Positions 1 through 63,806 of a stretch of DNA of 63,806 nt are shown here, one piece after another; position 1 is the stretch's first letter; every line of letters begins with the position of its first letter. The position numbers were made by a program, and so were the translations under genes. The DNA is taken from the IMG/VR virus record IMGVR_UViG_3300009136_000004, positions 1-63,806 of that record, one strand, 5' to 3'. Source of the stretch: a virus. The notes beneath the pieces are model-generated. The model ran no database searches. It was not told where the DNA came from and was given only the letters and a program-made list of their open reading frames with translations.

Positions 1-221
1 CTGCATGTGAAGTCAAAGAGTTTCTGTGCGCTTTCTTCCGCGTCACCCTGGAACTCCAGCTTCCCACCCTCAGTCCAGCGTAGCTCGCCGATCTTTTCGT
101 TGTCCGGGTTACTGAACGTGATGTTAAAGATTGGCGGGTCAACCTTGAGGAACGTGAGTATCTCCTCTGCCGTCTCTTCTGCCTTCTGCTCTATACGATC
201 TTCGTGGCTGCTGTCTTCCAT
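1..221 (-). CDS. Conserved phage protein, N-terminal part only (cut by the left edge)
   Basis: The gene starts at the ATG ending at 221 and reads left off the window. The 73 or so visible codons match the complete gene at 61999-62430 almost exactly, with mostly silent changes, so the full product is about 143 residues. It begins with an acidic helix and continues with a beta-rich stretch holding the IGELRW segment. Its start overlaps the 3' end of the sulfotransferase gene by 31 bases, as in the other copy. Function unknown. Confidence 0.75.
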   Translation of the reverse strand, partial: MEDSSHEDRIEQKAEETAEEILTFLKVDPPIFNITFSNPDNEKIGELRWTEGGKLEFQGDAEESAQKLFDFTC

Positions 222-781
222 AGCTTTATGTCCTCTGCGTAATATGCTTCAAGTTCTTCCAGGCGATACGTCACCTCAGGCTTCTGTTCGGTGGTCACGT
301 TCTCACGTGGCAATCCGTATCCGTAGAAGCCTTCGTTCCCTTCCAGGCGAAGCCAGATGGGGTTCTTGCACCCTGAGTAGAGTTCGCTCTGTCGTTGCCA
401 TGCGAACGCATGAGCGCTGTTCCCTATCTTCTCATCAAACCACTCCTGACCGGCATCATCAAGGACCGCGTCAATCGTTTCTTCAAAGGCAGGACGACCG
501 ACCGTTTTGAAGTTGGTCACCGGATCACGGGTCTTCACTCCCACTGGAAGCAGCATGTACGCAGACGCGAGCCGCTTGATTGGATCACGTATGATGCACA
601 CTGCTTCTTCCGGCGTTTCCTTCAGGTCCACGGCGAACTCACCCATCCGTTGCGCAAAGAAGTAGAGAGACGTACTCCCTGACCTCGGTGCTGCTGCGAT
701 GTTGAACCTGTCATCCACCCTGTAATACTGCGGGATATAGAACCCGTTGATGCAAGGCGGAGCGTCTCTCTCTACGTTCAT
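191..781 (-). CDS. Sulfotransferase-family protein (PAPS-dependent), allele 1
   Basis: This 196-residue protein has both PAPS-binding signatures of the sulfotransferase fold. The 5'-phosphosulfate loop is PRSGSTSL at residues 32-39, and the 3'-phosphate motif is RDPIKRLASAY at 65-75, with the conserved Arg and Ser. The family moves sulfate from PAPS to a hydroxyl or amine, typically on sugars, lipids or small molecules. It is short for the family, and the acceptor cannot be predicted. The gene overlaps its neighbours on both sides, inside an operon with cupin-like and HAD-like genes. A second allele lies at 62400-62990; about 25 of 196 residues differ by eye, and none of these lie in the two motifs. 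Target options include host surface glycans, nucleotides or the phage's own modified base. Confidence 0.78.
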   Translation of the reverse strand: MNVERDAPPCINGFYIPQYYRVDDRFNIAAAPRSGSTSLYFFAQRMGEFAVDLKETPEEAVCIIRDPIKRLASAYMLLPVGVKTRDPVTNFKTVGRPAFEETIDAVLDDAGQEWFDEKIGNSAHAFAWQRQSELYSGCKNPIWLRLEGNEGFYGYGLPRENVTTEQKPEVTYRLEELEAYYAEDIKLWKTAATKIV

Positions 782-1338
782 GCTTCTTTCCTCTCTGTCC
801 TGTTGTAGTTAGTCCACTCTCGGTGGGGAATGCGGGTCTTCGCATCCGGCCAGAAGCTCCAGTCGTGCTTCAGCGGTCCAGTCATAATGATGGTGCTGAA
901 CGGCCGGAGCGGTTCGTGTACGAAGTGACGGTGAGACGCACGACGGAAGTGGAACCTCCAGGCACGGACCACTCGGCTGTTCATCCTGCCGTCCGGAGTC
1001 TGCACCGTCTCAGTGTAGCTACGGAACGGGAAGGTGATGAACCACCACGGATGATCATGCGGCGCTGCCTCCTCGTCTCCCTGATAGAAGGTATGGAACC
1101 TGAAGTTGATGGGACCGAGCCAGAGCATACGTCTGTCCAGGTAGAGACGATAGCACTGCTCGTCCTTCACCATTATCTCTTCAGGGTTCAACGCTTCAAC
1201 TCGCAGTGCTTCTATCGGTTTGCATGGGAACCAGACCTGATCGTGGATGTAACCCCATCGGCGGCGATACGTTCCCTTCGGCCAGTCACCGACCAGTTCA
1301 ACGTGACTCTTACGCTTCGCGGATAACGCTGCCATCAC
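778..1338 (-). CDS. Cupin-like metal-binding protein, allele 1
   Basis: The 186-residue product has a His-rich core typical of small cupin/RmlC-like beta barrels. HDHPWWF near residue 92 follows a Gly/Glu-rich turn, and a second His cluster (RASHRHFVH) lies about 40 residues on; together they could hold a metal ion. The cofactor and substrate are unknown. The stop overlaps the sulfotransferase start by 4 bases and the start overlaps the HAD gene end, so the three are translationally coupled. Residues 39-62 differ completely from allele 2, which has 29 residues there instead of 24, while both flanks are nearly the same. Confidence 0.55.
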   Translation of the reverse strand: MMAALSAKRKSHVELVGDWPKGTYRRRWGYIHDQVWFPCKPIEALRVEALNPEEIMVKDEQCYRLYLDRRMLWLGPINFRFHTFYQGDEEAAPHDHPWWFITFPFRSYTETVQTPDGRMNSRVVRAWRFHFRRASHRHFVHEPLRPFSTIIMTGPLKHDWSFWPDAKTRIPHREWTNYNRTERKEA

Positions 1339-2044
1339 GCACCTCCAGTCGGTTCAGTTCTACTAGGTAGCGCACGAGTCCGGGGATATCCTTGTCGTTG
1401 ATGTACGGTGTCACGTACCCGCTCCACTCATACAAGTGAACGAAGGTCTGTATGACGATGCCGTCCTTGTCTTCCACCTTGACACGGTATCCCTCCGGGT
1501 TGAAGCTCTGTTCAAACTCAATAGCGCAGTCATCCCACGTCAGCTCGCCGTACTGCGTGAGCTTCGGCTTCTCATACGGCTTCTTCGGCAGTCCTGTACA
1601 GAACTCTCGTTGCGCTGTCTCTGTTGCTGCCTCGTCGCACTCCTCCAGCTTGTGATAGATCTCATTGACGAACCCGGCTGTCCACGGCCGGAAACACGTC
1701 ATCTCCAGGCGCGACGGGAAAGTACCACGGAAGCAGATGGCTCTGTCATCAACGGTCAGGAACGCGGCTGGCTTCTGCGTCGGCATCCCTATCACGTCCC
1801 AGTACTTCAGTCCGTGTCGCTTGAGCCACGCTCGCATCGCGTCTATCGCTCCCTCTTCCTTGCTCCTGCTGCTGTAGATCTGCGGATCCCACTCCGGATG
1901 GTCGCACAGTTCATTCAGCCACTCTATCGCACCCTTGACAGGCGGATCAGGTATCTCGGTGGCTCCCTTCCATCCACTCAGGTAGCTATGGATCACTCCA
2001 TCAAAGTCTACGCAGAGTATCTTTGCTCTCTTCTCTTTACTCAC
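1310..2044 (-). CDS. HAD-superfamily phosphatase-like protein with extra C-terminal domain
   Basis: The first 115 or so of 244 residues carry HAD motifs: motif I DFDGV with Asp13 and Asp15, motif II YSSRS around residues 57-61, Lys91 as the likely motif III lysine, and motif IV VDDRA at 98-102. Such small HADs in phages are usually nucleotide or polynucleotide 3'/5' phosphatases. The second half is not recognised; it is rich in aromatic and acidic residues and ends with beta-strand-like segments. It sits between the primase-helicase (4-base overlap) and the cupin-like gene. A partial second copy of its 3' end is at 63534-63806. Confidence 0.7.
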   Translation of the reverse strand: MSKEKRAKILCVDFDGVIHSYLSGWKGATEIPDPPVKGAIEWLNELCDHPEWDPQIYSSRSKEEGAIDAMRAWLKRHGLKYWDVIGMPTQKPAAFLTVDDRAICFRGTFPSRLEMTCFRPWTAGFVNEIYHKLEECDEAATETAQREFCTGLPKKPYEKPKLTQYGELTWDDCAIEFEQSFNPEGYRVKVEDKDGIVIQTFVHLYEWSGYVTPYINDKDIPGLVRYLVELNRLEVRDGSVIREA

Positions 2045-4032
2045 GGTTTCTTCCTCCTCGTTGTTTTCTTCTTGCCTATCGGCGTCATCTTCTTCTCGTA
2101 GTTAGCAGCCCACTCAGTGTTCCGCCCGACGCGTTCCCTCCAGTAGTCCAAGTTCTGTATCGCGAAGAGCCTGACCTGCTTCTTGTTGCTCAGCCTGACT
2201 GGACTGGCGTTCCTCACTGCTCCCAGCGTTGTCAATGCGTTGCTCAGTTGCACCCTGTTCCCACTGCGTTCCAGGTCCTCGGGCATCCATTGCATCAGGT
2301 TCTCTATGCTGAACACGTCACGCTTCAGGGTCGCTCTGGCTGTCTGTTCGTCCCACTTGCTTGCCACTATGCTCTCAGGGTCCGTAAGCAGGTCAGCGAC
2401 CCACTGCTGGACGCTAGTGAGACCCGCGTTCTGCATCTGCCTCTTCTCGTCAGTGATAGGTGGCGGAGCGTACGGATCAAACTTGCTCAGGTCTACGCTG
2501 TTCTGTAGGTAGTACATGAACGCACTCGGTCCGCCGTCCTTCTTCCTCCACTTGTCAAGGCTCTGCCAGAACTTCAGCGGTCGCGCCTTGTCTAGCTTGC
2601 CAACGAAGAACCGACGGTCACTCTGGTCCAGGATGATGGCGTCCGGCTTGTTACTGGTGAACATGAAGTTCGCGCAGTTCGGTAGCTTGTACGACGGCAC
2701 ATACTTCTCATTCACTGTCACCGTGTCACCCGTGATCATGTGCTTGAGTATCCCCGCGTCCGCGCGGCTCCGCGTCTGGCTGACCTCCTCGCCGAGGATG
2801 AACTGCTTGTTCCTCATCCATACCATGCTGTCATCGTGCAGTTCAACGGAGCTGATGACGTTGCTGTTCTCGCCATAGATATCGCGCATCACGTCACCGA
2901 TGAAGGTCTTGCCGGTTCCCTGCTCCACACTCCATACAAGGACCGCAGTGAACATCTTCACTCCCGGGTACTGGATAGGGTATGCCAGCCACTTGAGCAG
3001 CCACTCCCATCCGTCAATGCTCCGTATGACCTCCAGGAACTCTTTGCAGTTTCCGCGGCTCGGCTCCACTCCCCATCCACGCCAGTCGTTGACGCATCCC
3101 TCCACGAACTGAGGCTGTCCAGGCGCATAGGTCATTCGGTCTGCCTTCCGCATGAACGGCCATCGCGCCCACTCATCTATCGCGGCTATCGGCTTCCCTG
3201 CTTCACTGAGGATGGTGATCGCTCCGTAGTTACGCTTCAGTCGGCCGACGTCGCCGTATAGGATGCGGTCATAGATGCTGAAGTATCCTTGGATGTCCTT
3301 GATGTATACAAGGTCATCGTTCAGGTTGCTCATCTGCACACTGTTGTCAGCCTCGAAGCACTCCAGCCTCTGGTATGCCTTCACTCCCTTCTCTACAAGG
3401 AAGTCGTCTAGCTTGCTCAGTCCCTCCGTCATTGGTAAGTAGCGCACGAACACTCGCGCTCCCTTCTTCGTTAGCATGGCAGTCAGCGCATCCAGCGCCT
3501 TCGCCACGTTGTCATTCGTATACATGTCCCCGTCGTAACAGATCTCAACCTCGCGGTCCTTCAAGTTGAACCAACTCCAGTCCGGTATCTCCTTGAGATG
3601 CCACTTCTTAGCAGTGAATGACCAGACGCCTCCGAGCGCAATACATGGCAGTCCCATGTTCGTAGCGCAAGCGGCTTTCTTTTCCCCTTCAGTAATGATG
3701 ATGCGCTTGCTCGTGTCGGCGCAGACCTTCTCCCAGTCAATAAGCTGAGGGAGGTACAGTCTAGGAATGGTCTTCTCTACTTGTATATACTTCGGCTGAT
3801 TGCTTTCCACGATTGGAAAGAGCTTCCACCTTGTATAGTTCAGCGGTTCACCTCTCGGTCCAAAGTACGGTATCTCGTAAGAGACCGCGTCCTCAATACC
3901 CGTTAGTTCATACGTCTGGGTCTGGTTCAGCGGTTCACTGTACTTCAACTTCCGGATTGTGGCTGGCTTGCTGAGCCCGCTCTGGCTGAGGTCGTCCTTA
4001 CGCAAGGCGCGCATGACTTCCTTCTGGTTCAT
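2041..4032 (-). CDS. Replicative primase-helicase (TOPRIM plus D5/SF3-type helicase)
   Basis: This 663-residue protein has a TOPRIM-like segment at about residues 108-200 (ITEGEKKAAC, then the acidic CYDGDMY). An SF3 helicase/AAA+ module of the D5/DUF5906 type follows: Walker A EQGTGKT near 370, Walker B ILGEEV near 414, sensor segment NFMFTSNKPDA near 457, and an arginine finger in SDRRFF. It would unwind the replication fork and possibly prime it. The C-terminus is a Lys/Arg tail (KKKTTRRKKP). It lies beside the repeat-rich non-coding region at 4343-4840, a natural place for an origin. The primase activity is inferred; I saw no classical zinc-binding primase domain. Confidence 0.85.
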   Translation of the reverse strand: MNQKEVMRALRKDDLSQSGLSKPATIRKLKYSEPLNQTQTYELTGIEDAVSYEIPYFGPRGEPLNYTRWKLFPIVESNQPKYIQVEKTIPRLYLPQLIDWEKVCADTSKRIIITEGEKKAACATNMGLPCIALGGVWSFTAKKWHLKEIPDWSWFNLKDREVEICYDGDMYTNDNVAKALDALTAMLTKKGARVFVRYLPMTEGLSKLDDFLVEKGVKAYQRLECFEADNSVQMSNLNDDLVYIKDIQGYFSIYDRILYGDVGRLKRNYGAITILSEAGKPIAAIDEWARWPFMRKADRMTYAPGQPQFVEGCVNDWRGWGVEPSRGNCKEFLEVIRSIDGWEWLLKWLAYPIQYPGVKMFTAVLVWSVEQGTGKTFIGDVMRDIYGENSNVISSVELHDDSMVWMRNKQFILGEEVSQTRSRADAGILKHMITGDTVTVNEKYVPSYKLPNCANFMFTSNKPDAIILDQSDRRFFVGKLDKARPLKFWQSLDKWRKKDGGPSAFMYYLQNSVDLSKFDPYAPPPITDEKRQMQNAGLTSVQQWVADLLTDPESIVASKWDEQTARATLKRDVFSIENLMQWMPEDLERSGNRVQLSNALTTLGAVRNASPVRLSNKKQVRLFAIQNLDYWRERVGRNTEWAANYEKKMTPIGKKKTTRRKKP

Positions 4033-4033
4033 C

Positions 4034-4342
4034 TCAGCCTCCTCGCTTCGTTACCTTCCTTCTCGGTCTCTTCTTCTTCTGCGTCCGCTCCAATACCAGC
4101 ATCTCCAGGGTGGAGCGAATCAACTCCTGGACACTGACGTCATCGTACTCCGCTATCGCTCTGAGGATGGTTAGGCTCCTCGCTTCGATATATAAAGGGT
4201 ACTGCGTCTTGTTGCGCAACGGGATGGTCTCCGCTATGCGTAGAGCCTCCTGGAACTTTGGCTCGACGGTTTTCAGCCGTTCACTTTCCACACTCTCACG
4301 CAACTGGTCGCGCAAGGTGTCGTCCTTCTTTGCTTGGCTCAC
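4034..4342 (-). CDS. Small basic protein, first gene of the leftward operon
   Basis: I place the start at the GTG at 4342, because GAGGAGG lies seven bases before it; the longer reading to 4483 has no such site. The product is 102 residues. It has an amphipathic helical middle (SLTILRAIAEY followed by SVQELIRSTLEMLVLER), reminiscent of a ribbon-helix-helix or small DNA-binding fold, and a strongly basic tail (KKKRPRRKVTKRGG). As the promoter-proximal gene next to putative operators and the helicase gene, it could be a regulator or an origin-binding accessory protein. That role is inference only. Confidence 0.65.
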   Translation of the reverse strand: MSQAKKDDTLRDQLRESVESERLKTVEPKFQEALRIAETIPLRNKTQYPLYIEARSLTILRAIAEYDDVSVQELIRSTLEMLVLERTQKKKRPRRKVTKRGG

Positions 4343-4401
4343 GGTACTGCCTCCTCGGTTGTTTGCCACCTTATATATAGGCGGCATCGTAGTGTACCTA
4401 C

Positions 4402-4440
4402 TACCCTGTTCCGTACGCAAGCGACTAATTTTACAGGGTA
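4402..4440. repeat. 8-bp inverted repeat, possible operator
   Basis: TACCCTGT at 4402-4409 and its exact reverse complement ACAGGGTA at 4433-4440 are separated by 23 bases. The arm centres are 31 bp apart, about three helical turns, which suits a dimeric protein or looped pair. It lies about 60 bp upstream of the leftward GTG start. Confidence 0.4.
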
Positions 4441-4466
4441 TTCGCGCGAGTACGACGATGCGATGC

Positions 4467-4488
4467 GAGCACGATACGAGCACGATAC
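4467..4488. repeat. Tandem 11-bp direct repeat GAGCACGATAC
   Basis: Two perfect copies lie head to tail at 4467-4477 and 4478-4488, followed by a partial match. The GATAC core is the reverse complement of the GTATC words further right, so the two clusters may bind the same protein in opposite orientations. Confidence 0.55.
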
Positions 4489-4607
4489 GTGATGCAGGTG
4501 CTTCAGGTGTTTTGCCATTGTTTACGGGGTTAAACTTTGCCGTCTTACCATGCGCGTATGTTATGCCTCTCTATTCAGTACTGCGTACTTCATACTATTA
4601 AGTGAGT

Positions 4608-4670
4608 GTATCATCGTATCACTAGTATCATTGCCCTCTGTAAGTGTATCGACTCTGAAGCAAGCGTATC
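4608..4670. repeat. Cluster of five GTATC words (iteron-like)
   Basis: GTATC occurs at 4608, 4616, 4625, 4646 and 4666, five times in 63 bp, where about 0.06 would be expected on one strand by chance. Two are the longer AGTGTATC and two read GCGTATC or TCGTATC. The last three are spaced about 20-21 bp apart, two helical turns. Confidence 0.5.
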
Positions 4671-4840
4671 GTCCTGTTTGCCGCCTTATATGTGAGGCAT
4701 CCTATGACCCCATTGGAGAGCGGCGCTGCTCCGGTGGTTCCACTCCGCTTCGGTGAGTTCACGGTACTTCCTCCTCGTCGCTGCTAGAGTTCCCGCTGCC
4801 GAACTCGTCGCTCTCCATCTTTGAACAGGGAACTCAATGC

Positions 4841-5500
4841 GTGGCTCGGAAGAAGACAGCGAAGAAGAAGGTAACGAAGCGCAAGCCAGCCGGGAGCGCC
4901 GCCTCTCCGTCTTCGCGCGCGAAGAAGAAGGCTCCGACGAAGAAGAAGCGCAAGGTGACGAAGGCAGAGAGAAAGGCCACTCGTCCCACGAGGAGGAAGC
5001 CGAAGACGAACCACGACGAGGTGAAGGACTACTTCCAACGAGAGGATCTGGCACTGACCCCGAAGCTGACCGCCGAGCTGAAGCTTGTGTTCTGCCGAGC
5101 ATACGCACAGAGAGGCATCATCAGGGAGGGTACGACTGCGGCCGGAGTCAGCCGGAAGACGTATCAAAGGTGGAGGAAGGAGGACGAGGGGTTCAACGAG
5201 GCTTGCATGGAGGCGAAGCGGATGGCAGTAGATGTCCTGGAGAGCGAGGCTCACCGTCGTGCGGTGGATGGCTTCCAACGTCCGGTCATATACCAAGGAG
5301 AGGTCACAGAGACGTACACGGACTACAGCGACTCACTGTTATCAATGCTCATGCGCGGCAACAAGCCGGAGAAGTACAAGGAGCGCACAGAACACTCAGG
5401 CTCAGTCGGCAGACCGATGACCCTGGACGCAGAGGACAAGGAGGACGTCGTAGCGTCTATCCTTGGGATGATCAAAAACAAGCCTGACCCTGACCCATGA
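4841..5500 (+). CDS. terS: Terminase small subunit
   Basis: The 219-residue protein starts at GTG 4841 with a long Lys/Arg/Ala tail (residues 1-57) that looks histone-like. A typical phage TerS body follows: a helix-turn-helix region (TTAAGVSRKTYQRWRKED), then the YTDYSDSLLSMLMRGNKPEK segment common to this family, ending in an acidic stretch. It would bind the packaging site and deliver DNA to TerL, which lies 0.8 kb downstream. The ribosome site is weak. The ATG four bases upstream opens a different frame that I read as a shadow. The basic tail is longer than usual for TerS. Confidence 0.8.
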   Translation: MARKKTAKKKVTKRKPAGSAASPSSRAKKKAPTKKKRKVTKAERKATRPTRRKPKTNHDEVKDYFQREDLALTPKLTAELKLVFCRAYAQRGIIREGTTAAGVSRKTYQRWRKEDEGFNEACMEAKRMAVDVLESEAHRRAVDGFQRPVIYQGEVTETYTDYSDSLLSMLMRGNKPEKYKERTEHSGSVGRPMTLDAEDKEDVVASILGMIKNKPDPDP

Positions 5501-5508
5501 GGAGTCAC

Positions 5509-5628
5509 ATGATGAGAGCATGGAGAAGGTATGGTGCGTCACTACTTGCGTCGGTGACGGTAGAGCCTAGAGCCGCTTCGTGCTCTCTTCAGGTTACTGA
5601 GGCGCAGAAGCAAGGGAGAGAGACATGA
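5509..5628 (+). CDS. Small ORF of 39 residues, function unknown
   Basis: The ORF fills the gap between TerS and the next gene. AGGAG lies four bases before its first ATG, and its stop overlaps the next start as ATGA. The N-terminus is basic then mildly hydrophobic, with a Cys at residue 25, so a short exported or membrane peptide is possible. The evidence is only the ribosome site and the overlap; it could be untranslated leader. Confidence 0.42.
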   Translation: MMRAWRRYGASLLASVTVEPRAASCSLQVTEAQKQGRET

Positions 5629-5849
5629 GACCGAGTATCAAGTTGTTCATTGCGTTCCTTCTGGGACTGGTCGTTGCGATGCTGGTCGTTCCGGCGTTGA
5701 TGCCAGCCGAGGCGAAGGTTGACGTAGAGATATACAAGAACCGCGAGAGCGGAGAGCTGACGTACTGCGAGACAGGGACGCTCGTTGATCCACCGATGGA
5801 GCACATAGGGAGCGGGAAGATAGGCGAAAGCAAGGCTTCCGGCTGTTGA
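5625..5849 (+). CDS. Small exported or membrane-anchored protein
   Basis: The 74-residue product begins with a basic residue and a hydrophobic stretch (about residues 6-26) ending in a signal-peptidase-like ALMPAEA site. A short polar domain with a CETGT segment and a final Cys follow. It may be exported to the periplasm or anchored in the inner membrane. AGGGAGAG precedes the start. It lies in the packaging operon just before the RyR-domain gene; no role can be assigned. Confidence 0.65.
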   Translation: MRPSIKLFIAFLLGLVVAMLVVPALMPAEAKVDVEIYKNRESGELTYCETGTLVDPPMEHIGSGKIGESKASGC

Positions 5850-5869
5850 CAACTGAGAGAGGAAGTACT

Positions 5870-6322
5870 ATGAATGACGCAGCACTAGAACAGAACGAAG
5901 CGGGAGATGAGTTGCCTGGAACGATGGCCGACGAGCAGAAGTTGCCGCCGACGGACAACGAGATAGAGTCCAACGAGATGCTCTGGCTCGTGGCGAAGAC
6001 GTGCCATGAAGTCAACCGAGCGTACTGTGCGGAGGTGACGCTGGATCACACTCACCTTCCATGGGAAGAGACGGCTCCGGAACTGCGAGCGAGCATCTAC
6101 GACGGAGTGGTGAAGCACTTCGAGAACCCCGAGCTGACGCCTGAGCAGTCGCATCAAGCATGGTGTGAGTATAAGGTGGCGGAGGGATGGACTCACGGAA
6201 GTGTGAAGGACGTGGAGGCGAAGACGCATCCGTGTCTGCTCCCGTATCCTCAACTCCATGCACATGAGAGAGCGAAGGACAGTCTGTTCGCCGCAGTGTG
6301 CAAGGCATTGTTCGGAGGCTGA
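5870..6322 (+). CDS. RyR-domain protein
   Basis: I start the gene at 5870 because GAGGAAG is correctly spaced there; the reading from 5846 has no such site. After an acidic, disordered N-terminus of about 45 residues, residues 46-147 match the RyR (ryanodine-receptor-repeat) pattern: NRAYCAEV, a central W-x-E-Y-K segment, then AKTHPCLLPYPQL and the final AKDSLF helix. Phage and bacterial RyR domains are thought to bind ligands, possibly nucleotides or ADP-ribose-type compounds, but their role is not settled. The gene ends one base before the TerL start. A probable ADP-ribosyltransferase lies two genes on. Confidence 0.72.
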   Translation: MNDAALEQNEAGDELPGTMADEQKLPPTDNEIESNEMLWLVAKTCHEVNRAYCAEVTLDHTHLPWEETAPELRASIYDGVVKHFENPELTPEQSHQAWCEYKVAEGWTHGSVKDVEAKTHPCLLPYPQLHAHERAKDSLFAAVCKALFGG

Positions 6323-6323
6323 C

Positions 6324-7898
6324 GTGGCAACGAACCTCGGGCTCCAGCAGTTCTCTGCGTTTGACTACTCCGCCGTGGAGAAGTTAGACCTGGAGAACTT
6401 GCCTCCGGAGCTCGAGGATTACAAGCAGGACCTCCTTCAGTTCACCGAGGAGGAGCTTCACTTCCTGCGCTGGAGAATGATGTGGAAGAGCATGGCACGA
6501 CAGAAGCAACTTCCACCGAAAGAATTTGACGAGTATGTCAAAACGATTTGGGGAGTGCGGAGTGGTAGAGGGTTCGGCAAGACTCTATGCGCTGCGAACT
6601 GGCTCGGGGGCGAGGCAGCAGAACAGCCGGGTTTATTCGCGGTTGTTGCTCCGACGCACGACGACGTTCGCTACACTTGTTTTGAAGGTCCGACAGGTCT
6701 CTACTCCGTAATCCCCTCTTGTCTTATCGCTGACACGAACAGTCAGCTCCCCTCGTGTACCTTGTGGAACGGCTCGTTCATCCGTGGCTTCGCAGGGGAT
6801 ACACCAGAGCGTCTTCGTGGTCCTCAGCATCACAAGGCATGGTGTGACGAGATAGCCTCGTGGAAGTATCCACAGGACGCGTGGGATAACCTCTGGTTCG
6901 GACTCCGCCTCGGCGAGCATCCTCAAGTCCTATGGACCGGGACGCCGAAGCCGACGCCGTTCATGCGCCGACTGAACGCTGACCCGAACAACATTACGAC
7001 CGTCGGTAGTACCTATGAGAACCGCGAGAACCTGACGAAGGTCTTCTTCCAGAACGTGGCGAAGTACGAAGGCACGAAGGTCGGGCGACAGGAACTCTGG
7101 GGTGAGATCCTTGACCCTGAAGAGGAAGGCATAGTCAAGCGCTCACAGTGGCGCATCTGGCCGAACGAGAAGCCTCTGCCGAAGTTCCAGGTCATCATCA
7201 TGTCCATTGACCCATCCTTCAGCGAGAAGCAGCACGACAAGAAGAAGCAGGAGAACGACCCGTCGGCGTGTTCAGTCTGGGGGATGTTCAGTTGGAAGAA
7301 GGAGAGCCACGTCATGCTCCTGGATTGCTGGGAGGACTGGCTTGGACTGCCTGACCTTATAAAGAAGGTGAAGCGCGAGCGTCGCTTGACGTACGGAGAT
7401 GCTGATGAACCGTTGCTCCGGCCGAAGGGAATACGAGCGGGGAACAAGCCGAAGCATCAAGGCAAGCGCATTGACATGATCCTCATTGAAGAGAAGGCGA
7501 GTGGCATCAGTCTGCGTCAGTCTCTAGCGGCGGAGGACGTACTCACTCACGGATACAATCCTGGCAACGCCGACAAGCTCCTGCGTCTACATCTGTCGTC
7601 TCCGATGTGGGCTCATGCGCGTGTCTGGTGTATTGAAGGTGACGCGAAGGACGGCAACCCGAAGACGTACATGGACGGCCTCATCACTCAGGTCTGCTCG
7701 TACATCGGAGAGGGAAGCATTGAGCGTGACGACCTCCTGGACAGTACGACACAAGCGATGCGAGTGTTCATGGATAACTACATCGGTCCGCTCACTATTA
7801 AGAAGGACCCGGTTGAAGAGAAGCGGCAAGCTGCGCGGATGGCAGCAGAGAAGGCGAAGGCAGCAGCGAAGGGAGGAGTGAATCCTTATGACGGTTGA
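6324..7898 (+). CDS. terL: Terminase large subunit (packaging ATPase and nuclease)
   Basis: I start at GTG 6324, with GGAGG five bases before it. The 524-residue protein has Walker A GRGFGKT at 81-87, Walker B AWCDEIASW at 172-180 and the coupling motif TGTP at 205-208. An RNase-H-like nuclease half follows, with Asp296 in SIDPSF, the Glu389/Glu390 pair in IEEKASG and the RDDLLDS acidic cluster at 468-474. It drives genome packaging and cuts DNA at the portal. It overlaps the next gene by 11 bases. The tail is Ala/Lys-rich. Confidence 0.95.
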   Translation: MATNLGLQQFSAFDYSAVEKLDLENLPPELEDYKQDLLQFTEEELHFLRWRMMWKSMARQKQLPPKEFDEYVKTIWGVRSGRGFGKTLCAANWLGGEAAEQPGLFAVVAPTHDDVRYTCFEGPTGLYSVIPSCLIADTNSQLPSCTLWNGSFIRGFAGDTPERLRGPQHHKAWCDEIASWKYPQDAWDNLWFGLRLGEHPQVLWTGTPKPTPFMRRLNADPNNITTVGSTYENRENLTKVFFQNVAKYEGTKVGRQELWGEILDPEEEGIVKRSQWRIWPNEKPLPKFQVIIMSIDPSFSEKQHDKKKQENDPSACSVWGMFSWKKESHVMLLDCWEDWLGLPDLIKKVKRERRLTYGDADEPLLRPKGIRAGNKPKHQGKRIDMILIEEKASGISLRQSLAAEDVLTHGYNPGNADKLLRLHLSSPMWAHARVWCIEGDAKDGNPKTYMDGLITQVCSYIGEGSIERDDLLDSTTQAMRVFMDNYIGPLTIKKDPVEEKRQAARMAAEKAKAAAKGGVNPYDG

Positions 7899-8172
7899 AC
7901 ACCTAGTCTGCCCTGAGTGCGACGATGAGATGGAGGTGGAGCTCCTTGAGTTCTGCGACCAGCATAACACCGTCCTTGATGCGCTGGTCATACAACGAGG
8001 CATGAGGGATGAAGAGCGGAACACTGTGGTTTCTACCATGCTGTTCGGCGTCGTGTCGTTCATGGGTCCTCAGGTGTTCAAGCAGCATGGGAACTGTCCA
8101 GTGTGCGTATTGGAAGGAACCCTGGAGCGAGCGTGTGACGAGGTCACCATGAAGAACAGGAAGATGAACTGA
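7888..8172 (+). CDS. Small protein with two Cys-x-x-Cys pairs, possible zinc-binding
   Basis: The 94-residue product has CPEC near residue 8 and CPVC near residue 70, plus His and Cys between them, which could form one zinc site. The middle is hydrophobic and may be a helix pair. It overlaps TerL by 11 bases and the next gene by one, so it is co-translated with the packaging genes. Function unknown. Confidence 0.7.
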   Translation: MTVEHLVCPECDDEMEVELLEFCDQHNTVLDALVIQRGMRDEERNTVVSTMLFGVVSFMGPQVFKQHGNCPVCVLEGTLERACDEVTMKNRKMN

Positions 8173-8846
8173 TGGCGAAGGCAACGAACCTCGCTCGCTT
8201 CGTACGCTCTGGCGCTCAGCGACAGTCAGCGATGCTCCGGCGTCTGCGGCAACTTCAGCAGGAGTACGTCGGTGACCTGAACCCCGAAGAGCTTGAAGTG
8301 ATCAAGCAGCATCTGGAGGGTCCGTACCAGAGCATGGACTTCGGATACAAGGGTGCGAAGTACGGCACTCCCGCACTCGGTTCGCAGATGGATGAGATCA
8401 TACGCGGAGCGCCACGAGCTGACGAACCGTTCACTACGTTCAGAGGGACCGGAGAAGACTACATGGTTCCGGATGAAGGCTATCCGATCGTGACGAGCTC
8501 CGACGTTGAACAAGCTACGACATACGGCGAAGGATGGGCTGGAATACCTGAAGGGAAGCAGGGTCTGCTCGGCGAGATTGAAGTGCCTGAGCGTTCACCG
8601 TTCCTAGCTATGCCCGACGACGAGTTCTACCAGAAGCTCACGGGTGAGATCCCTCCGTTCGGTGACGAGTCAGAGCTACTGCTACCGAGCAGCAAGCTGA
8701 AGACCCTGGAGCGATACGAACCAGAAGTTATCTACGAGCATTCCACTCGTGGACCAGACGAGAAGGCACTGAAACTGCTCATTGAGAGATACGAATATAA
8801 ACCACCATACAAGGCTCGTGGAGGACTAGTACATGGCAACGCCTGA
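8172..8846 (+). CDS. Probable mono-ADP-ribosyltransferase (R-S-E class)
   Basis: The 224-residue protein follows the order of features of the exotoxin-type ADP-ribosyltransferase fold. FRG has Arg91, the first strand residue that holds NAD. VTSSDVEQATTYG has the Ser-Ser at 109-110, followed by the usual helix. GLLGEIEVP is a core strand, and ESELLLP supplies the ExE pair Glu166/Glu168. Such enzymes move ADP-ribose from NAD to host proteins; T4 packages Alt and makes ModA and ModB for host takeover. Here the gene lies between TerL and portal and overlaps the portal start by 14 bases, so the enzyme may be a virion protein injected with DNA. Sequence similarity is motif-level only. Confidence 0.62.
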   Translation: MAKATNLARFVRSGAQRQSAMLRRLRQLQQEYVGDLNPEELEVIKQHLEGPYQSMDFGYKGAKYGTPALGSQMDEIIRGAPRADEPFTTFRGTGEDYMVPDEGYPIVTSSDVEQATTYGEGWAGIPEGKQGLLGEIEVPERSPFLAMPDDEFYQKLTGEIPPFGDESELLLPSSKLKTLERYEPEVIYEHSTRGPDEKALKLLIERYEYKPPYKARGGLVHGNA

Positions 8847-11382
8847 AGAAGTAATGGAGTTCGATGCACAACCGCAGGACGTCACGGATACTGATGACGG
8901 CGGAGCCATCGTGCAGATCGCCGAGGAAGAAGAGACTGAACAGGTCTACGAGTTCTACGATAACATCGTTGAGCAGTTCCCGGAAGAGCAACTGACGAAG
9001 CTCGCAACGAACCTGAAAGAGAGTATCGAGCGCGACAAGAAGGCTCGGGACCGCAGAGACAAAGAGTACGCCGAAGCCATCAAGCGCACTGGACTCGGTA
9101 AGGAAGCTCCAGGTGGCGCAGAGTTTACAGGTGCGAGCAGAGCAGTTCATCCGATGCTCACCGAGTCTTCGGTGGACTATTCCGCTCGCGCTATCAAGGA
9201 GCTCATGCCTCCGAACGGTCCGGTGAAGAGCTACATACCCGGCGAGAACATAACGCCTGACAGGTTCCAGAAGGCTGACCGCGTCAAGAACTATATGAAT
9301 TGGCAGTTCCTCAAGCAGATGAAGGAGTTCCGTCCTGAGCTTGAGCAACTCTTACCTCAGCTCGCCCTATCGGGTAGTCAGTACATCCGTCTGACACCGG
9401 ACTGGTCAAAGCGTAAGACACGTCCTGTTCCAATGTACGTGCCGCAGGATCAAGTCTATATACCGTATAGCGCGAGCAACTTCTACACGGCTCAACGACA
9501 GACATACGCGGAGCCAATCACGAAGGAAGAGTTTGAAGGTCGCGTGAAGGATGGCATGTACCGCGACATCACTCCGCTCGTCAACTCGCAGATGCCAGAA
9601 GAGAGCGAGGCGCAGAAGGCAACGAACAAGGTAGAAGGGAAGAGCGACAACGACTTCTACAACGAGGACGGGACGCGCATAGTATATGAGGTGAGCGTCA
9701 ACACCGACCTGGAAGATGACGGGATGTCACCGTATCTTATTAGCATCGATCAGCCGACCGACAAGATCGTATCCATCGTACGCAACTGGGAAGAGGAAGA
9801 CGAGTACCAGGAGCGGATGCAATGGATGGTTGAGTTCGGCTTCATTCCTTGGCGCGGAGCGTACTCCATTGGTCTCGGTCAGATGATCGGCTCCTTGTCG
9901 GGTGCAGCGACCGGAGCGCTCCGAGCCCTTTTAGACAGCGCTCATGTGAACAACATACCGACGGCCATCAGGCTGAAGGGTGCGAACTTCATGGGTCAAA
10001 CGAAGACGGAGATCCAGGCGACGCAGATCGCAGAGATAGATGGTGGTGTCGCCGGCGATGACATCCGGAAGCTGCTCATGCCGTTGCCGTTCAATCCTCC
10101 GTCTCCTGTGCTGTTCCAACTGCTCGGCTTCTGCGTTGACGCAGGACGCGGAGTGGTTCGTACGACGTTCGAGCAACTGAGCGACGCGAACCCGAACATG
10201 CCAGTCGGTACGACCCTCGCCATGATTGAAGAGGGAATGCAGGTGATGAGCGCCATCCATCTGCGCACGTACCACTCGATGACTATGGTCATTGAGATTC
10301 TGTACCGCATCAACAAGATGTACCTGACGGACGAAGAGGTTGCTGATGAGCTCGGCGAGTTCCTTGCGTACCGATCTGACTTTGAAGGTCCGATGGACGT
10401 CGTGCCTACTGCTGACCCACAAGTCTTCAGTGATGTGCAGCGCCTCGCGCAGCTTCAGATCGTTGCAGACAGAGCAGCCGCGTTCCCGCAACTCTACAAC
10501 CAGAGGATCGTGGAGAAGAGGCTGCTCGAGCGCAGCAAGATACCGAACGCTGAGGAGCTACTGATACCGGAAGACAAGCCGGAGAACGCGAACGCAGTCA
10601 ATGAGAACGCACAGATGGCGCTCAGGCGTCCGGTCACTGCGTTCCCTGAGCAAGAACATCTAGCTCATCTCCAGGTTCACTTGGACTTCCTGCTCAGTAA
10701 GGAGTTCGGGCAGAACATGGCGATCGCACCGATGCTGATGCCACCTATGATTGAGCATCTGAAAGAACATATGGTTCTCTGGTACGTGAACACGAACTAC
10801 GAACTGCTCATGGAAGCAACGGAGTCGGATGATCAAGGTATGGCAGAGATCATGCAGGACCAAGACCCAGAGACACGCAAGGAACTGGACAGGGTACTCG
10901 CAGCAGGTAGTCCGATGGTCATGGAGCGAAGTAGTGAGGTACTCTCTTCGCTTCCGGAGATCATACAACAGACTATCCAGGCGATGCAGCAGTTCCAGCA
11001 GAAGGCTCCGGAGATGCCGGTGGATCCGAACCAGATGGCAGAGATCCAGCGTCGGACTGAAGACGACAAGATGAAGGATGCCACCAGAAGAGAAGAACTG
11101 GCTGGCAAGAAGGAGATTGAGTTCTCCAAACTTTCCGCGGACGAGCGAGAGCAAGCAGTGTCGGCAGCGCAAGAGGAAGCAATGCAAGCTCAGAAGAGGG
11201 CTGCTCGGCTCGAAGAGCTTATGCTTACAGAGCGCGCCGAAGACGAACGCATCGCTACCAAGTTGGCATCAGACGAGCGCAGAAACACTCAGGACAACCT
11301 GACGGCGCTTCAGATAACGGCAGCGGAATTGGAAGCTGGCAACGAAACGAATCTAGAGACCGGAACGGGTATAAATCCTTGA
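8833..11382 (+). CDS. Portal protein
   Basis: The 849-residue protein has a portal-type N-terminal half with GGAEFTGASRAVHPM, YSARAIKELMPP and LSGSQYIRLTPDW. Its last 170 or so residues form a long acidic/basic coiled coil. It forms the dodecameric ring through which DNA enters and leaves, and it anchors terminase and the tail adaptors. The length fits the large portals of podoviruses rather than siphovirus types. It starts 14 bases inside the ADP-ribosyltransferase gene with a GGAGG site. Confidence 0.85.
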   Translation: MATPEEVMEFDAQPQDVTDTDDGGAIVQIAEEEETEQVYEFYDNIVEQFPEEQLTKLATNLKESIERDKKARDRRDKEYAEAIKRTGLGKEAPGGAEFTGASRAVHPMLTESSVDYSARAIKELMPPNGPVKSYIPGENITPDRFQKADRVKNYMNWQFLKQMKEFRPELEQLLPQLALSGSQYIRLTPDWSKRKTRPVPMYVPQDQVYIPYSASNFYTAQRQTYAEPITKEEFEGRVKDGMYRDITPLVNSQMPEESEAQKATNKVEGKSDNDFYNEDGTRIVYEVSVNTDLEDDGMSPYLISIDQPTDKIVSIVRNWEEEDEYQERMQWMVEFGFIPWRGAYSIGLGQMIGSLSGAATGALRALLDSAHVNNIPTAIRLKGANFMGQTKTEIQATQIAEIDGGVAGDDIRKLLMPLPFNPPSPVLFQLLGFCVDAGRGVVRTTFEQLSDANPNMPVGTTLAMIEEGMQVMSAIHLRTYHSMTMVIEILYRINKMYLTDEEVADELGEFLAYRSDFEGPMDVVPTADPQVFSDVQRLAQLQIVADRAAAFPQLYNQRIVEKRLLERSKIPNAEELLIPEDKPENANAVNENAQMALRRPVTAFPEQEHLAHLQVHLDFLLSKEFGQNMAIAPMLMPPMIEHLKEHMVLWYVNTNYELLMEATESDDQGMAEIMQDQDPETRKELDRVLAAGSPMVMERSSEVLSSLPEIIQQTIQAMQQFQQKAPEMPVDPNQMAEIQRRTEDDKMKDATRREELAGKKEIEFSKLSADEREQAVSAAQEEAMQAQKRAARLEELMLTERAEDERIATKLASDERRNTQDNLTALQITAAELEAGNETNLETGTGINP

Positions 11383-11459
11383 GGATCAAACATCACTCCC
11401 TCGGCACTACTAGGTCATCGAATCAAGTCAGTATTTTTGAAGGCAATTAGGAGAAGAAA

Positions 11460-11624
11460 ATGAGTTATGTCAGACAGCACTATAACCTCGCCACGACAGG
11501 CAAGCTCGGCCAGAAAGCGTCTGGCAAAGCTGCGCAGTCAAGCGCGAAAAAGCCATCTCATTCCGGTGGATCCATGAAGAAGAGTGGGTCGTACGGATCA
11601 CACGGATCGCAGCGAAAAGGCTGA
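11460..11624 (+). CDS. Small Gly/Ser/Lys-rich protein of 54 residues
   Basis: The ORF begins at ATG 11460 directly after AGGAGAAG and is isolated from its neighbours by short gaps. The sequence is low-complexity, with Lys, Gly, Ser and His, and no recognisable fold. A strong ribosome site and a place in the capsid operon suggest a small virion-associated or DNA-binding peptide. The 77 bases before it hold nothing I can identify. Confidence 0.6.
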   Translation: MSYVRQHYNLATTGKLGQKASGKAAQSSAKKPSHSGGSMKKSGSYGSHGSQRKG

Positions 11625-11651
11625 TTGCCCTCGCGCGTATAAAGGTGTAGG

Positions 11652-11849
11652 ATGCAGATTGAACTAGAACTCTACCTGAGAAAGCTCAAGGATATGCAGA
11701 CCGAGTATGCCGATGCTTCACTCCGACAACCGAACGAGAAGACTGCGTTTGGATACGGACAAGTATCGGGGCAGTATCAAGGTCTGTTACTCGCCGAGCA
11801 GTTGTTGAACAACGTGATTGAGGAAGTAGCAAATGACGCAGACAAGTAA
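11652..11849 (+). CDS. Small conserved virion-operon protein, 65 residues
   Basis: The product is mostly helical, with heptad-like leucines (LELYLRKLKDMQ and YQGLLLAEQLLNNVIEE). It lies immediately before the GroES-like gene, which starts inside its last 17 bases. Small helical proteins at this site often serve head assembly, but no specific family is recognised. Confidence 0.65.
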   Translation: MQIELELYLRKLKDMQTEYADASLRQPNEKTAFGYGQVSGQYQGLLLAEQLLNNVIEEVANDADK

Positions 11850-12303
11850 ACTTTCGCTGGCTGATGCTGGTGCAGAACAGCGTACGAAGGCTCCAAGCCT
11901 TGCGTATGAATCTATCGATCAAGCCTTTCCAGAGGTTGATCCAGGCCTCAAGCCGTTCGGGAGTCGGATACTGGTACAAATCCGAACACCGATGAAAGTG
12001 ACACGAGGCGGGATTATCGTTCCAGAAGAATCCCGTGATACTGAGATGTGGAACACTCAGATATCTAAAGTCATCTCGCTAGGACCAGTCGCGTATCGCG
12101 ATCGAGATACCCTTGAACTCTGGCCGGAGGGCGAGTGGGTCAAACCCGGAGCTTTCGTGCGATGCCCTAAGTATGGCGGCGATCGCTGGGAAGTTCCGGT
12201 TCCCAACTCGCAAGACGCAGCACTATTCGTTCTCTTCAACGACATGGAATTGAATGGTGAAATTACCGGCGACCCGTTGGACATGGTTGCCTTTTTGAAG
12301 TAA
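11833..12303 (+). CDS. GroES/Cpn10-like co-chaperonin
   Basis: The 156-residue protein contains the Cpn10 barrel pattern: KPFGSRILVQI at 40-50, followed by the mobile-loop region around TRGGIIVPEES (58-67), then the ISKVISLGP strand and a closing VKPGAFVRC. About 35 residues precede the domain and the roof loop is enlarged, as in T4 gp31. It would cap host GroEL so that the capsid protein can fold. The gene lies two genes before the putative scaffold and 2.3 kb before the major capsid gene, which fits that job. Confidence 0.75.
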   Translation: MTQTSKLSLADAGAEQRTKAPSLAYESIDQAFPEVDPGLKPFGSRILVQIRTPMKVTRGGIIVPEESRDTEMWNTQISKVISLGPVAYRDRDTLELWPEGEWVKPGAFVRCPKYGGDRWEVPVPNSQDAALFVLFNDMELNGEITGDPLDMVAFLK

Positions 12304-12327
12304 CAGTAGACTGAAGGAGTCTAGAAA

Positions 12328-13326
12328 ATGTCAACAGAAGAAAAAGACGACGACCTGGTCATGGTCGGCGATGGAGTCGAAGAGGGCGAACAGCAAGTTG
12401 CTTCGCCTACAGACGACGATGAGAACCTGGATGCACTGGATGACGGTGATGATGGAGCGGGTGGTGACGACACTCGAGTTGGTGGTGGTGAGCAGGTTGA
12501 CGATGACCGTACTGAAGCTCGTAAGACAGAGCGCAAGACGCGTCGTCAACGGCAGAAGGATGCAAGGGATCGTGATCAGCGCGAGCTAGGCTTCCTTCGT
12601 ACTCGCAACGAACAGCTTGAGAAGAATTACTCCGACCTCAATCGGCGGGTGACTGCCAATGAAACATCACAGATTGACGGGCGCATCAACCAGTTGGACA
12701 ACGCGATACGAAGCGCGGACGATGTCTACGCGAAGGCTATCAGCGCCGGAGAGGGAGATGATGCAGCAGAAGCTCAGCGCATCCGTGATTCCTTGAAGGA
12801 ACAGCGTGATGGACTGCGAGCATACAAGGAACAAGGCGGCTCAGCTCCACCAGAGCAGCAAGGTCCTGACCCCGTTCTCGTTGAGCATGTGCGTACATGG
12901 CACGAGCGAAACAACTGGTTTGACTTCGGTCGTCGTGATGAGGACTCTGCAATCGTTGGAGCTATTGACGATATGATGGTCCGAGACGGCTGGGATCCGC
13001 GGACACCTGAGTACTATGATGAGTTGGACAATCGCGTTGCGCGTCGTCTGCCTCATCTAGCCCAGAAGGGTGGAAGAGGGAATGGTGCTGGCGATGACCA
13101 TGATGATGATCGTGGTGATGATAGAGGAAGTCAGCGAACTGCAAGAGGACCTAAGTTCCGCGTCGGTGGAAGAGAGCGTCCTCTGAAGAGTAATGAGGTC
13201 CACATTAGCCGCGAGCGCCGCGAGGCGATGGAAGAGGCAGGAGTGTGGGATGATCCGGTACTGCGTAAGAACTACCTGAAGAGATACGCAGATTGGGACC
13301 GCGAACACGCAAACGAAAATGCGTAG
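12328..13326 (+). CDS. Putative capsid scaffolding protein
   Basis: The 332-residue protein is very acidic for 60 residues, then has a basic RKTERKTRRQRQKDARDRDQ-type patch, a long coiled coil, and a basic C-terminal region ending in a helix. This charge pattern, and the position just upstream of the capsid genes, matches podovirus scaffolds that line the prohead and leave before DNA entry. No sequence family is certain. A strong ribosome site (AAGGAGTC) precedes the ATG. Confidence 0.65.
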   Translation: MSTEEKDDDLVMVGDGVEEGEQQVASPTDDDENLDALDDGDDGAGGDDTRVGGGEQVDDDRTEARKTERKTRRQRQKDARDRDQRELGFLRTRNEQLEKNYSDLNRRVTANETSQIDGRINQLDNAIRSADDVYAKAISAGEGDDAAEAQRIRDSLKEQRDGLRAYKEQGGSAPPEQQGPDPVLVEHVRTWHERNNWFDFGRRDEDSAIVGAIDDMMVRDGWDPRTPEYYDELDNRVARRLPHLAQKGGRGNGAGDDHDDDRGDDRGSQRTARGPKFRVGGRERPLKSNEVHISRERREAMEEAGVWDDPVLRKNYLKRYADWDREHANENA

Positions 13327-13353
13327 CAACTCACTGAATGAGAGGGTGTAACA

Positions 13354-13956
13354 ATGGTTGACAAGAAAGTAGGTAAGACGAGCGCGAGACGGAAGAAAGC
13401 TCCGAGTAAAGCACGGAAGAATAGGGCGGACAGTAATCGTATGTCTGCCAATCAAGAGCGAGTGCTGTCAGACGACGAGCGGTTGGACGAGTTTCGCAAA
13501 TCATTTTTCCAGTCAGTATTACCCGACTTACCACCAATCGAAGGGTATCATGTCTGCTGGCTCACAACTACGAATCCCAGAGATTCTATAGCAGGTCGAG
13601 TGCGTCTAGGTTACTCGCCAATCAAATCGGATGACATTCCCGGGTGGGAACATGCGACTATGAAAGGCGGCGAGTACGTTGGATGTATCGGGGTGAACGA
13701 GATGATCGCATTCAAGCTTCCGATGCATCTCTACGAAGCCTATATGCGTGAAGCGCATCACACTCAACCTCTGTACGAAGAACAGAAGCTCAGCTCTGTC
13801 ATTGACGTTATCCGAGAGGAAGCGGCAGCGGCAGCGAAGAGTGGAGCTCGCGGGATTAAGTTTGAGCTAGAGGAAGGCATGGCTGAACTGGGACAGGACC
13901 TAGATCCTGGCTCTTTCGCCGAGAACCTCGGTGAAGTGGAGAACCAGGAATACTAG
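13354..13956 (+). CDS. Hypothetical head-region protein with basic N-terminus
   Basis: The 200-residue product starts with a 30-residue Lys/Arg tail. A compact alpha/beta-looking domain follows (YHVCWLTTTNPRDSIAGRVR, then GGEYVGCIGVNEM), then an acidic helical end. It lies between the scaffold and a structural gene and is likely a head accessory protein. The CWLTTTNPRDS segment looks well conserved, but I cannot name a family. Confidence 0.65.
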   Translation: MVDKKVGKTSARRKKAPSKARKNRADSNRMSANQERVLSDDERLDEFRKSFFQSVLPDLPPIEGYHVCWLTTTNPRDSIAGRVRLGYSPIKSDDIPGWEHATMKGGEYVGCIGVNEMIAFKLPMHLYEAYMREAHHTQPLYEEQKLSSVIDVIREEAAAAAKSGARGIKFELEEGMAELGQDLDPGSFAENLGEVENQEY

Positions 13957-13984
13957 GAATGAGTATTTCTGATAGGAGTTTTTC

Positions 13985-14551
13985 ATGTCACAATTAGCTG
14001 CTCCGTTCGGACTGCGACCTTCGTATTCGCCCTCTGGGTGTATACGTCCGGGTCCGCTCGTGGGGATCGCTTCAGGTGCTGCGTTTGATATCTTTCAAAA
14101 CAGTCCTGTCGCGCTCGATACGAACGGTAACTTGGTACTCCCTGCTCCTGGCGCTCGTGCCATCGGTACTTTCCAAGGCGTCGAGTATGACGATCTTGAA
14201 AGCCGTTTTCGAGTCGCTAACAGGTGGGTAGCAAACACCCTCGCAACGAACATTCGCGCGTACTACATCGCGGCACAGGATACCGTTGTCTATGAGATTC
14301 AAGCGAACGCAACACTGACGGCTGCTGCCATCGGTGATCAGTTCGACTGGACCGCAATCACAGGCAACGCGACGACTGGGCTGTCGAGTGTCGCACTCAA
14401 CGTCGCTTCCGCGGCTGGTCCTGGCGGCAACGCTGGTCTGAGAGTGGTCGGGTTGAACCCCGGTCCCGATAATGAGTGGGGCGATCCGTTCCCAGTTGTT
14501 CTCGTTCAAATCTCTGAGCATCAGTTCGTCGCTGATCGCGTCGCAATCTAA
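13985..14551 (+). CDS. Probable capsid decoration or minor head protein
   Basis: The 188-residue protein is beta-rich, with many small residues and few charges. It opens with AAPFGLRPSYSPSG, a start common in phage structural proteins encoded just ahead of the capsid gene. It ends 12 bases before the major capsid start, with an AGGAGG site between. A decoration or cement protein is the best guess; the fold is not identified. Confidence 0.6.
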   Translation: MSQLAAPFGLRPSYSPSGCIRPGPLVGIASGAAFDIFQNSPVALDTNGNLVLPAPGARAIGTFQGVEYDDLESRFRVANRWVANTLATNIRAYYIAAQDTVVYEIQANATLTAAAIGDQFDWTAITGNATTGLSSVALNVASAAGPGGNAGLRVVGLNPGPDNEWGDPFPVVLVQISEHQFVADRVAI

Positions 14552-14563
14552 GGAGGATAAGTT

Positions 14564-15478
14564 ATGGCTGTCCCAATGAGGTCAACGGACTTTCGGTCCG
14601 TCGTAGAGCCTATCCTTAACGAAGTTTTCGATGGGATCTACAACCAACGTGCTGACGAATGGAAGGGATGTTTCAACGAACGTCCTGGCATCGCTCGGTC
14701 TTACCATGAAGAGCCGGTCCTCTATGGATTCGGTGCTGCGCCGGAGTTGCCTGATGGCCTCCCGGTCACGTACCAGTCCGGTGGAGTACTCTTCATTCAG
14801 CGTTACGTCTATCGCGTATACGGTCTCGCCTTCGCCCTGACGAAAGTCTTGGTAGAGGACGGCGATCATATCAAGATCGGCACGATCTACGCTGAGCATC
14901 TCGCTCAGTCCATGATCGAAACGAAAGAGACGCTTTGCGCCAACATCTTCAATCGTGCCTTTAATGGTGCGTTCCCTGGAGGTGACGGTGTGTCTCTCAA
15001 CAACGCTGCTCATCCGATTGCTAACGGTACGTTCAGCAATTTGCTCACGACTGCTGCTGCTCTTTCGCAGACGTCACTTGAGCAGATGCTGATTCAGATC
15101 CGCAACGCAGTCGATAACAACGGCAAGCGTATCCGTCTCACGCCGAAGAAGATTGTTGCAGGTCCATCGCAGATCTTCCAGGCGGAGGTACTGCTGAAGA
15201 GCGTACTTCGAGCCGGTACTGCCAACAACGACATCAACCCGATCAAGTCCATGGGTCTGTTGAGCGACGGGCAAGCAAGTCTTTCCCGCATCACCTCGAC
15301 GACTGCATGGTGGGTCGGTACGGATGCTCCGCGTGGTTTGCAGTTGCTCACACGTCGCAAGATGGAGAAGTCAATGGAAGGCGACTTCGAAACTGACTCC
15401 ATGCGTTACAAGTCGACTGAGCGCTACATCCCGGGTTGGACGGATCCTCGTGGTGTCTACGGTACACCGGGTCTCTAA
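14564..15478 (+). CDS. Major capsid protein
   Basis: The 304-residue protein lies after the scaffold and decoration genes, has a strong AGGAGG site and is followed by a perfect intrinsic terminator, the usual mark of the most abundant virion gene. The sequence has a helical spine-like region (LAQSMIETKETLCANIFNRAF), a central beta/alpha domain (KKIVAGPSQIFQAEVLL) and a terminal segment (TDSMRYKSTERY) resembling HK97-fold capsids of this size. The family call rests mainly on context. Confidence 0.75.
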   Translation: MAVPMRSTDFRSVVEPILNEVFDGIYNQRADEWKGCFNERPGIARSYHEEPVLYGFGAAPELPDGLPVTYQSGGVLFIQRYVYRVYGLAFALTKVLVEDGDHIKIGTIYAEHLAQSMIETKETLCANIFNRAFNGAFPGGDGVSLNNAAHPIANGTFSNLLTTAAALSQTSLEQMLIQIRNAVDNNGKRIRLTPKKIVAGPSQIFQAEVLLKSVLRAGTANNDINPIKSMGLLSDGQASLSRITSTTAWWVGTDAPRGLQLLTRRKMEKSMEGDFETDSMRYKSTERYIPGWTDPRGVYGTPGL

Positions 15479-15491
15479 GACCGGCAAGACG

Positions 15492-15525
15492 GAGGAGGGA
15501 GCAGCGACTCCCTCCTCTACTTTTA
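15492..15525 (+). terminator. Intrinsic terminator after the major capsid gene
   Basis: A perfect 10-bp stem, GAGGAGGGAG (15492-15501) with CTCCCTCCTC (15508-15517), closes a 6-base loop and is followed by TACTTTT. It would reduce read-through into the downstream structural genes and so favour capsid expression. Confidence 0.85.
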
Positions 15526-15561
15526 ACTGAAGGACAGCGATCCTTCAACTAGGAGAACAAC

Positions 15562-16278
15562 ATGCCTTTGAACATTTCAGTAACACAGTTCCCCGGTGGA
15601 CTCGGGACCGTTGAAGACAACAACATCCTCAACGGTGTTTCGAACCCACTACCTAACCTTCAGTCGCTCGCGGTTGAAGACTTCAGTGGTGGCGAGAATT
15701 ACCTTGATCACTACACGAACGTCGCCATCACTGGCGCTGCCGTAGCTTCAGTTCTGGCTGCTGCTTCCGGCGTCGTACGGTTCACGACTCCAGGCGTTGC
15801 GGCTCAGGGCAGTGCGCTCGAAGCGAATGCCGCAACGACTCATGTCGACGGTGTCCTGGTATCAGCCGGTATCGCATCGTTTATGGCGGCGAGACTTGCC
15901 ATTGCTGACCCGGTCGCCAACGCATTCCTTCTCGGCTTCGTGCCTGGAGGTTCGGCTCTCGCTCCGGCGGATGGCCTCTACCTGTTCTCAGCGGCAGCGT
16001 CTGGTGACGTCAACCTGATCATCGAGAACAACGGTGCAGCACAGGAATCTCAGCTTGTCGGCACGATGGTCGCTGGTCCTACTGGCTTCATCGACGTCGC
16101 TTTGTACTGGGATGGCATCGTAGCTTCGGCTCAGTTCCCAGGAGGAGGCGGTTCATTCATTCCGGCGGTCGCGAACATTCCGGCGGTCGGTCTTAACGCT
16201 ACTCTCACGATGGTTGAGGGTGCTGGTGGAGCAACTACGTTCGACGTTGACTCTCTCGCCTTCGGTGGTGGCCGATAA
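15562..16278 (+). CDS. Hypothetical structural protein, Gly/Ala-rich
   Basis: The 238-residue protein is low in charge and rich in Ala, Gly and Val, with repeated beta-type stretches (DVNLIIENNGAAQESQLVG, TGFIDVALYWDG). It begins 37 bases after the capsid terminator with its own AGGAG site, and probably forms part of the virion surface. No catalytic residues or known domain were seen. Confidence 0.6.
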   Translation: MPLNISVTQFPGGLGTVEDNNILNGVSNPLPNLQSLAVEDFSGGENYLDHYTNVAITGAAVASVLAAASGVVRFTTPGVAAQGSALEANAATTHVDGVLVSAGIASFMAARLAIADPVANAFLLGFVPGGSALAPADGLYLFSAAASGDVNLIIENNGAAQESQLVGTMVAGPTGFIDVALYWDGIVASAQFPGGGGSFIPAVANIPAVGLNATLTMVEGAGGATTFDVDSLAFGGGR

Positions 16279-16302
16279 GGACCCCACTAAAGGAGAAGCG
16301 TC

Positions 16303-16626
16303 ATGAGACCAGTAAGAGTATCAACATCAGGAGTCAGTGTTTCGCCAGTGATCCCGATTGATCAATACCTGAACCCGACAGACATCGGGCTCGGTGTTGA
16401 CATCACGGCTCCTGCGACGTACACCGTTGAACATACGTTCGATGATGTATTCGCGGAGACGTTCAATCCGGCGACGGCGACTTGGTTCCCTCATCCGACC
16501 CTCGCAGCACTTTCTGCCGATGCAGATGGTAACTATGCGTTTCCTCCGACTGGTGTCAGACTGAACCAGACGGCAGGAGCAGGGTCGGCCATTCTCAATC
16601 TCATCCAAGCAGGAGCAGTATCATGA
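16303..16626 (+). CDS. Hypothetical structural protein, 107 residues
   Basis: A small beta-rich protein with a YTVEHTFDDVFAETFNP segment that looks like a compact jelly-roll or Ig-like piece. It overlaps the next gene by 4 bases. It is preceded by AAAGGAGAAG. Its position among capsid and fibre genes suggests a virion component; no family is recognised. Confidence 0.6.
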   Translation: MRPVRVSTSGVSVSPVIPIDQYLNPTDIGLGVDITAPATYTVEHTFDDVFAETFNPATATWFPHPTLAALSADADGNYAFPPTGVRLNQTAGAGSAILNLIQAGAVS

Positions 16627-17180
16627 GCGGCGCTGGAAGCGGCATAGCCGGAAACACTGGTAGCTCTTCATTCGCTGCCTTGGAACTGCTCGCAGATCCT
16701 GTAAGGCTTCAGTCGAAGATAGATTCGCTGAAAGCTGCGGAGGATGCTGCGCGAGAGCAGATAACCCTCGCTGGTCCTGCCAGTGAGATCATGAAAATAC
16801 GCGGAGAGATCGACGGACTGAAGGAGTTGGCAGAAGACAACTATAACGGTGCGAAGGCCGACGCGGAAGCGCTCATGTCACAAGCTCGTGACGATGCAGC
16901 GCAGATCATCTCGAAAGCTCAGGCTGAAGCTGCGGAAGCAGTGGAGGACGCTAAGAAGGTGGTCGAGCAAGCGGACGCGATCAGTAGTGGAGCCAAGACG
17001 GAACACAGTGCGGCTGTTCGTGAACGGGAAGTGGTTGAAGCTCGGAAGAGTGAGCAAGACCATCGGGAAGTAACACTCCAGCAGAAAGCTGATGCACTCG
17101 ATACGCGAGCGCAGGAGCTTGAAGGAGAGAAGGTAGAGCTCGCGGAAGTACGTGAGCTGATCCAGAAAGCACTGGGATAG
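16623..17180 (+). CDS. Long coiled-coil virion protein
   Basis: Almost the whole 185-residue product is a charged alpha helix with heptad repeats, from LQSKIDSLKAAEDAA to the end, rich in Ala, Glu, Lys and Gln. The first 25 residues are Gly/Ser-rich. It sits between two structural genes, three bases before the fibre gene start. A trimeric or dimeric rod that links a fibre to the particle, or a chaperone for it, would fit. Confidence 0.6.
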   Translation: MSGAGSGIAGNTGSSSFAALELLADPVRLQSKIDSLKAAEDAAREQITLAGPASEIMKIRGEIDGLKELAEDNYNGAKADAEALMSQARDDAAQIISKAQAEAAEAVEDAKKVVEQADAISSGAKTEHSAAVREREVVEARKSEQDHREVTLQQKADALDTRAQELEGEKVELAEVRELIQKALG

Positions 17181-17183
17181 TCT

Positions 17184-19670
17184 ATGGCTGCTCAATCAGG
17201 TCTAGGCTTCTCAGGGATTGTAGCGATCCAGATCCCAGATGATGGGGCTCTTGGCGAGGTTCTGACAAAGCTCTCCGCGGATAACTACGATTATGACTGG
17301 GCTCCAGGCGGAGGTGGAGGCGGAAGCACCATCATCGTTGAAGATGAGGGTGGTGTCGTCGGTGTACCGGCGGACACCCTCAACTTCGTCGGAGCGGGTG
17401 TCACTGCGGCTGGCGCAGGAACAACGAAGACCATCACCATTCCTGGTGGAGGTGGACCAGCTTCAACCGACTGGCTCGAGTTCGTATCTCAAGCGGTCAA
17501 TCCCGGTGCAGTAGCAGCCAACACTCTCTATCAAGATGACGGCTCCAACTTCGATGTTGATACTGTCGTCATGGGTGACCTTACAGTTCCGATGATGCTT
17601 ACTCAGAACGTCGGGTTTGGTAATCCTGGTACTGAGCAAGGCGGCATCCTTGTCAATGGTGCGAACTACAATGCTCACATGAAGGTCAATGACATCGGTG
17701 GTGTTCTTGACGCCACGTTGATCCTTCACAGACATTCGACAGTAGCGCCACCGATCATGACGTTCGCTCTGTCCAACGACAATACTGCGGCTCACACTGC
17801 GGTCACTCTTGGTCAGACTATCGGGTCGATCATCTTCACGGCATGGACTGGCGCTTCTGGCTACGACTTCGGCGCGGTGATGGATGTTCGTATGGCTCCT
17901 ACGGGAACTATCAGCGCGACATCGTCTCCTGCTGAGATAGCGTTCTCCACGGTTCCTGATGGCTCTAACATCGCGCTTCTAGCTCTGCTCCTGGGTTCTG
18001 ATCAGTTTGTATATGGAAGTACCGCAGCAGGTGGAATACTTCCCCTTCAAGGATCTCAGGCTGCTAACCGTGGACGTGTTGAAATTCATGGTGGCGTGGA
18101 CATTGATTGGGATTGGACGACTGACGCCATCACAGCAGGTGGCATTCGATTTGCGAATACCATTCCAGCATCCGGTGGTCTGGTATCAGCGAGCATCTTC
18201 TTAGCGAACACCATCACTGTCAATAATGCTCTGTTCATCATGTCGGCATTGGATGACAACTCCATTCTTACATGGACTGTGAATCCAGGCTTCTCAGTTA
18301 CGACTCTATTCTTTGCTCGTCAGACTTACAGATCGCTCACTCCTGGCATCGCTCCGGCTCAGACCTTCGTGTATGCTGCGCAGTGCGCGTATGATATACA
18401 AGGTGCGGGAGCCATAACGGTCACGAACTATCGGGCGTTGAGTTTCGCCCCGATTATCCGGGTACGGAATGCTGGCGACAACCTGACGATCAGCAATGTC
18501 ACTGGTCTTTCAGTCGGTCCTCTGTGGAACACGAACAACGCAACTGCGATCGCTGACTTCGGAACCATCCGTGGCGTTCACATGCTCAATCCTGCACAGG
18601 CTCTCTTCGGACAGTCTCTCGGTACTGAGCGCGCTGCGAATTACATCGGCCTCGACATGAACAACATCAACATCGCTGTCACGGGTGTTCGAGCTGTTGT
18701 TCGGTCAGCGCTGGTCGCTAACGCATCCAACTTCTTCTTGCTGAACAATAGTACAGCAGAGTCTGACTTCGCGGCAGGTGACATTCATTTCGATGACAAT
18801 ACTTACATCAAGTATGGTGGCTCGATTCCCATAGCTGATGTCTGGAATGGTTGGTTCACATCACAAGCTGCAATGATCTGGTCAACCATCGGAAACATGG
18901 GTAACAACCCGCTGTTCCTACGACCCGCAGCTACAGACACTTGGACCTTCCAACAGAGTAACCTTGGAACGCAGGACATTGGCCTCGGCTTCAACGTCAA
19001 CGCGATCTCGTTCGGCGTTATAGACCCGGTCCCGAACTCGAATAACTGGTTCGTCATCTTCGCTGCTCCCAACTTACGACAGGTTCAAATCGGTGGCGAA
19101 TACTCAGACGTCCTGTGGACTGCAAGCGGCAGCATAGACGTCAACGGTCAAGCTGTCTCTGACTTGCAAGCGTTCAAGATCAACTCGCCAGCGGTCCTAC
19201 TGAACGGTGGCACGATCCAGGACATGAGTAATCTGTTCGTACAGGCAATGCCGTCCTTCGGCGCTACTCGCGTTCAGGCGCTCAGAGTACTAGGTCGCGC
19301 TCGCATTGACGGAGCGATGAACAATGGTAGCCAGACCGAAGCCATCTTCGGTGCTAACCAGAACGACCTTCAGTTAGGACCGAACAACGCTGGTCGAACA
19401 ATGAACCTCTTGTCAGCTAGTCTAGCAGTGAACGTGACCGGCATTGATTCATCGTTCGGCTTTGCTCAAGGAGGTGATCGTATCTGTCTGTATAATACAG
19501 GCGCATTCAATATCTCAATTACGAACCAGGATGTACTGAGCCTCGCAGCGAATCGCATCATCACATCGACTGGTGTAGCTTATGTCCTCGGACCTAACGA
19601 GTGCGTCTGGCTATGGTACGATGACACTGGAACTGCTCGTTGGAGAATGTTAGAGGGGACTGGAGCATGA
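17184..19670 (+). CDS. Fibre/spike-type protein 1
   Basis: The 828-residue protein has an N-terminal GVVGVPADTLNFVGAG...KTITIP module (about residues 50-92), then long Asn/Thr/Gly-rich beta sequence without catalytic motifs, and a C-terminal domain ending in NECVWLWYDDTGTARWRML, which resembles the tips of trimeric phage fibres. It likely binds host receptors or decorates the tail. The N-terminal module also occurs in the protein at 29266-31467, so the two may share an attachment mode. The stop overlaps the next start. Confidence 0.65.
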   Translation: MAAQSGLGFSGIVAIQIPDDGALGEVLTKLSADNYDYDWAPGGGGGGSTIIVEDEGGVVGVPADTLNFVGAGVTAAGAGTTKTITIPGGGGPASTDWLEFVSQAVNPGAVAANTLYQDDGSNFDVDTVVMGDLTVPMMLTQNVGFGNPGTEQGGILVNGANYNAHMKVNDIGGVLDATLILHRHSTVAPPIMTFALSNDNTAAHTAVTLGQTIGSIIFTAWTGASGYDFGAVMDVRMAPTGTISATSSPAEIAFSTVPDGSNIALLALLLGSDQFVYGSTAAGGILPLQGSQAANRGRVEIHGGVDIDWDWTTDAITAGGIRFANTIPASGGLVSASIFLANTITVNNALFIMSALDDNSILTWTVNPGFSVTTLFFARQTYRSLTPGIAPAQTFVYAAQCAYDIQGAGAITVTNYRALSFAPIIRVRNAGDNLTISNVTGLSVGPLWNTNNATAIADFGTIRGVHMLNPAQALFGQSLGTERAANYIGLDMNNINIAVTGVRAVVRSALVANASNFFLLNNSTAESDFAAGDIHFDDNTYIKYGGSIPIADVWNGWFTSQAAMIWSTIGNMGNNPLFLRPAATDTWTFQQSNLGTQDIGLGFNVNAISFGVIDPVPNSNNWFVIFAAPNLRQVQIGGEYSDVLWTASGSIDVNGQAVSDLQAFKINSPAVLLNGGTIQDMSNLFVQAMPSFGATRVQALRVLGRARIDGAMNNGSQTEAIFGANQNDLQLGPNNAGRTMNLLSASLAVNVTGIDSSFGFAQGGDRICLYNTGAFNISITNQDVLSLAANRIITSTGVAYVLGPNECVWLWYDDTGTARWRMLEGTGA

Positions 19671-19987
19671 TCAGGCTTGACACACTCTTTCGGAACATTC
19701 AGGTCTACACTGTTACGCTGGACTTCCCGAGCGTTGGTTCGCAATCATCTCAGACCATCAATCAGGCTCTGAGTGCTGGAGCAGCGCCACTCGGTTCAAT
19801 CGTGCAACTTCTTCCACTTACAGACGCCTCTTCGTTTGATGATATGATTCTTCAAGCGAACGTGGTGACAGCAGACTCAATCCGGTTTGTGATGGTGAAC
19901 CCGACAGCAGGAGCGATTGACCCTGCTTCGACAAACTTTGCAATTTGGATTGGACAAATCAACACAGACCTCGCGGTGGCACTATGA
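19667..19987 (+). CDS. Hypothetical small virion protein, 106 residues
   Basis: I start at ATG 19667, which overlaps the previous stop (ATGA) and has AGAGGGGA upstream; the longer reading from 19640 begins inside the fibre gene. It is a compact beta protein with Ala/Ser turns and a final NFAIWIGQI strand. It overlaps the following gene by 4 bases. Tight coupling to the fibre suggests a partner, adaptor or assembly factor. Confidence 0.6.
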   Translation: MIRLDTLFRNIQVYTVTLDFPSVGSQSSQTINQALSAGAAPLGSIVQLLPLTDASSFDDMILQANVVTADSIRFVMVNPTAGAIDPASTNFAIWIGQINTDLAVAL

Positions 19988-20496
19988 CAACATTGAATGA
20001 TGCGTATGAAGCGGGAGTTGATGCGGTGATCGCAGACAACACCCTCAGCAAGAACGGCTTCGAGTCTGCTATACGAGCAGCCGTGTCCCCTCTCAGCATT
20101 GCTGATGCGGATGCGTGGGTCACGGAACTCGTGGATGAGTACAATCGGATAGAGCTTACCAACAACGCGACCTTCGCCAGTTTTCGAAACAAGATAATCA
20201 GTGACGGAAAACTGTTAGCGATGGAAGTGTTCACTGCGATGGCATCGGCAATCAACTTGCTGACGACCACTCCACAAGTTCAGGAAGATATAACTCTGAT
20301 GGACTTGCGTGAAGAGCGCGACAACATCGACGCAGCGATTGACGAGATGAATGTACTTATCGCAGCACAACCGAATGACGTAGTAGGTCGCCTCGTGAAA
20401 GATACATTGCGCATAGGAAAGGATCTTCTACGTGCGCGGAAGGAGCAAGTACGATCAGAAATTAGAGATATCACAGGTGATCCAGATTCACTCTAG
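19984..20496 (+). CDS. Hypothetical helical protein, 170 residues
   Basis: The start at 19984 overlaps the upstream stop (ATGA); an earlier ATG at 19945 has no ribosome site. The product is nearly all helix with several amphipathic stretches (SIADADAWVTELVDEYNRIE, LREERDNIDAAIDEMNVLI) and ends in a basic coiled coil. It may be a fibre-assembly chaperone or a neck protein; the function is not known. Confidence 0.55.
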   Translation: MTTLNDAYEAGVDAVIADNTLSKNGFESAIRAAVSPLSIADADAWVTELVDEYNRIELTNNATFASFRNKIISDGKLLAMEVFTAMASAINLLTTTPQVQEDITLMDLREERDNIDAAIDEMNVLIAAQPNDVVGRLVKDTLRIGKDLLRARKEQVRSEIRDITGDPDSL

Positions 20497-20505
20497 GAGA
20501 AGACA

Positions 20506-20760
20506 ATGAAGGGTTTCAAACAAGGCGCGCAGTGTGGAACGGGAGTAGCATCCCACGGCGAAGCGATGGGGTTCAAGAAAGGTGGCCGAGTGAAGGTCAA
20601 GGATACTGGCAACATGCCAGCGAAGCCGGACGGTGACAGTCAGCAGGAGAAGGAAGCTGGAGGTCGGCCGAAGGTTCGCCCAGGATACAAGAAGGGCGGA
20701 AAGGCAATGAAGAAAGGCGGCAAGCGAGCCGGTAAAGCAGTGAAACGCGGGAAGAAATAA
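20506..20760 (+). CDS. Small basic KGG-box protein
   Basis: The 84-residue protein is over a quarter Lys/Arg and has repeated short boxes: GFKKGGRVK, GYKKGGKA and a KKGGK run, ending in KRGKK. The same GYKKGGRV box is found in the internal virion protein at 33255-36329. It is preceded by TAGGAGAAG. It could be a DNA-binding packaged peptide that neutralises charge inside the capsid; this is inference. Confidence 0.55.
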   Translation: MKGFKQGAQCGTGVASHGEAMGFKKGGRVKVKDTGNMPAKPDGDSQQEKEAGGRPKVRPGYKKGGKAMKKGGKRAGKAVKRGKK

Positions 20761-21843
20761 ATGGCAACTTCAGGAACAGTAGGACAGACGGTCTTTGAGA
20801 CGAGGAAGGTGATCGACCATGCCCTCCGTCGTTGCAAAGTTCCGCCTCAGATAATCACGAGTGAGCACATAGACACGGCTCTGGATCTGTTGTTCCTGAA
20901 CCTGTCTGCGCTCGCGTCTTACGGCATCCCGCTATTCGTCATTGAGAAGGTCATCTTGCCCATCTATCGGGGTCAACGGTCAGTGCCGTTGCCGGTAGGA
21001 ACAGTCGATATGATGACCATGAACATCCGTGATTTGAACAGGGTACTCGGTCAGACTGACACAGCGAGTGAAGGTATTCCCGCGAATGCGTTTGATACCG
21101 ATCTGGCGACGTCCCTCGTGCAGACTATCCCGGCTGGATGGGTGCAGACTGACTACGGTGACGGGAATCAGGCACAGATCGACAACTATGGCATCTTCTT
21201 CACGAACGCAGTGGCCGAAGTGTGGGATATCACCATACAAGGGTCGCAGGATGGCATCACTTACACTGATCTCTATGCGAACGCGGAGCTCGATGCGATT
21301 CCAGGTGACTGGTTCTGGCTCGATTTGGAGGAGCAAGTCCCCTGGAGGTTCATTAGGCTCCAGGCGAACGGCACTACGATCCTCAATATAGCGGAATTCT
21401 ACCTCGGAAACACTGCCAATGAGATTCCAATGCCGAAAATTGCGTTGGATAGCTACTCGAACCTCCCTGATAAGACGTTCTTGAGCCGTCCGACGGAGTA
21501 TTGGTACGATAAACAGGGAACGACGCCGAGTGGGCAGAGCATTCTGACTGTCTGGCCGCTCCCAGACACTGAATTTACGTTCTTTCAGTACATTCTCTAC
21601 GTCAAAAGGCAGATCCAGGACATCGGTACGATGGTTCAGGAGATTGAAGTCCCTCAACGATGGTATGAGTTCGTGATCTGCGATCTTGCGCGCAAGTGTG
21701 TGAGGGAAATTGCTGAATCAGACATCAGTCGGTTGCCTATACTGGACGCAGACTTTGAAAAGGAGTCGATTAACGTATGGGCTGGCGAGGATGACGGCGC
21801 TCCAGTGCGCATCACGCCACGAATAGGAGTATATACAAGGTGA
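20761..21843 (+). CDS. Head-tail connector (gp4-like) with a discoidin-like insert
   Basis: The 360-residue protein begins and ends like podovirus head-tail adaptors: a helical N-terminus (TVGQTVFETRKVIDHALRR), YRGQRSVPLPVGT strands, and a C-terminal RWYEFVICDLARKCVREI helix. Residues of about 122-225 look like an inserted F5/8-type (discoidin) beta-sandwich: VWDITIQGSQDG, then PWRFIRLQANG and NIAEFYLG. It would seal the portal exit and carry a possible carbohydrate-binding face outward. The ATG directly follows the previous stop. Confidence 0.65.
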   Translation: MATSGTVGQTVFETRKVIDHALRRCKVPPQIITSEHIDTALDLLFLNLSALASYGIPLFVIEKVILPIYRGQRSVPLPVGTVDMMTMNIRDLNRVLGQTDTASEGIPANAFDTDLATSLVQTIPAGWVQTDYGDGNQAQIDNYGIFFTNAVAEVWDITIQGSQDGITYTDLYANAELDAIPGDWFWLDLEEQVPWRFIRLQANGTTILNIAEFYLGNTANEIPMPKIALDSYSNLPDKTFLSRPTEYWYDKQGTTPSGQSILTVWPLPDTEFTFFQYILYVKRQIQDIGTMVQEIEVPQRWYEFVICDLARKCVREIAESDISRLPILDADFEKESINVWAGEDDGAPVRITPRIGVYTR

Positions 21844-22199
21844 GCATCTTCATAGACCCATCCGGCTCCTCAACCTTCGGAATTGGCATCTGTGCAAGGT
21901 GCAGCCGAAAGCTGAAGCTCGAGGATCTGTATGATGATCCGAACGCTCCAGGCCTCAAGGTCTGTCTTGAAGACCTGGATGACTATGATCCGTATCGCCT
22001 TGCTGCAAGACCGACAGAAGACATCAACCTCATCTTCACGCGGCCGGATAGACCACTGAATGAACTGGATGGGGACCCGACGTTCTCGCTACTCTACATT
22101 CGTGCGACTGCGGTTGGACAACTTCGCGTGACGGAATCAGGTGTGTTCCGCGATATAGAAGAAGCACTGGACGGCGGAACGCCTCCATGGGAGTTATAG
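21840..22199 (+). CDS. Small zinc-ribbon-like virion protein
   Basis: It starts at GTG 21840, overlapping the connector stop. The 119-residue product has CARC near residue 18 and a third Cys near 42 (KVCLEDL), followed by DDYDPYR, a pattern shared by small phage proteins next to the connector gene. The rest is beta-rich. It may be a metal-stabilised adaptor between connector and fibre. Confidence 0.6.
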   Translation: MSIFIDPSGSSTFGIGICARCSRKLKLEDLYDDPNAPGLKVCLEDLDDYDPYRLAARPTEDINLIFTRPDRPLNELDGDPTFSLLYIRATAVGQLRVTESGVFRDIEEALDGGTPPWEL

Positions 22200-22200
22200 A

Positions 22201-25200
22201 ATGAGTGTAAAGATTACAGGTCTAGGCGACGTTATCCTGCCACTGGTAGGGAGTGAAGTCTTAGAAATCTCTCAGATGGTCAGCGGAGTCTGGCTGAGTA
22301 AGAAGATCACGGTCACTGATCTCAGCGCCAACATAGGAGGGCTGGATGCGGACTTCGTAACGCTCTCGGCGAACGTGCAACTTCCCAATGAGCGGATCTT
22401 GACGGCTGGGACGAACATCAGTATTGTTGATGGTGGACCTGGAAGTACGATAACGATCAACGGTACTACTCCGCCTCCTCCGGCTGGCAACTTGCCGATT
22501 CCGACGGTACTCAACTCTATGCTCATCTCTGACGGTGTGTCAGCGTGGCTAGAAGCGCCGAGTATAACCTACAATGAGGTGAATAAGGAACTGCACATAG
22601 ACGCAAGTAGTGGCGTCGGTGCTGCTCTAAACTTTGATAGCATCGATCCGAGTGGTATCGTGATCCGGATGGGCGGCGTCGGCTCGGGCTCGACCAACTA
22701 CGTCGCTATGCGGATGGATGATCAGACCGGCGGCAACTTCTTCTTATGGCGACACGATTACGGTTTATCCAGCGCGAACCATGAACTTACGCTGGAGTCC
22801 AGCCAATTCGGTACTCTTTATGAATTCGAGAATGAAGGTAATATGTGGTTCTGCGGGTCTGAGTTGGCTGCTCGTCTTGCAATCATCCCCGGCTCTAATC
22901 AAGTACGCATAGCGCAGAACGCATCACTCTACTTCGATGAGATTGCTGCGGCGAACGGCGACCAGTCTGGGTTCGGTCAGCTCTATGTTGATTCGGGCGA
23001 CGGTGGACTGTATTATAAGTACAACGCAGTCGCGACGGTTCGCCTGGATGTTAGCAGTGCATCGCTCGCATCACTCAGTGACGTCAACCTGACTGGTCAG
23101 GCTCAGTATGATCTGCTCTTCAACGTAGACGGCGCGAACTGGGAGGACACTGCTGGCAATCTGATCTTTGATCTTGCGGCACAAGCTCTTCAATTTGCGT
23201 CTGGCTTCGGCATCAACATGGGAGCCACTCCGACCAGAGTTTTGGAGATGGCGTCTTCGGGCACTCCTTCTGTCACCATCGAACACACGACTGTTGAAGT
23301 AATTGCTGAAGTTAGTACGGTCAGTAATTCGGAAGTCCCGCTCACAGGTGGTACTCTCCCACTCCTAACGGAAGGAGATGAGTATCTTCTGATGGCTGTC
23401 GCTCAGCATCACCAAGGAAATACAGGTGGTGAAAACGTACACGGAGCGGACATCGCGGTCGCATCGGCATCAGGCGTTCCGTTCAGTAATATGCGGGATG
23501 ACATTGAGCCTCCTGCATGTGCAGTCGCTTCGGATCAGGGACAATGGTTCACTGGCATGAACCAGATTCAATACTCGGTTGCTAGTCACGGTCAGATTAC
23601 CTTAGAGCATTCGGCTGGAGCAGGTCAGACGCACTATGTCAACAACGCGATCTTGATGGCATTCAACCTCACGGACTTCGGTGTTGAGAACACTGATTGG
23701 TTCAACAGCACTACGGCTCCGTTCGTCACGGTGACAGATGCAGGATGGTCGAACCTATCTCCAACCATCACGATCGGCGATGGCGTCAGCGACTGGCTGC
23801 TCTTCGGTTCCTTCCAGGTTGATCAACCCCAAGCAGGCGGACAAATTCAGTTCGGTCTGTTCAACGGTTCTGTCAACACTGAATACGCGATGCATCAGTT
23901 CGCAGACACGCAAGATATCAAGAGCATCGTCTTCTCGGCTGTCTTCACGGGGATTGCTGCCACTACGTTCCAGACTGCGGCTCGTGCAGTTGCCGCTTCT
24001 GGTAACACGGCTCGCATCTTCACTAGCGGCATCTACGCTCTTCGCCTGAACCGCTTCGCGCAGTATTCTATCCAGTCCGCCGCCGGTCCAACGAACCCAG
24101 GAAGCGGAGCTGAGTTCTCCCTGCTTACTGATAGCGTCGTTGCCAGTAGTTCTAGTGACTGGGGGATTATGGCATTCGCTCAGAATCGGTGGGTTGGAAA
24201 CGCGCTCTCTGGTACTGTCTACGGCAGAGCGAACATCAATGCCGGTGGATTCACAACCATCGCAGGGTTCGATACTCCTCCTGTATCAGTAGTAGAGAAC
24301 GCGGCAGTTGAGCGCACACCGAAGGTCATGGTCCCACGTATCACTGAACTCACAGGCGTCGTGGCGACGGATACTGTCGGAGCAGAGCTAAGATGGATTC
24401 CTGCTTCTACGTTCGCAACTGACGAAGCCAGTGTTTACAACATGGTGATGTTCACGTGGGATACGTTTGATAGTTCCGTCAACGCGACTACACTTGGTGA
24501 TCCAACCATAGATACTCGAATTGACGGTGCAGCAGTCAACTTCTTCGGCGAGTATAGCCTTCCACTCCTTGACGGTGCAGCAGGTGAAGGTCTCGTCACT
24601 GACGGTCTTGGTCAACTGTCATTCGCGGCAGCGTCCATCCCTGACCCACTGATTCTCGGGTCTATCAACTTGACCAGCGCGCTATCTACTTCAGCTCTCG
24701 GCGCTCCGTACGCTAACGTCCCGATCAACATCGGTAATAGTTTGTCGGGTACGCAAGGCATGACGCAACTGTCACGTCAGAGGATTCAGACGAAGCCAAG
24801 TGCGTTCAGTTTCAACTCTACACTGTTCATCAACACTGACGGTGCAGGAACCTCCGGGTCTGACACCATCATCGGTGGTCTTAATAGTGCGAACATCGAG
24901 GTTGAGTTCGGTGTCGCAGTCAGATTCCAACATGCTCTGTTGGCTACAGTCGTAGCCGAGACTACTTCGGCTGCTGCTGGCGGATTCCTAGCGAATAACC
25001 TTGCGACAGGTGCAGGTCTCGAGCGAGTACTGACAACGTCTGACCTCGGTGGAGGCGGGATTGGTGGATCCATCGCCATTGATCAACTCGCGTTTGGATC
25101 TGGTGTTGACACCATTGAAGGCAGCGCCAACTTGATGTGGAACGACGTCATTCTTACGGCTGGCAGTACCGCACAATCGGCAGCAACCGGATTCCTCGCT

Positions 25201-25977
25201 CAGAACAACGCTGGCGGCATTCGTCTGATGATTGTCAACGCAACCGGGCAGGGAACATTGACTCAGTTCAGTGCTGCTGGCGCGGTTGAAGATACCTGGA
25301 TGACATTCGATCGCAATGCCGGTATCACGATGAAGTACAACAATCTCAACCGACTAGCGACTACCAGCATCGGTGTCCTGCTTCAAGGTCCAGCTAATCC
25401 ACTGTTGCAGATAACTCTGGACGTTGCGAACACTGTTGACTTCGACTTTACGAACTGTACCCGGTGGAACCTTAACAGTTTCACTAGGGCTGATTTCAGC
25501 AATTTGATTCTTGAGAACATCAGCGGATTGTATCTGGCTGAACGCGGCTCTGCTCAAGCCAATGTTGCTAATCAGGGTCAATTCTGGGTACGCTCAAGTG
25601 CTCCGAATCGTCCGACCTTCACCGATGATACTGGCATCGACCAGTTACTTGATCCGTCTATCTCTGAAATCATTTCGGTAGTCGCTAGTCGCGTCGGCAT
25701 ACTTACTGACAAGGGTAAGACGGTTGGATTTACTGGATCTACAGCAGCACAGACAATGACCATCCCGGCAAGTGGCTCAGTCGCTTACCAGATAGGCACT
25801 CTGCTCGCGTGGGACAACAGTGGATCGGTGAGCATCAGCATTGCAATCACGACTGACACCTTGATCTTCGCAGATGATAACTCAACAGGAACAAGGACTC
25901 TGGCTGCTGGAGGAGCAGCCGTCGCACAGAAGGTCGGAGCTACGACTTGGAAAATCAGCGGAGCAGGACTAAGCTGA
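22201..25977 (+). CDS. Fibre/spike-type protein 2 (largest)
   Basis: The 1258-residue protein has an N-terminal virion-attachment-like segment with TAGTNISIVDGGPGSTITI (about 68-86). Around residue 238 there is an LYF-type motif (SLYFDEIAAANGDQSGFGQLYV). A long beta domain follows (about 350-750), then a second copy of the motif near 1109 (GLYLAERGSAQANVANQGQF), and a terminal QTMTIPASGSVAYQIGT domain seen at many fibre tips. Variation of such proteins sets host range. No hydrolase motif was seen. It overlaps the next gene by one base. Confidence 0.7.
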   Translation: MSVKITGLGDVILPLVGSEVLEISQMVSGVWLSKKITVTDLSANIGGLDADFVTLSANVQLPNERILTAGTNISIVDGGPGSTITINGTTPPPPAGNLPIPTVLNSMLISDGVSAWLEAPSITYNEVNKELHIDASSGVGAALNFDSIDPSGIVIRMGGVGSGSTNYVAMRMDDQTGGNFFLWRHDYGLSSANHELTLESSQFGTLYEFENEGNMWFCGSELAARLAIIPGSNQVRIAQNASLYFDEIAAANGDQSGFGQLYVDSGDGGLYYKYNAVATVRLDVSSASLASLSDVNLTGQAQYDLLFNVDGANWEDTAGNLIFDLAAQALQFASGFGINMGATPTRVLEMASSGTPSVTIEHTTVEVIAEVSTVSNSEVPLTGGTLPLLTEGDEYLLMAVAQHHQGNTGGENVHGADIAVASASGVPFSNMRDDIEPPACAVASDQGQWFTGMNQIQYSVASHGQITLEHSAGAGQTHYVNNAILMAFNLTDFGVENTDWFNSTTAPFVTVTDAGWSNLSPTITIGDGVSDWLLFGSFQVDQPQAGGQIQFGLFNGSVNTEYAMHQFADTQDIKSIVFSAVFTGIAATTFQTAARAVAASGNTARIFTSGIYALRLNRFAQYSIQSAAGPTNPGSGAEFSLLTDSVVASSSSDWGIMAFAQNRWVGNALSGTVYGRANINAGGFTTIAGFDTPPVSVVENAAVERTPKVMVPRITELTGVVATDTVGAELRWIPASTFATDEASVYNMVMFTWDTFDSSVNATTLGDPTIDTRIDGAAVNFFGEYSLPLLDGAAGEGLVTDGLGQLSFAAASIPDPLILGSINLTSALSTSALGAPYANVPINIGNSLSGTQGMTQLSRQRIQTKPSAFSFNSTLFINTDGAGTSGSDTIIGGLNSANIEVEFGVAVRFQHALLATVVAETTSAAAGGFLANNLATGAGLERVLTTSDLGGGGIGGSIAIDQLAFGSGVDTIEGSANLMWNDVILTAGSTAQSAATGFLAQNNAGGIRLMIVNATGQGTLTQFSAAGAVEDTWMTFDRNAGITMKYNNLNRLATTSIGVLLQGPANPLLQITLDVANTVDFDFTNCTRWNLNSFTRADFSNLILENISGLYLAERGSAQANVANQGQFWVRSSAPNRPTFTDDTGIDQLLDPSISEIISVVASRVGILTDKGKTVGFTGSTAAQTMTIPASGSVAYQIGTLLAWDNSGSVSISIAITTDTLIFADDNSTGTRTLAAGGAAVAQKVGATTWKISGAGLS

Positions 25978-26432
25978 TGCCAATTCTGCAAAGAAAGATG
26001 TCAGTCAGTAAAGGAGCGGGAGGACCTCAGTTCCTGGCTGGAAGTTATACCTATTCTGACTTCGCGCTACCTCCAGGGGAACCGGAAGCAGGGTGTATAA
26101 TTGAACTCGATTTCGATGGATCCATGGATCTTGTTCGCATTGCTGGTTCGAATGTACCAAACATCAGTCGCTGGGATGGTAACAACACTCTTGATGAGGC
26201 TGATTATGATTTTCGGCTTGACGTATCTGTTGGAAGTTTCAATTGGGGTCCGGGTGACCCTGTCAACACTTGGCTCCTAGGATCTGCTATGGGTGGATTC
26301 TACGCATGGGGAGTATCAGAAACCGGCATCGGCACTCAAGTCGGAGTAGGCACATTGAGGATTCGTCCCACTGGAGGTGGAGCTGATATTACAACTGCTT
26401 CTCTGTCACTTACAGGGGAGAGGACACCATGA
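25977..26432 (+). CDS. Hypothetical fibre-associated protein, 151 residues
   Basis: The start at 25977 overlaps the fibre stop (TGATG); the ORF extends upstream only into the fibre gene. The product is beta-rich with Gly/Asp turns (DFDGSMDLVRIAGSN, GVGTLRIRPTGGGADI). It may cap or chaperone the fibre encoded before it. No known domain was recognised. Confidence 0.55.
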   Translation: MPILQRKMSVSKGAGGPQFLAGSYTYSDFALPPGEPEAGCIIELDFDGSMDLVRIAGSNVPNISRWDGNNTLDEADYDFRLDVSVGSFNWGPGDPVNTWLLGSAMGGFYAWGVSETGIGTQVGVGTLRIRPTGGGADITTASLSLTGERTP

Positions 26433-26478
26433 TGATGATCGAAAGTAAAACTAATCTTATAATCAAAGAGGAAGTAAA

Positions 26479-26733
26479 ATGAACGCAAAGACGCAACCAC
26501 AGCAAGTCCAAGTTCAGCCTGAGCAGGTTCAGGGAGCAGCAGCAGCAGGAGTGAAGTTACTCACTGACGACGCACGAGTGAACGTCCCGCCGAGTATGGC
26601 GCAGGACGGTACATTCGTTCTTCTGACGGGGTTACTCCAGGCTCTGGCAACTGGTCAAGCAGTATTAGGCAATCCGCAGGACGTAGTTCCACCGACAGGT
26701 GAAGACGGCGAAGGCGGAGGCGAAGGAGAGTAA
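26479..26733 (+). CDS. Small Gln/Ala/Gly-rich protein, 84 residues
   Basis: Low-complexity N-terminus (QQVQVQPEQVQ), a short hydrophobic helix (FVLLTGLLQALATGQ) and an acidic Gly/Glu tail. AGAGGAAG precedes the ATG. It sits at the head of the lysis block, one base before the next gene. It may be a minor membrane-active protein; function unknown. Confidence 0.5.
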   Translation: MNAKTQPQQVQVQPEQVQGAAAAGVKLLTDDARVNVPPSMAQDGTFVLLTGLLQALATGQAVLGNPQDVVPPTGEDGEGGGEGE

Positions 26734-26734
26734 G

Positions 26735-27085
26735 ATGAGCACAGCAAAAGAGCGTGGGATTCGCATTGGCGTCAATCAGATCGTGACGTATGCGACTCTC
26801 ATACCTATCTTCTGGTTCATAGCGCAACCACTCATCGTGGAAGCTTTGGCTGAAGATATCAAGGCGACAGTACAGACGCAAGTTCAACCGATCAATAATG
26901 CGTTCGTCGCTCTTTTGCAGCGGGACATCAACGCCACGAAGAAGGATATCGCGGCGTTGAGGTTCCGTCAACGACAGGAAGACGATTGGACGGCGGAGGA
27001 TGCTGCGTACCTAGCTGATCTGGAGATTCAAGTAGAAGCTCTGGAAGAGGCGAAGGCAGCGTTACTCAGAGGAGTTGTAGACTGA
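26735..27085 (+). CDS. One-membrane-segment coiled-coil protein (i-spanin-like)
   Basis: I start at 26735 (GAAGGAGAG upstream) rather than in the preceding gene. The 116-residue product has a membrane segment at about residues 16-38 and then a coiled coil to the end, the layout of inner-membrane spanins that span the periplasm. The gene directly precedes the lysozyme-like gene. With the lipoprotein at 27770-28189 it could form a two-part spanin, though the gene order is unusual. Confidence 0.55.
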   Translation: MSTAKERGIRIGVNQIVTYATLIPIFWFIAQPLIVEALAEDIKATVQTQVQPINNAFVALLQRDINATKKDIAALRFRQRQEDDWTAEDAAYLADLEIQVEALEEAKAALLRGVVD

Positions 27086-27537
27086 TGGAACTGAAGCTGA
27101 AACGCTTCTCCGGCGCTGATGAGTCCACACTCGGGCTCATCTCTGTTGATGGCAGATTTTCCTGTTACTCACTGGAAGATCAGTGGAACGTGCCGAAGGT
27201 TCCTGGTGAGACGCGCATACCTCCAGGTCGATACGAGGTTATACTTCGCATTGACGGCGGCATGAATGAGCGTTACGCTGATCGGTTTGACTTTCATAGA
27301 GGGATGCTCTGGCTTCAAGATGTTCCGGACTTCACTTTCATCTACATCCATACGGGGAACACCGATGATCATTCAGAAGGGTGTATCCTCGTTGGCGATG
27401 GTCAGGTTCAAAACATAACTGAGCGAGGTCAGGTAACAAGTTCAGTTTCAGCATACACTCGACTTTACAAGGTAGTCACAGAAGCAATACTGCGTGAAGA
27501 AGTGTGGATCACAGTAGAAGATGAGGAGAGGTCATGA
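27085..27537 (+). CDS. DUF5675-family protein, probable endolysin or peptidoglycan-acting enzyme
   Basis: The 150-residue protein fits the DUF5675 pattern: STLGLISVDGRFSCYSLED near the start, then GETRIPPGRYEV, and YIHTGNTDDHSEGCI with His89, Gly-Asn and Cys100. The His/Cys arrangement resembles L,D-transpeptidase-like enzymes. In phages this family lies beside holins and is taken to act on the cell wall, but no activity is firmly known to me. It overlaps the holin-like gene by 4 bases. No other lysozyme or amidase was found in the window. Confidence 0.65.
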   Translation: MELKLKRFSGADESTLGLISVDGRFSCYSLEDQWNVPKVPGETRIPPGRYEVILRIDGGMNERYADRFDFHRGMLWLQDVPDFTFIYIHTGNTDDHSEGCILVGDGQVQNITERGQVTSSVSAYTRLYKVVTEAILREEVWITVEDEERS

Positions 27538-27770
27538 ATACGAATACACTTGTTGGAGCACTAATAGCGGCGCTGATTCTGTTTGGATCGAGTGTCGTAA
27601 CGCTGTTCACTGCTAACCCCGAACTCAATTTCGCAGACTTTTCAACTGCGATGTGGGTTTCGATGGTCGGTGGTGCTGTAGTGGCATTTCTCAAGGACTA
27701 TCAGGCGATCTCCACTCGTCGGCTGGTCAATAAGGTAACTGGAAGTGGAGATGGAGGAGGTGCAGTATAA
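27534..27770 (+). CDS. Holin-like membrane protein
   Basis: The 78-residue product has two hydrophobic segments (about residues 7-27 and 38-54) and a short polar C-terminus, the layout of class II holins. It overlaps the endolysin-like gene before it and the lipoprotein gene after it. It would form membrane lesions that trigger lysis. The call is from topology and context. Confidence 0.68.
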   Translation: MNTNTLVGALIAALILFGSSVVTLFTANPELNFADFSTAMWVSMVGGAVVAFLKDYQAISTRRLVNKVTGSGDGGGAV

Positions 27771-28189
27771 TGAAGTATCGACTGAAGCAAACGGCTCAGG
27801 CAGTCTATTTGCTGGTGATCATGATTGGACTCCAGGCTTGTGCGGCGTCCAATCCGATCTCAAAAGCAGAAACGACTGAGCAGAGAGCGTTCGCTACCTA
27901 TGGCACGTTCGTCATCATCGAGGAGCAAGCCGCGAAGCTTGTTTCTAGCGGAGAAATCCCTAGGAGCGCAGTGATCGCGATTGGCAGAGCCGATGAACGA
28001 GCGAAGCCAGTGGCAGACGCACTGCTAGACGCAACCCTGGAGTTCACAGTAATCAGGGTTGAGTTTGAAGCGAACGGCGAAGGGCAGGAACAGTTCATTG
28101 AATCCATGAATGATCTAAATAATTGGGTTGAACGAGCGAAGCCGCTCATCGCTAATCTTATATCCGCAGTGAAGGGAGCAGAACAATGA
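27770..28189 (+). CDS. Lipoprotein, possible outer-membrane spanin
   Basis: The 139-residue product has a basic N-terminus, a hydrophobic signal and a lipobox LQAC with Cys24, so it should be lipidated and sent to the periplasm or outer membrane. The mature part is mostly helical. Its place just after the holin gene supports a lysis role. It is longer than most o-spanins and not proline-rich, so another envelope role is possible. Confidence 0.62.
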   Translation: MKYRLKQTAQAVYLLVIMIGLQACAASNPISKAETTEQRAFATYGTFVIIEEQAAKLVSSGEIPRSAVIAIGRADERAKPVADALLDATLEFTVIRVEFEANGEGQEQFIESMNDLNNWVERAKPLIANLISAVKGAEQ

Positions 28190-28608
28190 ATATCATCCAA
28201 CTGATCCTAGTCGCTATCCGCGGATTGGCCGTCGTCACGAACAACCCCGCTCTCGGCGGAGGTTCCAGTGTGCGACTTGACGAAGCATCTAAGCTGCTCG
28301 GCCTACTTGGTGAACTGCTTGAACGCGGAGATGAGGCGCATACGGAACTGAAGGAGTTCGCAGAAGTGGTTGAACGGATGGCTAAAGAAGGTCGAGCGCC
28401 AACGAATGCTGAATGGGCTACTCTGAGGGATCGCAGCGATGCGGCTCACTCTGTACTCCAGGCAGCGCTCGCAGAGGCAGAGGCAGAAGAGGAACCTGAG
28501 TTTGTTCCCGTGGACCGGGGAGGCAACCCACTCGAACCAGAGCCAGAGCCTGATCCCGATCATGAGCCGCGTCCAGGTGAAGACGGCGATCCTGGCGTTC
28601 ACCTGTAA
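28186..28608 (+). CDS. Hypothetical protein with acidic Pro/Glu tail
   Basis: The first 95 residues are helical with Leu heptads (KLLGLLGELLERGDEAHTEL). The last 40 are disordered and rich in Glu, Pro, Asp and Gly. It overlaps the lipoprotein stop by 4 bases, so it belongs to the lysis block. No domain was recognised. Confidence 0.55.
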   Translation: MNIIQLILVAIRGLAVVTNNPALGGGSSVRLDEASKLLGLLGELLERGDEAHTELKEFAEVVERMAKEGRAPTNAEWATLRDRSDAAHSVLQAALAEAEAEEEPEFVPVDRGGNPLEPEPEPDPDHEPRPGEDGDPGVHL

Positions 28609-28619
28609 GGAGTAAGAAG

Positions 28620-29264
28620 ATGCCAACCGCAATGACATTTGATTCACTAGTGAAAGACGTTCAGCAGTACCTCGAGCGAGGCACGTCCGTCGACCCGACG
28701 GTGTTTGAGCAGATTCCACGCTTGATCAACCTTGCAGAGCGTGACCTTGCAAGAGCGCTGAAGATACAAGGCTTTATCAACGTCGTCACTGGGATCATGG
28801 CTGCTGGAGTCTCCGTCTACCAGAAGCCTGATCGGTGGAGAGATACGGTTAGCATCAACTTCGGCGTGGGAGTGACGGAGGTTCGTACTCCGTTGTTCCC
28901 ACGTTCTTACGAGTACTGTCGGCTCTATTGGCCGGACGAAGCTCTTCAGATACAACCGCAGTTCTACGCGGACTATGACTATAACAACTGGCTCTTCAGC
29001 CCGACGCCGGATTTTGCGTATCCGTTTGAGATACTCTATTATCAACTTCCGCCGTTGCTGGATTTAGTCAACCAGACCAATTGGTCAACAGATTATGCGC
29101 CGAACGCATTGCTCCACGGAGCGCTCGTTCAGGCATCTCGTTTCGTGAAGAACGACCAGCGCGTCCCACTCTGGCAACAGGCATACGAGAGGGACCTTCA
29201 GTTGCTCAATGGCGAAGACATACAGAAGATCATAGATAGGTCTTCAACAAGGAAGGAGGCGTAA
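28620..29264 (+). CDS. Phage adaptor / head-tail connector protein
   Basis: The 214-residue protein is a good match to the short-tailed-phage adaptor pattern: TFDSLVKDVQQYLERG, then the IPRLINLAERDLARALK helix, DRWRDTVSINFGVG strands, LFPRSYEYCRLYWP, and the YELLYYQLPP-like FEILYYQLPP strand with a C-terminal helix pair. It should sit between portal and nozzle. It has its own AAGGAG site and ends one base before the next fibre gene. Confidence 0.75.
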   Translation: MPTAMTFDSLVKDVQQYLERGTSVDPTVFEQIPRLINLAERDLARALKIQGFINVVTGIMAAGVSVYQKPDRWRDTVSINFGVGVTEVRTPLFPRSYEYCRLYWPDEALQIQPQFYADYDYNNWLFSPTPDFAYPFEILYYQLPPLLDLVNQTNWSTDYAPNALLHGALVQASRFVKNDQRVPLWQQAYERDLQLLNGEDIQKIIDRSSTRKEA

Positions 29265-29265
29265 C

Positions 29266-31467
29266 ATGAGTTATTCAGAAGTCTTCGGCGGAGGTTCCAT
29301 CTACCCTGCTCAGAGGACGTACCTTTCAATCGTGTCTGCGGTTGACGTGACGCTAGAGTGGCCGCTCAATACAGTAGCCGGAGATAACGTAGCAGCGGAC
29401 ATCATCGATGCAGACATGACTGCTCCAGGGTTGACCATCAACTTCTCGGATGCACGTCAGGTATCTAATGGGTTCACGTCTCTGGTATCCAACGTCGGAT
29501 CGCAGGACTTCACCGTTCGCGATGCGCTCGGCGGTTCAATTGTCAGCCCGATACCTGGAACAGCATGGTTCATCTATCTGCAGGACAACAGCACAGAGGA
29601 TGGAACGTGGGCGATCTTCCAACTCGGTGCGACGGTCTCTGTCGCTGATGCTGCTGCGCTCGCGGGTGCTGGCATCAAGGCGATCTCAGCTACGCTCAAC
29701 CAACGAATGACTCCGATGTTGACAGGTGCGACTCCTATAACATGGGTCGACGCTGATCGTGCGCAGTTCACTATCTGGACTGGCGGAGTAGGCATCCTGG
29801 ATCTTCCTACCCCAGGAGCGGTCGGTTCAGACTGGTTCAGTATAGTGCGAAACGAGGGATCCGGTATTCTAACGATCACTCCTCCGTCTGGTACGATTGA
29901 CAGTGCGGCGACGCTCATTATGAATCCGGGCGATTCGGCGTTTATAATCACTGACGGAACTAACTTCTGGTCTGTCGGGCTCGGTCAGTCTACGACAGTC
30001 GGCTTTGACTACGTACAGATCGACGTGTCAGGCTCCGGTGACTTCATTCTGTCTGGCGTTCAGTTGAACCGCATCAGCTATGAATTCATCGGTCTGCTGA
30101 CAGGTGACCGGAAGATCGTAGTTCCGAATACGATCCAGCAGTATTGGGCTGACAACAGTACGACCGGAGCGTTCGCACTTCGCATCGCGACGGCGGCTCA
30201 AGTCACGCCCATCCAGATCATTCAGAACAACAGATCCATCCTCTACTGTAACGGGGTGGACGTTATCGATGCTGAGACTGGCACACTAACTCCGCCGATC
30301 ACCATCGGTCAGGGCGGAACGTCGGCAACAGATGCGGCGACGGCTCTGGCGAACCTCGGCGGCATTTCAACGGCTCGCCAGATCAACACTCAGGCTCTCA
30401 GTGGTCTAGGTGGAGGCGGCGATCTAACGATTGATCGTGACCTTGTACTGGACGTTGATAACCTTACCGTTGAACTGACGGTGGATCTAGGTGCGGACAC
30501 GATGGCATTCTATGACGACGATGCTGCCGCAATGCGCAAGACTCCTCTGTCCAACATCGCTGCGATCACAGTCGAAGAAGAAGGTGTTCCGCTTGCAACA
30601 CTGGCGAACACACTGAACTTCATCGGTGGTGCTGTGACAGCAGCCGGAGTAGGAGCAACGAAGACCATCACGATTCCGATTGCTGCTGGTTCTACGATCA
30701 ATGCAACTCTTCGATCTGATGGACTCGGTGGATGGTTAGAATATACTGGACTTGAGCTGATAACTACTTCAGGCGGCAGCGTCAGGGCTGTGAATACTCT
30801 TGTCGCAACGCCTAACTTCCGAATTGAAACTGCATCGGCCAACGACTATGGATGGTGGAGTGGGTTCAGTACCATCGTATCGTTCAGCGGAGTCGGCATC
30901 GTAGACCAGTGGTCTATCAGCGGGTTTGACTTTGTTGAACTGGATGGTCCGTCACTCAAGTTCTTTGAACAGGGGTCTGCTCCTGCTGGAGACGAAGCAG
31001 GGTACAGTCAATTCTACGTTCGCAATGATGCGTTCCCAGTGCTGATGCACAGACAAGACAACGGCAATGAGGTCCCCATCTGCGAGGAAGGTACATTCAC
31101 TCTGAACTGGTCTGTTGGCTTTTCAGATTCTAATGTCAATAACTATCGATACGTTCGCATTGGCAACTTCGTCTCTGTCCATCAGATCGGGTCTAACCTC
31201 GGCAACTCCAACGCATCTTCGTGCGGAACCAGTGATGGTATTCCAGTGGCGCTAAGACCTACGACTGGTCGGTGGATTCAAGGGTCTATTGTTGATAACG
31301 CTTCAGCCATCGTTCTGTCTCTGATGGTACTTAACCCAGACGGGTCCATTGATGCCTTCGCTCCTGATGCTGCCAATCCGCCTGACTACGGCAATGACTG
31401 GACGACATCCGGAGTGAAAGGTCCGAACGCTGGTCTGTCCTTCTGCTACAACATCACGGACGCATAA
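29266..31467 (+). CDS. Fibre/spike-type protein 3
   Basis: The 733-residue protein starts with a domain typical of fibre N-termini (FGGGSIYPAQRTYLSIVSAVDVTLEWPL), so it may attach directly to the adaptor or nozzle. Later come ITIGQGGTSATDAATALANLGG (about 345-366), an N-x-L-x-F module (ANTLNFIGGAVTAAGVG, about 447-463) shared with the fibre at 17184, a GDEAGYSQFYV motif near 576 shared with the fibre at 22201, and a C-terminal tip domain. It is probably the main tail fibre or tailspike base. Confidence 0.72.
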   Translation: MSYSEVFGGGSIYPAQRTYLSIVSAVDVTLEWPLNTVAGDNVAADIIDADMTAPGLTINFSDARQVSNGFTSLVSNVGSQDFTVRDALGGSIVSPIPGTAWFIYLQDNSTEDGTWAIFQLGATVSVADAAALAGAGIKAISATLNQRMTPMLTGATPITWVDADRAQFTIWTGGVGILDLPTPGAVGSDWFSIVRNEGSGILTITPPSGTIDSAATLIMNPGDSAFIITDGTNFWSVGLGQSTTVGFDYVQIDVSGSGDFILSGVQLNRISYEFIGLLTGDRKIVVPNTIQQYWADNSTTGAFALRIATAAQVTPIQIIQNNRSILYCNGVDVIDAETGTLTPPITIGQGGTSATDAATALANLGGISTARQINTQALSGLGGGGDLTIDRDLVLDVDNLTVELTVDLGADTMAFYDDDAAAMRKTPLSNIAAITVEEEGVPLATLANTLNFIGGAVTAAGVGATKTITIPIAAGSTINATLRSDGLGGWLEYTGLELITTSGGSVRAVNTLVATPNFRIETASANDYGWWSGFSTIVSFSGVGIVDQWSISGFDFVELDGPSLKFFEQGSAPAGDEAGYSQFYVRNDAFPVLMHRQDNGNEVPICEEGTFTLNWSVGFSDSNVNNYRYVRIGNFVSVHQIGSNLGNSNASSCGTSDGIPVALRPTTGRWIQGSIVDNASAIVLSLMVLNPDGSIDAFAPDAANPPDYGNDWTTSGVKGPNAGLSFCYNITDA

Positions 31468-31468
31468 G

Positions 31469-33022
31469 ATGCCAGAACTTCCAGTTAAAATTCGCTCAGG
31501 TCCCGGCATCAAGCGTGATGGAACGGTGCTTGAAGGTGATAGCTACATCGACGGTCAGTGGTGTCGGTTCCAGCGTGGACGTCCACGAAAGATGGGTGGA
31601 TACCAGCGAGTGACAGACACTGTTCCAGAGTACGCACGAGGCATGACCAGCTTCAGCGCTGACGGTCTACGCTATCTTCACATCGGTGGAGAGAGTCAGG
31701 TCACTCAGTACGTTGTGACAGGTGGCGGAACGCTCAGTGCGCAGAACGATAGGACTCCAGGAGGGTTCGTATCTCAGTTGGATCATCTGTGGCAGTTTGA
31801 TCACTTCTACGATGGTGTGACGTTCACGACCGATGTTGTTGCGCATCCTGGTAGGAACCTGAACAACATCGACAGCACAGCAGAGACCGATATATACATC
31901 GGCTCAGCGACTGCGGCTGGAGTACTGATTGACGCGACGCTGAACTCCGTCAGTGGTGGCATCGTCACGCTCGGTCCGTTCCTTATGTTCTACGGGAACA
32001 GTGGTCAGATCGGCTGGTCAGCAGTCAATGACCCCACGACGCTGAGCGCAGAAGCGTTCATCACTCAGCAGAAGATCGTGAAGGGACTACCTCTGCGCGG
32101 AGCAGGTCAGGGTCCGGCCGGTATCTTCTGGTCGCTGGACTCACTCATTCGTGCGGTGTTCGTGGGCGGAACTCCAGTGTGGCAGTTTGACACGCTCGCC
32201 AGTGATATCAGTATCCTGTCCTCGCAGGGAGTTATTGAGTACGACGGCACGTTCTTCTGGCCTGGAGTGGATCGGTGGTTGATGTTCAACGGTGTCGTGC
32301 GCGATATCCCGAACGACTTCAACATCAACTACTTCTTTGACAACTTGAACTTCTCGCATCGCCAGAAGGTGTTCGCGTTCAAGGTTCCGCGCTTCGGTGA
32401 GATCTGGTGGTGCTACCCGAGAGGCAACGCTACTGAATGCACTCATGCGGTCATATTCAATGTGAAGGAAGGGTACTGGTACGACACAGAGCTTCCGCTT
32501 CAAGATGAGAACGCTCCGTTGCCATCTTCAGGCGGAAGGAGTGCTGGCATCTATGCTCGCGTCTATAACAAGCCGTTCATGGTCGGCAACGAGAACGTCG
32601 GTACGATCGTGTCTCCAACGTATGAACTCTGGCAGCACGAGACCGGAGTGGACAAGATTGCACAGTCACAGATTGATGCCATCCCGTCACACTTTGAAAC
32701 GGCAGAGATCGGAATGCCGGTAGATGATCAGCAGCCGAACAACGCTGAAATGAGGGTGGCGCGAATTGAACCAGACTTCGTTCAGTCCGGACCTATGGAG
32801 GTCACAATCAAAGGTCGGGTGAACTCAAAGGCTCCAGTCGTTGAAGCGGCATCGGCAACATTCCAGGAGACGGCAGCGACTCCGACAGATGAGACAGTGA
32901 AGCTGCGTGAGATCCGCCGACTGATGAGCTTCAAGTTTGAGAGCAACATTCAAGGCGGCAACTACGAGTTCGGTGAGACTCTTGCCCATATGGAACCGGC
33001 AGGAGACAGGGTAGAATCATGA
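31469..33022 (+). CDS. Tail nozzle protein (beta-propeller type)
   Basis: The 517-residue protein has features of podovirus tail nozzles (T7 gp12-like, P22 gp10-like). It starts LPVKIRSGPGIKRDGT, has repeated blade-like strands with aromatic pairs (FFWPGVDRWLMFNG, IWWCYPRG) and ends in a beta domain (RLMSFKFESNIQGGNYEFGE). It would form the hexameric tube below the adaptor. The stop overlaps the next start by 4 bases. No tape-measure or tail-tube gene is found around it, which supports a short tail. Confidence 0.75.
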   Translation: MPELPVKIRSGPGIKRDGTVLEGDSYIDGQWCRFQRGRPRKMGGYQRVTDTVPEYARGMTSFSADGLRYLHIGGESQVTQYVVTGGGTLSAQNDRTPGGFVSQLDHLWQFDHFYDGVTFTTDVVAHPGRNLNNIDSTAETDIYIGSATAAGVLIDATLNSVSGGIVTLGPFLMFYGNSGQIGWSAVNDPTTLSAEAFITQQKIVKGLPLRGAGQGPAGIFWSLDSLIRAVFVGGTPVWQFDTLASDISILSSQGVIEYDGTFFWPGVDRWLMFNGVVRDIPNDFNINYFFDNLNFSHRQKVFAFKVPRFGEIWWCYPRGNATECTHAVIFNVKEGYWYDTELPLQDENAPLPSSGGRSAGIYARVYNKPFMVGNENVGTIVSPTYELWQHETGVDKIAQSQIDAIPSHFETAEIGMPVDDQQPNNAEMRVARIEPDFVQSGPMEVTIKGRVNSKAPVVEAASATFQETAATPTDETVKLREIRRLMSFKFESNIQGGNYEFGETLAHMEPAGDRVES

Positions 33023-33255
33023 TCCTTGACCCGAACTACATGGACGTCATCGAGTGGACCGATAGGCTCAACTCGTTTGTTGAAATTGGAACTGGGACGG
33101 CAGAGAAGCTAGAGAAGCCTTCAGAATGGAAGGAGTGGGCGCTGAGCTTAGTTGGCGATCCAGACGACATCGGGCAGGATACTCCAAACCCGTATGACTA
33201 CGATAATTGGAGAGAGTGGGCTATGCTCTTCTTCTTGACACAGGAATTGAACTGA
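33019..33255 (+). CDS. Small acidic Trp-rich protein, 78 residues
   Basis: Short, acidic and rich in Trp and Pro (SEWKEWALSLVG, NWREWAMLFF). It overlaps the nozzle gene by 4 bases and the large internal protein by one. It may be a tail plug or chaperone; no family is recognised. Confidence 0.6.
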   Translation: MILDPNYMDVIEWTDRLNSFVEIGTGTAEKLEKPSEWKEWALSLVGDPDDIGQDTPNPYDYDNWREWAMLFFLTQELN

Positions 33256-36200
33256 TGGGATTACTTAGTAAAGTCACCGACCCTCTTGGCATCACCAAGA
33301 AAGCGAAGAAGAAGCTGGCGAAGAAGGTCGGCTTTGATTACGAAGATCCATTCGGCCTAGAAGCGAAGACGATAGAGAAGATCAAGAAAGGTCTTGGCTA
33401 CGACTTTGAAAAGTTCAACTTCCAAAGCATGTGGGACCAGATTAGGCATCAGCCTGAGCGCATCCTCTTCGGGTCGTTTGACCCTGCTAGTACGAAGATG
33501 TGGAATGAGATCCTGCACCGAGATGATGACCCCATCATCAATCAGCTCGGCGGACCGACGAAGCAGAGGTTTCAGGACTACATCGAGCAAGGAGGTGATC
33601 CGAGAGCAGCGAGTAACGCAGCATCGGCTCATCAGGTAGCTGCGGCGATCGCTTCCTGGTATGCTGGCGGAGCTCTCGGAGCTCTGGCCGGACCAGCGAT
33701 GGGTGGAGCAGCCGCAGGAGCAGGAGCAGGAGCAGGAGGAGCAACTGCTGGAGGAATGACATTGTCAGCAGCACAAGCGGCAGCGCTCGGACGAGCAGCC
33801 GTCACAGCGGGAGCAGGAGCGGCTGACGAAGAATGGGCTGCTCCGAAGCCTATAGAGCAGCCGAAACCGTGGGATCCGCGGATGATGGCGATGCTGGGAT
33901 TAGGACGGACATTTGGTTATGGAGCACAGAATCCTTACGGGTTTGAGAGAGGTGGCGAAGTGAAAGGTTACAAGAAAGGCGGAAGGGTTCAACTGGAAGG
34001 TCCAGCAGCCGCGAAGAAGGGCGAGCAGATGGTGAAGGAAATTGCTTCCATCGCTGAAACTCCAGGTGGACTGAATATGCTCGTCACTATGGCGGCAGAA
34101 GAGCTCGGACTGAAAGGCGAGCAAGGCAAGAAGCTGCGACTCTATAATATGGGTGACGGAAGTCCTCAAGGGTACGCACAAGGCGGTCTGTCTCAGATCA
34201 TGGAACAGCAAGCTGAAAACGTCCGCGATGCTGGCCGAGGTGATGACGAGATGCTCCTTCACGTCAGCCCGGAAGAGTATGATGCGATCACTTCTATGTG
34301 GGGTGAGCCGGACATCAACCCGAATACAGGGATCCCAGAGTATGGGTTCCTCAGCAAGTTGTGGAAGGGCATCAAGAAGACAGTGAAGAAGATCGTTAAG
34401 TCGCCTCTCTTCAGCTTCATTGCCCCGATCGCGCTGAACATCTTTGCTCCAGGTCTCGGCTCTGCCATCGGCGGGATGCTCGGAGCAACCGGACAGACAG
34501 CAGCGACCATCGGTAACACACTTCTTCGCACTGGCATCGGCGCTGCATCGGGAGGGAAAGAAGGTGCAATCTCTGGCGCGTTGACCGGCCTGACTGCATC
34601 CGGTGTCGGTGGGAAGCTCGGCGAAGCAATAGGAATGGAAGGTAACATTGCGAAGGTCGCCGGTGATGCAGTTCTCGGTGGAATAGCTGGAGAAGGTACT
34701 GGCGTCGGCTTCACTCAGGGTGCGCTCGGTCAAGGTATGGCGTCGCTCGCTGGCAACCCGATGCAGAAGATGGAGCAGAGGATTACTGAAGCCGGTCGGG
34801 ACATCTTCAATCCGGCTGAGACAGGCATCGGCGGAGGCGTTCAGCTTGGAGAGGGCATGAGCCCAGTCGCACAGGAAGCGCAAGATCCATTCGGTATCGA
34901 AGGATACGGTCCACCTCCGTCTGGTCCGATGAGTCCTGTTCCCGCTGGTCCAGCGACGGACACCGTACTCGGCAACATCAGTCAGCCTGGAGTGTGGGAA
35001 CGAGGGATGGACTGGGTCCAAGACAATCCGTGGCTCGCGGCTGGAGGAGCGCTCGCGCTCGGTAGTGCATTCGGCGGAAGTGGCGAAGAGGGTGGTGGAC
35101 CTCCTCCAATAGATCCGAACGTCTACGGCAACTTCTATGATGACCTGCCGAACCTGTCATTCAACCGTGAAGCACTGCCGATCGATGACTACTATTCCTA
35201 CGGTCGTACATCAGGTGGTCAGCCGGGAGAGGCGACCTTCTTCGGTGGCAACACTGTCGCCAACGTCGGTCCTCCAGGCGTAGGTCCAGGTCCGGGTCCA
35301 GGCGGCGGAGGTCGTGGAGGTCGTGGAGGTCGTGGAGGCAGAGGTCGTGGAGGCGGAGGCGGAAGCGGCAACGTCCTCGACATGACCGGAGTCGGTCCGG
35401 TACAGACAGGTGATCTGGGTGGAGTTGGAGGCTTCGGCGTTCCAACCGAAGTTCCATTAGGAAACAATATGGTCCCATACCAACCGAGAAGGATAGACGG
35501 GATGGCTGGGATGGTTGCTGCTGCGTTGGGAATGCAGAGTGGCTGGACAAGAGAAGGGAACATGATGTATCCGCCTGGATGGGATCCGTCGAATAGTCCA
35601 TATCCGGCTGCTGAAGGTGGGTATGTCGGTGCATACAGGCTCGGCGGTCTCGTTCGCAAGTACCAGTCCGGCGGTCATGTTCGTGGTCCCGGTACTGGCA
35701 GGAGCGATGAGATTCCAGCAGTCCTCAGTGACGGTGAGTTCGTGATTGATAGCGAGACGGTCGCACTGCTCGGCGATGGCAGCACTAACGCGGGAGCAGC
35801 AAGACTGGAGGAGATGCGTAAGAACCTCCGTCAGCATAAGTCAAAGAACCTTGCGAAAGGAGGCTTCAGTCATAAGGCGAAGACCCCAGAGAAGTACATG
35901 GCGGAAGGCGGCGAAGTCAAACCGACAGGAAGTACAACGGCTCTTAGAGACCTGAAGAGGTTCGCTAACAAGTTGGAGTCTGCCATCAGTTCTGGCAACA
36001 AGAAGCGCGTCGCGGAGATCACAGCCCAACTCAAGTCTCTGGATGGCGGAAGCGAAGTCGTCGCAGGTCTAGCGAAGGGTGGAAGTGTCAAGCGCATCAT
36101 TGACACCCTGGAGCGCAACGTAGAGGCTGAAGCGACTGGTCCTAGCGTTGGAGTCAAAGAGAAGAGGATGAAAGAACGAAGAGCTCGCCAGCGAGAGAAG

Positions 36201-36329
36201 GGGAAAGGTAGACGTTTGACTGACAAAGAACGTACAGACCTCGCCGAGGAGCTTGGAGGGTTCAAGAAGAATTCTAGGTTCATAAGGAACCTGAGAAAGC
36301 AACTGAAAGAAGCTAAGGAGACAAGCTAA
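33255..36329 (+). CDS. Large internal virion / ejection protein A
   Basis: I start at 33255 (TGATG overlap); the upstream extension lies in the previous gene. The 1024-residue protein has a basic N-terminus, an Ala/Gly segment (about 132-190) made partly of GGAGCA-type codon repeats, GG boxes (GGEVKGYKKGGRVQ), a helical HVSPEEYDAI region, and hydrophobic Gly/Ala stretches (about 395-510) that could enter membranes. It continues with an RGG-repeat linker near 684 and a DGEFVIDSETVALLG domain before a Lys-rich end. It is likely packed in the capsid and ejected with DNA. It overlaps the next gene by one base. Confidence 0.65.
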   Translation: MGLLSKVTDPLGITKKAKKKLAKKVGFDYEDPFGLEAKTIEKIKKGLGYDFEKFNFQSMWDQIRHQPERILFGSFDPASTKMWNEILHRDDDPIINQLGGPTKQRFQDYIEQGGDPRAASNAASAHQVAAAIASWYAGGALGALAGPAMGGAAAGAGAGAGGATAGGMTLSAAQAAALGRAAVTAGAGAADEEWAAPKPIEQPKPWDPRMMAMLGLGRTFGYGAQNPYGFERGGEVKGYKKGGRVQLEGPAAAKKGEQMVKEIASIAETPGGLNMLVTMAAEELGLKGEQGKKLRLYNMGDGSPQGYAQGGLSQIMEQQAENVRDAGRGDDEMLLHVSPEEYDAITSMWGEPDINPNTGIPEYGFLSKLWKGIKKTVKKIVKSPLFSFIAPIALNIFAPGLGSAIGGMLGATGQTAATIGNTLLRTGIGAASGGKEGAISGALTGLTASGVGGKLGEAIGMEGNIAKVAGDAVLGGIAGEGTGVGFTQGALGQGMASLAGNPMQKMEQRITEAGRDIFNPAETGIGGGVQLGEGMSPVAQEAQDPFGIEGYGPPPSGPMSPVPAGPATDTVLGNISQPGVWERGMDWVQDNPWLAAGGALALGSAFGGSGEEGGGPPPIDPNVYGNFYDDLPNLSFNREALPIDDYYSYGRTSGGQPGEATFFGGNTVANVGPPGVGPGPGPGGGGRGGRGGRGGRGRGGGGGSGNVLDMTGVGPVQTGDLGGVGGFGVPTEVPLGNNMVPYQPRRIDGMAGMVAAALGMQSGWTREGNMMYPPGWDPSNSPYPAAEGGYVGAYRLGGLVRKYQSGGHVRGPGTGRSDEIPAVLSDGEFVIDSETVALLGDGSTNAGAARLEEMRKNLRQHKSKNLAKGGFSHKAKTPEKYMAEGGEVKPTGSTTALRDLKRFANKLESAISSGNKKRVAEITAQLKSLDGGSEVVAGLAKGGSVKRIIDTLERNVEAEATGPSVGVKEKRMKERRARQREKGKGRRLTDKERTDLAEELGGFKKNSRFIRNLRKQLKEAKETS
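35307..35342 (+). repeat. 9-bp tandem repeat encoding an RGG run
   Basis: Three perfect units of GGAGGTCGT plus one degenerate unit encode Gly-Arg-Gly repeats inside ejection protein A. The flanks continue with Gly/Pro and Gly/Arg codons. Such an array can change length by slippage. Confidence 0.75.
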
Positions 36330-37441
36330 TGCCTGTCAATGACTTTCTATTTGAAGGAAGACCGCCTCCCTCGGTTACGACCTATGGTCAGACCGTTGAG
36401 AACATGCCGAAGTGGCTGTCTGACTATACTCAAGGGCTCATAGCTCGTGCGAACGCAATCGGCGCTGAACCGTATCAGCCGTATGGAGGTCCGCGTATAG
36501 CTGACTTCACTGGTGAGGAGGAGCAAGCGTTCGATATGACCGAAGCGAACGTTGGAGCCTATCAGCCGTATCTGGATGCCGCCGGACAGACGCTCGGTGG
36601 TGGACTGTCTCAAGCGTACGGAATGCTCGGTGAAGGAACCCAACAGTTCCCAGATCAAGTCGGCCGGTACATGGACCCATTCATAGGTCATGTACTGAAC
36701 CGTCAGGCTGAACTGTCAAACAGGAACTTCGAAGAGAACACAATGCCAGCGCTCCAGCATGGGTTCACTCGCGCTGGTCATTTCGGCAGTGATCGCATGA
36801 TGGACCTCGCAGGAAGGGCGACGCGTGATCAAGGTGCAGAGCTGAACGCTCAGCAACTCGCTGCTCTGTCTGGTGGATATGGTCAGGCGGCAGACATCTT
36901 CGGTGCGGATGCTTCCAGAGCGCTCCAGGGTGCAGGGATCGCCGGCGAACTCGGCGTTCAAGGTTCGAGACAGATGGGAGCCCTCGGTGAGATGGCGTCC
37001 AGGATGGGCTATGGCGACGCAGCAGCAATGGAAGCAGTCGGCAGAACGAGGCGCGGAATGGACCAGAGCAGTCTGGATCTTGCGTACCAAGACTTCGCTC
37101 GTCAGCGCGACTACCCACGGAACACAATCGACTGGATGTCCAGTGTCATCCGCGGACTGCCGTACGACAGAGCGAGAACCGAACAGTCCTACGGACCGAT
37201 GGCTCATCTGGCGTATGCACCGTCTCAGGCCAGTCAGCTCGGTTCGTTGTTCTCAACTGGGATGGGCATCTGGGATCAATTCCGGAACCCCGAAGGCAAC
37301 GCGAAAGGCGGACTCGTTCAGTATGCGGAAGGAGGGCTCGTTGAAGGATACGATGACATGCTTGATTCCGTATCTGGCTACGACGAGAAGGTGGCAGAGC
37401 CAGAGTACTGGAACAGAACTGAAGGATGGGGAGAAATCTAA
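36329..37441 (+). CDS. Internal virion protein B
   Basis: The 370-residue protein has a helical body (FTGEEEQAFDMTEANVGAYQ, then ARATRD- and AQQLAAL-type helices) and a C-terminal pair of GG boxes (KGGLVQYAEGGLVEG, about 327-341). The start overlaps the previous stop and the end overlaps the next start, so it is part of a coupled set of four internal proteins. A pore or lytic activity cannot be shown; no transglycosylase motif was seen. Confidence 0.6.
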   Translation: MPVNDFLFEGRPPPSVTTYGQTVENMPKWLSDYTQGLIARANAIGAEPYQPYGGPRIADFTGEEEQAFDMTEANVGAYQPYLDAAGQTLGGGLSQAYGMLGEGTQQFPDQVGRYMDPFIGHVLNRQAELSNRNFEENTMPALQHGFTRAGHFGSDRMMDLAGRATRDQGAELNAQQLAALSGGYGQAADIFGADASRALQGAGIAGELGVQGSRQMGALGEMASRMGYGDAAAMEAVGRTRRGMDQSSLDLAYQDFARQRDYPRNTIDWMSSVIRGLPYDRARTEQSYGPMAHLAYAPSQASQLGSLFSTGMGIWDQFRNPEGNAKGGLVQYAEGGLVEGYDDMLDSVSGYDEKVAEPEYWNRTEGWGEI

Positions 37442-38898
37442 TGGCAGCAAGCGAGCAAGACGTTCTATCGGCATTGTCAAACATCGGCAATCCGCAGTCG
37501 TCTGAAGAGAGCCTAGACTATGCTCGGCAGATCTTGTCGCAGTATCAGATGGGTATGCCAGGACCTGAGGAAGAGGCGCTCGAAGCTCTGCGTGAACAGC
37601 AGATGGACGTTCGTGGAGCATTGGAAAGGGCTCGTGAACGAATCATGGAGCTACGAGGTCCGAGCAGAGCGGAGAAGTGGCTGGCTCTGGGTCGTGGGCT
37701 CGGGCAGACTACGAAGGCAGGAAGCATCGGTGAGACTGCATCGAATGTAGCAGCCCAGATGCAACCCCTCGCAGCGAGACAGACAGCGTTTGATGCAGGT
37801 CAAGCATCGAGCCTCAGTGATCTAGATCTTGCGCTGGCTCAGGTCAACGCGCCAGTCACTGCGGCAGAGTTTGACATTGCGAAGATGCAGTTTGAACAGC
37901 AGGGTCGGATGGCGCAGGAAGCACTGAAGACGATCCGCGGAGCCGGTACTTCTAGTGGAGGTCGTACGAGGGAACCGAAGATACAAGACCTGATGAGGCT
38001 TCATAACTGGAGCCGAGCTGATGCGGCTGCTCTGGTGGATGGCTTCGTCGGCATTGAGATGGTCCCCGAACTCGGTGTCGGTCGCCTTGTGAATGAGATC
38101 AGCGGCACAGTGACTGAGATCCCACTGGAGCAGATCGATGAGTTCATGGGTTACTTCCCAGACGATGACCAGAGCAGACCGAGCAACGTACCGGGTGACA
38201 GTAGAGAGAGCGCGGCGTCTGACTACCGCACAGACATTGAAAAGATGGCGGACGACATCGTTATGCAGCGCATCGATGAAGGGACGTCACTCTGGGATAT
38301 GGCTGGAGTATCCACTGGTCCATGGGCTCAGGCACGAGTCGGAGCGTCGTACCTCACGTCTCTGTTCGGCGCTGATACATGGGTCGCAACGAAGACTATT
38401 GAAGGCAGACAGGGACTGAAGCTGCGGTCACGTGATCTGGCGAGGGTTCTCATTGACAACCCACGGATGCCGGTCAAGCTGATTGAGATGGCTATTGAAG
38501 AAGCGGCGCTAGAAGACTCGGTCATCGATACACCTCAGCTCATGCAGACGCGGCTCGTTGCACTGGACAGGGAGCTCTGGGATAGATACCTGGATGCCGC
38601 TGAAGGCGCGCAGGATCCTGGCATTGACCCCACTGAACGCGCGGACATGAAGCAGAACGCACGATACCTCGCTATCTTCCTGCGAGACTTGCGCGTACCA
38701 GTTGAAAGACAGAAGAGGCGGACGAGGGTGCTGCCTGATGGGACCATGATTGGTGATGAGTCCGAAGCCGAGACGGTGGATAAGTACGCGACTCCTCCGC
38801 CTGGATGGACAGGAACTGAACTGCAATGGAAGCTCGTTCCGCCAGAGAAGAAGTTTCACTGGGACGCGTTCTATGAAGTAGAAGGAGTAGATTTCTAA
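37441..38898 (+). CDS. Internal virion protein C
   Basis: I start at 37441 (TAATG overlap) rather than 15 bases upstream. The 485-residue product is helical in its first 160 residues with coiled-coil parts (EALREQQMDVRGALERARERI). A mixed domain follows, ending in TPPPGWTGTELQWKLVPP, which resembles a short cap. It lies in the run of large virion genes and is probably ejected or forms the core. No enzyme motif was seen. Confidence 0.6.
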   Translation: MAASEQDVLSALSNIGNPQSSEESLDYARQILSQYQMGMPGPEEEALEALREQQMDVRGALERARERIMELRGPSRAEKWLALGRGLGQTTKAGSIGETASNVAAQMQPLAARQTAFDAGQASSLSDLDLALAQVNAPVTAAEFDIAKMQFEQQGRMAQEALKTIRGAGTSSGGRTREPKIQDLMRLHNWSRADAAALVDGFVGIEMVPELGVGRLVNEISGTVTEIPLEQIDEFMGYFPDDDQSRPSNVPGDSRESAASDYRTDIEKMADDIVMQRIDEGTSLWDMAGVSTGPWAQARVGASYLTSLFGADTWVATKTIEGRQGLKLRSRDLARVLIDNPRMPVKLIEMAIEEAALEDSVIDTPQLMQTRLVALDRELWDRYLDAAEGAQDPGIDPTERADMKQNARYLAIFLRDLRVPVERQKRRTRVLPDGTMIGDESEAETVDKYATPPPGWTGTELQWKLVPPEKKFHWDAFYEVEGVDF

Positions 38899-41291
38899 TG
38901 GCAGCGAATGAAGACGAAGTACGCGCACAGATACAGGCTGAGGCAGCAGAGCGCGAGCGTCTGTACTTAGACTCTCAGCGCCGAGCGGAACAGCTTGATG
39001 ACCCCATGGAGGAGTTCGGTCACGGTGCTGCGCTCGGAGTTGCCAATACGTTCGGCATCCCTGTGGACGCGGCGAGTGCCATTATGAACGCGGCCGGAAT
39101 CCAGACGGATGCTGCGTTCGGAAGCGGCGATAGCATCATGGACGTGATGGAGTTCATAGGTGCTGCGCCTGAAGACTCGCCAGATCAGCCGGTCGGTCCG
39201 ACTGGTAGAGCAGGTGAGGCTGTCGGCATGGCAGCGGTGATCACTCCGGCTATGATGGCTCCGTTCATTGAGATGGCGATGGATCCGAACTTTGAGCAGC
39301 GGATGGGCAATCAGACCAGAGCGTTCTATGGCGGACCGGAAGATAGCCCGACTCGTATTCCTCGTTCTCGTGCTGCTCGTGCTGCGTTCCTTATGAAGCA
39401 ACTCGGTCAGCAGATTACCAAGACGGCAGTAGAGAACCCGAAGATGTTCGTGGCTTCTGAGCTCGCCGGTTCTGCGGCTGCTGGATACGCGATGGGGAAG
39501 GTTGAAGAGGGAGGTGGATCTCCTGCTCAACAGCAGGTCGCTGGACTCGGTGCTGGTGTCGCTTCGTCACTGACGGTAGCTGGACTCCCACGTGGACTGA
39601 TGAATATGTGGAGATGGGGAATGCGAAATGCCTTCCCGTTCACTGAAGCTGGAGGCAGCGCAAGAGCAGCGGCTCAGGTCCAAGCGCGAACAGAGAACAT
39701 CCCTGGAGCAGTAGCAGCGATTGACGAGGCTCCGCCTGGAGTAACTCCTGCCCGAGCTACCGGGGAACAGAGGTTGATGGCTCAGGAACAGCGTATGATC
39801 GATGATGATCCAGCATTGGATCTGCTCGTGCGCGAAGACCTTGAAGGTGCAGTGCGTCGGTCGCAGAATGAACTTCGCGGTCTGTATGAAACGCCACAAG
39901 GAAAAGCTGACTGGGAATACACTGTGATGCAGCGTATAGCGCCAGACGGTACTGAGATCAGCCCTTCAACGACCGATGACATGCTTGATCAGGTCTACGA
40001 TTCCTTCAAGCCTCTGTACGAAGTGGCGAAAGGCTATCCTATACGGAACAGGCTGATCACGGATGCAACGACGTCACTCGATACACAGATGGCGAACGTA
40101 TCTAAGAGCCGAGCGGTGATGGCCGGAGGTGGCACTCGTAAGCAGGTCAAGTCGTGGCTTGAGAACCAGATGGAAGGACTTCGCGGAAAGAGCAGAGCAT
40201 TACAGGGTGAGACCGACAGGTTCTACCGGAGTGATGATCTACTTGAAATGCGCAGCAGAGTTCGGCAGGAGATACGCAAGCAACGCAAGTCTACGACGTC
40301 AGGTTCCAACGAGCGAGCTGACCTGCTTGAGATCGCAGAGCAGCGCATCACAGGTCTGCTCCATGACCAGATGCCGGAAGAAGCACTGCAAGGATTGAAG
40401 TTCGCAGACGATCACTACCGCAACTATAAGATCCTCGAGGACGCGGTCTACCGTTCCGGCGAGGGAGGCCTCAGTCCGAATGGTCTACTGACTGCCATCC
40501 GTGGGTCTGCTTCTTCAAAGGGTGCATACGCTCGCGGCGAAGCAATGGACCTCAGGTCACTGGCTCAGTCTGGTCGGCAGATAGATCGGCTGATGAACAA
40601 CCCGGAGCAGGTCGGCCGGATGGTTCAGAACATGGCAGCAGACGACGTTGATAACCTGAAGTCGCAGTTCATGGAGGAGCTCTTCCGCAAGTCTATTCCG
40701 CAGAACCAGTTCGGTCCTGACGGCGAGGAGCTGATCTCTGGCCTCCGCCTCCAGGGTAACAGGAACAAGTTCATGCGCACTGCCAGAGCGCTCGGCTTTG
40801 ACGATGACGAGATATCGCGTCTGGATGAGATCATCAAGCAGATACGCGTCGTTGAACAGAACCCTGAGGCAGCGGTCGCTCAGTTGTTTGAGGACGGACC
40901 GTCTACCATCATGGAACTCGGCGCAGTCTTGCTCGGTGCGAAGTCTGGTCAACGGTTAGCTGAAGGCGGCATCGGTTCGTCCATGGTCATGGCGTCATAC
41001 GGAGCGAACAAGTGGCGCGGCTTCCTAGGTAAGTTCACGTCGGATCAGGCAGAACGATTGATGCGTGAAGCAGTGCGTGACCCTGAGAAGTTCAAGGCTC
41101 TGCTTCTTCAGCCCGGAGCGCTACCGGCCGAGAAGAATCAGGCTTTCCAACTGCTGATGACTGCGATGGCTCAGCCACTGTACGAGGCGGGAGAAGGTAT
41201 ACCGGAGACGGTGGATGCTGCGGCAGCAGAGTACAAAGAGAAGCTCGAAGAGATACGTGAAGCAGCCAAGAGTCTAGGACCCTTATTCTAA
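38898..41291 (+). CDS. Internal virion protein D
   Basis: The 797-residue protein has an acidic start and hydrophobic Gly/Ala segments at about 42-70, 110-130 and 190-235 that could interact with membrane. A long helical middle with many Arg/Glu follows, and another Gly/Ala hydrophobic patch near 675. The pattern is that of ejection proteins of podoviruses. It overlaps both neighbours by one base. Confidence 0.6.
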   Translation: MAANEDEVRAQIQAEAAERERLYLDSQRRAEQLDDPMEEFGHGAALGVANTFGIPVDAASAIMNAAGIQTDAAFGSGDSIMDVMEFIGAAPEDSPDQPVGPTGRAGEAVGMAAVITPAMMAPFIEMAMDPNFEQRMGNQTRAFYGGPEDSPTRIPRSRAARAAFLMKQLGQQITKTAVENPKMFVASELAGSAAAGYAMGKVEEGGGSPAQQQVAGLGAGVASSLTVAGLPRGLMNMWRWGMRNAFPFTEAGGSARAAAQVQARTENIPGAVAAIDEAPPGVTPARATGEQRLMAQEQRMIDDDPALDLLVREDLEGAVRRSQNELRGLYETPQGKADWEYTVMQRIAPDGTEISPSTTDDMLDQVYDSFKPLYEVAKGYPIRNRLITDATTSLDTQMANVSKSRAVMAGGGTRKQVKSWLENQMEGLRGKSRALQGETDRFYRSDDLLEMRSRVRQEIRKQRKSTTSGSNERADLLEIAEQRITGLLHDQMPEEALQGLKFADDHYRNYKILEDAVYRSGEGGLSPNGLLTAIRGSASSKGAYARGEAMDLRSLAQSGRQIDRLMNNPEQVGRMVQNMAADDVDNLKSQFMEELFRKSIPQNQFGPDGEELISGLRLQGNRNKFMRTARALGFDDDEISRLDEIIKQIRVVEQNPEAAVAQLFEDGPSTIMELGAVLLGAKSGQRLAEGGIGSSMVMASYGANKWRGFLGKFTSDQAERLMREAVRDPEKFKALLLQPGALPAEKNQAFQLLMTAMAQPLYEAGEGIPETVDAAAAEYKEKLEEIREAAKSLGPLF

Positions 41292-44200
41292 TGGCGAAAG
41301 CAGGTAAAGCGAAGACCGCACTGAAGCTCTTCCAGGAGTATCAAGAATCTGGAGCGCCTCAGCCGGGGATGTTCTCTCCGCTCATTGAGGCTGTTCGTCA
41401 AGCTCCGATGAAGAAAGGTACTGGACAGGCGTGGATGGAGTACCTTCAGCCTGGACGTATGGTCAACCGGGAAGGAATCCAGTTCCCCATCAAGCAGACT
41501 GAGATAGACCTGCTCAACATTGACGACATCGATGCTGACATGGGTCTGGGTGCGTTCATAGCGCCGAACACGAAGTACACGAAGGAAGAAATAATCAAGG
41601 AGCTCAGCGCTCAGGGTGAGACCCGACCGTCGATGAGCTTGAACATTGCAAGACAGATCACTAATCCCCTCACCGGAGAACGGATCAAAGCCGGTCCTGA
41701 AACTGTAATTCCTGAGGCATGGGTGCAGGGTGCGACGGAGGCTTCTAGCGATCCACTCAAGGAACTCAGACGGTTAGAAGTTGAGGCGACCAAGTACGGA
41801 CAGAACAGGACGGGGACGTCGCAGCTTTCTCACGTGTCGCCTGGAAGCACTTACGAAGAAAGCATCTCGCGTCTGCCTGGACTGGTAGATGAGTCGCAGC
41901 ACTTCGCTCGGGATACAGTTTCTCATTCACGCAGTTCAACGCATCCCAATACGGAAGTCGGGAAGGTGCGGCTCGTTGAAGAAATACAGGCTGACGTCCA
42001 CCAGAAGGCAGCAGATAAACTCTACAGGGATCCGCAAGATACAGATGGCTTGTTGACAGAGAGGGAAGTCCTTCGTGAACTCAGCCCAGAGGAAGTAGCA
42101 GAAGCTCTAGAAGATGGCACTCTCATCTACGAAGGTCGTCGCGGGTACATGGACGCTGAACAGCAGATGAACCTGGAAATGATCGTTGATGATATGGAGG
42201 AGCTGAATGCGCAGAAGAGTGCTATCCGTCGTGGCGAAGTCAGTGACCTGCTCGGTGGTGAACTCGGTGAAGGGATGGGGACGGCTGCTGAACATGCAGA
42301 AGCTCTGGCAATCGTCAACACAGAACTGGAACAGGCAGCGAAAGACCTAGAACGAGTCAGAGCCAGAGTAAGCAACGCTCCGTTCAAGAAGCCTCAGGAA
42401 TACAGTGCGCTTGAACTGCGGAAGCAACTGCTGAGCGCAGTGGACGAAGACGCTGACTACTTAGCACTGACCAGAGCGAGCGACCAGCTTGAAAGGTACG
42501 GTGGAGCAGGTCACTCGCGTCGGCGCACAGAAGGCATGGAAAGAATGTACGATCAGGTCTACTACGGTGAACTCCGTAAGTTGGCGAATCGGTACAGGAT
42601 TCCGCTCACTGAAATAGAAGTGAAGATGGGTGGTCTGCGCTCCATAGATGATGCTGACATCCGTCCTGAGTACATGGCGACCCACGACTTTGAAAACGCC
42701 ACCGACGTCTATGAGTACATGGAAGCCGGGTACATGGATGCAACCCAGAAGTCTGATGCGTTAGAAGGTGCGGCGGACTTCGGAGCATGGGCTGAAGATA
42801 TGAGTCAGACCATACGGAACAACCCAGACGTTCCGTCTAACAGTGGCCGAGCCCTTATAAATAGGATTCAACGCAACTCGAGAAAATTAGAGGAAGTGGT
42901 CACAGATCTATGGGACGACGCGAACCAAGATATAAACGGTGGACCAGAAAAGTTCACAGAACGAGCGAAGCCTCTGGAACAGGCTATCAAGAAAGACATG
43001 GAAGATCTGTGGGACAGATACTTGCGTGACCTCGGTCCGAATGTTGAAAGACCAAAGACGTTCCCGGCATTGGAACTGACCCCAGAGGTGAAGGACTTGA
43101 TCAAGGAGACTGGAGTACCAATCGCACAGACCGAAGAGCAGCCAGAAGGTCCTCCGGTCATGGCTGCTGCGCTCGGTGGTCTCATTCGTAAGTACCAGGA
43201 GGGAGGTCCAGTCCGCAGTCTACAGGCGGAGCTTGAAGGGACTACCCTGGAGGAAGAGGCTGAACGGTACAGGAGGGGAGAACTTCGCAGGGTGCAAGAG
43301 AAGGCGGAGGAAGACAGGAAGGATGCTGAACTGAGGCGGCGATGGGAAGCAGGTGAACCGGCGGACCAGTCTACCGCGATGAAGTACTTGAAGAACACCT
43401 TCCGCTCTCTGGCTGGAGCAGTGCCGTTCATTGACCCATCTACTCGCCAGTGGCTCACGGACACGATGACCCATCTTCCGTCTGGCGCTGGACAGATGCT
43501 CCAGTCTTTGCAGGATGATGGCACTGCGAAGTTGATGCTACCGATGCCGCTCGAGCAGCCGTATCCATTCATGTCAGAAGAAGCACTACAGAGCATGATG
43601 GACTATAACGAAATGGCGAGAACGCACAATGCGAAGATCAAGCCGAACATCATTGACGACACGATCGCCATCGCTGGTCTTCCTGGAATGTTCTGGCCGG
43701 ATACGTTCGGTGAGCCGCCGGAGTGGGCTGCTGAAGCTATGGAACGGTCAGAGCAAGTTTCTCAGGATGTTCGTGGTGACTTCGGCGTACCGATGCCTGA
43801 AGGATTCATGCAGGGTGCGTCAGAAGGTCTGGGGATGATGCTCGCTCAGGTCCCTGTTCCTGCTGCTGGAGGTAAGACCGCAGCAACGAGGCTCTTCGAT
43901 GCAGCAGGTAGAGTGATGCCGAGGACTGCGAAGGCAGCGAAGGTCGCTACACTACCCGCGAGAGCCGGACTAGAGTTCTTCAACCCCGTCATCAACCCTA
44001 GTATGGGGAACTACCTGATGGGAGCCGGGTTCGCAGGAGCAATGAATAAGGGTATCCAGTTGCTCGGTGGAGAAGGCGAAACGCCAGAGGAGCAATTGAC
44101 AGAACAGGAACTGAAGTATCAGCAATACGCCACAGACACGTGGATGGAGCTAGACCTTGAAGGCAAGCTGGATCTGATAAGCGATCCGCAAGTCGGCGAC

Positions 44201-45010
44201 GCTGCATGGTACTATCTGCATCCTGAAGAGAAGGAGCTATTCCTGGAAGAGCTGAAGGAGATGGGGTACGATGTTGCGGAAGAGGAAGAAGAGCCTACGG
44301 AATGGGCGAAGGGAGGGTACGTCAGCCAACTGGCGAAGCTGAGAAAGCTCCGTGACGATGGCGTCATTGATGCGACTGAAGTGTTTGAGCAGAAGATGCT
44401 GGACGACGCGATTGAAGACGCTGATCTTGGCGACCTCGCTGGTGAGGTTGACAAGCCGCATGATCCATACGACCCAGCGAACATCAGCGTCACCAGTCGG
44501 GAGCATCTGCCGCCGTCACCAGAGTTCCAGGAGTGGCTTGATGACTTCCAGAACAAGCTGAACATCAAGGAAGCTGAACACAAGGACGTGATGGCAACGA
44601 TGAACTTCAAGTATAAGCCTGGAGACGTGGTCAGGGGACAGCTACCGAATAGTCGGTACGAAGTTCTGTTCCAGGATTTCAATCGTAAGACGGGGAGAGC
44701 TAAGTACAGGGTGATCGGGGAAGACGGTAGTGAATTTGATTTGCCAGACTTTGGCATTGAAGGTCGCGCTGGTCCAGAAAGTAATATCCACCAGAGTACA
44801 GGGATGGATGAACTGGCAGCAGACGCGGCAGAAGACTTTGAAGAGTTCACTGGCTTCTACCCAGAAGACCTTGAACTGAGCGAGTACCTCGGCCGAGATA
44901 ACTTTGAAGGGAAGGCGTTCATGGAAGATGGTAGTGAGGTCAGGTTCACGTACGACCTAACAGAAACAGATCCACGAAATCGTTTTGAGGTGAAAGAAGA
45001 TGCCGAGTAA
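41291..45010 (+). CDS. Large polyvalent-type virion protein
   Basis: The 1239-residue protein opens with a conserved block, MFSPLIEAVRQAPMKKGTG and a Lys-rich hinge followed by TEIDLLNI. Later comes HSRSSTHPNTEVG then LVEEIQADVHQKA (about 216-240), as in phage polyvalent proteins where this forms a EEIQSD-type domain. Further on are a GG box (GGLIRKYQEGGPVRS, about 627-641), hydrophobic segments near 840-920, an acidic YATDTWMELDLEGKLDLI region and a Tudor-like KYKPGDVVRGQL piece. It is probably injected with the genome. It overlaps the next gene by 11 bases. Confidence 0.6.
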   Translation: MAKAGKAKTALKLFQEYQESGAPQPGMFSPLIEAVRQAPMKKGTGQAWMEYLQPGRMVNREGIQFPIKQTEIDLLNIDDIDADMGLGAFIAPNTKYTKEEIIKELSAQGETRPSMSLNIARQITNPLTGERIKAGPETVIPEAWVQGATEASSDPLKELRRLEVEATKYGQNRTGTSQLSHVSPGSTYEESISRLPGLVDESQHFARDTVSHSRSSTHPNTEVGKVRLVEEIQADVHQKAADKLYRDPQDTDGLLTEREVLRELSPEEVAEALEDGTLIYEGRRGYMDAEQQMNLEMIVDDMEELNAQKSAIRRGEVSDLLGGELGEGMGTAAEHAEALAIVNTELEQAAKDLERVRARVSNAPFKKPQEYSALELRKQLLSAVDEDADYLALTRASDQLERYGGAGHSRRRTEGMERMYDQVYYGELRKLANRYRIPLTEIEVKMGGLRSIDDADIRPEYMATHDFENATDVYEYMEAGYMDATQKSDALEGAADFGAWAEDMSQTIRNNPDVPSNSGRALINRIQRNSRKLEEVVTDLWDDANQDINGGPEKFTERAKPLEQAIKKDMEDLWDRYLRDLGPNVERPKTFPALELTPEVKDLIKETGVPIAQTEEQPEGPPVMAAALGGLIRKYQEGGPVRSLQAELEGTTLEEEAERYRRGELRRVQEKAEEDRKDAELRRRWEAGEPADQSTAMKYLKNTFRSLAGAVPFIDPSTRQWLTDTMTHLPSGAGQMLQSLQDDGTAKLMLPMPLEQPYPFMSEEALQSMMDYNEMARTHNAKIKPNIIDDTIAIAGLPGMFWPDTFGEPPEWAAEAMERSEQVSQDVRGDFGVPMPEGFMQGASEGLGMMLAQVPVPAAGGKTAATRLFDAAGRVMPRTAKAAKVATLPARAGLEFFNPVINPSMGNYLMGAGFAGAMNKGIQLLGGEGETPEEQLTEQELKYQQYATDTWMELDLEGKLDLISDPQVGDAAWYYLHPEEKELFLEELKEMGYDVAEEEEEPTEWAKGGYVSQLAKLRKLRDDGVIDATEVFEQKMLDDAIEDADLGDLAGEVDKPHDPYDPANISVTSREHLPPSPEFQEWLDDFQNKLNIKEAEHKDVMATMNFKYKPGDVVRGQLPNSRYEVLFQDFNRKTGRAKYRVIGEDGSEFDLPDFGIEGRAGPESNIHQSTGMDELAADAAEDFEEFTGFYPEDLELSEYLGRDNFEGKAFMEDGSEVRFTYDLTETDPRNRFEVKEDAE

Positions 45011-45617
45011 GTCACCGGCTCAAGCAAGACTAATGAGGGCAGTCGCTCACGGGTGGAAGAAGCCTGGAGGCGGAGGTCCGTCGCAAGAAGTTGCACGAGA
45101 ATTCGTTAACGCAGACAGGAGAGGTAAAGTGGAAGGATATCAATTCGGCGGACCGGCTAATTACCGGGGAGTTCCTCGCCAAGTAATGAACAGAGCGCAG
45201 ATGGGACCACTGAGTCAAACGACAGGTGGACCGGGAAGTCCATGGAGAGGTGCGCCACCTCCCAGAGCAGAGATGGGTCCACGTCGCGGTGGATTCATGG
45301 GTGGTCGCGGCGGACCGGGTGGAAGGATGGATCCACGTCTGCAGCGGATGCGGCAACAGCAAGGTGGAATGAGAGGTCAGTTGCCCGGAGCGCAAGGCAG
45401 ACCTCAGGGTGGACCTCAGGGTGGAGCGCTTCGCCAGTTGATGCAGCAGATGCAACAGCAGCAAGGCAGGATTCAGAAGAGGCCTCCAGGCGGACGGATG
45501 GCTCCACCTCCCGGCAAGTATCCAGGCGGAGGGAACCCCATGATGGGAGGTCGAAATCCTATGATGCGTCAGCGTGGAAGATACATGGGAGCTTCTCCGA
45601 CTCGAATGATGCGCTAG
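45000..45617 (+). CDS. Low-complexity Arg/Gly/Gln-rich protein with conserved start
   Basis: The first 40 residues (SPAQARLMRAVAHGWKKPGG, then QEVAREFVNADR) match a short conserved phage peptide usually found alone at the end of virion operons. Here it carries a 165-residue disordered tail of RGG, GGP, QQQ and MMGGRN repeats. It is the last gene of the late operon. The tail could bind nucleic acid or condense with other RGG proteins; this is inference. Confidence 0.62.
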   Translation: MPSKSPAQARLMRAVAHGWKKPGGGGPSQEVAREFVNADRRGKVEGYQFGGPANYRGVPRQVMNRAQMGPLSQTTGGPGSPWRGAPPPRAEMGPRRGGFMGGRGGPGGRMDPRLQRMRQQQGGMRGQLPGAQGRPQGGPQGGALRQLMQQMQQQQGRIQKRPPGGRMAPPPGKYPGGGNPMMGGRNPMMRQRGRYMGASPTRMMR

Positions 45618-45892
45618 GCGACCCCTAAATAGTGGTCCAAGTGGTAAAAACTGCTCAAAAAGTAGACAGTCCTAGGGCGTCCTGTAGAGCTCTGTACGGG
45701 TCGGTCGGGTACTTCGGGGATGTTGGGTGCGGTAGATGCCGAACGGCGATCTGGGGGACGCTGGCGTAGGCAGCCAGCGGAGGCGGATGCGCCTGTATAC
45801 GTGGCGCTGCCTGTAGGGACGCACAGCAGCCGCACAGCACAGCCGGGGAACAGGGTCCCGGGTGCGCTGGCGCTGCCGTACAGGGGAGCAGG
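45618..45892. other. GC-rich, hairpin-rich non-coding block between convergent operons
   Basis: No gene is supported in these 275 bases; the short ORFs here have no ribosome site. The first 50 bases are AT-richer and carry ACTGCTCAAAAAGT (45650-45663). From about 45680 the sequence is GC-rich with several hairpins: CGCTGGC/GCCAGCG (45759-45779), AGGCG/CGCCT (45781-45794) and CCGGG/CCCGG (45843-45861). A 10-bp direct repeat TGGCGCTGCC lies at 45802 and 45868. It may stop transcription from both sides or encode a small RNA. I see no T-run typical of intrinsic terminators. Confidence 0.45.
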
Positions 45893-46204
45893 TTATTGGT
45901 CGACATATGCCGACGTTGCTTCGCCTTCAGTCTCGGTCACTTCCACTAGCGTCAGCAGTGCATAGGCGACAAGATCTTCCAGCGAGTCCTTCCCTTCTTC
46001 AAGCTCAATCGTTGACTTGAATAGGTCGTACTGGAACTGCGACGCGCCATGTTCAACGCGACTATACTTGCGATGCAGATTGAAGAACGCACTGAAGCCT
46101 CCGTGGTCTTTCCAGCTTGACCCGTATGCCTCGTCCTTCTTTATGATCGTCTGCACGATCTCGTCAGCTATCTGCTGAAGCCGTTCCTTCTCATGTGGTT
46201 GCAC
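45893..46204 (-). CDS. DUF1599 / Nmad1-like nucleotide-modification-associated protein
   Basis: GTG start at 46204 with GGAGGAAG upstream. The 103-residue all-helical product fits the DUF1599 pattern: KKDEAYGSSWKDHGG (23-37), then FFNLHRKYSRVEH and a final DSLEDLVAYALLTLVEV helix. Related proteins are found in loci that modify nucleotides or DNA bases and resemble MazG-like nucleotide-binding folds. It is the last gene of the modification cassette and overlaps the thymidylate-synthase-like gene by 14 bases. Confidence 0.68.
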   Translation of the reverse strand: MQPHEKERLQQIADEIVQTIIKKDEAYGSSWKDHGGFSAFFNLHRKYSRVEHGASQFQYDLFKSTIELEEGKDSLEDLVAYALLTLVEVTETEGEATSAYVDQ

Positions 46205-47198
46205 GATGCTTCCTCCTCATCATCCACTGCGTACAGGCAAGAGCCCAGTCCGGCGACGCGATGTTCTTGCACAGATGCAGCGCAGTCTCAATGTCGCCTC
46301 GTTTGTAACATCTCCACGCATCCCTCATCGGGTACGCTGTCCGGCCGAAGAATAGATCCTGATACATTATAGGGTCATCCCAGTCGTCCTTGAAGAACCG
46401 CTCCAGGTCAGCATCCCATGCGTCGGTCGTTCCGTTGACAATGGCAGCGGAGGCAATACGGCTCGGCGTGTATCCGTGACCAGCATAATAATCCTGCTCG
46501 CCGTATGCTGCTCCCATGTTCAACTTCTTCCAGGTCGGGTTCTCAAGATAGTAGTGCCACGAATCACTGATGTGATAGTAGAGGCCGATGTCGTACCCGC
46601 TCTTCCGTGCCATGTACTCCTGGAGAACACTGAAGTGAACAGCGTTCGCACCGTAGCATCCCCAGATGATGTCGTTGCTGCGGCAACAGACCGTCATGTT
46701 CAACTTCCCATTGCGCACCTTGAAGTAGACGTGCGTATTGCATGGGATGTCACGTCGATCAGCGCCGAGGTCAGCAGCCGGGTTCCACATTGATATCACT
46801 GCCCGACGCGTGTCAGGCTTCCGTCGCAGAAGGTTCGCTGCGGTTTCAATCTGGTCAACGCCACTGCGCCACCTGAACCCGTATGCTCCATGGAACTTAC
46901 CGTCATCTTCTGCGAACTGTCCGATGTTCTTACTGAATTGGCTGATCCATGCTGAGTCGTCGCGTCCTGCCAACATCCACAAGGCTTCCATCAAGTGGAA
47001 GAACGGGTTCGCATCGCGCACGTCGCAGAAGAGTACTCTCCTCCAGGGTTTGCGGTAGATGGTAGTCACCGGCTCATCGTACTCCCGCGTGACCTTCCCT
47101 TCTCGTGGCGCTATCTCATGCCAGTTGTCATCGTGCAGCATGATGTGAGCCGCCTTTCGAAAGGCTGAGTTCACGTTGTCTGCGTCTATTACTATCAT
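46191..47198 (-). CDS. Thymidylate-synthase-like enzyme, candidate dUMP hydroxymethylase
   Basis: The 335-residue protein has the thymidylate-synthase frame: RDANPFFHLMEALWMLAG (61-78), GAYGFRWR, the phosphate-binding DTRRAVISMWNP with Arg131/Arg132, catalytic Cys153 in IPCNTHVYF, RSNDIIWGCYGAN (173-185) and SDSWHYY at 211-217. The usual His after the catalytic Cys is Asn, and the GVPFN loop is changed to GCYGAN but keeps Asn, which favours a dUMP substrate. Homologues in phages with hypermodified thymine make 5-hydroxymethyl-dUMP. The next genes upstream support that reading; ordinary dTMP synthesis remains possible. Confidence 0.8.
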   Translation of the reverse strand: MIVIDADNVNSAFRKAAHIMLHDDNWHEIAPREGKVTREYDEPVTTIYRKPWRRVLFCDVRDANPFFHLMEALWMLAGRDDSAWISQFSKNIGQFAEDDGKFHGAYGFRWRSGVDQIETAANLLRRKPDTRRAVISMWNPAADLGADRRDIPCNTHVYFKVRNGKLNMTVCCRSNDIIWGCYGANAVHFSVLQEYMARKSGYDIGLYYHISDSWHYYLENPTWKKLNMGAAYGEQDYYAGHGYTPSRIASAAIVNGTTDAWDADLERFFKDDWDDPIMYQDLFFGRTAYPMRDAWRCYKRGDIETALHLCKNIASPDWALACTQWMMRRKHRATT

Positions 47199-48061
47199 TG
47201 CTGTCTCCTATACTTTGCTCGAGGTCTGCCCTCATTCTTATGTACGCGCATCCACTTATCGAACTCACACATTGAATGCTCAACTTCACGCATCTCCAGG
47301 GGAGGGACGTGTTTGCCCAGATACTTCCTGGACGTCTTCAGTATCTCTTGCATGAACTCAACGTATGGTCCTGTCCCTTTGAACGCATTCTTCTTCGGAG
47401 CGTTGTTGATGATGCGGTTGATGCCGCGTCTTGCTCCAGGTCCAAGGTTCGCCCACTTCTTCTTGTCGGGTGCTTTATCCAGCATCCCCTTCTGATACCT
47501 CATGTCACAGATAACTTCGTACGCAGTGAACGGACCTTGCATTGGATACGCCGATAGGATCTTCGTGCATCCTTCCATCGTGCCATCCTTCTGCATCGCT
47601 TCCCAGATACGCTTCCGGCCGCGCCAGTGAACAGCCATCGCGTCAGACATCAAGTCTATCTTGGGTACGGACTGACCAGCGTTCGTGATGATGTATGCGC
47701 CAGTGAAGATCTTAGTACCCTTGTCCGCGTTCCGATGCAAGATGCGCTTCATCTTCTTGGCGACGTGATGCGTATCCTTCCCACGAGTCAGCAGGTCATA
47801 CGTCCCCTGGAGATTGAACGCACGATAGAGGATCATGTGATAGAGCTTATCGTACGGCATCACGTCCAACAAGTCAATCCGTTCATGGAACCGAATGGTC
47901 TCAGCGTCAAGCTCGCGGAATACGTTGGTGAACTTGTACTCCTGCATGATCTTGTCTTTGGTCCACGGCCACTCCTCTTCAGCTTCTTTGTTCAGGTAGA
48001 TCTGATGCCGTTCATTGATCCACCAATAGAACTTCCTCAGCCTGTCTGCTGCCGATCTCAT
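47195..48061 (-). CDS. 5-hmdU DNA kinase helical-domain / amino-acid:DNA-transferase-like protein
   Basis: The 288-residue helical protein shows the pattern of this hypermodification family: FYWWINERHQIYL (11-23), PWTKDKIMQEYKFTNVFRE (32-50), FTGAYII near 119, FTAYEVICDMRYQ (178-190) and a helix-hairpin-helix WANLGPGARRG (203-213). Members are fused to, or encoded next to, a P-loop kinase that phosphorylates 5-hydroxymethyluracil in DNA, or they replace that phosphate with an amino group. Here the kinase is the neighbouring gene, with a 4-base overlap. I cannot decide between the kinase-helper and transferase clades. Confidence 0.72.
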   Translation of the reverse strand: MRSAADRLRKFYWWINERHQIYLNKEAEEEWPWTKDKIMQEYKFTNVFRELDAETIRFHERIDLLDVMPYDKLYHMILYRAFNLQGTYDLLTRGKDTHHVAKKMKRILHRNADKGTKIFTGAYIITNAGQSVPKIDLMSDAMAVHWRGRKRIWEAMQKDGTMEGCTKILSAYPMQGPFTAYEVICDMRYQKGMLDKAPDKKKWANLGPGARRGINRIINNAPKKNAFKGTGPYVEFMQEILKTSRKYLGKHVPPLEMREVEHSMCEFDKWMRVHKNEGRPRAKYRRQQ

Positions 48062-48609
48062 AACTTGTTCTCCCAGAGCAGATGCGTCAACTCCTTGACC
48101 GCGTTCTTGTGGTCCAGTACGACGGGGTTCGCCTTGTCGTGTACCTGACGCTGAAGGAACCGCAGATTGGCGAAGAATAGCTTCTCTGTGTTCTCAGGGT
48201 TGAACGGCTTCGTGTTCCCTGCTTGCTTCCTGCGCTTCCGCACTCTGGCGAGGCACGTTGTCAACGGTGTATCCAGCGTCGCGAATGCGAACGCCTGATT
48301 CATACGACGGTGGTGCGCTAGGTTCTTCGCGTACCCGTTGCCGATGGTCAGTCCCTCATAGATCACGTGACCCTGCTTGCAGAACTTGGTGATACGTCGA
48401 CGCGTCTCGTCTTGCGTCTTGATCGTATCGCATCCACCGCAGACGTTGTCGTAACGACCGATGACGTAGATGGGGTCAGCCCAATGAATCAAGACTGCCA
48501 GCACCTTCCCACTTCGGTCGGTCACATCCTCATGCGTATACTTCTCCATGAGCTCGCGGATGATAGTGGTCTTTCCGGCTCCACTCGTTCCTCTGATGTT
48601 TACAATCAT
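48058..48609 (-). CDS. P-loop kinase, probable 5-hmdU (DNA) kinase
   Basis: The 183-residue protein has Walker A GTSGAGKTT at 7-15, a GRYDN-GGCDTIKTQDETRRR region near 51-71 that looks like the nucleoside/DNA-binding part, and an Arg-rich lid (RVRKRRK near 122-128). It lies between the helical-domain gene and the Nmad-like gene with 4-base overlaps on both sides. In hypermodified phages a P-loop kinase phosphorylates 5-hydroxymethyl-dU in DNA before the final substitution. A nucleotide kinase is the alternative. Confidence 0.75.
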   Translation of the reverse strand: MIVNIRGTSGAGKTTIIRELMEKYTHEDVTDRSGKVLAVLIHWADPIYVIGRYDNVCGGCDTIKTQDETRRRITKFCKQGHVIYEGLTIGNGYAKNLAHHRRMNQAFAFATLDTPLTTCLARVRKRRKQAGNTKPFNPENTEKLFFANLRFLQRQVHDKANPVVLDHKNAVKELTHLLWENKL

Positions 48610-49268
48610 ACTCTTTTGATCCCCTCTTTTAGATCTCTGATGAGTCCTTTGTATCCACTCCGATGGAGCGGTCTGGTTGCTACGAAGACAGGCTTCCTGA
48701 ACAGATGCACGTTGTCAAACAGAAACGTCGCAGGTCTGCGTCCACCTTTCTCGTACTTGATATCCCGATGCCACTTGGGAGCGTTGTACTTCTTGTCATG
48801 TTCCATTCGGGTGTGACCGTATGGAGTTCGATAGTGCTTCGGGTTGTACTTCGTCTTGTCACTGAGATTGTGCAGCGGCGTATAGATATCGCCGAACGGG
48901 TTATCAACCGCAAGCTTCGCCTCCCATGCCTCCGGGTGATTGTCCATGAGGTAGTTGCCGAGGTCGTAGTTACTGTCGAAGACGTAAGCGATCCGCGCCA
49001 GATACAGCAGATAGCTGTCTCCGCATCCTACCTTCGGCGTGAATCCAGCGAGCCACGTATGAAGCCAGTCGACGTTCGCTGCTCTCATAAAGTGCTTGCA
49101 CGTTGTCAAGGTAAGAAGTCCGCCTTGCCAGTTCGGTCCGGAGCGCGTCTGGTTGAAGATGCCATCCTCCAGGTAGATCTGATGCTGCGGATATGTGCGA
49201 ACGATGCCGCCTTCAGGTGCGTTGATGGTTCTCCTCTGACGCCATCCCTTGAATGATTGATGGTCCAT
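48606..49268 (-). CDS. Nmad-like (nucleotide modification associated domain) protein
   Basis: The 220-residue product resembles the Nmad2/Nmad3 type: GPNWQGGLLTLTTCKHFMR (44-62), WLAGFTPK (72-79), YLLYLARI (86-93) and NPFGDIYTPL (123-132), then an FRKPVFVATRPLHR end. The Cys/Lys after LTLTT is the hallmark. The family is found beside thymidylate-synthase-like and kinase genes in modified phages; its chemistry is unsettled. It is first in the cassette, with GGAGGAAG before the ATG and a strong terminator just upstream. Confidence 0.62.
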   Translation of the reverse strand: MDHQSFKGWRQRRTINAPEGGIVRTYPQHQIYLEDGIFNQTRSGPNWQGGLLTLTTCKHFMRAANVDWLHTWLAGFTPKVGCGDSYLLYLARIAYVFDSNYDLGNYLMDNHPEAWEAKLAVDNPFGDIYTPLHNLSDKTKYNPKHYRTPYGHTRMEHDKKYNAPKWHRDIKYEKGGRRPATFLFDNVHLFRKPVFVATRPLHRSGYKGLIRDLKEGIKRV

Positions 49269-49281
49269 ATTCTTCCTCCAA

Positions 49282-49318
49282 AGAAAAGGGGAGGCGCATC
49301 CGAAGACACGACTCCCCC
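49282..49318 (-). terminator. Intrinsic terminator with UUCG loop, leftward
   Basis: Read leftward, GGGGAG (49317-49312) pairs with CTCCCC (49293-49288). The inner CGTGTC-TTCG-GATGCG forms a second stem around a UUCG tetraloop, and TTTTCTTT follows. It lies between the stop at 49337 and the Nmad-like start at 49268, so it lowers transcription into the base-modification cassette. Confidence 0.8.
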
Positions 49319-49336
49319 GTCCAGGTCACGGCAGAC

Positions 49337-50122
49337 TCAGAGTGAGTATCGGCCAGCTTCTTCCATCTTCTTCGCCTTGAGCTGACCGAACAGCTTGCGA
49401 ACAGACTTCTTGCTGATACCAACTTTGTCAACCACTTCCATGACAGACGCACCACTGCGACGCTTCAGCATCTTGGTGACTGCACCTTCATGGACCTGGA
49501 TGCCGTTCTCGCGCGTTACTGCTTTCTTCTTTGCGCCTTTCTTAGCAGTCTTCTTCTGCGTCCGTGTCTTCTTCGCGGTTGCTTTCTTGTTGACTGCTGC
49601 CTTCTTGCTTGCTTTCTTCTTTGCTGCTTTCTTCTTAGCCATGTCTGACTTCCTCTTTCTTCTAGGTTTCAGCCGGACTTTCCCCGGCCACATTTTCCAC
49701 TTTGAATCGTAACGCAGAAGAGCCGCTTGCGTCGTCTCCTCGTTGTCCGTGAACAGTGCGTGGAATATACACTTCACGGTTCCGAGCAGTGAAGCGTGTT
49801 CAGTGTGCTTCACTAGCTCTCCCGTGATTTCTTCAATGAAGGAGTTCAAGTCTTTGTAACTCCAGGACGCGAGCTCCGCATACATATTGATGCAGAAGTC
49901 CGCGCATGGATCCTCCATGAACAAGTTGATCGCTGGGACTGGCCGACCTTGCACTTTACAGAAGTCATACAGCAACTCCATCGCGCGCTTGTCACCTATC
50001 CCCGGCTTGAACTTGACTCCACGGTGGAGACACTGGTCCTTCGTCGGTACTCTCTTCCTCCTCCTCTTCTTCTTAGCTGATGTCTTCTTCGGCGTCATCA
50101 TTGCCTTCAGCTTCTTTGTCAC
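49337..50122 (-). CDS. Lys-rich two-part protein with C-terminal helix-turn-helix; likely nested shorter product
   Basis: GTG start at 50122 with GAGGAGG eight bases before. The 261-residue reading has a basic tail, an unknown globular domain (about 26-150), a Lys/Ala stretch, and a C-terminal DNA-binding-like domain (VTKMLKRRSGASVMEVVDKV, then GISKKSVRKL). An in-frame ATG at 49642, preceded by GAGGAAG, would give a second 101-residue product (MAKKKAAKKK start) holding only the Lys stretch and the DNA-binding domain. That domain is closely similar to the protein at 60443-60649. The upstream part overlaps the helicase stop by 4 bases. Confidence 0.65.
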   Translation of the reverse strand: MTKKLKAMMTPKKTSAKKKRRRKRVPTKDQCLHRGVKFKPGIGDKRAMELLYDFCKVQGRPVPAINLFMEDPCADFCINMYAELASWSYKDLNSFIEEITGELVKHTEHASLLGTVKCIFHALFTDNEETTQAALLRYDSKWKMWPGKVRLKPRRKRKSDMAKKKAAKKKASKKAAVNKKATAKKTRTQKKTAKKGAKKKAVTRENGIQVHEGAVTKMLKRRSGASVMEVVDKVGISKKSVRKLFGQLKAKKMEEAGRYSL

Positions 50123-51531
50123 AGTTTGTACCTCCTCTTCAGTGCTGCGAGAAGCTTCCGTTGTGTCAAGCTTCTGCCTTCCAGCACTTCTAACATGACG
50201 TCATCAATCGTATCCTCTGCGACCAGATGGTACGCAATGACGCCGTTCTCCTGACCGTCTCGCCAGACGCGTTGATAGAACTGCTCGTACGCGTCCAGGT
50301 CAAACGTCAGTCCGTAATATAGCACGTTCCTGCCACCATATTGAAAGTTCAATCCGTGACTCAACGAACTGATCTGACCTACGAGAGCAGGGAGACGACC
50401 TTCATCCCAGTCCTTTTTCAAATCCTTCTTTTCTGCGCGAGTACCCTTGTATCTGGGTATCTTCAAGCCGTACTTCGCCATCATATCTATGTCATGCTCG
50501 AACTCACTGGCGATAAGTAGTGGCTGACCCTGGAGCTCACGCAATAGCTCGGCGAGTGCTTCCACCTTGCGCTCATGGATGACGGTCCAGTTCTTGTGAC
50601 GGTCGTGGTAGATGGCTCCGTTCGCTGCCTGTCGTAGCTTGCCTGTCGCGACTGCGGCATTCGCAGCGATGAGCGTCTTACCTTTCCACTCCGTTATAAA
50701 CTCCTTCTCCAGTTCCCAATAGGCGTCCCTCGCCTTAGACGGTAGCTTCACTGACAGGTCAAAGAACTCAATGGGAACTTTGTTGTCACGCTCGGCTCGG
50801 TGGATGACTGGAGCGATAGCCTCCTGGATCTCAATCTCCGCGCCTTCACGGATGACCCAGTCGTATCCCTTGTATCCGGCCGGATTGAAATAGTTGTTGC
50901 GGAACGCGGTCACTGTGCTACCTAGCGCACGACCTCGGTCGACGATGTACATCTGCGGCCAGAGGTTCAGGTAGCTCTTCGGGATGGGTGTCCCCGTCAG
51001 TATGTAGCGCCGCCTGAAGTTCGGAAGCATCTTGCACACTGCGGCGAATGCGTTCCTCTGCAGGACGCGTCCCCTCGTCTTGGTCTTCTTGCGTCGCCGG
51101 CGAACCTTGCCGTTGCGGAACTTACTGCTCTCATCCACGACAAACATATCCAGCCCTTCTTTCTTCATCTGCTTGCCGTAGTGTTCGTTGAGCCACCAGA
51201 GGTTCTCATAGTTGCACATATACACGTCGGCGTCCAAGTCCCACGCTGTCAGCCGTCTGCCTTCGTTGCCTGTCATCACTGAGTACGTCAGGTCCAGGTC
51301 ATCGAACTTATCTATCTCCTCCGGCCAGACATCCTCACAGATGTTTACACTGGCAGTCACTATCATCTTGTTCGCCAGTCCCTCTTCCCTCAACATCTGA
51401 AACGATTGAAGAGTGGTGATGGTCTTGCCGCGTCCAGGATCCCAGAACAATCCGGCGAAGCAGTTCGCCACCATATGTTGGATCCCTTCGTACTGCGGTC
51501 CTCTAGGTGAGAAGGTTATTCCTGAGCTCAT
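50119..51531 (-). CDS. SNF2-type SF2 helicase/translocase
   Basis: The 470-residue protein has SF2 motifs in order: motif I DPGRGKT (31-37), motif II VDESS (132-136, a variant of DEAH/DEAQ), motif III LTGTPI (178-183), motif V SSLSHGLNFQ and motif VI QFYQRVWRDGQ. It is short, with no extra domains, as in phage SNF2-like helicases encoded beside VRR-NUC nucleases. It may work on replication forks or recombination intermediates. It overlaps the nuclease gene by 29 bases. Confidence 0.88.
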   Translation of the reverse strand: MSSGITFSPRGPQYEGIQHMVANCFAGLFWDPGRGKTITTLQSFQMLREEGLANKMIVTASVNICEDVWPEEIDKFDDLDLTYSVMTGNEGRRLTAWDLDADVYMCNYENLWWLNEHYGKQMKKEGLDMFVVDESSKFRNGKVRRRRKKTKTRGRVLQRNAFAAVCKMLPNFRRRYILTGTPIPKSYLNLWPQMYIVDRGRALGSTVTAFRNNYFNPAGYKGYDWVIREGAEIEIQEAIAPVIHRAERDNKVPIEFFDLSVKLPSKARDAYWELEKEFITEWKGKTLIAANAAVATGKLRQAANGAIYHDRHKNWTVIHERKVEALAELLRELQGQPLLIASEFEHDIDMMAKYGLKIPRYKGTRAEKKDLKKDWDEGRLPALVGQISSLSHGLNFQYGGRNVLYYGLTFDLDAYEQFYQRVWRDGQENGVIAYHLVAEDTIDDVMLEVLEGRSLTQRKLLAALKRRYKL

Positions 51532-51829
51532 TTGCTTCCTCCTTCCCGGTTATTTTGTGGACTTCGAATCCCAGTGCTGCAAACAGACCCCGATAATGGT
51601 CTTGGAGTTTTTCGCCGCGTCGTTTTCTGCGCGCTCCCTTTCGCTTGAACTCAACGATGACAGTTCGCGCTCCCGGACCGAAGCAGAATCTGTCGGGGAA
51701 TCCCCGCTTGATCTTGTCTCCTTTGATTGTGATCCATCCTTCATCCTCTATCTCCTCTACAAAGTCTTCTTCAACAACCCACTCCAGCCACTCGTCTACT
51801 TGTCCTTCAGTTTCTTCCACTCGTGACAT
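51503..51829 (-). CDS. VRR-NUC domain nuclease
   Basis: The 108-residue protein is an acidic N-terminal helix plus a minimal VRR-NUC fold: RGFPDRFCF with Asp46, TVIVEFKRKG with Glu60 and Lys62, then QDHYRGLFAALGF with Gln76. The family cuts Holliday-type or flap structures. It lies between the helicase and the Cas4-like exonuclease with overlaps on both sides, a common phage recombination set. Confidence 0.85.
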   Translation of the reverse strand: MSRVEETEGQVDEWLEWVVEEDFVEEIEDEGWITIKGDKIKRGFPDRFCFGPGARTVIVEFKRKGARRKRRGEKLQDHYRGLFAALGFEVHKITGKEEANELRNNLLT

Positions 51830-52527
51830 GGTCCAGGCCTCCCGTCTTCAAGCTTCTTGTCGCTACGCATAGGACAGCCTCCGTACTTCTTGCAAGCTGC
51901 TCCAGGGTTGGACGCCCACTTGCGGTCACTCAGCATATCCGTCGCTCGCTTCACCCATCGATCCCAGAGTTCACGGCTGTCCTTCGGCGTGTAATCCTGC
52001 CCTTCAATCTCACCGTGATCGCTGAACCATAACTCAACACGGATGTTCTCCGCGTCAGGGTAGTAGAACTGACTCATCGCTGCGTACAGATCCATCTGCG
52101 CCTGAGCTATGTTCACGCGTCCTGTCTTCAGGTCAACGATCAGCAGTTCTCCCTCGTCCTCAAAGTAGTGGTGAGCATCAAGCTTCGCTCGGAGCCACGC
52201 TCCCTTCCAATCTTTGGGGTGAGTATGCTGTAGGTCTTCCGTCAGCGTCCAGTCCTCCTCGGGGTTGCCGCCGAGCTTCGCTAGGTTATTGATCTCCTTC
52301 TTCAACCCCGCGAGGTCGTCAGGCATCCCCGTGATGTTGCCTTTCAGTTTCTCCTCCATCAGTTTGTGAATGCGAATGCCACGATCCATCGCTCTGTTCT
52401 TTGGCGCGCGGAACTTCAGTATGCTTTCCAGCAGATACTGATAGGCGCACCCTCTCCACTTGTTATACCTGGAGATGGACCAGAAGTTAGGTATCCTCGT
52501 ACTCTTCGGAACTCTTACTCTCTTCAT
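51796..52527 (-). CDS. Cas4/RecB-type PD-(D/E)XK exonuclease
   Basis: The 243-residue protein has the RecB-family pattern: SISRYNKWRGCAYQYLLE with Cys27, RGIRIHKLMEE, LRAKLDAHHYF, ELLIVDLKTGR (the D-x-K core) and QAQMDLYAAM. C-terminal Cys residues (AACKKYGGCP and a later PCHEW) complete a likely 4Fe-4S cluster with Cys27. It would resect DNA ends for recombination. There is no CRISPR array or cas1/2, so this is the phage replication type. It overlaps both neighbours. Confidence 0.85.
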   Translation of the reverse strand: MKRVRVPKSTRIPNFWSISRYNKWRGCAYQYLLESILKFRAPKNRAMDRGIRIHKLMEEKLKGNITGMPDDLAGLKKEINNLAKLGGNPEEDWTLTEDLQHTHPKDWKGAWLRAKLDAHHYFEDEGELLIVDLKTGRVNIAQAQMDLYAAMSQFYYPDAENIRVELWFSDHGEIEGQDYTPKDSRELWDRWVKRATDMLSDRKWASNPGAACKKYGGCPMRSDKKLEDGRPGPCHEWKKLKDK

Positions 52528-54401
52528 CGTTTGTCCTTATACTTTTTCATTCTTGCCCAAGACCTAGACCCGGTCTCCCCATCGGATAGCATCGGCAACC
52601 TGAACTCCACATCTTCCATCGCCTCCCTCATCCGATCCATTTCTGCCTTCGCATGTTCTTTCGGCACACTGCAAACGAGTTCATCATGTACCTGTAAGAC
52701 CATCCGTCCATGCTGCATGTTCTCCGCGACGTTGATCATTCCCTGCTTAGTACAGTCCGCCGCCGAACCCTGAATCAAGGTGTTCAGCATCTTATACTCG
52801 AACGTCCTCTTCTCCTTGCCTCCATCGCTCGTCTCTACGTAGATGGGCTCCTCACAATAGTACTCTCGCCCTCCCCACGTATAGAACGGCTCTCCTTCCT
52901 TTGCCAGTTCACGCAGATGACGCATCACCTTCGGGATACCCGGTACTGCTCTCAGCACTGCCTTCTTCAGAAGCCGAGCTTGCTGCTTCTCTAGCTCCAG
53001 GCGAGCGGCTAGTTTCGCAATCCCCATGCCGTACACGATGCCGAAGTTGGTCTGCTTGATATGCTTACGAGGGAAGTTCATTCCCGTGTCACTCTGCACC
53101 AGATACTTCACTGCGTCGTGCGCATCCATGGTCGGGTCATCGTGGTACATACCAAGGAAGGGTCCCTCCTCGAAGTGAGCCAAGATACGGAGCTCCTGTT
53201 GACTGTAGTCGCGTCGCAGGAATACGTGTCCCTCGTCTGGCTCAAAGTAATCCCGGAGACCAATGAAGTCGACACCCTGCTTTTTGAGTAGAGCCTGGAG
53301 CTTCTGCAGTATTCTCCAATGAGGCGAGCCAGCAACGGACGACGGTACGTTTTGGAAGTTAGGATCACTGGAGGATAGACGCCCAGTCCGCGCTCCCTTA
53401 CCTCTTCCACCACCATACTCATCAGAAGATCGTACAGTATTGAAGCTCGGTTGGACGTACCTGTCATTCTCTTCTCCCAGTCGTAACCAGTTCTCCAGGA
53501 ACGTGCCGATGTACGTGGAGCAAGTGCCGTAGATGGCAAGCATCTCCAGGAGCTTTGAGTCGGTGCAGTTCTGCTCCAACAGATCCCGTCGGGTGCTAAC
53601 CTTGCCAGTCGGCGTTCGTGCCACGTAGGACAGCAGGTCGTTCGCTATGAGCGCTTCAGCAAGCTGCGGTCCGCTTCCAGGGTTCAGTCCCTTCACCCCG
53701 AGGCGGCGCTGGATAGCGCGCTCCATGTTGTCCTTCACCTTGATGTATGCCTTGAGCTCACGCTTGAGCTTCGGCAGTCGTACGCGGATCCCTCCCTGCT
53801 CCATGTTCAGCTTGATAGGTATCAGCGCCATCTCTCGCTCGTACGCTTCCGGCATGTATCGGATCACTTCCTTGTCCCAGAGCTTGAACAGATCCAACGT
53901 GCGCTGAACGTCACCCTTCGCATAGATGCCAGTCAGGTCGCCGGGAGCCTTGCATATGTACTCACCCCATCGCGTCTTCCTGCGCTTCGCTTCAGGTACG
54001 TTCTCCAGGATCCATGCCTTGAGCATGTCCTGTTCCTCTGGTGGTAAGTTCAGCCACTCTTCCGCCTGAGGTTTCAGGCTGAGGGTCATGGCTCGTGGCT
54101 CGTTGAGGAACGCCAGACGGAGCGTGTCGTGGTACTGCTTGTTCACCTTGATGCCGTCCTGCTCCATGACCTCCAGGTCGAAGTCTGCGTTGTGGAAGAC
54201 TGGCGTATGATCTCTTACTACTTGCTTCACCTCTCTTATAGCTTGCGCTCTCGTGCAGTTGTTGTTCGTAGGATGGCCGAACGACAAGTACTTCTTCGTC
54301 CGTCCATGTTTGATCGCGTAACCTACTGCTCTCGGCGGATACTCTGGCCTCGAACGTATCGGTCCCGTCTCTGCGTCTATCGCTGCGAATGGCTGCTTCA
54401 T
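52524..54401 (-). CDS. polA: DNA polymerase I family (family A) replicative polymerase
   Basis: The 625-residue enzyme has an N-terminal DEDD-type 3'-5' exonuclease (AAIDAETGPI, then HNADFDLEVM) and a family A polymerase domain. Motif A is RRDYSQQELRILAHF near 397, motif B RKHIKQTNFGIVYGMG near 444, and motif C LQVHDELV near 570. The residue matching E. coli Phe762 is Phe. No 5' nuclease domain is present. It must copy the template with the modified base if the cassette at 45.9-49.3 kb works as proposed. It overlaps its neighbours by 4 bases. Confidence 0.95.
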   Translation of the reverse strand: MKQPFAAIDAETGPIRSRPEYPPRAVGYAIKHGRTKKYLSFGHPTNNNCTRAQAIREVKQVVRDHTPVFHNADFDLEVMEQDGIKVNKQYHDTLRLAFLNEPRAMTLSLKPQAEEWLNLPPEEQDMLKAWILENVPEAKRRKTRWGEYICKAPGDLTGIYAKGDVQRTLDLFKLWDKEVIRYMPEAYEREMALIPIKLNMEQGGIRVRLPKLKRELKAYIKVKDNMERAIQRRLGVKGLNPGSGPQLAEALIANDLLSYVARTPTGKVSTRRDLLEQNCTDSKLLEMLAIYGTCSTYIGTFLENWLRLGEENDRYVQPSFNTVRSSDEYGGGRGKGARTGRLSSSDPNFQNVPSSVAGSPHWRILQKLQALLKKQGVDFIGLRDYFEPDEGHVFLRRDYSQQELRILAHFEEGPFLGMYHDDPTMDAHDAVKYLVQSDTGMNFPRKHIKQTNFGIVYGMGIAKLAARLELEKQQARLLKKAVLRAVPGIPKVMRHLRELAKEGEPFYTWGGREYYCEEPIYVETSDGGKEKRTFEYKMLNTLIQGSAADCTKQGMINVAENMQHGRMVLQVHDELVCSVPKEHAKAEMDRMREAMEDVEFRLPMLSDGETGSRSWARMKKYKDKR

Positions 54402-54604
54402 TCCAACTCCTTGCGCACTTCCTCGCCGCGAATGCCGTTGTATCTTTGCGTCAATCGCTTCAAGAAAGTCTTGCGTGGAGTCCCTCTCTCGTTCTCAAGC
54501 TCAAGGGCATAGACAACCTCTTCGGCGTTCATGCCACTCAAGCACTCGTTGAGTGAGATCCAGTTCTTCAGTGCGTTGGACACGAATCTCTTTCTCACTT
54601 CCAT
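54398..54604 (-). CDS. Small conserved helical protein, 68 residues
   Basis: Mostly helical, with LNECLSGMNAEEVVYALELE and RGTPRKTFLKRL segments. It overlaps the polymerase start by 4 bases, so the two are co-translated. It may help load or regulate the polymerase; the function is unknown. Confidence 0.65.
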   Translation of the reverse strand: MEVRKRFVSNALKNWISLNECLSGMNAEEVVYALELENERGTPRKTFLKRLTQRYNGIRGEEVRKELE

Positions 54605-54617
54605 ACTCTGCTCCTAG

Positions 54618-54650
54618 AAAATGGGGAGGACCCCGTAAAGAGCCCTCCCC
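54618..54650 (-). terminator. Intrinsic terminator, leftward
   Basis: Read leftward, GGGGAGG (54650-54644) pairs with CCTCCCC (54629-54623) around a 14-base loop, then ATTTTC. It lies between the stop at 54659 and the gene starting at 54604 and would partly separate the early small genes from the polymerase genes. Confidence 0.75.
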
Positions 54651-54658
54651 GAACGTTG

Positions 54659-54961
54659 CTACGATGCCGCGTCGTCTGCCTTGCGCAGTTGACGGTCGCA
54701 GACCTCAGCCATCTGGCGGATGGATCCCGCCTGACGCTTCCGATCCTTACCGTTGTCAGCGATCTCATCACCTGCAAACCCTGAAGAGATCAGAGTGTGC
54801 ATGAACCGCTCGATGCGATCAGGGTTCGGCACATACGTCGGAAGCTTCTTGCGCTCGCTTCTCTTTCGTGGTGCGCGTTCCTTCTTCGCTGCGGCTTTCT
54901 TCTTGGCAGGAGCCTTCTTCGACGCTGCCTTCTTCGTTACCTTCTTCTTCTTTGTTGCCAT
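54659..54961 (-). CDS. Small protein with histone-like Lys/Ala tail
   Basis: The 100-residue product has a 40-residue N-terminal tail of KKK/AAKK repeats. A short helical domain follows (NPDRIERFMHTLISSGFAGD, then RQMAEVCDRQLRKADD). AGGAGGAAGTATC precedes the ATG. The tail suggests nucleic-acid binding. Similar tails are seen in TerS and in the proteins at 49337, 54974 and 55946. Confidence 0.65.
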   Translation of the reverse strand: MATKKKKVTKKAASKKAPAKKKAAAKKERAPRKRSERKKLPTYVPNPDRIERFMHTLISSGFAGDEIADNGKDRKRQAGSIRQMAEVCDRQLRKADDAAS

Positions 54962-54973
54962 GATACTTCCTCC

Positions 54974-55810
54974 TTAACTCATGCGTGAACGGCGACGGGT
55001 CTTCTTGGCTGCTTTCTTCTTGCCCTTCTTCGCCACCTTCTTTTTCTTCTTCTTGCTTGCCTTCGGTGCTTCACGTTCCGAAGTATCGTACGGCTCCATC
55101 AGCATCTCACGTGCCTCATCACGCTTGCTGAATGGACCGCCGAGGTCTTCCTCGGGGACAGCCTCAACCAGTGTGAAGATCAGCTTCTGGTAGTCGGCAT
55201 GATCATCCATCTCGAAACGAGTCAGCACTGCGTAGCATGGAAGCTCCGCCGCCTTCGTCAGTCCCTTGATGTACTTGTTGAACGCAGCACCCGACGTGAC
55301 CGGGACCTCCAGGTACATGAGGTCACCATCCAAGTCTTCCGCGTGAAGTACAGCCAGACGGTTCTTGTCAGAACATGCCTTGCCGCGTCCACGACCCGAC
55401 GCCCACTCATTCGCCCAACACTCAGCGCACGTTTCAGCCTGTGCATCTTTGATGTCTTCATGCGGTGCGATGTTCGTGGAGTTAGGCTTCAGAGCGAAGC
55501 ACGTCGGCGGAGTAGGGTTGTCCTCGTCGTACGCTTCTTCGTAGTACGTCTTCGAAACTACGTGGTCCACGATAACGAGGTCAACCGAGTCACCGATCTC
55601 AGCACCCTGGAACGCGAACTGCCCGTTCCGTTTGAGGCTGATGCGGTTTCCACTACCGACCGGAGTACGCTCGCTCTCTTCCGCCGCGTCTTTGCGCAAC
55701 TGGCTCTTCCAGTCAGCGGGGAGGGTTGACTTACGTACAGCGACCGACTTCCCTGCCGCCTTCTTCTTGCTCACCTTCTTCTTACTCACCTTCTTTTTCT
55801 TTCGTGCCAT
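54974..55810 (-). CDS. Zinc-binding, probable ssDNA-binding/replication protein with Lys-rich ends
   Basis: I choose the second ATG (55810) because GAGGAA lies seven bases before it; the ATG at 55816 would touch that site. The product (278 residues) has a Lys-rich N-tail and C-tail around a domain with CFALKPNSTN, CAECWANEWASGRGRGKAC and LYLEVP-type strands (LMYLEVPVTSGAAFNKYI). The Cys set could bind zinc, and the beta strands fit an OB-like fold. This kind of protein sits beside phage polymerases and may coat single strands. A palindrome lies just upstream of its ribosome site. Confidence 0.6.
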   Translation of the reverse strand: MARKKKKVSKKKVSKKKAAGKSVAVRKSTLPADWKSQLRKDAAEESERTPVGSGNRISLKRNGQFAFQGAEIGDSVDLVIVDHVVSKTYYEEAYDEDNPTPPTCFALKPNSTNIAPHEDIKDAQAETCAECWANEWASGRGRGKACSDKNRLAVLHAEDLDGDLMYLEVPVTSGAAFNKYIKGLTKAAELPCYAVLTRFEMDDHADYQKLIFTLVEAVPEEDLGGPFSKRDEAREMLMEPYDTSEREAPKASKKKKKKVAKKGKKKAAKKTRRRSRMS

Positions 55811-55946
55811 CTTCATCTTCCTCTTGTCGTTGAAGCTTCAACTTAACTAGTCCCGTCCTCCACTCTAAGCGAACACGAACGGGGTCTCCTTCAGGGACAG
55901 TCACAATCCCGCGCGGAACTGTGACCGTCCTATCTTCCTTCTTCAC
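55782..55946 (-). CDS. Small ORF of 54 residues, overlapping both neighbours
   Basis: GTG at 55946 overlaps the upstream stop (TAGTG), and the ORF runs 29 bases into the next gene. The product is beta-like then acidic (TVTVPRGIVTVPEGDPVRV, then RQEEDEDG). It fills the 135 bases that would otherwise be empty in a tightly packed operon. The ribosome site (GAGG) is only two bases from the GTG, so translation would depend on coupling. Confidence 0.45.
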   Translation of the reverse strand: MKKEDRTVTVPRGIVTVPEGDPVRVRLEWRTGLVKLKLQRQEEDEDGTKEKEGE

Positions 55947-56338
55947 TACCTCTTCCGCGTACGGAAGTGGACCGACGTGTACGTGTCCAGTCCGGCCGGT
56001 TTCTTACCCTGAGCCCAGAGTTCCTTGACAGCTTCACTGCTGACCCGGTTCTGGAAGAGCTCCAGGTGACCCGTCCTCTTCACGTACTTGTCCAGCGCTC
56101 GGCGGTCAGCGATCTTGATGTGGTCCAACTCCTGTATGAACCCGGTCGCCTTCTTACCCTTCGCGCCTTCAATGCCTTCTTTGCCGAACTTGTGCAATGC
56201 CTCGGCCTCCAGCTTCTCGATTGCCTTATTCACCTCCTTCTTCTTGGCTTCAAATCCATCGCGCTTCATCTTCAGAGCATAGTGCTGATCGATGAACCAC
56301 GACGCCGTCTTCACTAACCTTTTCTTCTTTGCTGCCAT
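55946..56338 (-). CDS. Hypothetical early protein, 130 residues, basic start
   Basis: The product starts MAAKKKRLVK, then has a helical pair with heptads (FEAKKKEVNKAIEKLEAEAL), a beta/turn segment (GKKATGFIQELDHIKIADRR) and a final domain (SSEAVKELWAQGKKPAGL). This resembles short phage proteins near ssDNA-binding genes, but the family is not certain. AGGAGGAAGTATC precedes the ATG. Confidence 0.65.
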   Translation of the reverse strand: MAAKKKRLVKTASWFIDQHYALKMKRDGFEAKKKEVNKAIEKLEAEALHKFGKEGIEGAKGKKATGFIQELDHIKIADRRALDKYVKRTGHLELFQNRVSSEAVKELWAQGKKPAGLDTYTSVHFRTRKR

Positions 56339-56359
56339 GATACTTCCTCCTCATCATCA

Positions 56360-56659
56360 TCATGTAATAATGGCATCCGGCTTCCGTTCGTAAACGAACA
56401 GGATCGGGATCGCCAGTATGTATCCCCGGTACTGGTATCCAGTGGGGATCACGTCACCTTCCTTCAGTATAGCAATGTCGACAGTCACATCCGGCATCGT
56501 TACCGGACTGACCTCGCAGTACATATACATCTCGCCGTTCGGCGGCTCCGCTCCAACATGCACGACGCGGCTTCCCTGAGGGATTATCACCTTGCCTTTG
56601 ATGCGGTCCATAGGTGACTGCTGCTCTGCTGATTGAAACGGGAACTTCTTAATCTCCAC
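56360..56659 (-). CDS. DUF7352-like small protein
   Basis: The 99-residue product is beta-rich, with KGKVIIPQGSRVVHVGAEPP followed by MYMYCEV. This is the usual layout of a small phage family with an I/V-P-x-G-x-x-x-x-H-V-G core. No function is known. It overlaps the upstream gene by 11 bases. Confidence 0.55.
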   Translation of the reverse strand: MEIKKFPFQSAEQQSPMDRIKGKVIIPQGSRVVHVGAEPPNGEMYMYCEVSPVTMPDVTVDIAILKEGDVIPTGYQYRGYILAIPILFVYERKPDAIIT

Positions 56660-56888
56660 TGCTATCCTCCTCCTCCGGCCAAAGTTGTTCGGCGTGAATG
56701 CTACTCGCTAGAGTTTCATCGCGCCATATCTGGTCACCTCCTGTAATGAGTATGACCTTCTCACTCCTGTGCTGTACCTTGCCGACCGAGCAATGTAGAT
56801 CGTCTTGCTCAGCGACGTCGCCGATGCGGACTTCCGTGTCCGCTGGCAACTTGACAAGCACCTTGATCAGTTCGCCTGTCGTTAGCAT
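56649..56888 (-). CDS. Small hypothetical early protein, 79 residues
   Basis: It begins TTGELIKVLVKLPADTEVRI, a short conserved phage pattern (helix, Pro, strand), and ends acidic. It overlaps the genes on both sides (11 and 7 bases). Function unknown; part of the block of early small genes. Confidence 0.6.
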   Translation of the reverse strand: MLTTGELIKVLVKLPADTEVRIGDVAEQDDLHCSVGKVQHRSEKVILITGGDQIWRDETLASSIHAEQLWPEEEDSSGD

Positions 56889-57163
56889 CCTTCCTCCTCA
56901 AGCTTCACGTAAGCTTCAACCAGTGTGCAGTCACGCTCGGGGTCGACGTAGCTCAGCTTCCCTGTCTTCAGGTGCGTCACTGCGATCTTCCCCTCGTACT
57001 GACCACGATCCGGCCGGTAACAAGACGTGACCGCATTGACCATGAACAGGTCACCTCGGTCGTTGTCTTGATGGAAGGCAAGCCGGAAACGAATTGGCGT
57101 CCCGGCATGGTAGTTCCGAAGAGGCTTCCAGTCACGGAAGCTTACACTGCTGATGATCTTCAT
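56882..57163 (-). CDS. Small hypothetical early protein, 93 residues
   Basis: A beta-rich product with one Cys-Tyr pair and YEGKIAVTHLKTGKLSYVDP. GAGGAGGAAGC precedes the ATG. It overlaps the neighbours by a few bases. No family is recognised; a host-takeover or anti-defence role is possible only by position. Confidence 0.6.
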   Translation of the reverse strand: MKIISSVSFRDWKPLRNYHAGTPIRFRLAFHQDNDRGDLFMVNAVTSCYRPDRGQYEGKIAVTHLKTGKLSYVDPERDCTLVEAYVKLEEEGC

Positions 57164-57387
57164 GCTTCCTCCTCGCCGCAGAAGTACTCGGCTATCTGTT
57201 TCGCTGCCGCACGGATGGTCTCCAGGGTTGCTCCATCCGCGTGTCGGTCGTAGATGTAGTCAGACGCGTAGTCGTAGATCGAATCACGCAGTGCGTCCTC
57301 CCTCTCATCTAGCCCATCGGCAAGGTCGGGGACCATCCCCTCAATCTTCGGTCGGTACAGATCAACCAGTTCCTGCACGGAACTCAT
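57160..57387 (-). CDS. Small helical early protein, 75 residues
   Basis: All-helical and acidic (DEREDALRDSIYDYASDYIY, then RAAAKQIAEYFCGEEE). It overlaps both neighbours by 4 bases. It shares a general plan with the next upstream product (an AA-x-Q-x-AE-x-F end), so the two may be diverged duplicates. Confidence 0.6.
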   Translation of the reverse strand: MSSVQELVDLYRPKIEGMVPDLADGLDEREDALRDSIYDYASDYIYDRHADGATLETIRAAAKQIAEYFCGEEEA

Positions 57388-57650
57388 TCGTTGTACTCCG
57401 TCCGCCGAAAAGACTCAGCCATCTGTGTCGCTGCCTGGACGCACGAGTTGTGATCCCAGCCATAGACTTCGCGCAGCACCTTGAACAACTGACTCACCAG
57501 TTGCTCGCCGAGGTCTGCTCGGTTGCCGCCGTCGGCCTTGCAATAACATTCAGTCAGCGCCAGAGCGGTCTCTCCGAGCTTCTGCTTGAAGTGACCTCCC
57601 TGTGCCATCTTCTTCAGGTACGCACCTGTCTGCGTCTGTGTCGTCATCAT
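57384..57650 (-). CDS. Small helical early protein, 88 residues
   Basis: The product ends CVQAATQMAESFRRTE, like the RAAAKQIAEYF end of the protein encoded just downstream, suggesting an old duplication. Three Cys are present. Overlaps of 4 bases on both sides show tight coupling. Function unknown. Confidence 0.6.
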   Translation of the reverse strand: MMTTQTQTGAYLKKMAQGGHFKQKLGETALALTECYCKADGGNRADLGEQLVSQLFKVLREVYGWDHNSCVQAATQMAESFRRTEYNE

Positions 57651-58018
57651 CCTTTCTCCATCGTCTTTAAGAATCCACCCTTGATCAGTTGTCCAATCAC
57701 GGTGCTATCAATTCCCATGCTTCCGCAGTGGGTCCTCAGTTGCTTGCGGGTCACGGTCCCTATGCCATGCTTCGCCTCAAGCTTCTCATGCTCCTCAAGT
57801 ATCGTGGCGCGCACTGTGCCGTCCGTAGCGGACTTTCCAGTCAGAACCAATACAGTGTCCCCGCTCATGCGCTTGCTGCCGTTAGGCGTCTCTACAGGCG
57901 TCCCAGTGGGGTCTGGGTGCTTGGCCGACACGTGGAGCGGGACCATAGGTACATGGTCCAGCATGGTCAGCAGTTGCTTCGGGGTCAGTCCTTCGATCGT
58001 CATCGTATACGTCGTCAT
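57647..58018 (-). CDS. Hypothetical early protein with possible winged-helix C-terminus
   Basis: The 123-residue product has a helix (LTPKQLLTMLDH), a variable middle and a C-terminal region (TRKQLRTHCGSMGIDSTVI, then GQLIKGGFL) that reads like a helix-turn-helix followed by a wing. It overlaps both neighbours by 4 bases. A DNA-binding role is plausible but unproven. Confidence 0.58.
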   Translation of the reverse strand: MTTYTMTIEGLTPKQLLTMLDHVPMVPLHVSAKHPDPTGTPVETPNGSKRMSGDTVLVLTGKSATDGTVRATILEEHEKLEAKHGIGTVTRKQLRTHCGSMGIDSTVIGQLIKGGFLKTMEKG

Positions 58019-58233
58019 CGTTTCATCCTCTTCGGTGCGTGACGCGGGTTGTCGATCATGAATTCCATCCGGTCGTTGAGCCGCCGGATCTGTTCAAGTC
58101 GGTATTCCTTGTCACGTCTGTTGCGTCCTCTCCAGGTGGTCAGTCCGCCATAACAAGCGGCACAGACCTGGAGATGATGGTAGCGGACATCATTCTTGCA
58201 ATGCCCGATGATGCACTTCTTTCTTCTTGCCAC
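58015..58233 (-). CDS. Small zinc-finger-like early protein, 72 residues
   Basis: GTG start at 58233 after GAGGAAG. Cys/His spacing (CIIGHC, then HHLQVCAACY) suggests a zinc site; the rest is a basic helix with R and K. It may be a DNA-binding or phage-host switch protein. Confidence 0.6.
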   Translation of the reverse strand: MARRKKCIIGHCKNDVRYHHLQVCAACYGGLTTWRGRNRRDKEYRLEQIRRLNDRMEFMIDNPRHAPKRMKR

Positions 58234-58254
58234 AGTACTTCCTCCTCGTCATCA

Positions 58255-58695
58255 TCAATAGTGACCGTCCTCATCGTACCGTTCCATAGATACGGAATGA
58301 GCATGGCCGTCTTCGAATGCTTCCAGTGCAAGGTCGCGGCTCGTGTACTCCGCAACGTGTTCGGGCTGAGCGATGCCGATCCAGTAGATCGGTCCCTCGG
58401 CAGCGCCATAGATGTCGGACTCAATGTACCGTTCAATCGCACGACGCGGCACAGCATCCATCACAGTGCCTGACGTCCAACGTGAGCAGTCACAGTCCAT
58501 CTGGTCAACACTGATGCTCACCTTGCCGTCGCGCGTTGCCTTGTCTATGCGACGGTACAGGTCCGCACGATTGCCGATCTCACTGGCGTCCAGTCGGTAC
58601 TCCCTTCCGCGTTGCTGCGGCTGGATGTACTTGTAATAGACCTCGCGGTGCGTCAGTGGTCGTTCCTCGTCTTTGAACTTGATAGTGCTAGACAT
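58255..58695 (-). CDS. Hypothetical early protein, 146 residues
   Basis: The product has LTHREVYYKYIQPQQRGREY at the start, a CDCS cluster near residue 68 and an acidic His/Tyr-rich end. It overlaps the upstream zinc-ribbon gene by 8 bases. The charged, compact makeup is typical of early phage proteins; no family is recognised. Confidence 0.6.
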   Translation of the reverse strand: MSSTIKFKDEERPLTHREVYYKYIQPQQRGREYRLDASEIGNRADLYRRIDKATRDGKVSISVDQMDCDCSRWTSGTVMDAVPRRAIERYIESDIYGAAEGPIYWIGIAQPEHVAEYTSRDLALEAFEDGHAHSVSMERYDEDGHY

Positions 58696-58990
58696 AGTGT
58701 TCTCCCATCGCTGTCAGCGCATCATCCTTCCGCGCGTCGTACGCATCTTCCAGCGCCGCCTGACGGCACTCCTCACACTGGTCTCCTTCGTCCTTGACGT
58801 ACTCGTCTTCACAAGTACGGCAGAAGGGGACGTCCTCCAGGCTATCGTCGGCAGGGTTGCCGCAGCATGGACAGAAGCCTTCGTACTCAGGTGGCTCCTC
58901 ACGTGTTCCATGGAACGTACAGTTCAGCACGACCTCGTTCTCTGTGCCTTCCCATCCGCACTCGCATCTCACCTTCCTGTCGTTGCTCAT
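58688..58990 (-). CDS. Multi-zinc-ribbon early protein, 100 residues
   Basis: I start at ATG 58990 (AGGAGTGG upstream); the longer ORF to 59053 lies inside the previous gene. Cys pairs CECGW, CPCCG, CRTC and CEEC give at least two zinc ribbons, followed by an acidic helix. It may bind nucleic acid or a host protein. Confidence 0.65.
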   Translation of the reverse strand: MSNDRKVRCECGWEGTENEVVLNCTFHGTREEPPEYEGFCPCCGNPADDSLEDVPFCRTCEDEYVKDEGDQCEECRQAALEDAYDARKDDALTAMGEHYV

Positions 58991-59277
58991 GATTCCACTC
59001 CTACATAGTTGTAGACGCCATTGACGACGGACGCGTAGTACTGACCGTTCCATCCTTCCTCTACGGACTTGACACAGACCTTGCCTTGTGAGCTTGCCTT
59101 GTGCGGAGGCTGAAGGAACACGATCTCCACTGCCTCATCTCTGCTCGTGTTACGTATGTCACCGACCTTGATCTCCTCGCCGGTATCCTTGTCTACCAGT
59201 TGCCATCCCTCGCGGGTGTTGAACCTGTTCGAGTACAGGATGTTATGTACATCGTTCGCTGTTCTAATAGTCATCAT
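58987..59277 (-). CDS. Small hypothetical early protein, 96 residues
   Basis: A beta-rich product (TREGWQLVDKDTGEEIKVGD, then VEIVFLQPPHKASSQGKV) resembling a small phage family of unknown role with a GWQLVDKDTG-type core. It overlaps the zinc-ribbon gene by 4 bases. Confidence 0.62.
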   Translation of the reverse strand: MMTIRTANDVHNILYSNRFNTREGWQLVDKDTGEEIKVGDIRNTSRDEAVEIVFLQPPHKASSQGKVCVKSVEEGWNGQYYASVVNGVYNYVGVES

Positions 59278-59300
59278 CGTTCTCCATCATCATCGTTGGA

Positions 59301-59642
59301 TTAAAGACCGCACATTCCGCGCGGATATCGTGCTGCTATTTCTGGCTTCACCAGTGGGCTCAGCTCATCCCATAGCCTGAGGCACGTCCCCAGACAGTAG
59401 AGGCCGAACGTTCCACTCACTGCTTGTACGAAGAACTCGGTGACCTCAGCCTCGTTCTCCAGGTAGACGACCGTCTTGTGCGGCGACCGTTCAATCAGCT
59501 CCACTATATGAAGCTCACCCTTGTCGTACCCTTCTGTTCGCTCTCCCTCCTTACAGTTGTCCTCGTAGGAGCCGTACTCGCATCCGTGTAGCTCTTCCAG
59601 GATGGAGCGGCGCATCTTCACCTTGACCGGATAGTCTGCCAT
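59301..59642 (-). CDS. Small hypothetical early protein, 113 residues
   Basis: A mixed alpha/beta product with five Cys and a VVYLENEAEVTEFFVQAVSG segment. It overlaps the upstream gene by one base. No domain is recognised. Confidence 0.6.
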   Translation of the reverse strand: MADYPVKVKMRRSILEELHGCEYGSYEDNCKEGERTEGYDKGELHIVELIERSPHKTVVYLENEAEVTEFFVQAVSGTFGLYCLGTCLRLWDELSPLVKPEIAARYPRGMCGL

Positions 59643-59824
59643 TACATCTCTCCTATGCGGTCCAGGAGGCTGTCCGCGTCACGCATCTTCTGCCTCATGG
59701 CATTGTACCGGGGACGGCTGACGCCATCGTAGTCCTTCTCCCGGTTCAGTCTGTTGCGGTACTGCAAGAGCGCCGTCACTACCAGACGCTCCTCGTTCGC
59801 CTTCAGTTTAATGCTAATCATCAT
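59642..59824 (-). CDS. Small helical early protein, 60 residues
   Basis: Basic helical product (NEERLVVTALLQYRNRLNRE) with GGAG before the tandem ATGs (59824 or 59821). It touches the next gene by one base. Function unknown. Confidence 0.6.
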   Translation of the reverse strand: MMISIKLKANEERLVVTALLQYRNRLNREKDYDGVSRPRYNAMRQKMRDADSLLDRIGEM

Positions 59825-59830
59825 CGTCTC

Positions 59831-60103
59831 CTAGATTGGCTTCCGGTACGAACCGACCGGGTTGCCGTCATCATCTTCGTCGTAGTAACGTGAGAGCCAT
59901 GCAGAGATCCCCTGCTGCCTCGCGTCGTATGAACAGTGTGCTGAGCCATACCAGTAGAACCCATCGCTGGGAACTTGGAACTCAGCCGCGTCAAACCCAT
60001 CCCTCCAGGACCATGCGCCTCGGAGACGCTTCTTCTGGTCGTTGGTCAGGCTCTGGCGCACTGTCTTCAGTAAACATCTACAGAAAGTGTGGTCACTCAT
60101 CAT
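59831..60103 (-). CDS. Small hypothetical early protein, 90 residues
   Basis: Trp/Tyr-rich (RGAWSWRDGFDAAEF, FYWYGSAHCSYDARQ) and ending acidic then basic. AAGGGG precedes the tandem ATGs. It overlaps the tiny membrane-protein ORF upstream by 11 bases. No family is recognised. Confidence 0.6.
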   Translation of the reverse strand: MMSDHTFCRCLLKTVRQSLTNDQKKRLRGAWSWRDGFDAAEFQVPSDGFYWYGSAHCSYDARQQGISAWLSRYYDEDDDGNPVGSYRKPI

Positions 60104-60203
60104 CGTTCCCCTTCGTCGTTGTCATTACAGGGTAGAGCAGTGTGATTCCAAACCACACTATGAATACGATCTGTGCGATCGCTTGGATTGTCATCGGTTG
60201 CAT
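60093..60203 (-). CDS. Tiny membrane protein, 36 residues
   Basis: AGGAGG lies seven bases before ATG 60203. The product has one membrane segment (IAQIVFIVWFGITLLYPV, residues 9-26) and a polar acidic tail. It overlaps the next gene start by 11 bases. A tiny inner-membrane peptide made early could affect host transport or superinfection; this is inference. Confidence 0.6.
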   Translation of the reverse strand: MQPMTIQAIAQIVFIVWFGITLLYPVMTTTKGNDDE

Positions 60204-60213
60204 GGTAGTCCTC

Positions 60214-60360
60214 CTAGACCGGGTAGCTGGACCAGCGTTGTTGACGCTCGTACATGCTGCGGAGTTCACGTTCGTCCTGCTGTGCTTCCAGGAGGGGCTC
60301 GTCGTACATTGGTATCTCTACCATCTTCTTCGGTTCTTGTTTCTGTTGTTGCTGGTTCAT
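60214..60360 (-). CDS. Tiny Gln/Glu-rich protein, 48 residues
   Basis: GAGGAG lies before ATG 60360 and the stop is ten bases before the next start. The product is charged and probably helical (EAQQDERELRSMYERQQRW). Function unknown. Confidence 0.55.
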   Translation of the reverse strand: MNQQQQKQEPKKMVEIPMYDEPLLEAQQDERELRSMYERQQRWSSYPV

Positions 60361-60399
60361 GTTGGTACTCCTCATCATCATCATTGTGGGTACATCTCA

Positions 60400-60425
60400 G
60401 AAAGCGCACTGTCTCCAATGCGCTT
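60400..60425 (-). terminator. Hairpin, possible weak leftward terminator
   Basis: A 7-bp perfect stem AAGCGCA/TGCGCTT (60402-60408 with 60419-60425) and 10-base loop, followed leftward by TCTGAG. The T-run is poor. It lies between the small DNA-binding gene at 60443 and the tiny ORF at 60214. Confidence 0.35.
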
Positions 60426-60442
60426 GAGTGATGCACACTCTT

Positions 60443-60649
60443 CTACGATACTACGTAGTATCCAAGGTACTCGCCTTCCTTCGCTTTACAGGTTACGAGC
60501 AGCTTCCGTACGCTCTTCTTGCAGATGCCGAGGGTGTCTACTGCTTCGGGTACTGACACGCCGTCTTTGCGCTTCAGAAGCTTGGTGAGTGCCGGGATGC
60601 TGTTGCTAATAGCGTTCGTTGCGGTGTTCTTCGTGTTTACGTTTTTCAT
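60443..60649 (-). CDS. Small helix-turn-helix protein, 68 residues
   Basis: After a polar N-terminus the domain LTKLLKRKDGVSVPEAVDTL, then GICKKSVRKL, matches the C-terminal domain of the protein at 49337-50122 in most positions. It is likely a DNA-binding regulator made early, near the main leftward promoter. The shared domain implies duplication within this genome. Confidence 0.65.
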   Translation of the reverse strand: MKNVNTKNTATNAISNSIPALTKLLKRKDGVSVPEAVDTLGICKKSVRKLLVTCKAKEGEYLGYYVVS

Positions 60650-60747
60650 GGTGGTACTCCATTATCATTGTCGTTGTTTGAAGCGAGTGCTTCTAAAAGC
60701 AGACGGCGGATAGTTAGGCGCTCAGATCAGCGCCGAAAGATTACTAC

Positions 60748-61002
60748 TCAGTTTCCCAGGACGGGAGTTTCTACATTGTAATGAACCAGACCAATCGCGT
60801 CGTTCGGTTCATAACTCCATGCCGCCAAAGTTTCCCCGGCGACTAGGTCGTGCAGTGCCACCTCGTAAGATGGCTCGTCGTAGTTGTTAGCGACTTCGGT
60901 ATAGAACCTCTGTGCCGCTGAATCCAGATCGCTGTAGTCCAGTTCAAAGTTCTGGTCCGGACTGACGATCTCTACTACATACCGTTCTAGTTGCTTGCTC
61001 AT
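60748..61002 (-). CDS. Small hypothetical early protein, 84 residues; first gene of the leftward early operon
   Basis: AAGGAG precedes ATG 61002. The product is acidic, with DLDSAAQRFYTEVANNYDEP and EVALHDLVAGETLAAW. It is the first coding unit after the structured leader and the promoter at 61485-61513. Its 98-base downstream gap holds a GGCGCT/AGCGCC hairpin (60717-60734). Function unknown. Confidence 0.65.
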   Translation of the reverse strand: MSKQLERYVVEIVSPDQNFELDYSDLDSAAQRFYTEVANNYDEPSYEVALHDLVAGETLAAWSYEPNDAIGLVHYNVETPVLGN

Positions 61003-61478
61003 AGTGTTACTCCTTGCCTCTGTTCAGGCATCAAGTTCCACCGTCTGCTTATAGGAACACTCGCTAAGTGTCCGCTATGTGCTGTCGTTGCTTGCTGTCG
61101 TTGCCTCGTACACCGTCTCGCGTCCAATCATGGTCGGCTCGGCCGTCGGCAACAACGTGTTCCTCAACTGGCAAGCAACAACGTCGTTCACATAACACAA
61201 GGCTCCGCCACGGTTAGTGGCATCCCTTGCTCGCAACTTGGTAAGGTCTGACCCGAGGCTTGCAACTGCTTACAGACTGACGCGTTTCCGCTGCTGCGCT
61301 TGCTTACTGCTACCTGTCGTCTCGCCGCGCACTTGGTAAAGTGCTGTTCGCCTTGCGTCCGCCCATATACTCGGTCGTTGAGTTTCCAGATTTGAATACG
61401 CCGGATTTCTGTGCGCAATGCAGAGCGATCGCCAAGTGGCTGCTAGTGGTTGCCGTTTCTGGGTCGCTGCGGTACATG
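61003..61478 (-). ncRNA. Candidate structured RNA or long leader (about 475 nt)
   Basis: There is no gene with a ribosome site in this block; the short leftward ORFs lack one. Read leftward from the promoter at 61485-61513 it can fold into several helices. One is a nested double helix: 61171-61182 with 61084-61095 (12 bp, one wobble) and, inside it, 61148-61156 with 61097-61105 (9 bp, one wobble). Others are 61198-61202 with 61225-61229 enclosing 61207-61211 with 61217-61221; GCACTT/AAGTGC at 61329-61344; and a stem at 61054-61073. As RNA it could be a regulator, decoy or leader. As DNA the same repeats could act as an origin. Confidence 0.55.
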
Positions 61479-61484
61479 CCCTAT

Positions 61485-61513
61485 ATAATAGGGTATGTTG
61501 CAAGCCGTAACAA
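61485..61513 (-). promoter_or_regulatory. Sigma70-like promoter, leftward
   Basis: Read leftward: -35 TTGTTA (61513-61508), a 17-base spacer, -10 TATTAT (61490-61485). Matches to consensus are 4/6 and 5/6. The -35 lies in a tandem pair of CAAGCCGTA words (61501-61509 and 61511-61519). It would drive the structured leader and the early operon from 61.0 kb down. Confidence 0.68.
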
Positions 61514-61551
61514 GCCGTATTTTAGCTAGATAATACAAGGTGTTACGCCGA

Positions 61552-61592
61552 CAAAAATGCCCAGATCCAGCCGCGAAGCCAGAAATGGGCAT
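61552..61592 (-). terminator. Intrinsic terminator ending the leftward operon from the junction side
   Basis: Read leftward, ATGCCCA (61592-61586) pairs with TGGGCAT (61563-61557) over a partly paired 22-base loop and is followed by TTTTTG. It lies just after the stop at 61628 and before the promoter at 61513, and so divides two leftward units. Confidence 0.75.
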
Positions 61593-61627
61593 GTTGCTCA
61601 CTTTTTGAGCAGTCGGTTTTATACGCT

Positions 61628-61918
61628 CTACAGGGAGTGAACGGAGTCGAGCGCGTCGTCGTCGGTACACCAGACTACGATCGTTCTACCTCCGTGTCCA
61701 TGGATCCGTTCGAGTTCTTCTATTGATGGATACACTCCGCATGAACTGTACTCGGTGAGCCACGATAGCGCGCACCATCCGCAACTGAACTGAACACCTT
61801 CAGCAACGATACCCTCTCCACTGATACCAGTCTCATCTTCCTTCCGTAGCAGTAGGAACCTCTTCATCTGCGGTTCCTTCAAACCAGTTGCCTCCGGTGT
61901 CTTCGTGTCCTCCGTCAT
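61628..61918 (-). CDS. Conserved small phage protein (SG-x-G / GHGG type)
   Basis: The 96-residue product matches a widespread small phage family: FLLLRKEDETGISGEGIVAE, VQFSCGWCALSW, then YPSIEELERIHGHGGRTIV. Function unknown. The ATG at 61918 has AAGGAG upstream, but it would overlap the next upstream ORF by 86 bases. The ATG at 61867 (MKRFLLLR) also has a ribosome-site-like AAGGAA and fits the usual family start. Either is possible. It is the last gene before the terminator. Confidence 0.7.
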   Translation of the reverse strand: MTEDTKTPEATGLKEPQMKRFLLLRKEDETGISGEGIVAEGVQFSCGWCALSWLTEYSSCGVYPSIEELERIHGHGGRTIVVWCTDDDALDSVHSL

Positions 61919-62012
61919 GCCCTTTCTCCTTCGCGCAATGGACTACGATGTAGTCGCTCTTATAAGTAGCCTCACACTGAGGCACGATATCCCCTTCTTT
62001 ATTCCTCGTCAT
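61833..62012 (-). CDS. Small Cys/His-rich protein, 59 residues
   Basis: GAGGAG lies before ATG 62012. The product has CEATYKSDYIVVHCAKEKGH with GGHED after it, a Cys/His pattern seen in tiny zinc-binding phage proteins. It ends acidic. The ORF overlaps the end of the upstream gene and the 5' part of the downstream one. I support it by the ribosome site and Cys/His spacing. Confidence 0.55.
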   Translation of the reverse strand: MTRNKEGDIVPQCEATYKSDYIVVHCAKEKGHDGGHEDTGGNWFEGTADEEVPTATEGR

Positions 62013-62430
62013 GCTCTGTCTCCTCGCACGTTGCTGCCTCCGTCATTCGGTGGCTCCATTCTACTAGGCTCATCACACTGGTGTCGGCGAGCAAGTTGCC
62101 AGTCTGCGTCAGGTGGCAAGCAAGCAGTTCATCCAGCGCTCGGTGAAGCTTCAGGTGACGCATCCGGTTCGGCTCATGCTTGAACTTGTAATCGTTGTCG
62201 TTCATCATGCTGCATGTGAAGTCAAAGAGTTTCTGTGCGCTTTCTTCCGCGTCACCCTGGAACTCCAGCTTCCCACCCTCAGTCCAACGTAGCTCGCCGA
62301 TCTTTTCGTTGTCCGGGTTGCTGAACGTGATGTTAAAGATTGGCGGGTCAACCTTGAGGAACGTAAGTATCTCCTCTGCCGTCTCTTCCGCCTTCTGCTC
62401 TATACGATCTTCGTGGTTGCTGTCTTCCAT
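61999..62430 (-). CDS. Conserved phage protein, 143 residues (complete copy)
   Basis: Acidic N-terminal helix, then a beta segment (PIFNITFSNPDNEKIGELRW, then LEFQGDAEESAQKLFDF) found in many phage proteins of unknown role, then a basic helix and an acidic tail. Its 5' part is the same gene as the partial copy at 1-221. It overlaps the sulfotransferase by 31 bases. Confidence 0.72.
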   Translation of the reverse strand: MEDSNHEDRIEQKAEETAEEILTFLKVDPPIFNITFSNPDNEKIGELRWTEGGKLEFQGDAEESAQKLFDFTCSMMNDNDYKFKHEPNRMRHLKLHRALDELLACHLTQTGNLLADTSVMSLVEWSHRMTEAATCEETEHDEE

Positions 62431-62990
62431 AGCTCTATGTCCTCTGCGTAGTAAGTTTCAAGTTCCTCCAGGCGATACGTCACCTCAGGCTTCTGTTCAT
62501 ACGTCTTGTTCTCGTGTGGCAATCTGTATCCATAGAAGCCTTCGTTCCCTTCCAGGCGAAGCCAGATAGGGTTCTTGCACCCTGAGTAGAGTTCGCTCTG
62601 CCGTTGCCATGCGTAAGCATGAGCGCTGTTCCCTATCTGTTCGGTGAAGAACTCCCCGGCTTCATCGTCAAGCACTGCGTCCACCGTTGCTTCAAAGGTC
62701 GGGCGACCAACCGTTTTGAAGTTGGTCACTGGATCCCTGGAGTTGACGCCATCTGAGAGCAGCATGTACGCAGACGCGAGCCGCTTGATAGGATCACGTA
62801 TGATGCACACTGCTTCCTCCGGTGCTTCCTTCAGGTCCATGGCAAGCTCACCCATCCGTTCCGCAAAGAAGTAGAGAGACGTACTCCCTGACCTCGGTGC
62901 TGCTGCGATGTTGAACCTGTCATCCACCCTGTAGTACTGCGGGATATAGAACCCGTTGATGCAAGGCGGAGCGTCTCTCTCTACGTTCAT
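62400..62990 (-). CDS. Sulfotransferase-family protein, allele 2
   Basis: Same length (196 residues) and motifs as allele 1: PRSGSTSL at 32-39 and RDPIKRLASAY at 65-75. Changes cluster at residues 79-84, 98-118 and 155-163, away from the PAPS site. Residues in these loops may touch the acceptor, so the alleles could act on different substrates. It overlaps the cupin-like gene by 4 bases. Confidence 0.78.
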   Translation of the reverse strand: MNVERDAPPCINGFYIPQYYRVDDRFNIAAAPRSGSTSLYFFAERMGELAMDLKEAPEEAVCIIRDPIKRLASAYMLLSDGVNSRDPVTNFKTVGRPTFEATVDAVLDDEAGEFFTEQIGNSAHAYAWQRQSELYSGCKNPIWLRLEGNEGFYGYRLPHENKTYEQKPEVTYRLEELETYYAEDIELWKTATTKIV

Positions 62991-63562
62991 GCTTCTTTCC
63001 TCTCTGTCCTGTTGTAGTTAGTCCACTCTCGGTGGGGAATGCAGGTGTCTGCGTCCGGCCAGAAACTCCAGTTGTGCTTCAGCGGTCCAGTCATAATGAT
63101 GGTGCTGAACGGCTTCCGTGGCTCGTGTACGAAGTGACGGTGAGACGCACGACGGAAGTGGAACCTCCATCCGCGGACCACTCGGCTGTTCAGTCTGCCG
63201 TCCGGCGTCATCACCGTCTCAGTGTAACTACGGAACGGGAAGGTGATGAACCACCACGGATGATCGTGCGGCGCTGCCTCCTCGTCTCCCTGATGGAAGG
63301 TATGGAACCTGAAGTTGATGGGACCGAGCCAGAGCATACGTCTGTCCAGGTAGAGGCGATACCACTGACCGTCATGCTCCATCACTTCGTTCGCGGCCAT
63401 CTCTATCTCTGCACAGAACACGATGTTCGCCGCCTCCTCCGCAGTGATAGGGAACCAGACCTGATCGTGGATGTAACCCCATCGGCGGCGATACGTTCCC
63501 TTCGGCCAGTCACCGACCAGTTCAACGTGACTCTTACGCTTCGCGGATAACGCTGCCATCAC
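62987..63562 (-). CDS. Cupin-like metal-binding protein, allele 2
   Basis: The 191-residue version keeps HDHPWWF and SHRHFVH, but residues 39-67 (29 residues with EEAANIVFCAEIEMAANEVM) replace the 24 unrelated residues of allele 1. The flanks are nearly the same. This looks like a swapped segment rather than gradual drift. Confidence 0.55.
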   Translation of the reverse strand: MMAALSAKRKSHVELVGDWPKGTYRRRWGYIHDQVWFPITAEEAANIVFCAEIEMAANEVMEHDGQWYRLYLDRRMLWLGPINFRFHTFHQGDEEAAPHDHPWWFITFPFRSYTETVMTPDGRLNSRVVRGWRFHFRRASHRHFVHEPRKPFSTIIMTGPLKHNWSFWPDADTCIPHREWTNYNRTERKEA

Positions 63563-63806
63563 GCACCTCCAGTCGGTTCAGTTCTACTAGGTAGCGCACG
63601 AGTCCGGGGATATCCTTGTCGTTGATGTACGGTGTCACGTACCCGCTCCACTCATACAAGTGAACGAAGGTCTGTATGACGATGCCGTCCTTGTCTTCCA
63701 CCTTGACACGGTATCCCTCCGGGTTGAAGCTCTGTTCAAACTCAATAGCGCAGTCATCCCACGTCAGCTCGCCGTACTGCGTGAGCTTCGGCTTCTCATA
63801 CGGCTT
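63534..63806 (-). CDS. HAD-like protein, C-terminal part only (cut by the right edge)
   Basis: The last 90 or so codons of the HAD-superfamily gene, identical by eye to 1310-1582. The catalytic motifs lie beyond the window edge and are in the complete copy at 1310-2044. Confidence 0.8.
   Translation of the reverse strand, partial: KPYEKPKLTQYGELTWDDCAIEFEQSFNPEGYRVKVEDKDGIVIQTFVHLYEWSGYVTPYINDKDIPGLVRYLVELNRLEVRDGSVIREA

Follow-up and report, generated by a model that had tools for sequence, protein, structure and literature searches.

To our knowledge, the kinase-type thymine hypermodifications described so far proceed from a phosphorylated base to groups derived from amino acids or polyamines. 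The DNA of Pseudomonas phage M6 contains hypermodified thymidine. The steps of 5-hydroxymethyl-dUMP (5-hmdUMP) formation, its incorporation into DNA and its phosphorylation are believed to be common to M6, ViI and phiW-14 (PMC6449724). In phages of the M6 and PaMx11 type, the transferase ADDT then puts an amino acid in place of the phosphate. In phage SN1, the kinase and the helical protein have separate genes (PMC9476957), and pelagiphages carrying a thymidylate synthase (TS), the helical protein aG/PT-PPlase1 and a putative glucosyltransferase are also already known (PMC9599517).

The DNA analyzed here is the 63,806-base IMG/VR phage record IMGVR_UViG_3300009136_000004, considered over its whole length and called the window below. 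It carries a minus-strand cassette of five genes at positions 45893-49268 (Table 1), which overlap by 4, 4, 4 and 14 bases (4 between orfE and the kinase gene), just as the initial annotation had reported for five leftward genes with overlaps of 4-14 bases. A sister phage (L007, identical to G001) carries all five with the same arrangement and at 68-80% amino acid identity, dN values of 0.13-0.19 and dS values of 0.9-1.5 indicating purifying selection. As gene order is conserved and dN lies far below dS, these reading frames are genes and not chance ORFs. The first 1,582 bases of the window match its last 1,597 at 91.7% identity, so that the contig ends overlap, and its terminal genes lie next to each other in the sister phage. 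The genome is thus near-complete at approximately 62.2 kb, and gene absences therefore carry meaning.

Table 1. Genes of the cassette, with predicted functions.
Gene	Positions	Strand	Description
orfE	48606-49268	minus	220 aa; candidate finishing or accessory protein for phosphorylated base; directly upstream of the kinase gene
P-loop 5-hmdU DNA kinase	48058-48609	minus	183 aa; PF18748 HMUDK_HMUD1
HMUDK_hel (aG/PT-PPlase1) helical protein	47195-48061	minus	288 aa; PF18723
Thymidylate-synthase-like pyrimidine (dUMP) hydroxymethylase	46191-47198	minus	335 aa; PF00303, phrog_5131
orfA	45893-46204	minus	103 aa; small, tied to Nmad1/DUF1599 via intermediates

The earlier proposal that these genes form a thymine hypermodification cassette is supported, with the kinase, the helical protein and the TS-like protein falling in the predicted families. 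In a Pfam search of the five proteins, Thymidylat_synt, HMUDK_hel and HMUDK_HMUD1 were matched above cut-off, whereas orfE gave a sub-threshold Nmad2 match and orfA none. We consider it probable, though well short of certain, that thymine is hypermodified in this phage via 5-hydroxymethyldeoxyuridine (5-hmdU) and without amino acid transfer, the route ending either at 5-phosphomethyl-dU (5-PmdU) or at an orfE-dependent adduct; the individual steps are assigned from protein families.

The TS-like character of the fourth gene product is borne out by its matches to PF00303 (2e-22) and phrog_5131 (1.7e-99). It scores below all NCBIfam thymidylate synthase equivalog cut-offs (90 bits versus 174.55 for TIGR03283), and when its family profile was compared with the PDB the nearest entries were CMP 5-hydroxymethylases (1e-31), the best thymidylate synthase following at 1e-19. 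The protein shares 39-40% identity with gp58 of M6 and retains the catalytic cysteine. The base-reading residue of the TS family is Asn in enzymes acting on dUMP and Asp in those acting on CMP, and Asn is found at this position here. By family, this protein is a predicted dUMP hydroxymethylase rather than a thymidylate synthase.

The P-loop kinase identified by the initial annotation matches HMUDK_HMUD1 above cut-off (4e-8, 33.4 bits versus 27). It carries the Walker A motif GTSGAGKTT, shows 33-37% identity to the kinases of Ab18- and PaMx11-type phages, and matches M6 gp54 in a phmmer search. Division of the kinase between two adjacent proteins had been regarded as a peculiarity of this locus. 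This view does not hold, as the kinase and the helical protein often have a gene each (M6 gp54/gp55, PaMx11, Sonora, Pam3 and SN1); since M6, PaMx11, Sonora and Pam3 share this layout, the arrangement is ordinary. The TS-like, kinase and helical proteins of the window match M6 gp58, gp54 and gp55 one-to-one, and among cultured phages the closest kinase and helical proteins are of the PaMx11 kind (32-37% identity).

The helical protein had been described as helical or amino-acid:DNA-transferase-like. The first part of this description stands, as HMUDK_hel is matched at 1.1e-48; the second does not, as a search with the ADDT family PF18724 was empty, and we rejected the assignment of this gene as an ADDT. 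The protein does contain the GPGARRG motif noted earlier, of which the G, P, G, the second R and the final G are invariant in 60 homologues. An AlphaFold2 model (pLDDT 94) strongly matches the helical proteins of the viral 5-hmdU kinases of SP10, phiW-14 and phiRSL1, and its sole high-probability match in the PDB is 8z2n, the 5-PmdU glycinyltransferase of PaMx11 (probability 0.99, TM approximately 0.45, Foldseek E 0.13). In addition, a remote profile relation to ADDT was detected (E 6.5e-4).

The distribution of this helical family is wider than its name suggests. In a first survey, 69 of 88 HMUDK_hel loci were without a detected kinase; most of these kinase-less loci contained a TS-like gene (64/69), and a TAGT-like or other glycosyltransferase was present in 51/69. 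At least 13 switches between kinase and glycosyltransferase contexts are required on the HMUDK_hel tree, where the nearest relative of the window and L007 proteins, L011, has the same surrounding genes and a TAGT glycosyltransferase (5e-17), and lacks both the kinase and orfE. Because HMUDK_hel is found in kinase and glycosyltransferase cassettes alike, it is a partner that commonly accompanies the hydroxymethylase, and it may present the base to the transferase of the respective cassette. The reading of this family, named as a kinase domain, should change accordingly to that of a hydroxymethylase partner shared by both kinds of cassette.

What sets the locus apart is what it lacks. No match to PF18724 was found in the window up to E 10, whereas the same search was strongly positive in M6, PaMx11 and Sonora, which served as positive controls. 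Likewise, no counterpart of known ADDTs was found in the window by phmmer, known cassette enzymes matching the kinase, helical and TS-like proteins only, and a broad ADDT profile applied to the window at maximum sensitivity returned noise only. An ADDT hidden elsewhere in the genome was thus not found at high sensitivity by these three approaches, and the sister phage also lacks the gene. Moreover, phmmer searches of all six frames of the window with the M6 and PaMx11 PLP enzyme, radical SAM enzyme, FAD enzyme and acetyltransferase gave nothing at E <= 0.1. The initial annotation had noted that PLP, radical SAM and acyltransferase genes are missing nearby, which extends for these homologues to the entire window; as judged from these searches, the decisive absence is that of ADDT, which had not been singled out. 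Its expectation that the final product may be unlike those already described is supported. A sulfotransferase, a cassette member in L013 and L014, was considered and rejected: the weakly supported sulfotransferase-like gene of this genome lies approximately 15 kb away in another block.

ADDT lies near the kinase in most of the kinase clusters surveyed. Among 50 HMUDK_hel-bearing virus records, ADDT was above cut-off in 9 of the 13 labelled as having a kinase, versus 0/37 of the others. When 95 kinase loci were grouped into 39 clusters, 28 clusters had ADDT in the locus and two had orfE; the other nine, which include some short fragments, had neither gene. ADDT often lies directly upstream of the kinase (e.g., L113, L128 and L168), and in none of the 39 clusters do ADDT and orfE co-occur. 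This mutual exclusion is suggestive and not more, since 11/39 clusters lack ADDT and the chance of such a pattern for two clusters is thus approximately 7%. Some kinase-hel-TS cassettes lack both ADDT and orfE (L047, L116, L171 and the L154/L160/L178 group, in records of 25-63 kb), and for those ADDT-less kinase phages that were checked over their entire records, some of which are incomplete, ADDT was absent there as well.

The one gene singled out by this transferase-less cassette is orfE. Its homologues in L007 (72% identity) and L104 (44%) both lie directly upstream of the kinase. L104 has the same SNF2-orfE-kinase-hel-TS order as the window and also lacks ADDT, and its helical protein belongs to a different major clade of the HMUDK_hel tree. 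No homologue of orfE was found in cultured phages, bacterial genomes or the PDB, and the protein matched no family above threshold and no recognized catalytic family; a fold model built from a two-sequence alignment reached a pLDDT of 31. The Nmad-like label given to it earlier finds weak backing in matches to Nmad2 (PF18753) that share the same register in two of the three members, but the scores lie under the cut-off of 26.1 bits (12.2 bits, E 0.13, for the window and 13.4 for L104, with no match for L007). Nmad2 was not detected in 50 related records, and an approximate Nmad2-like query sequence gave no match; orfE would at best be a very remote Nmad2 relative. Purifying selection and a position beside the kinase in two HMUDK_hel lineages suggest that orfE acts in connection with the kinase step.

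At the other end of the cassette, orfA had been labelled DUF1599/Nmad1-like. It has no direct Pfam match, DUF1599/Nmad1 (PF07659) included; the label is sustained through phrog_1485 (4e-9) and through the family member L032, which matches both phrog_1485 and DUF1599 (8.8e-12). Members of the orfA family adjoin, or lie near, a TS gene in about 60 loci.

In the pathway that we propose from these family assignments, the TS-like enzyme would convert dUMP to 5-hmdUMP, which would replace T in DNA, in part or entirely, and the P-loop kinase together with the helical protein would then convert 5-hmdU in DNA to 5-PmdU. This genome has no ADDT to exchange the phosphate for an amino acid. Instead, orfE, placed in the upstream slot often held by ADDT, would most likely act on or bind 5-PmdU, the finished base being either an orfE-dependent adduct or 5-PmdU. 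Our confidence that orfE catalyzes the finishing step is low; that it is the first recognized member of an enzyme family acting on 5-PmdU in DNA in place of the amino acid transferase, yielding an undescribed thymine adduct, we hold to be a little less likely still. If 5-PmdU were the finished base, its charged phosphomethyl group would be protective and orfE would have an accessory role, as a reader, regulator or DNA-binding protein. We regard this as rather unlikely, although those kinase-hel-TS cassettes that lack both ADDT and orfE speak for it; they indicate that the kinase may need neither partner, and 5-PmdU may also be the end product there. In addition, orfE resembles only Nmad2, a modification-gene-associated domain of unknown function. 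Against this weigh the selective constraint on orfE and its kinase-adjacent place in both lineages, as well as the presence of a transferase in most kinase cassettes.

It is improbable that an ordinary amino acid adduct is formed by the helical protein, whose structure is distantly related to that of ADDT, or by an unrecognized protein. The profile relation and the fold match to 8z2n described above would fit such a role, but M6 and others keep both genes, so that the helical protein is no substitute for ADDT in these phages. Besides, the same family occurs in kinase-less glycosyltransferase cassettes, with repeated switching between contexts, and the helical protein of the window is sister to a TAGT-associated one. 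It is more improbable by far that the cassette belongs to ordinary nucleotide metabolism, with a thymidylate synthase and a nucleotide kinase serving unmodified DNA. TS and P-loop folds are indeed common to enzymes of the dTMP pathway, and weak thymidylate kinase matches were also seen for the cassette in the Pfam search; however, the best matches are to the modification families HMUDK_hel and HMUDK_HMUD1, the TS-like profile is nearer to hydroxymethylases than to thymidylate synthases, and the trio equals that of phages with hypermodified T. The 5-hmdU route without amino acid transfer remains our preferred reading. From a conserved kinase cassette devoid of a transferase, one would predict that modification ends at a base bearing phosphate or that 5-PmdU undergoes a second chemistry. 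As orfE, an uncharacterized gene, occupies this slot in two distinct lineages of phages, the base finally formed may be new.

Compared with known systems, the cassette resembles that of M6 (Yuavirus, NC_007809, gp51-gp58), where the genes for TS (gp58), the kinase (gp54) and the helical protein (gp55) are separate, neighbouring and near polA. Unlike the window, M6 has ADDT (gp51), a PLP enzyme (gp52), a radical SAM enzyme (gp53) and Nmad5 (gp56), in whose stead the window has orfE and orfA. Pseudomonas phage PaMx11 has the same kinase-hel-TS order, but also ADDT (gp46, the glycinyltransferase solved as 8z2n), an FAD enzyme and an acetyltransferase, all of them missing from the window. Sonora and Pam3 are built like M6, with separate kinase and helical genes, but with other tailoring genes. 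The 5-hmdU DNA kinase of Bacillus phage SP10 (F8WQ30) shares the helical fold of the window protein (TM 0.77 by query) and is annotated as one protein of 637 aa that includes this fold, while the window has two genes. Finally, the cassettes combining HMUDK_hel, TS and a glycosyltransferase (L011 and the pelagiphages of PMC9599517) use the same helical and TS families as the window, L011 having a TAGT glycosyltransferase and neither the kinase nor orfE.

The minus-strand gene at the left end of the window encodes a protein with a PRSGSTSL motif, which we tentatively call sulfotransferase-like: its homologue (69%) in the sister phage G001 has a weak Sulfotransfer_2 match (E 0.12). Comparison of the window with the genomes G001 and G002 found no counterpart in G002. 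The HAD-like phosphatase that follows the neighbouring cupin gene is a relative of phage polynucleotide kinases.

A second copy of the sulfotransferase-like gene lies near the right end, where positions 62210-63806 overlap 1-1582 over about 1.6 kb at 91.7% identity, including one 300-base stretch that is 100% identical. This overlap reflects either a circular assembly with mixed strains or a tandem duplication in which the two copies of the sulfotransferase-like and cupin genes have diverged.

Features of the window and of cassettes in other viruses
Feature	Positions	Strand	Details
Sulfotransferase-like protein	194-781; copy 2, 62403-62990	- (both)	PRSGSTSL motif
Cysteine-dioxygenase-like cupin, then HAD-like phosphatase	781-2044	-	cupin: phrog_4786, 2.5e-22
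L013 hel-TS cassette	9986-14688		inserts: glycosyltransferase, sulfotransferase-like, SPASM radical SAM genes
L014 hel-TS cassette	3302-9595		inserts: glycosyltransferase-like, TAGT, nucleotidyltransferase-like, sulfotransferase genes

Sulfotransferase-like genes also occur within cassettes pairing HMUDK_hel (hel) and thymidylate-synthase-like (TS) genes at both virus loci L013 and L014; these cassettes possibly specify sugar-based thymine hypermodifications. Two further loci, L142 (876-2765) and L149, are fragments carrying a 5-hmdU-kinase-like gene without hel or TS, directly followed in L142 by a radical-SAM-looking gene.

Both PHROGs and the phage records of RefSeq widely label 5-hmdU DNA kinases 'terminase small subunit'; the label, which looks like a propagated misannotation, is carried by phrog_800 and by the kinases of the cultured Pseudomonas phages M6 (gp54) and PaMx11 (gp49).
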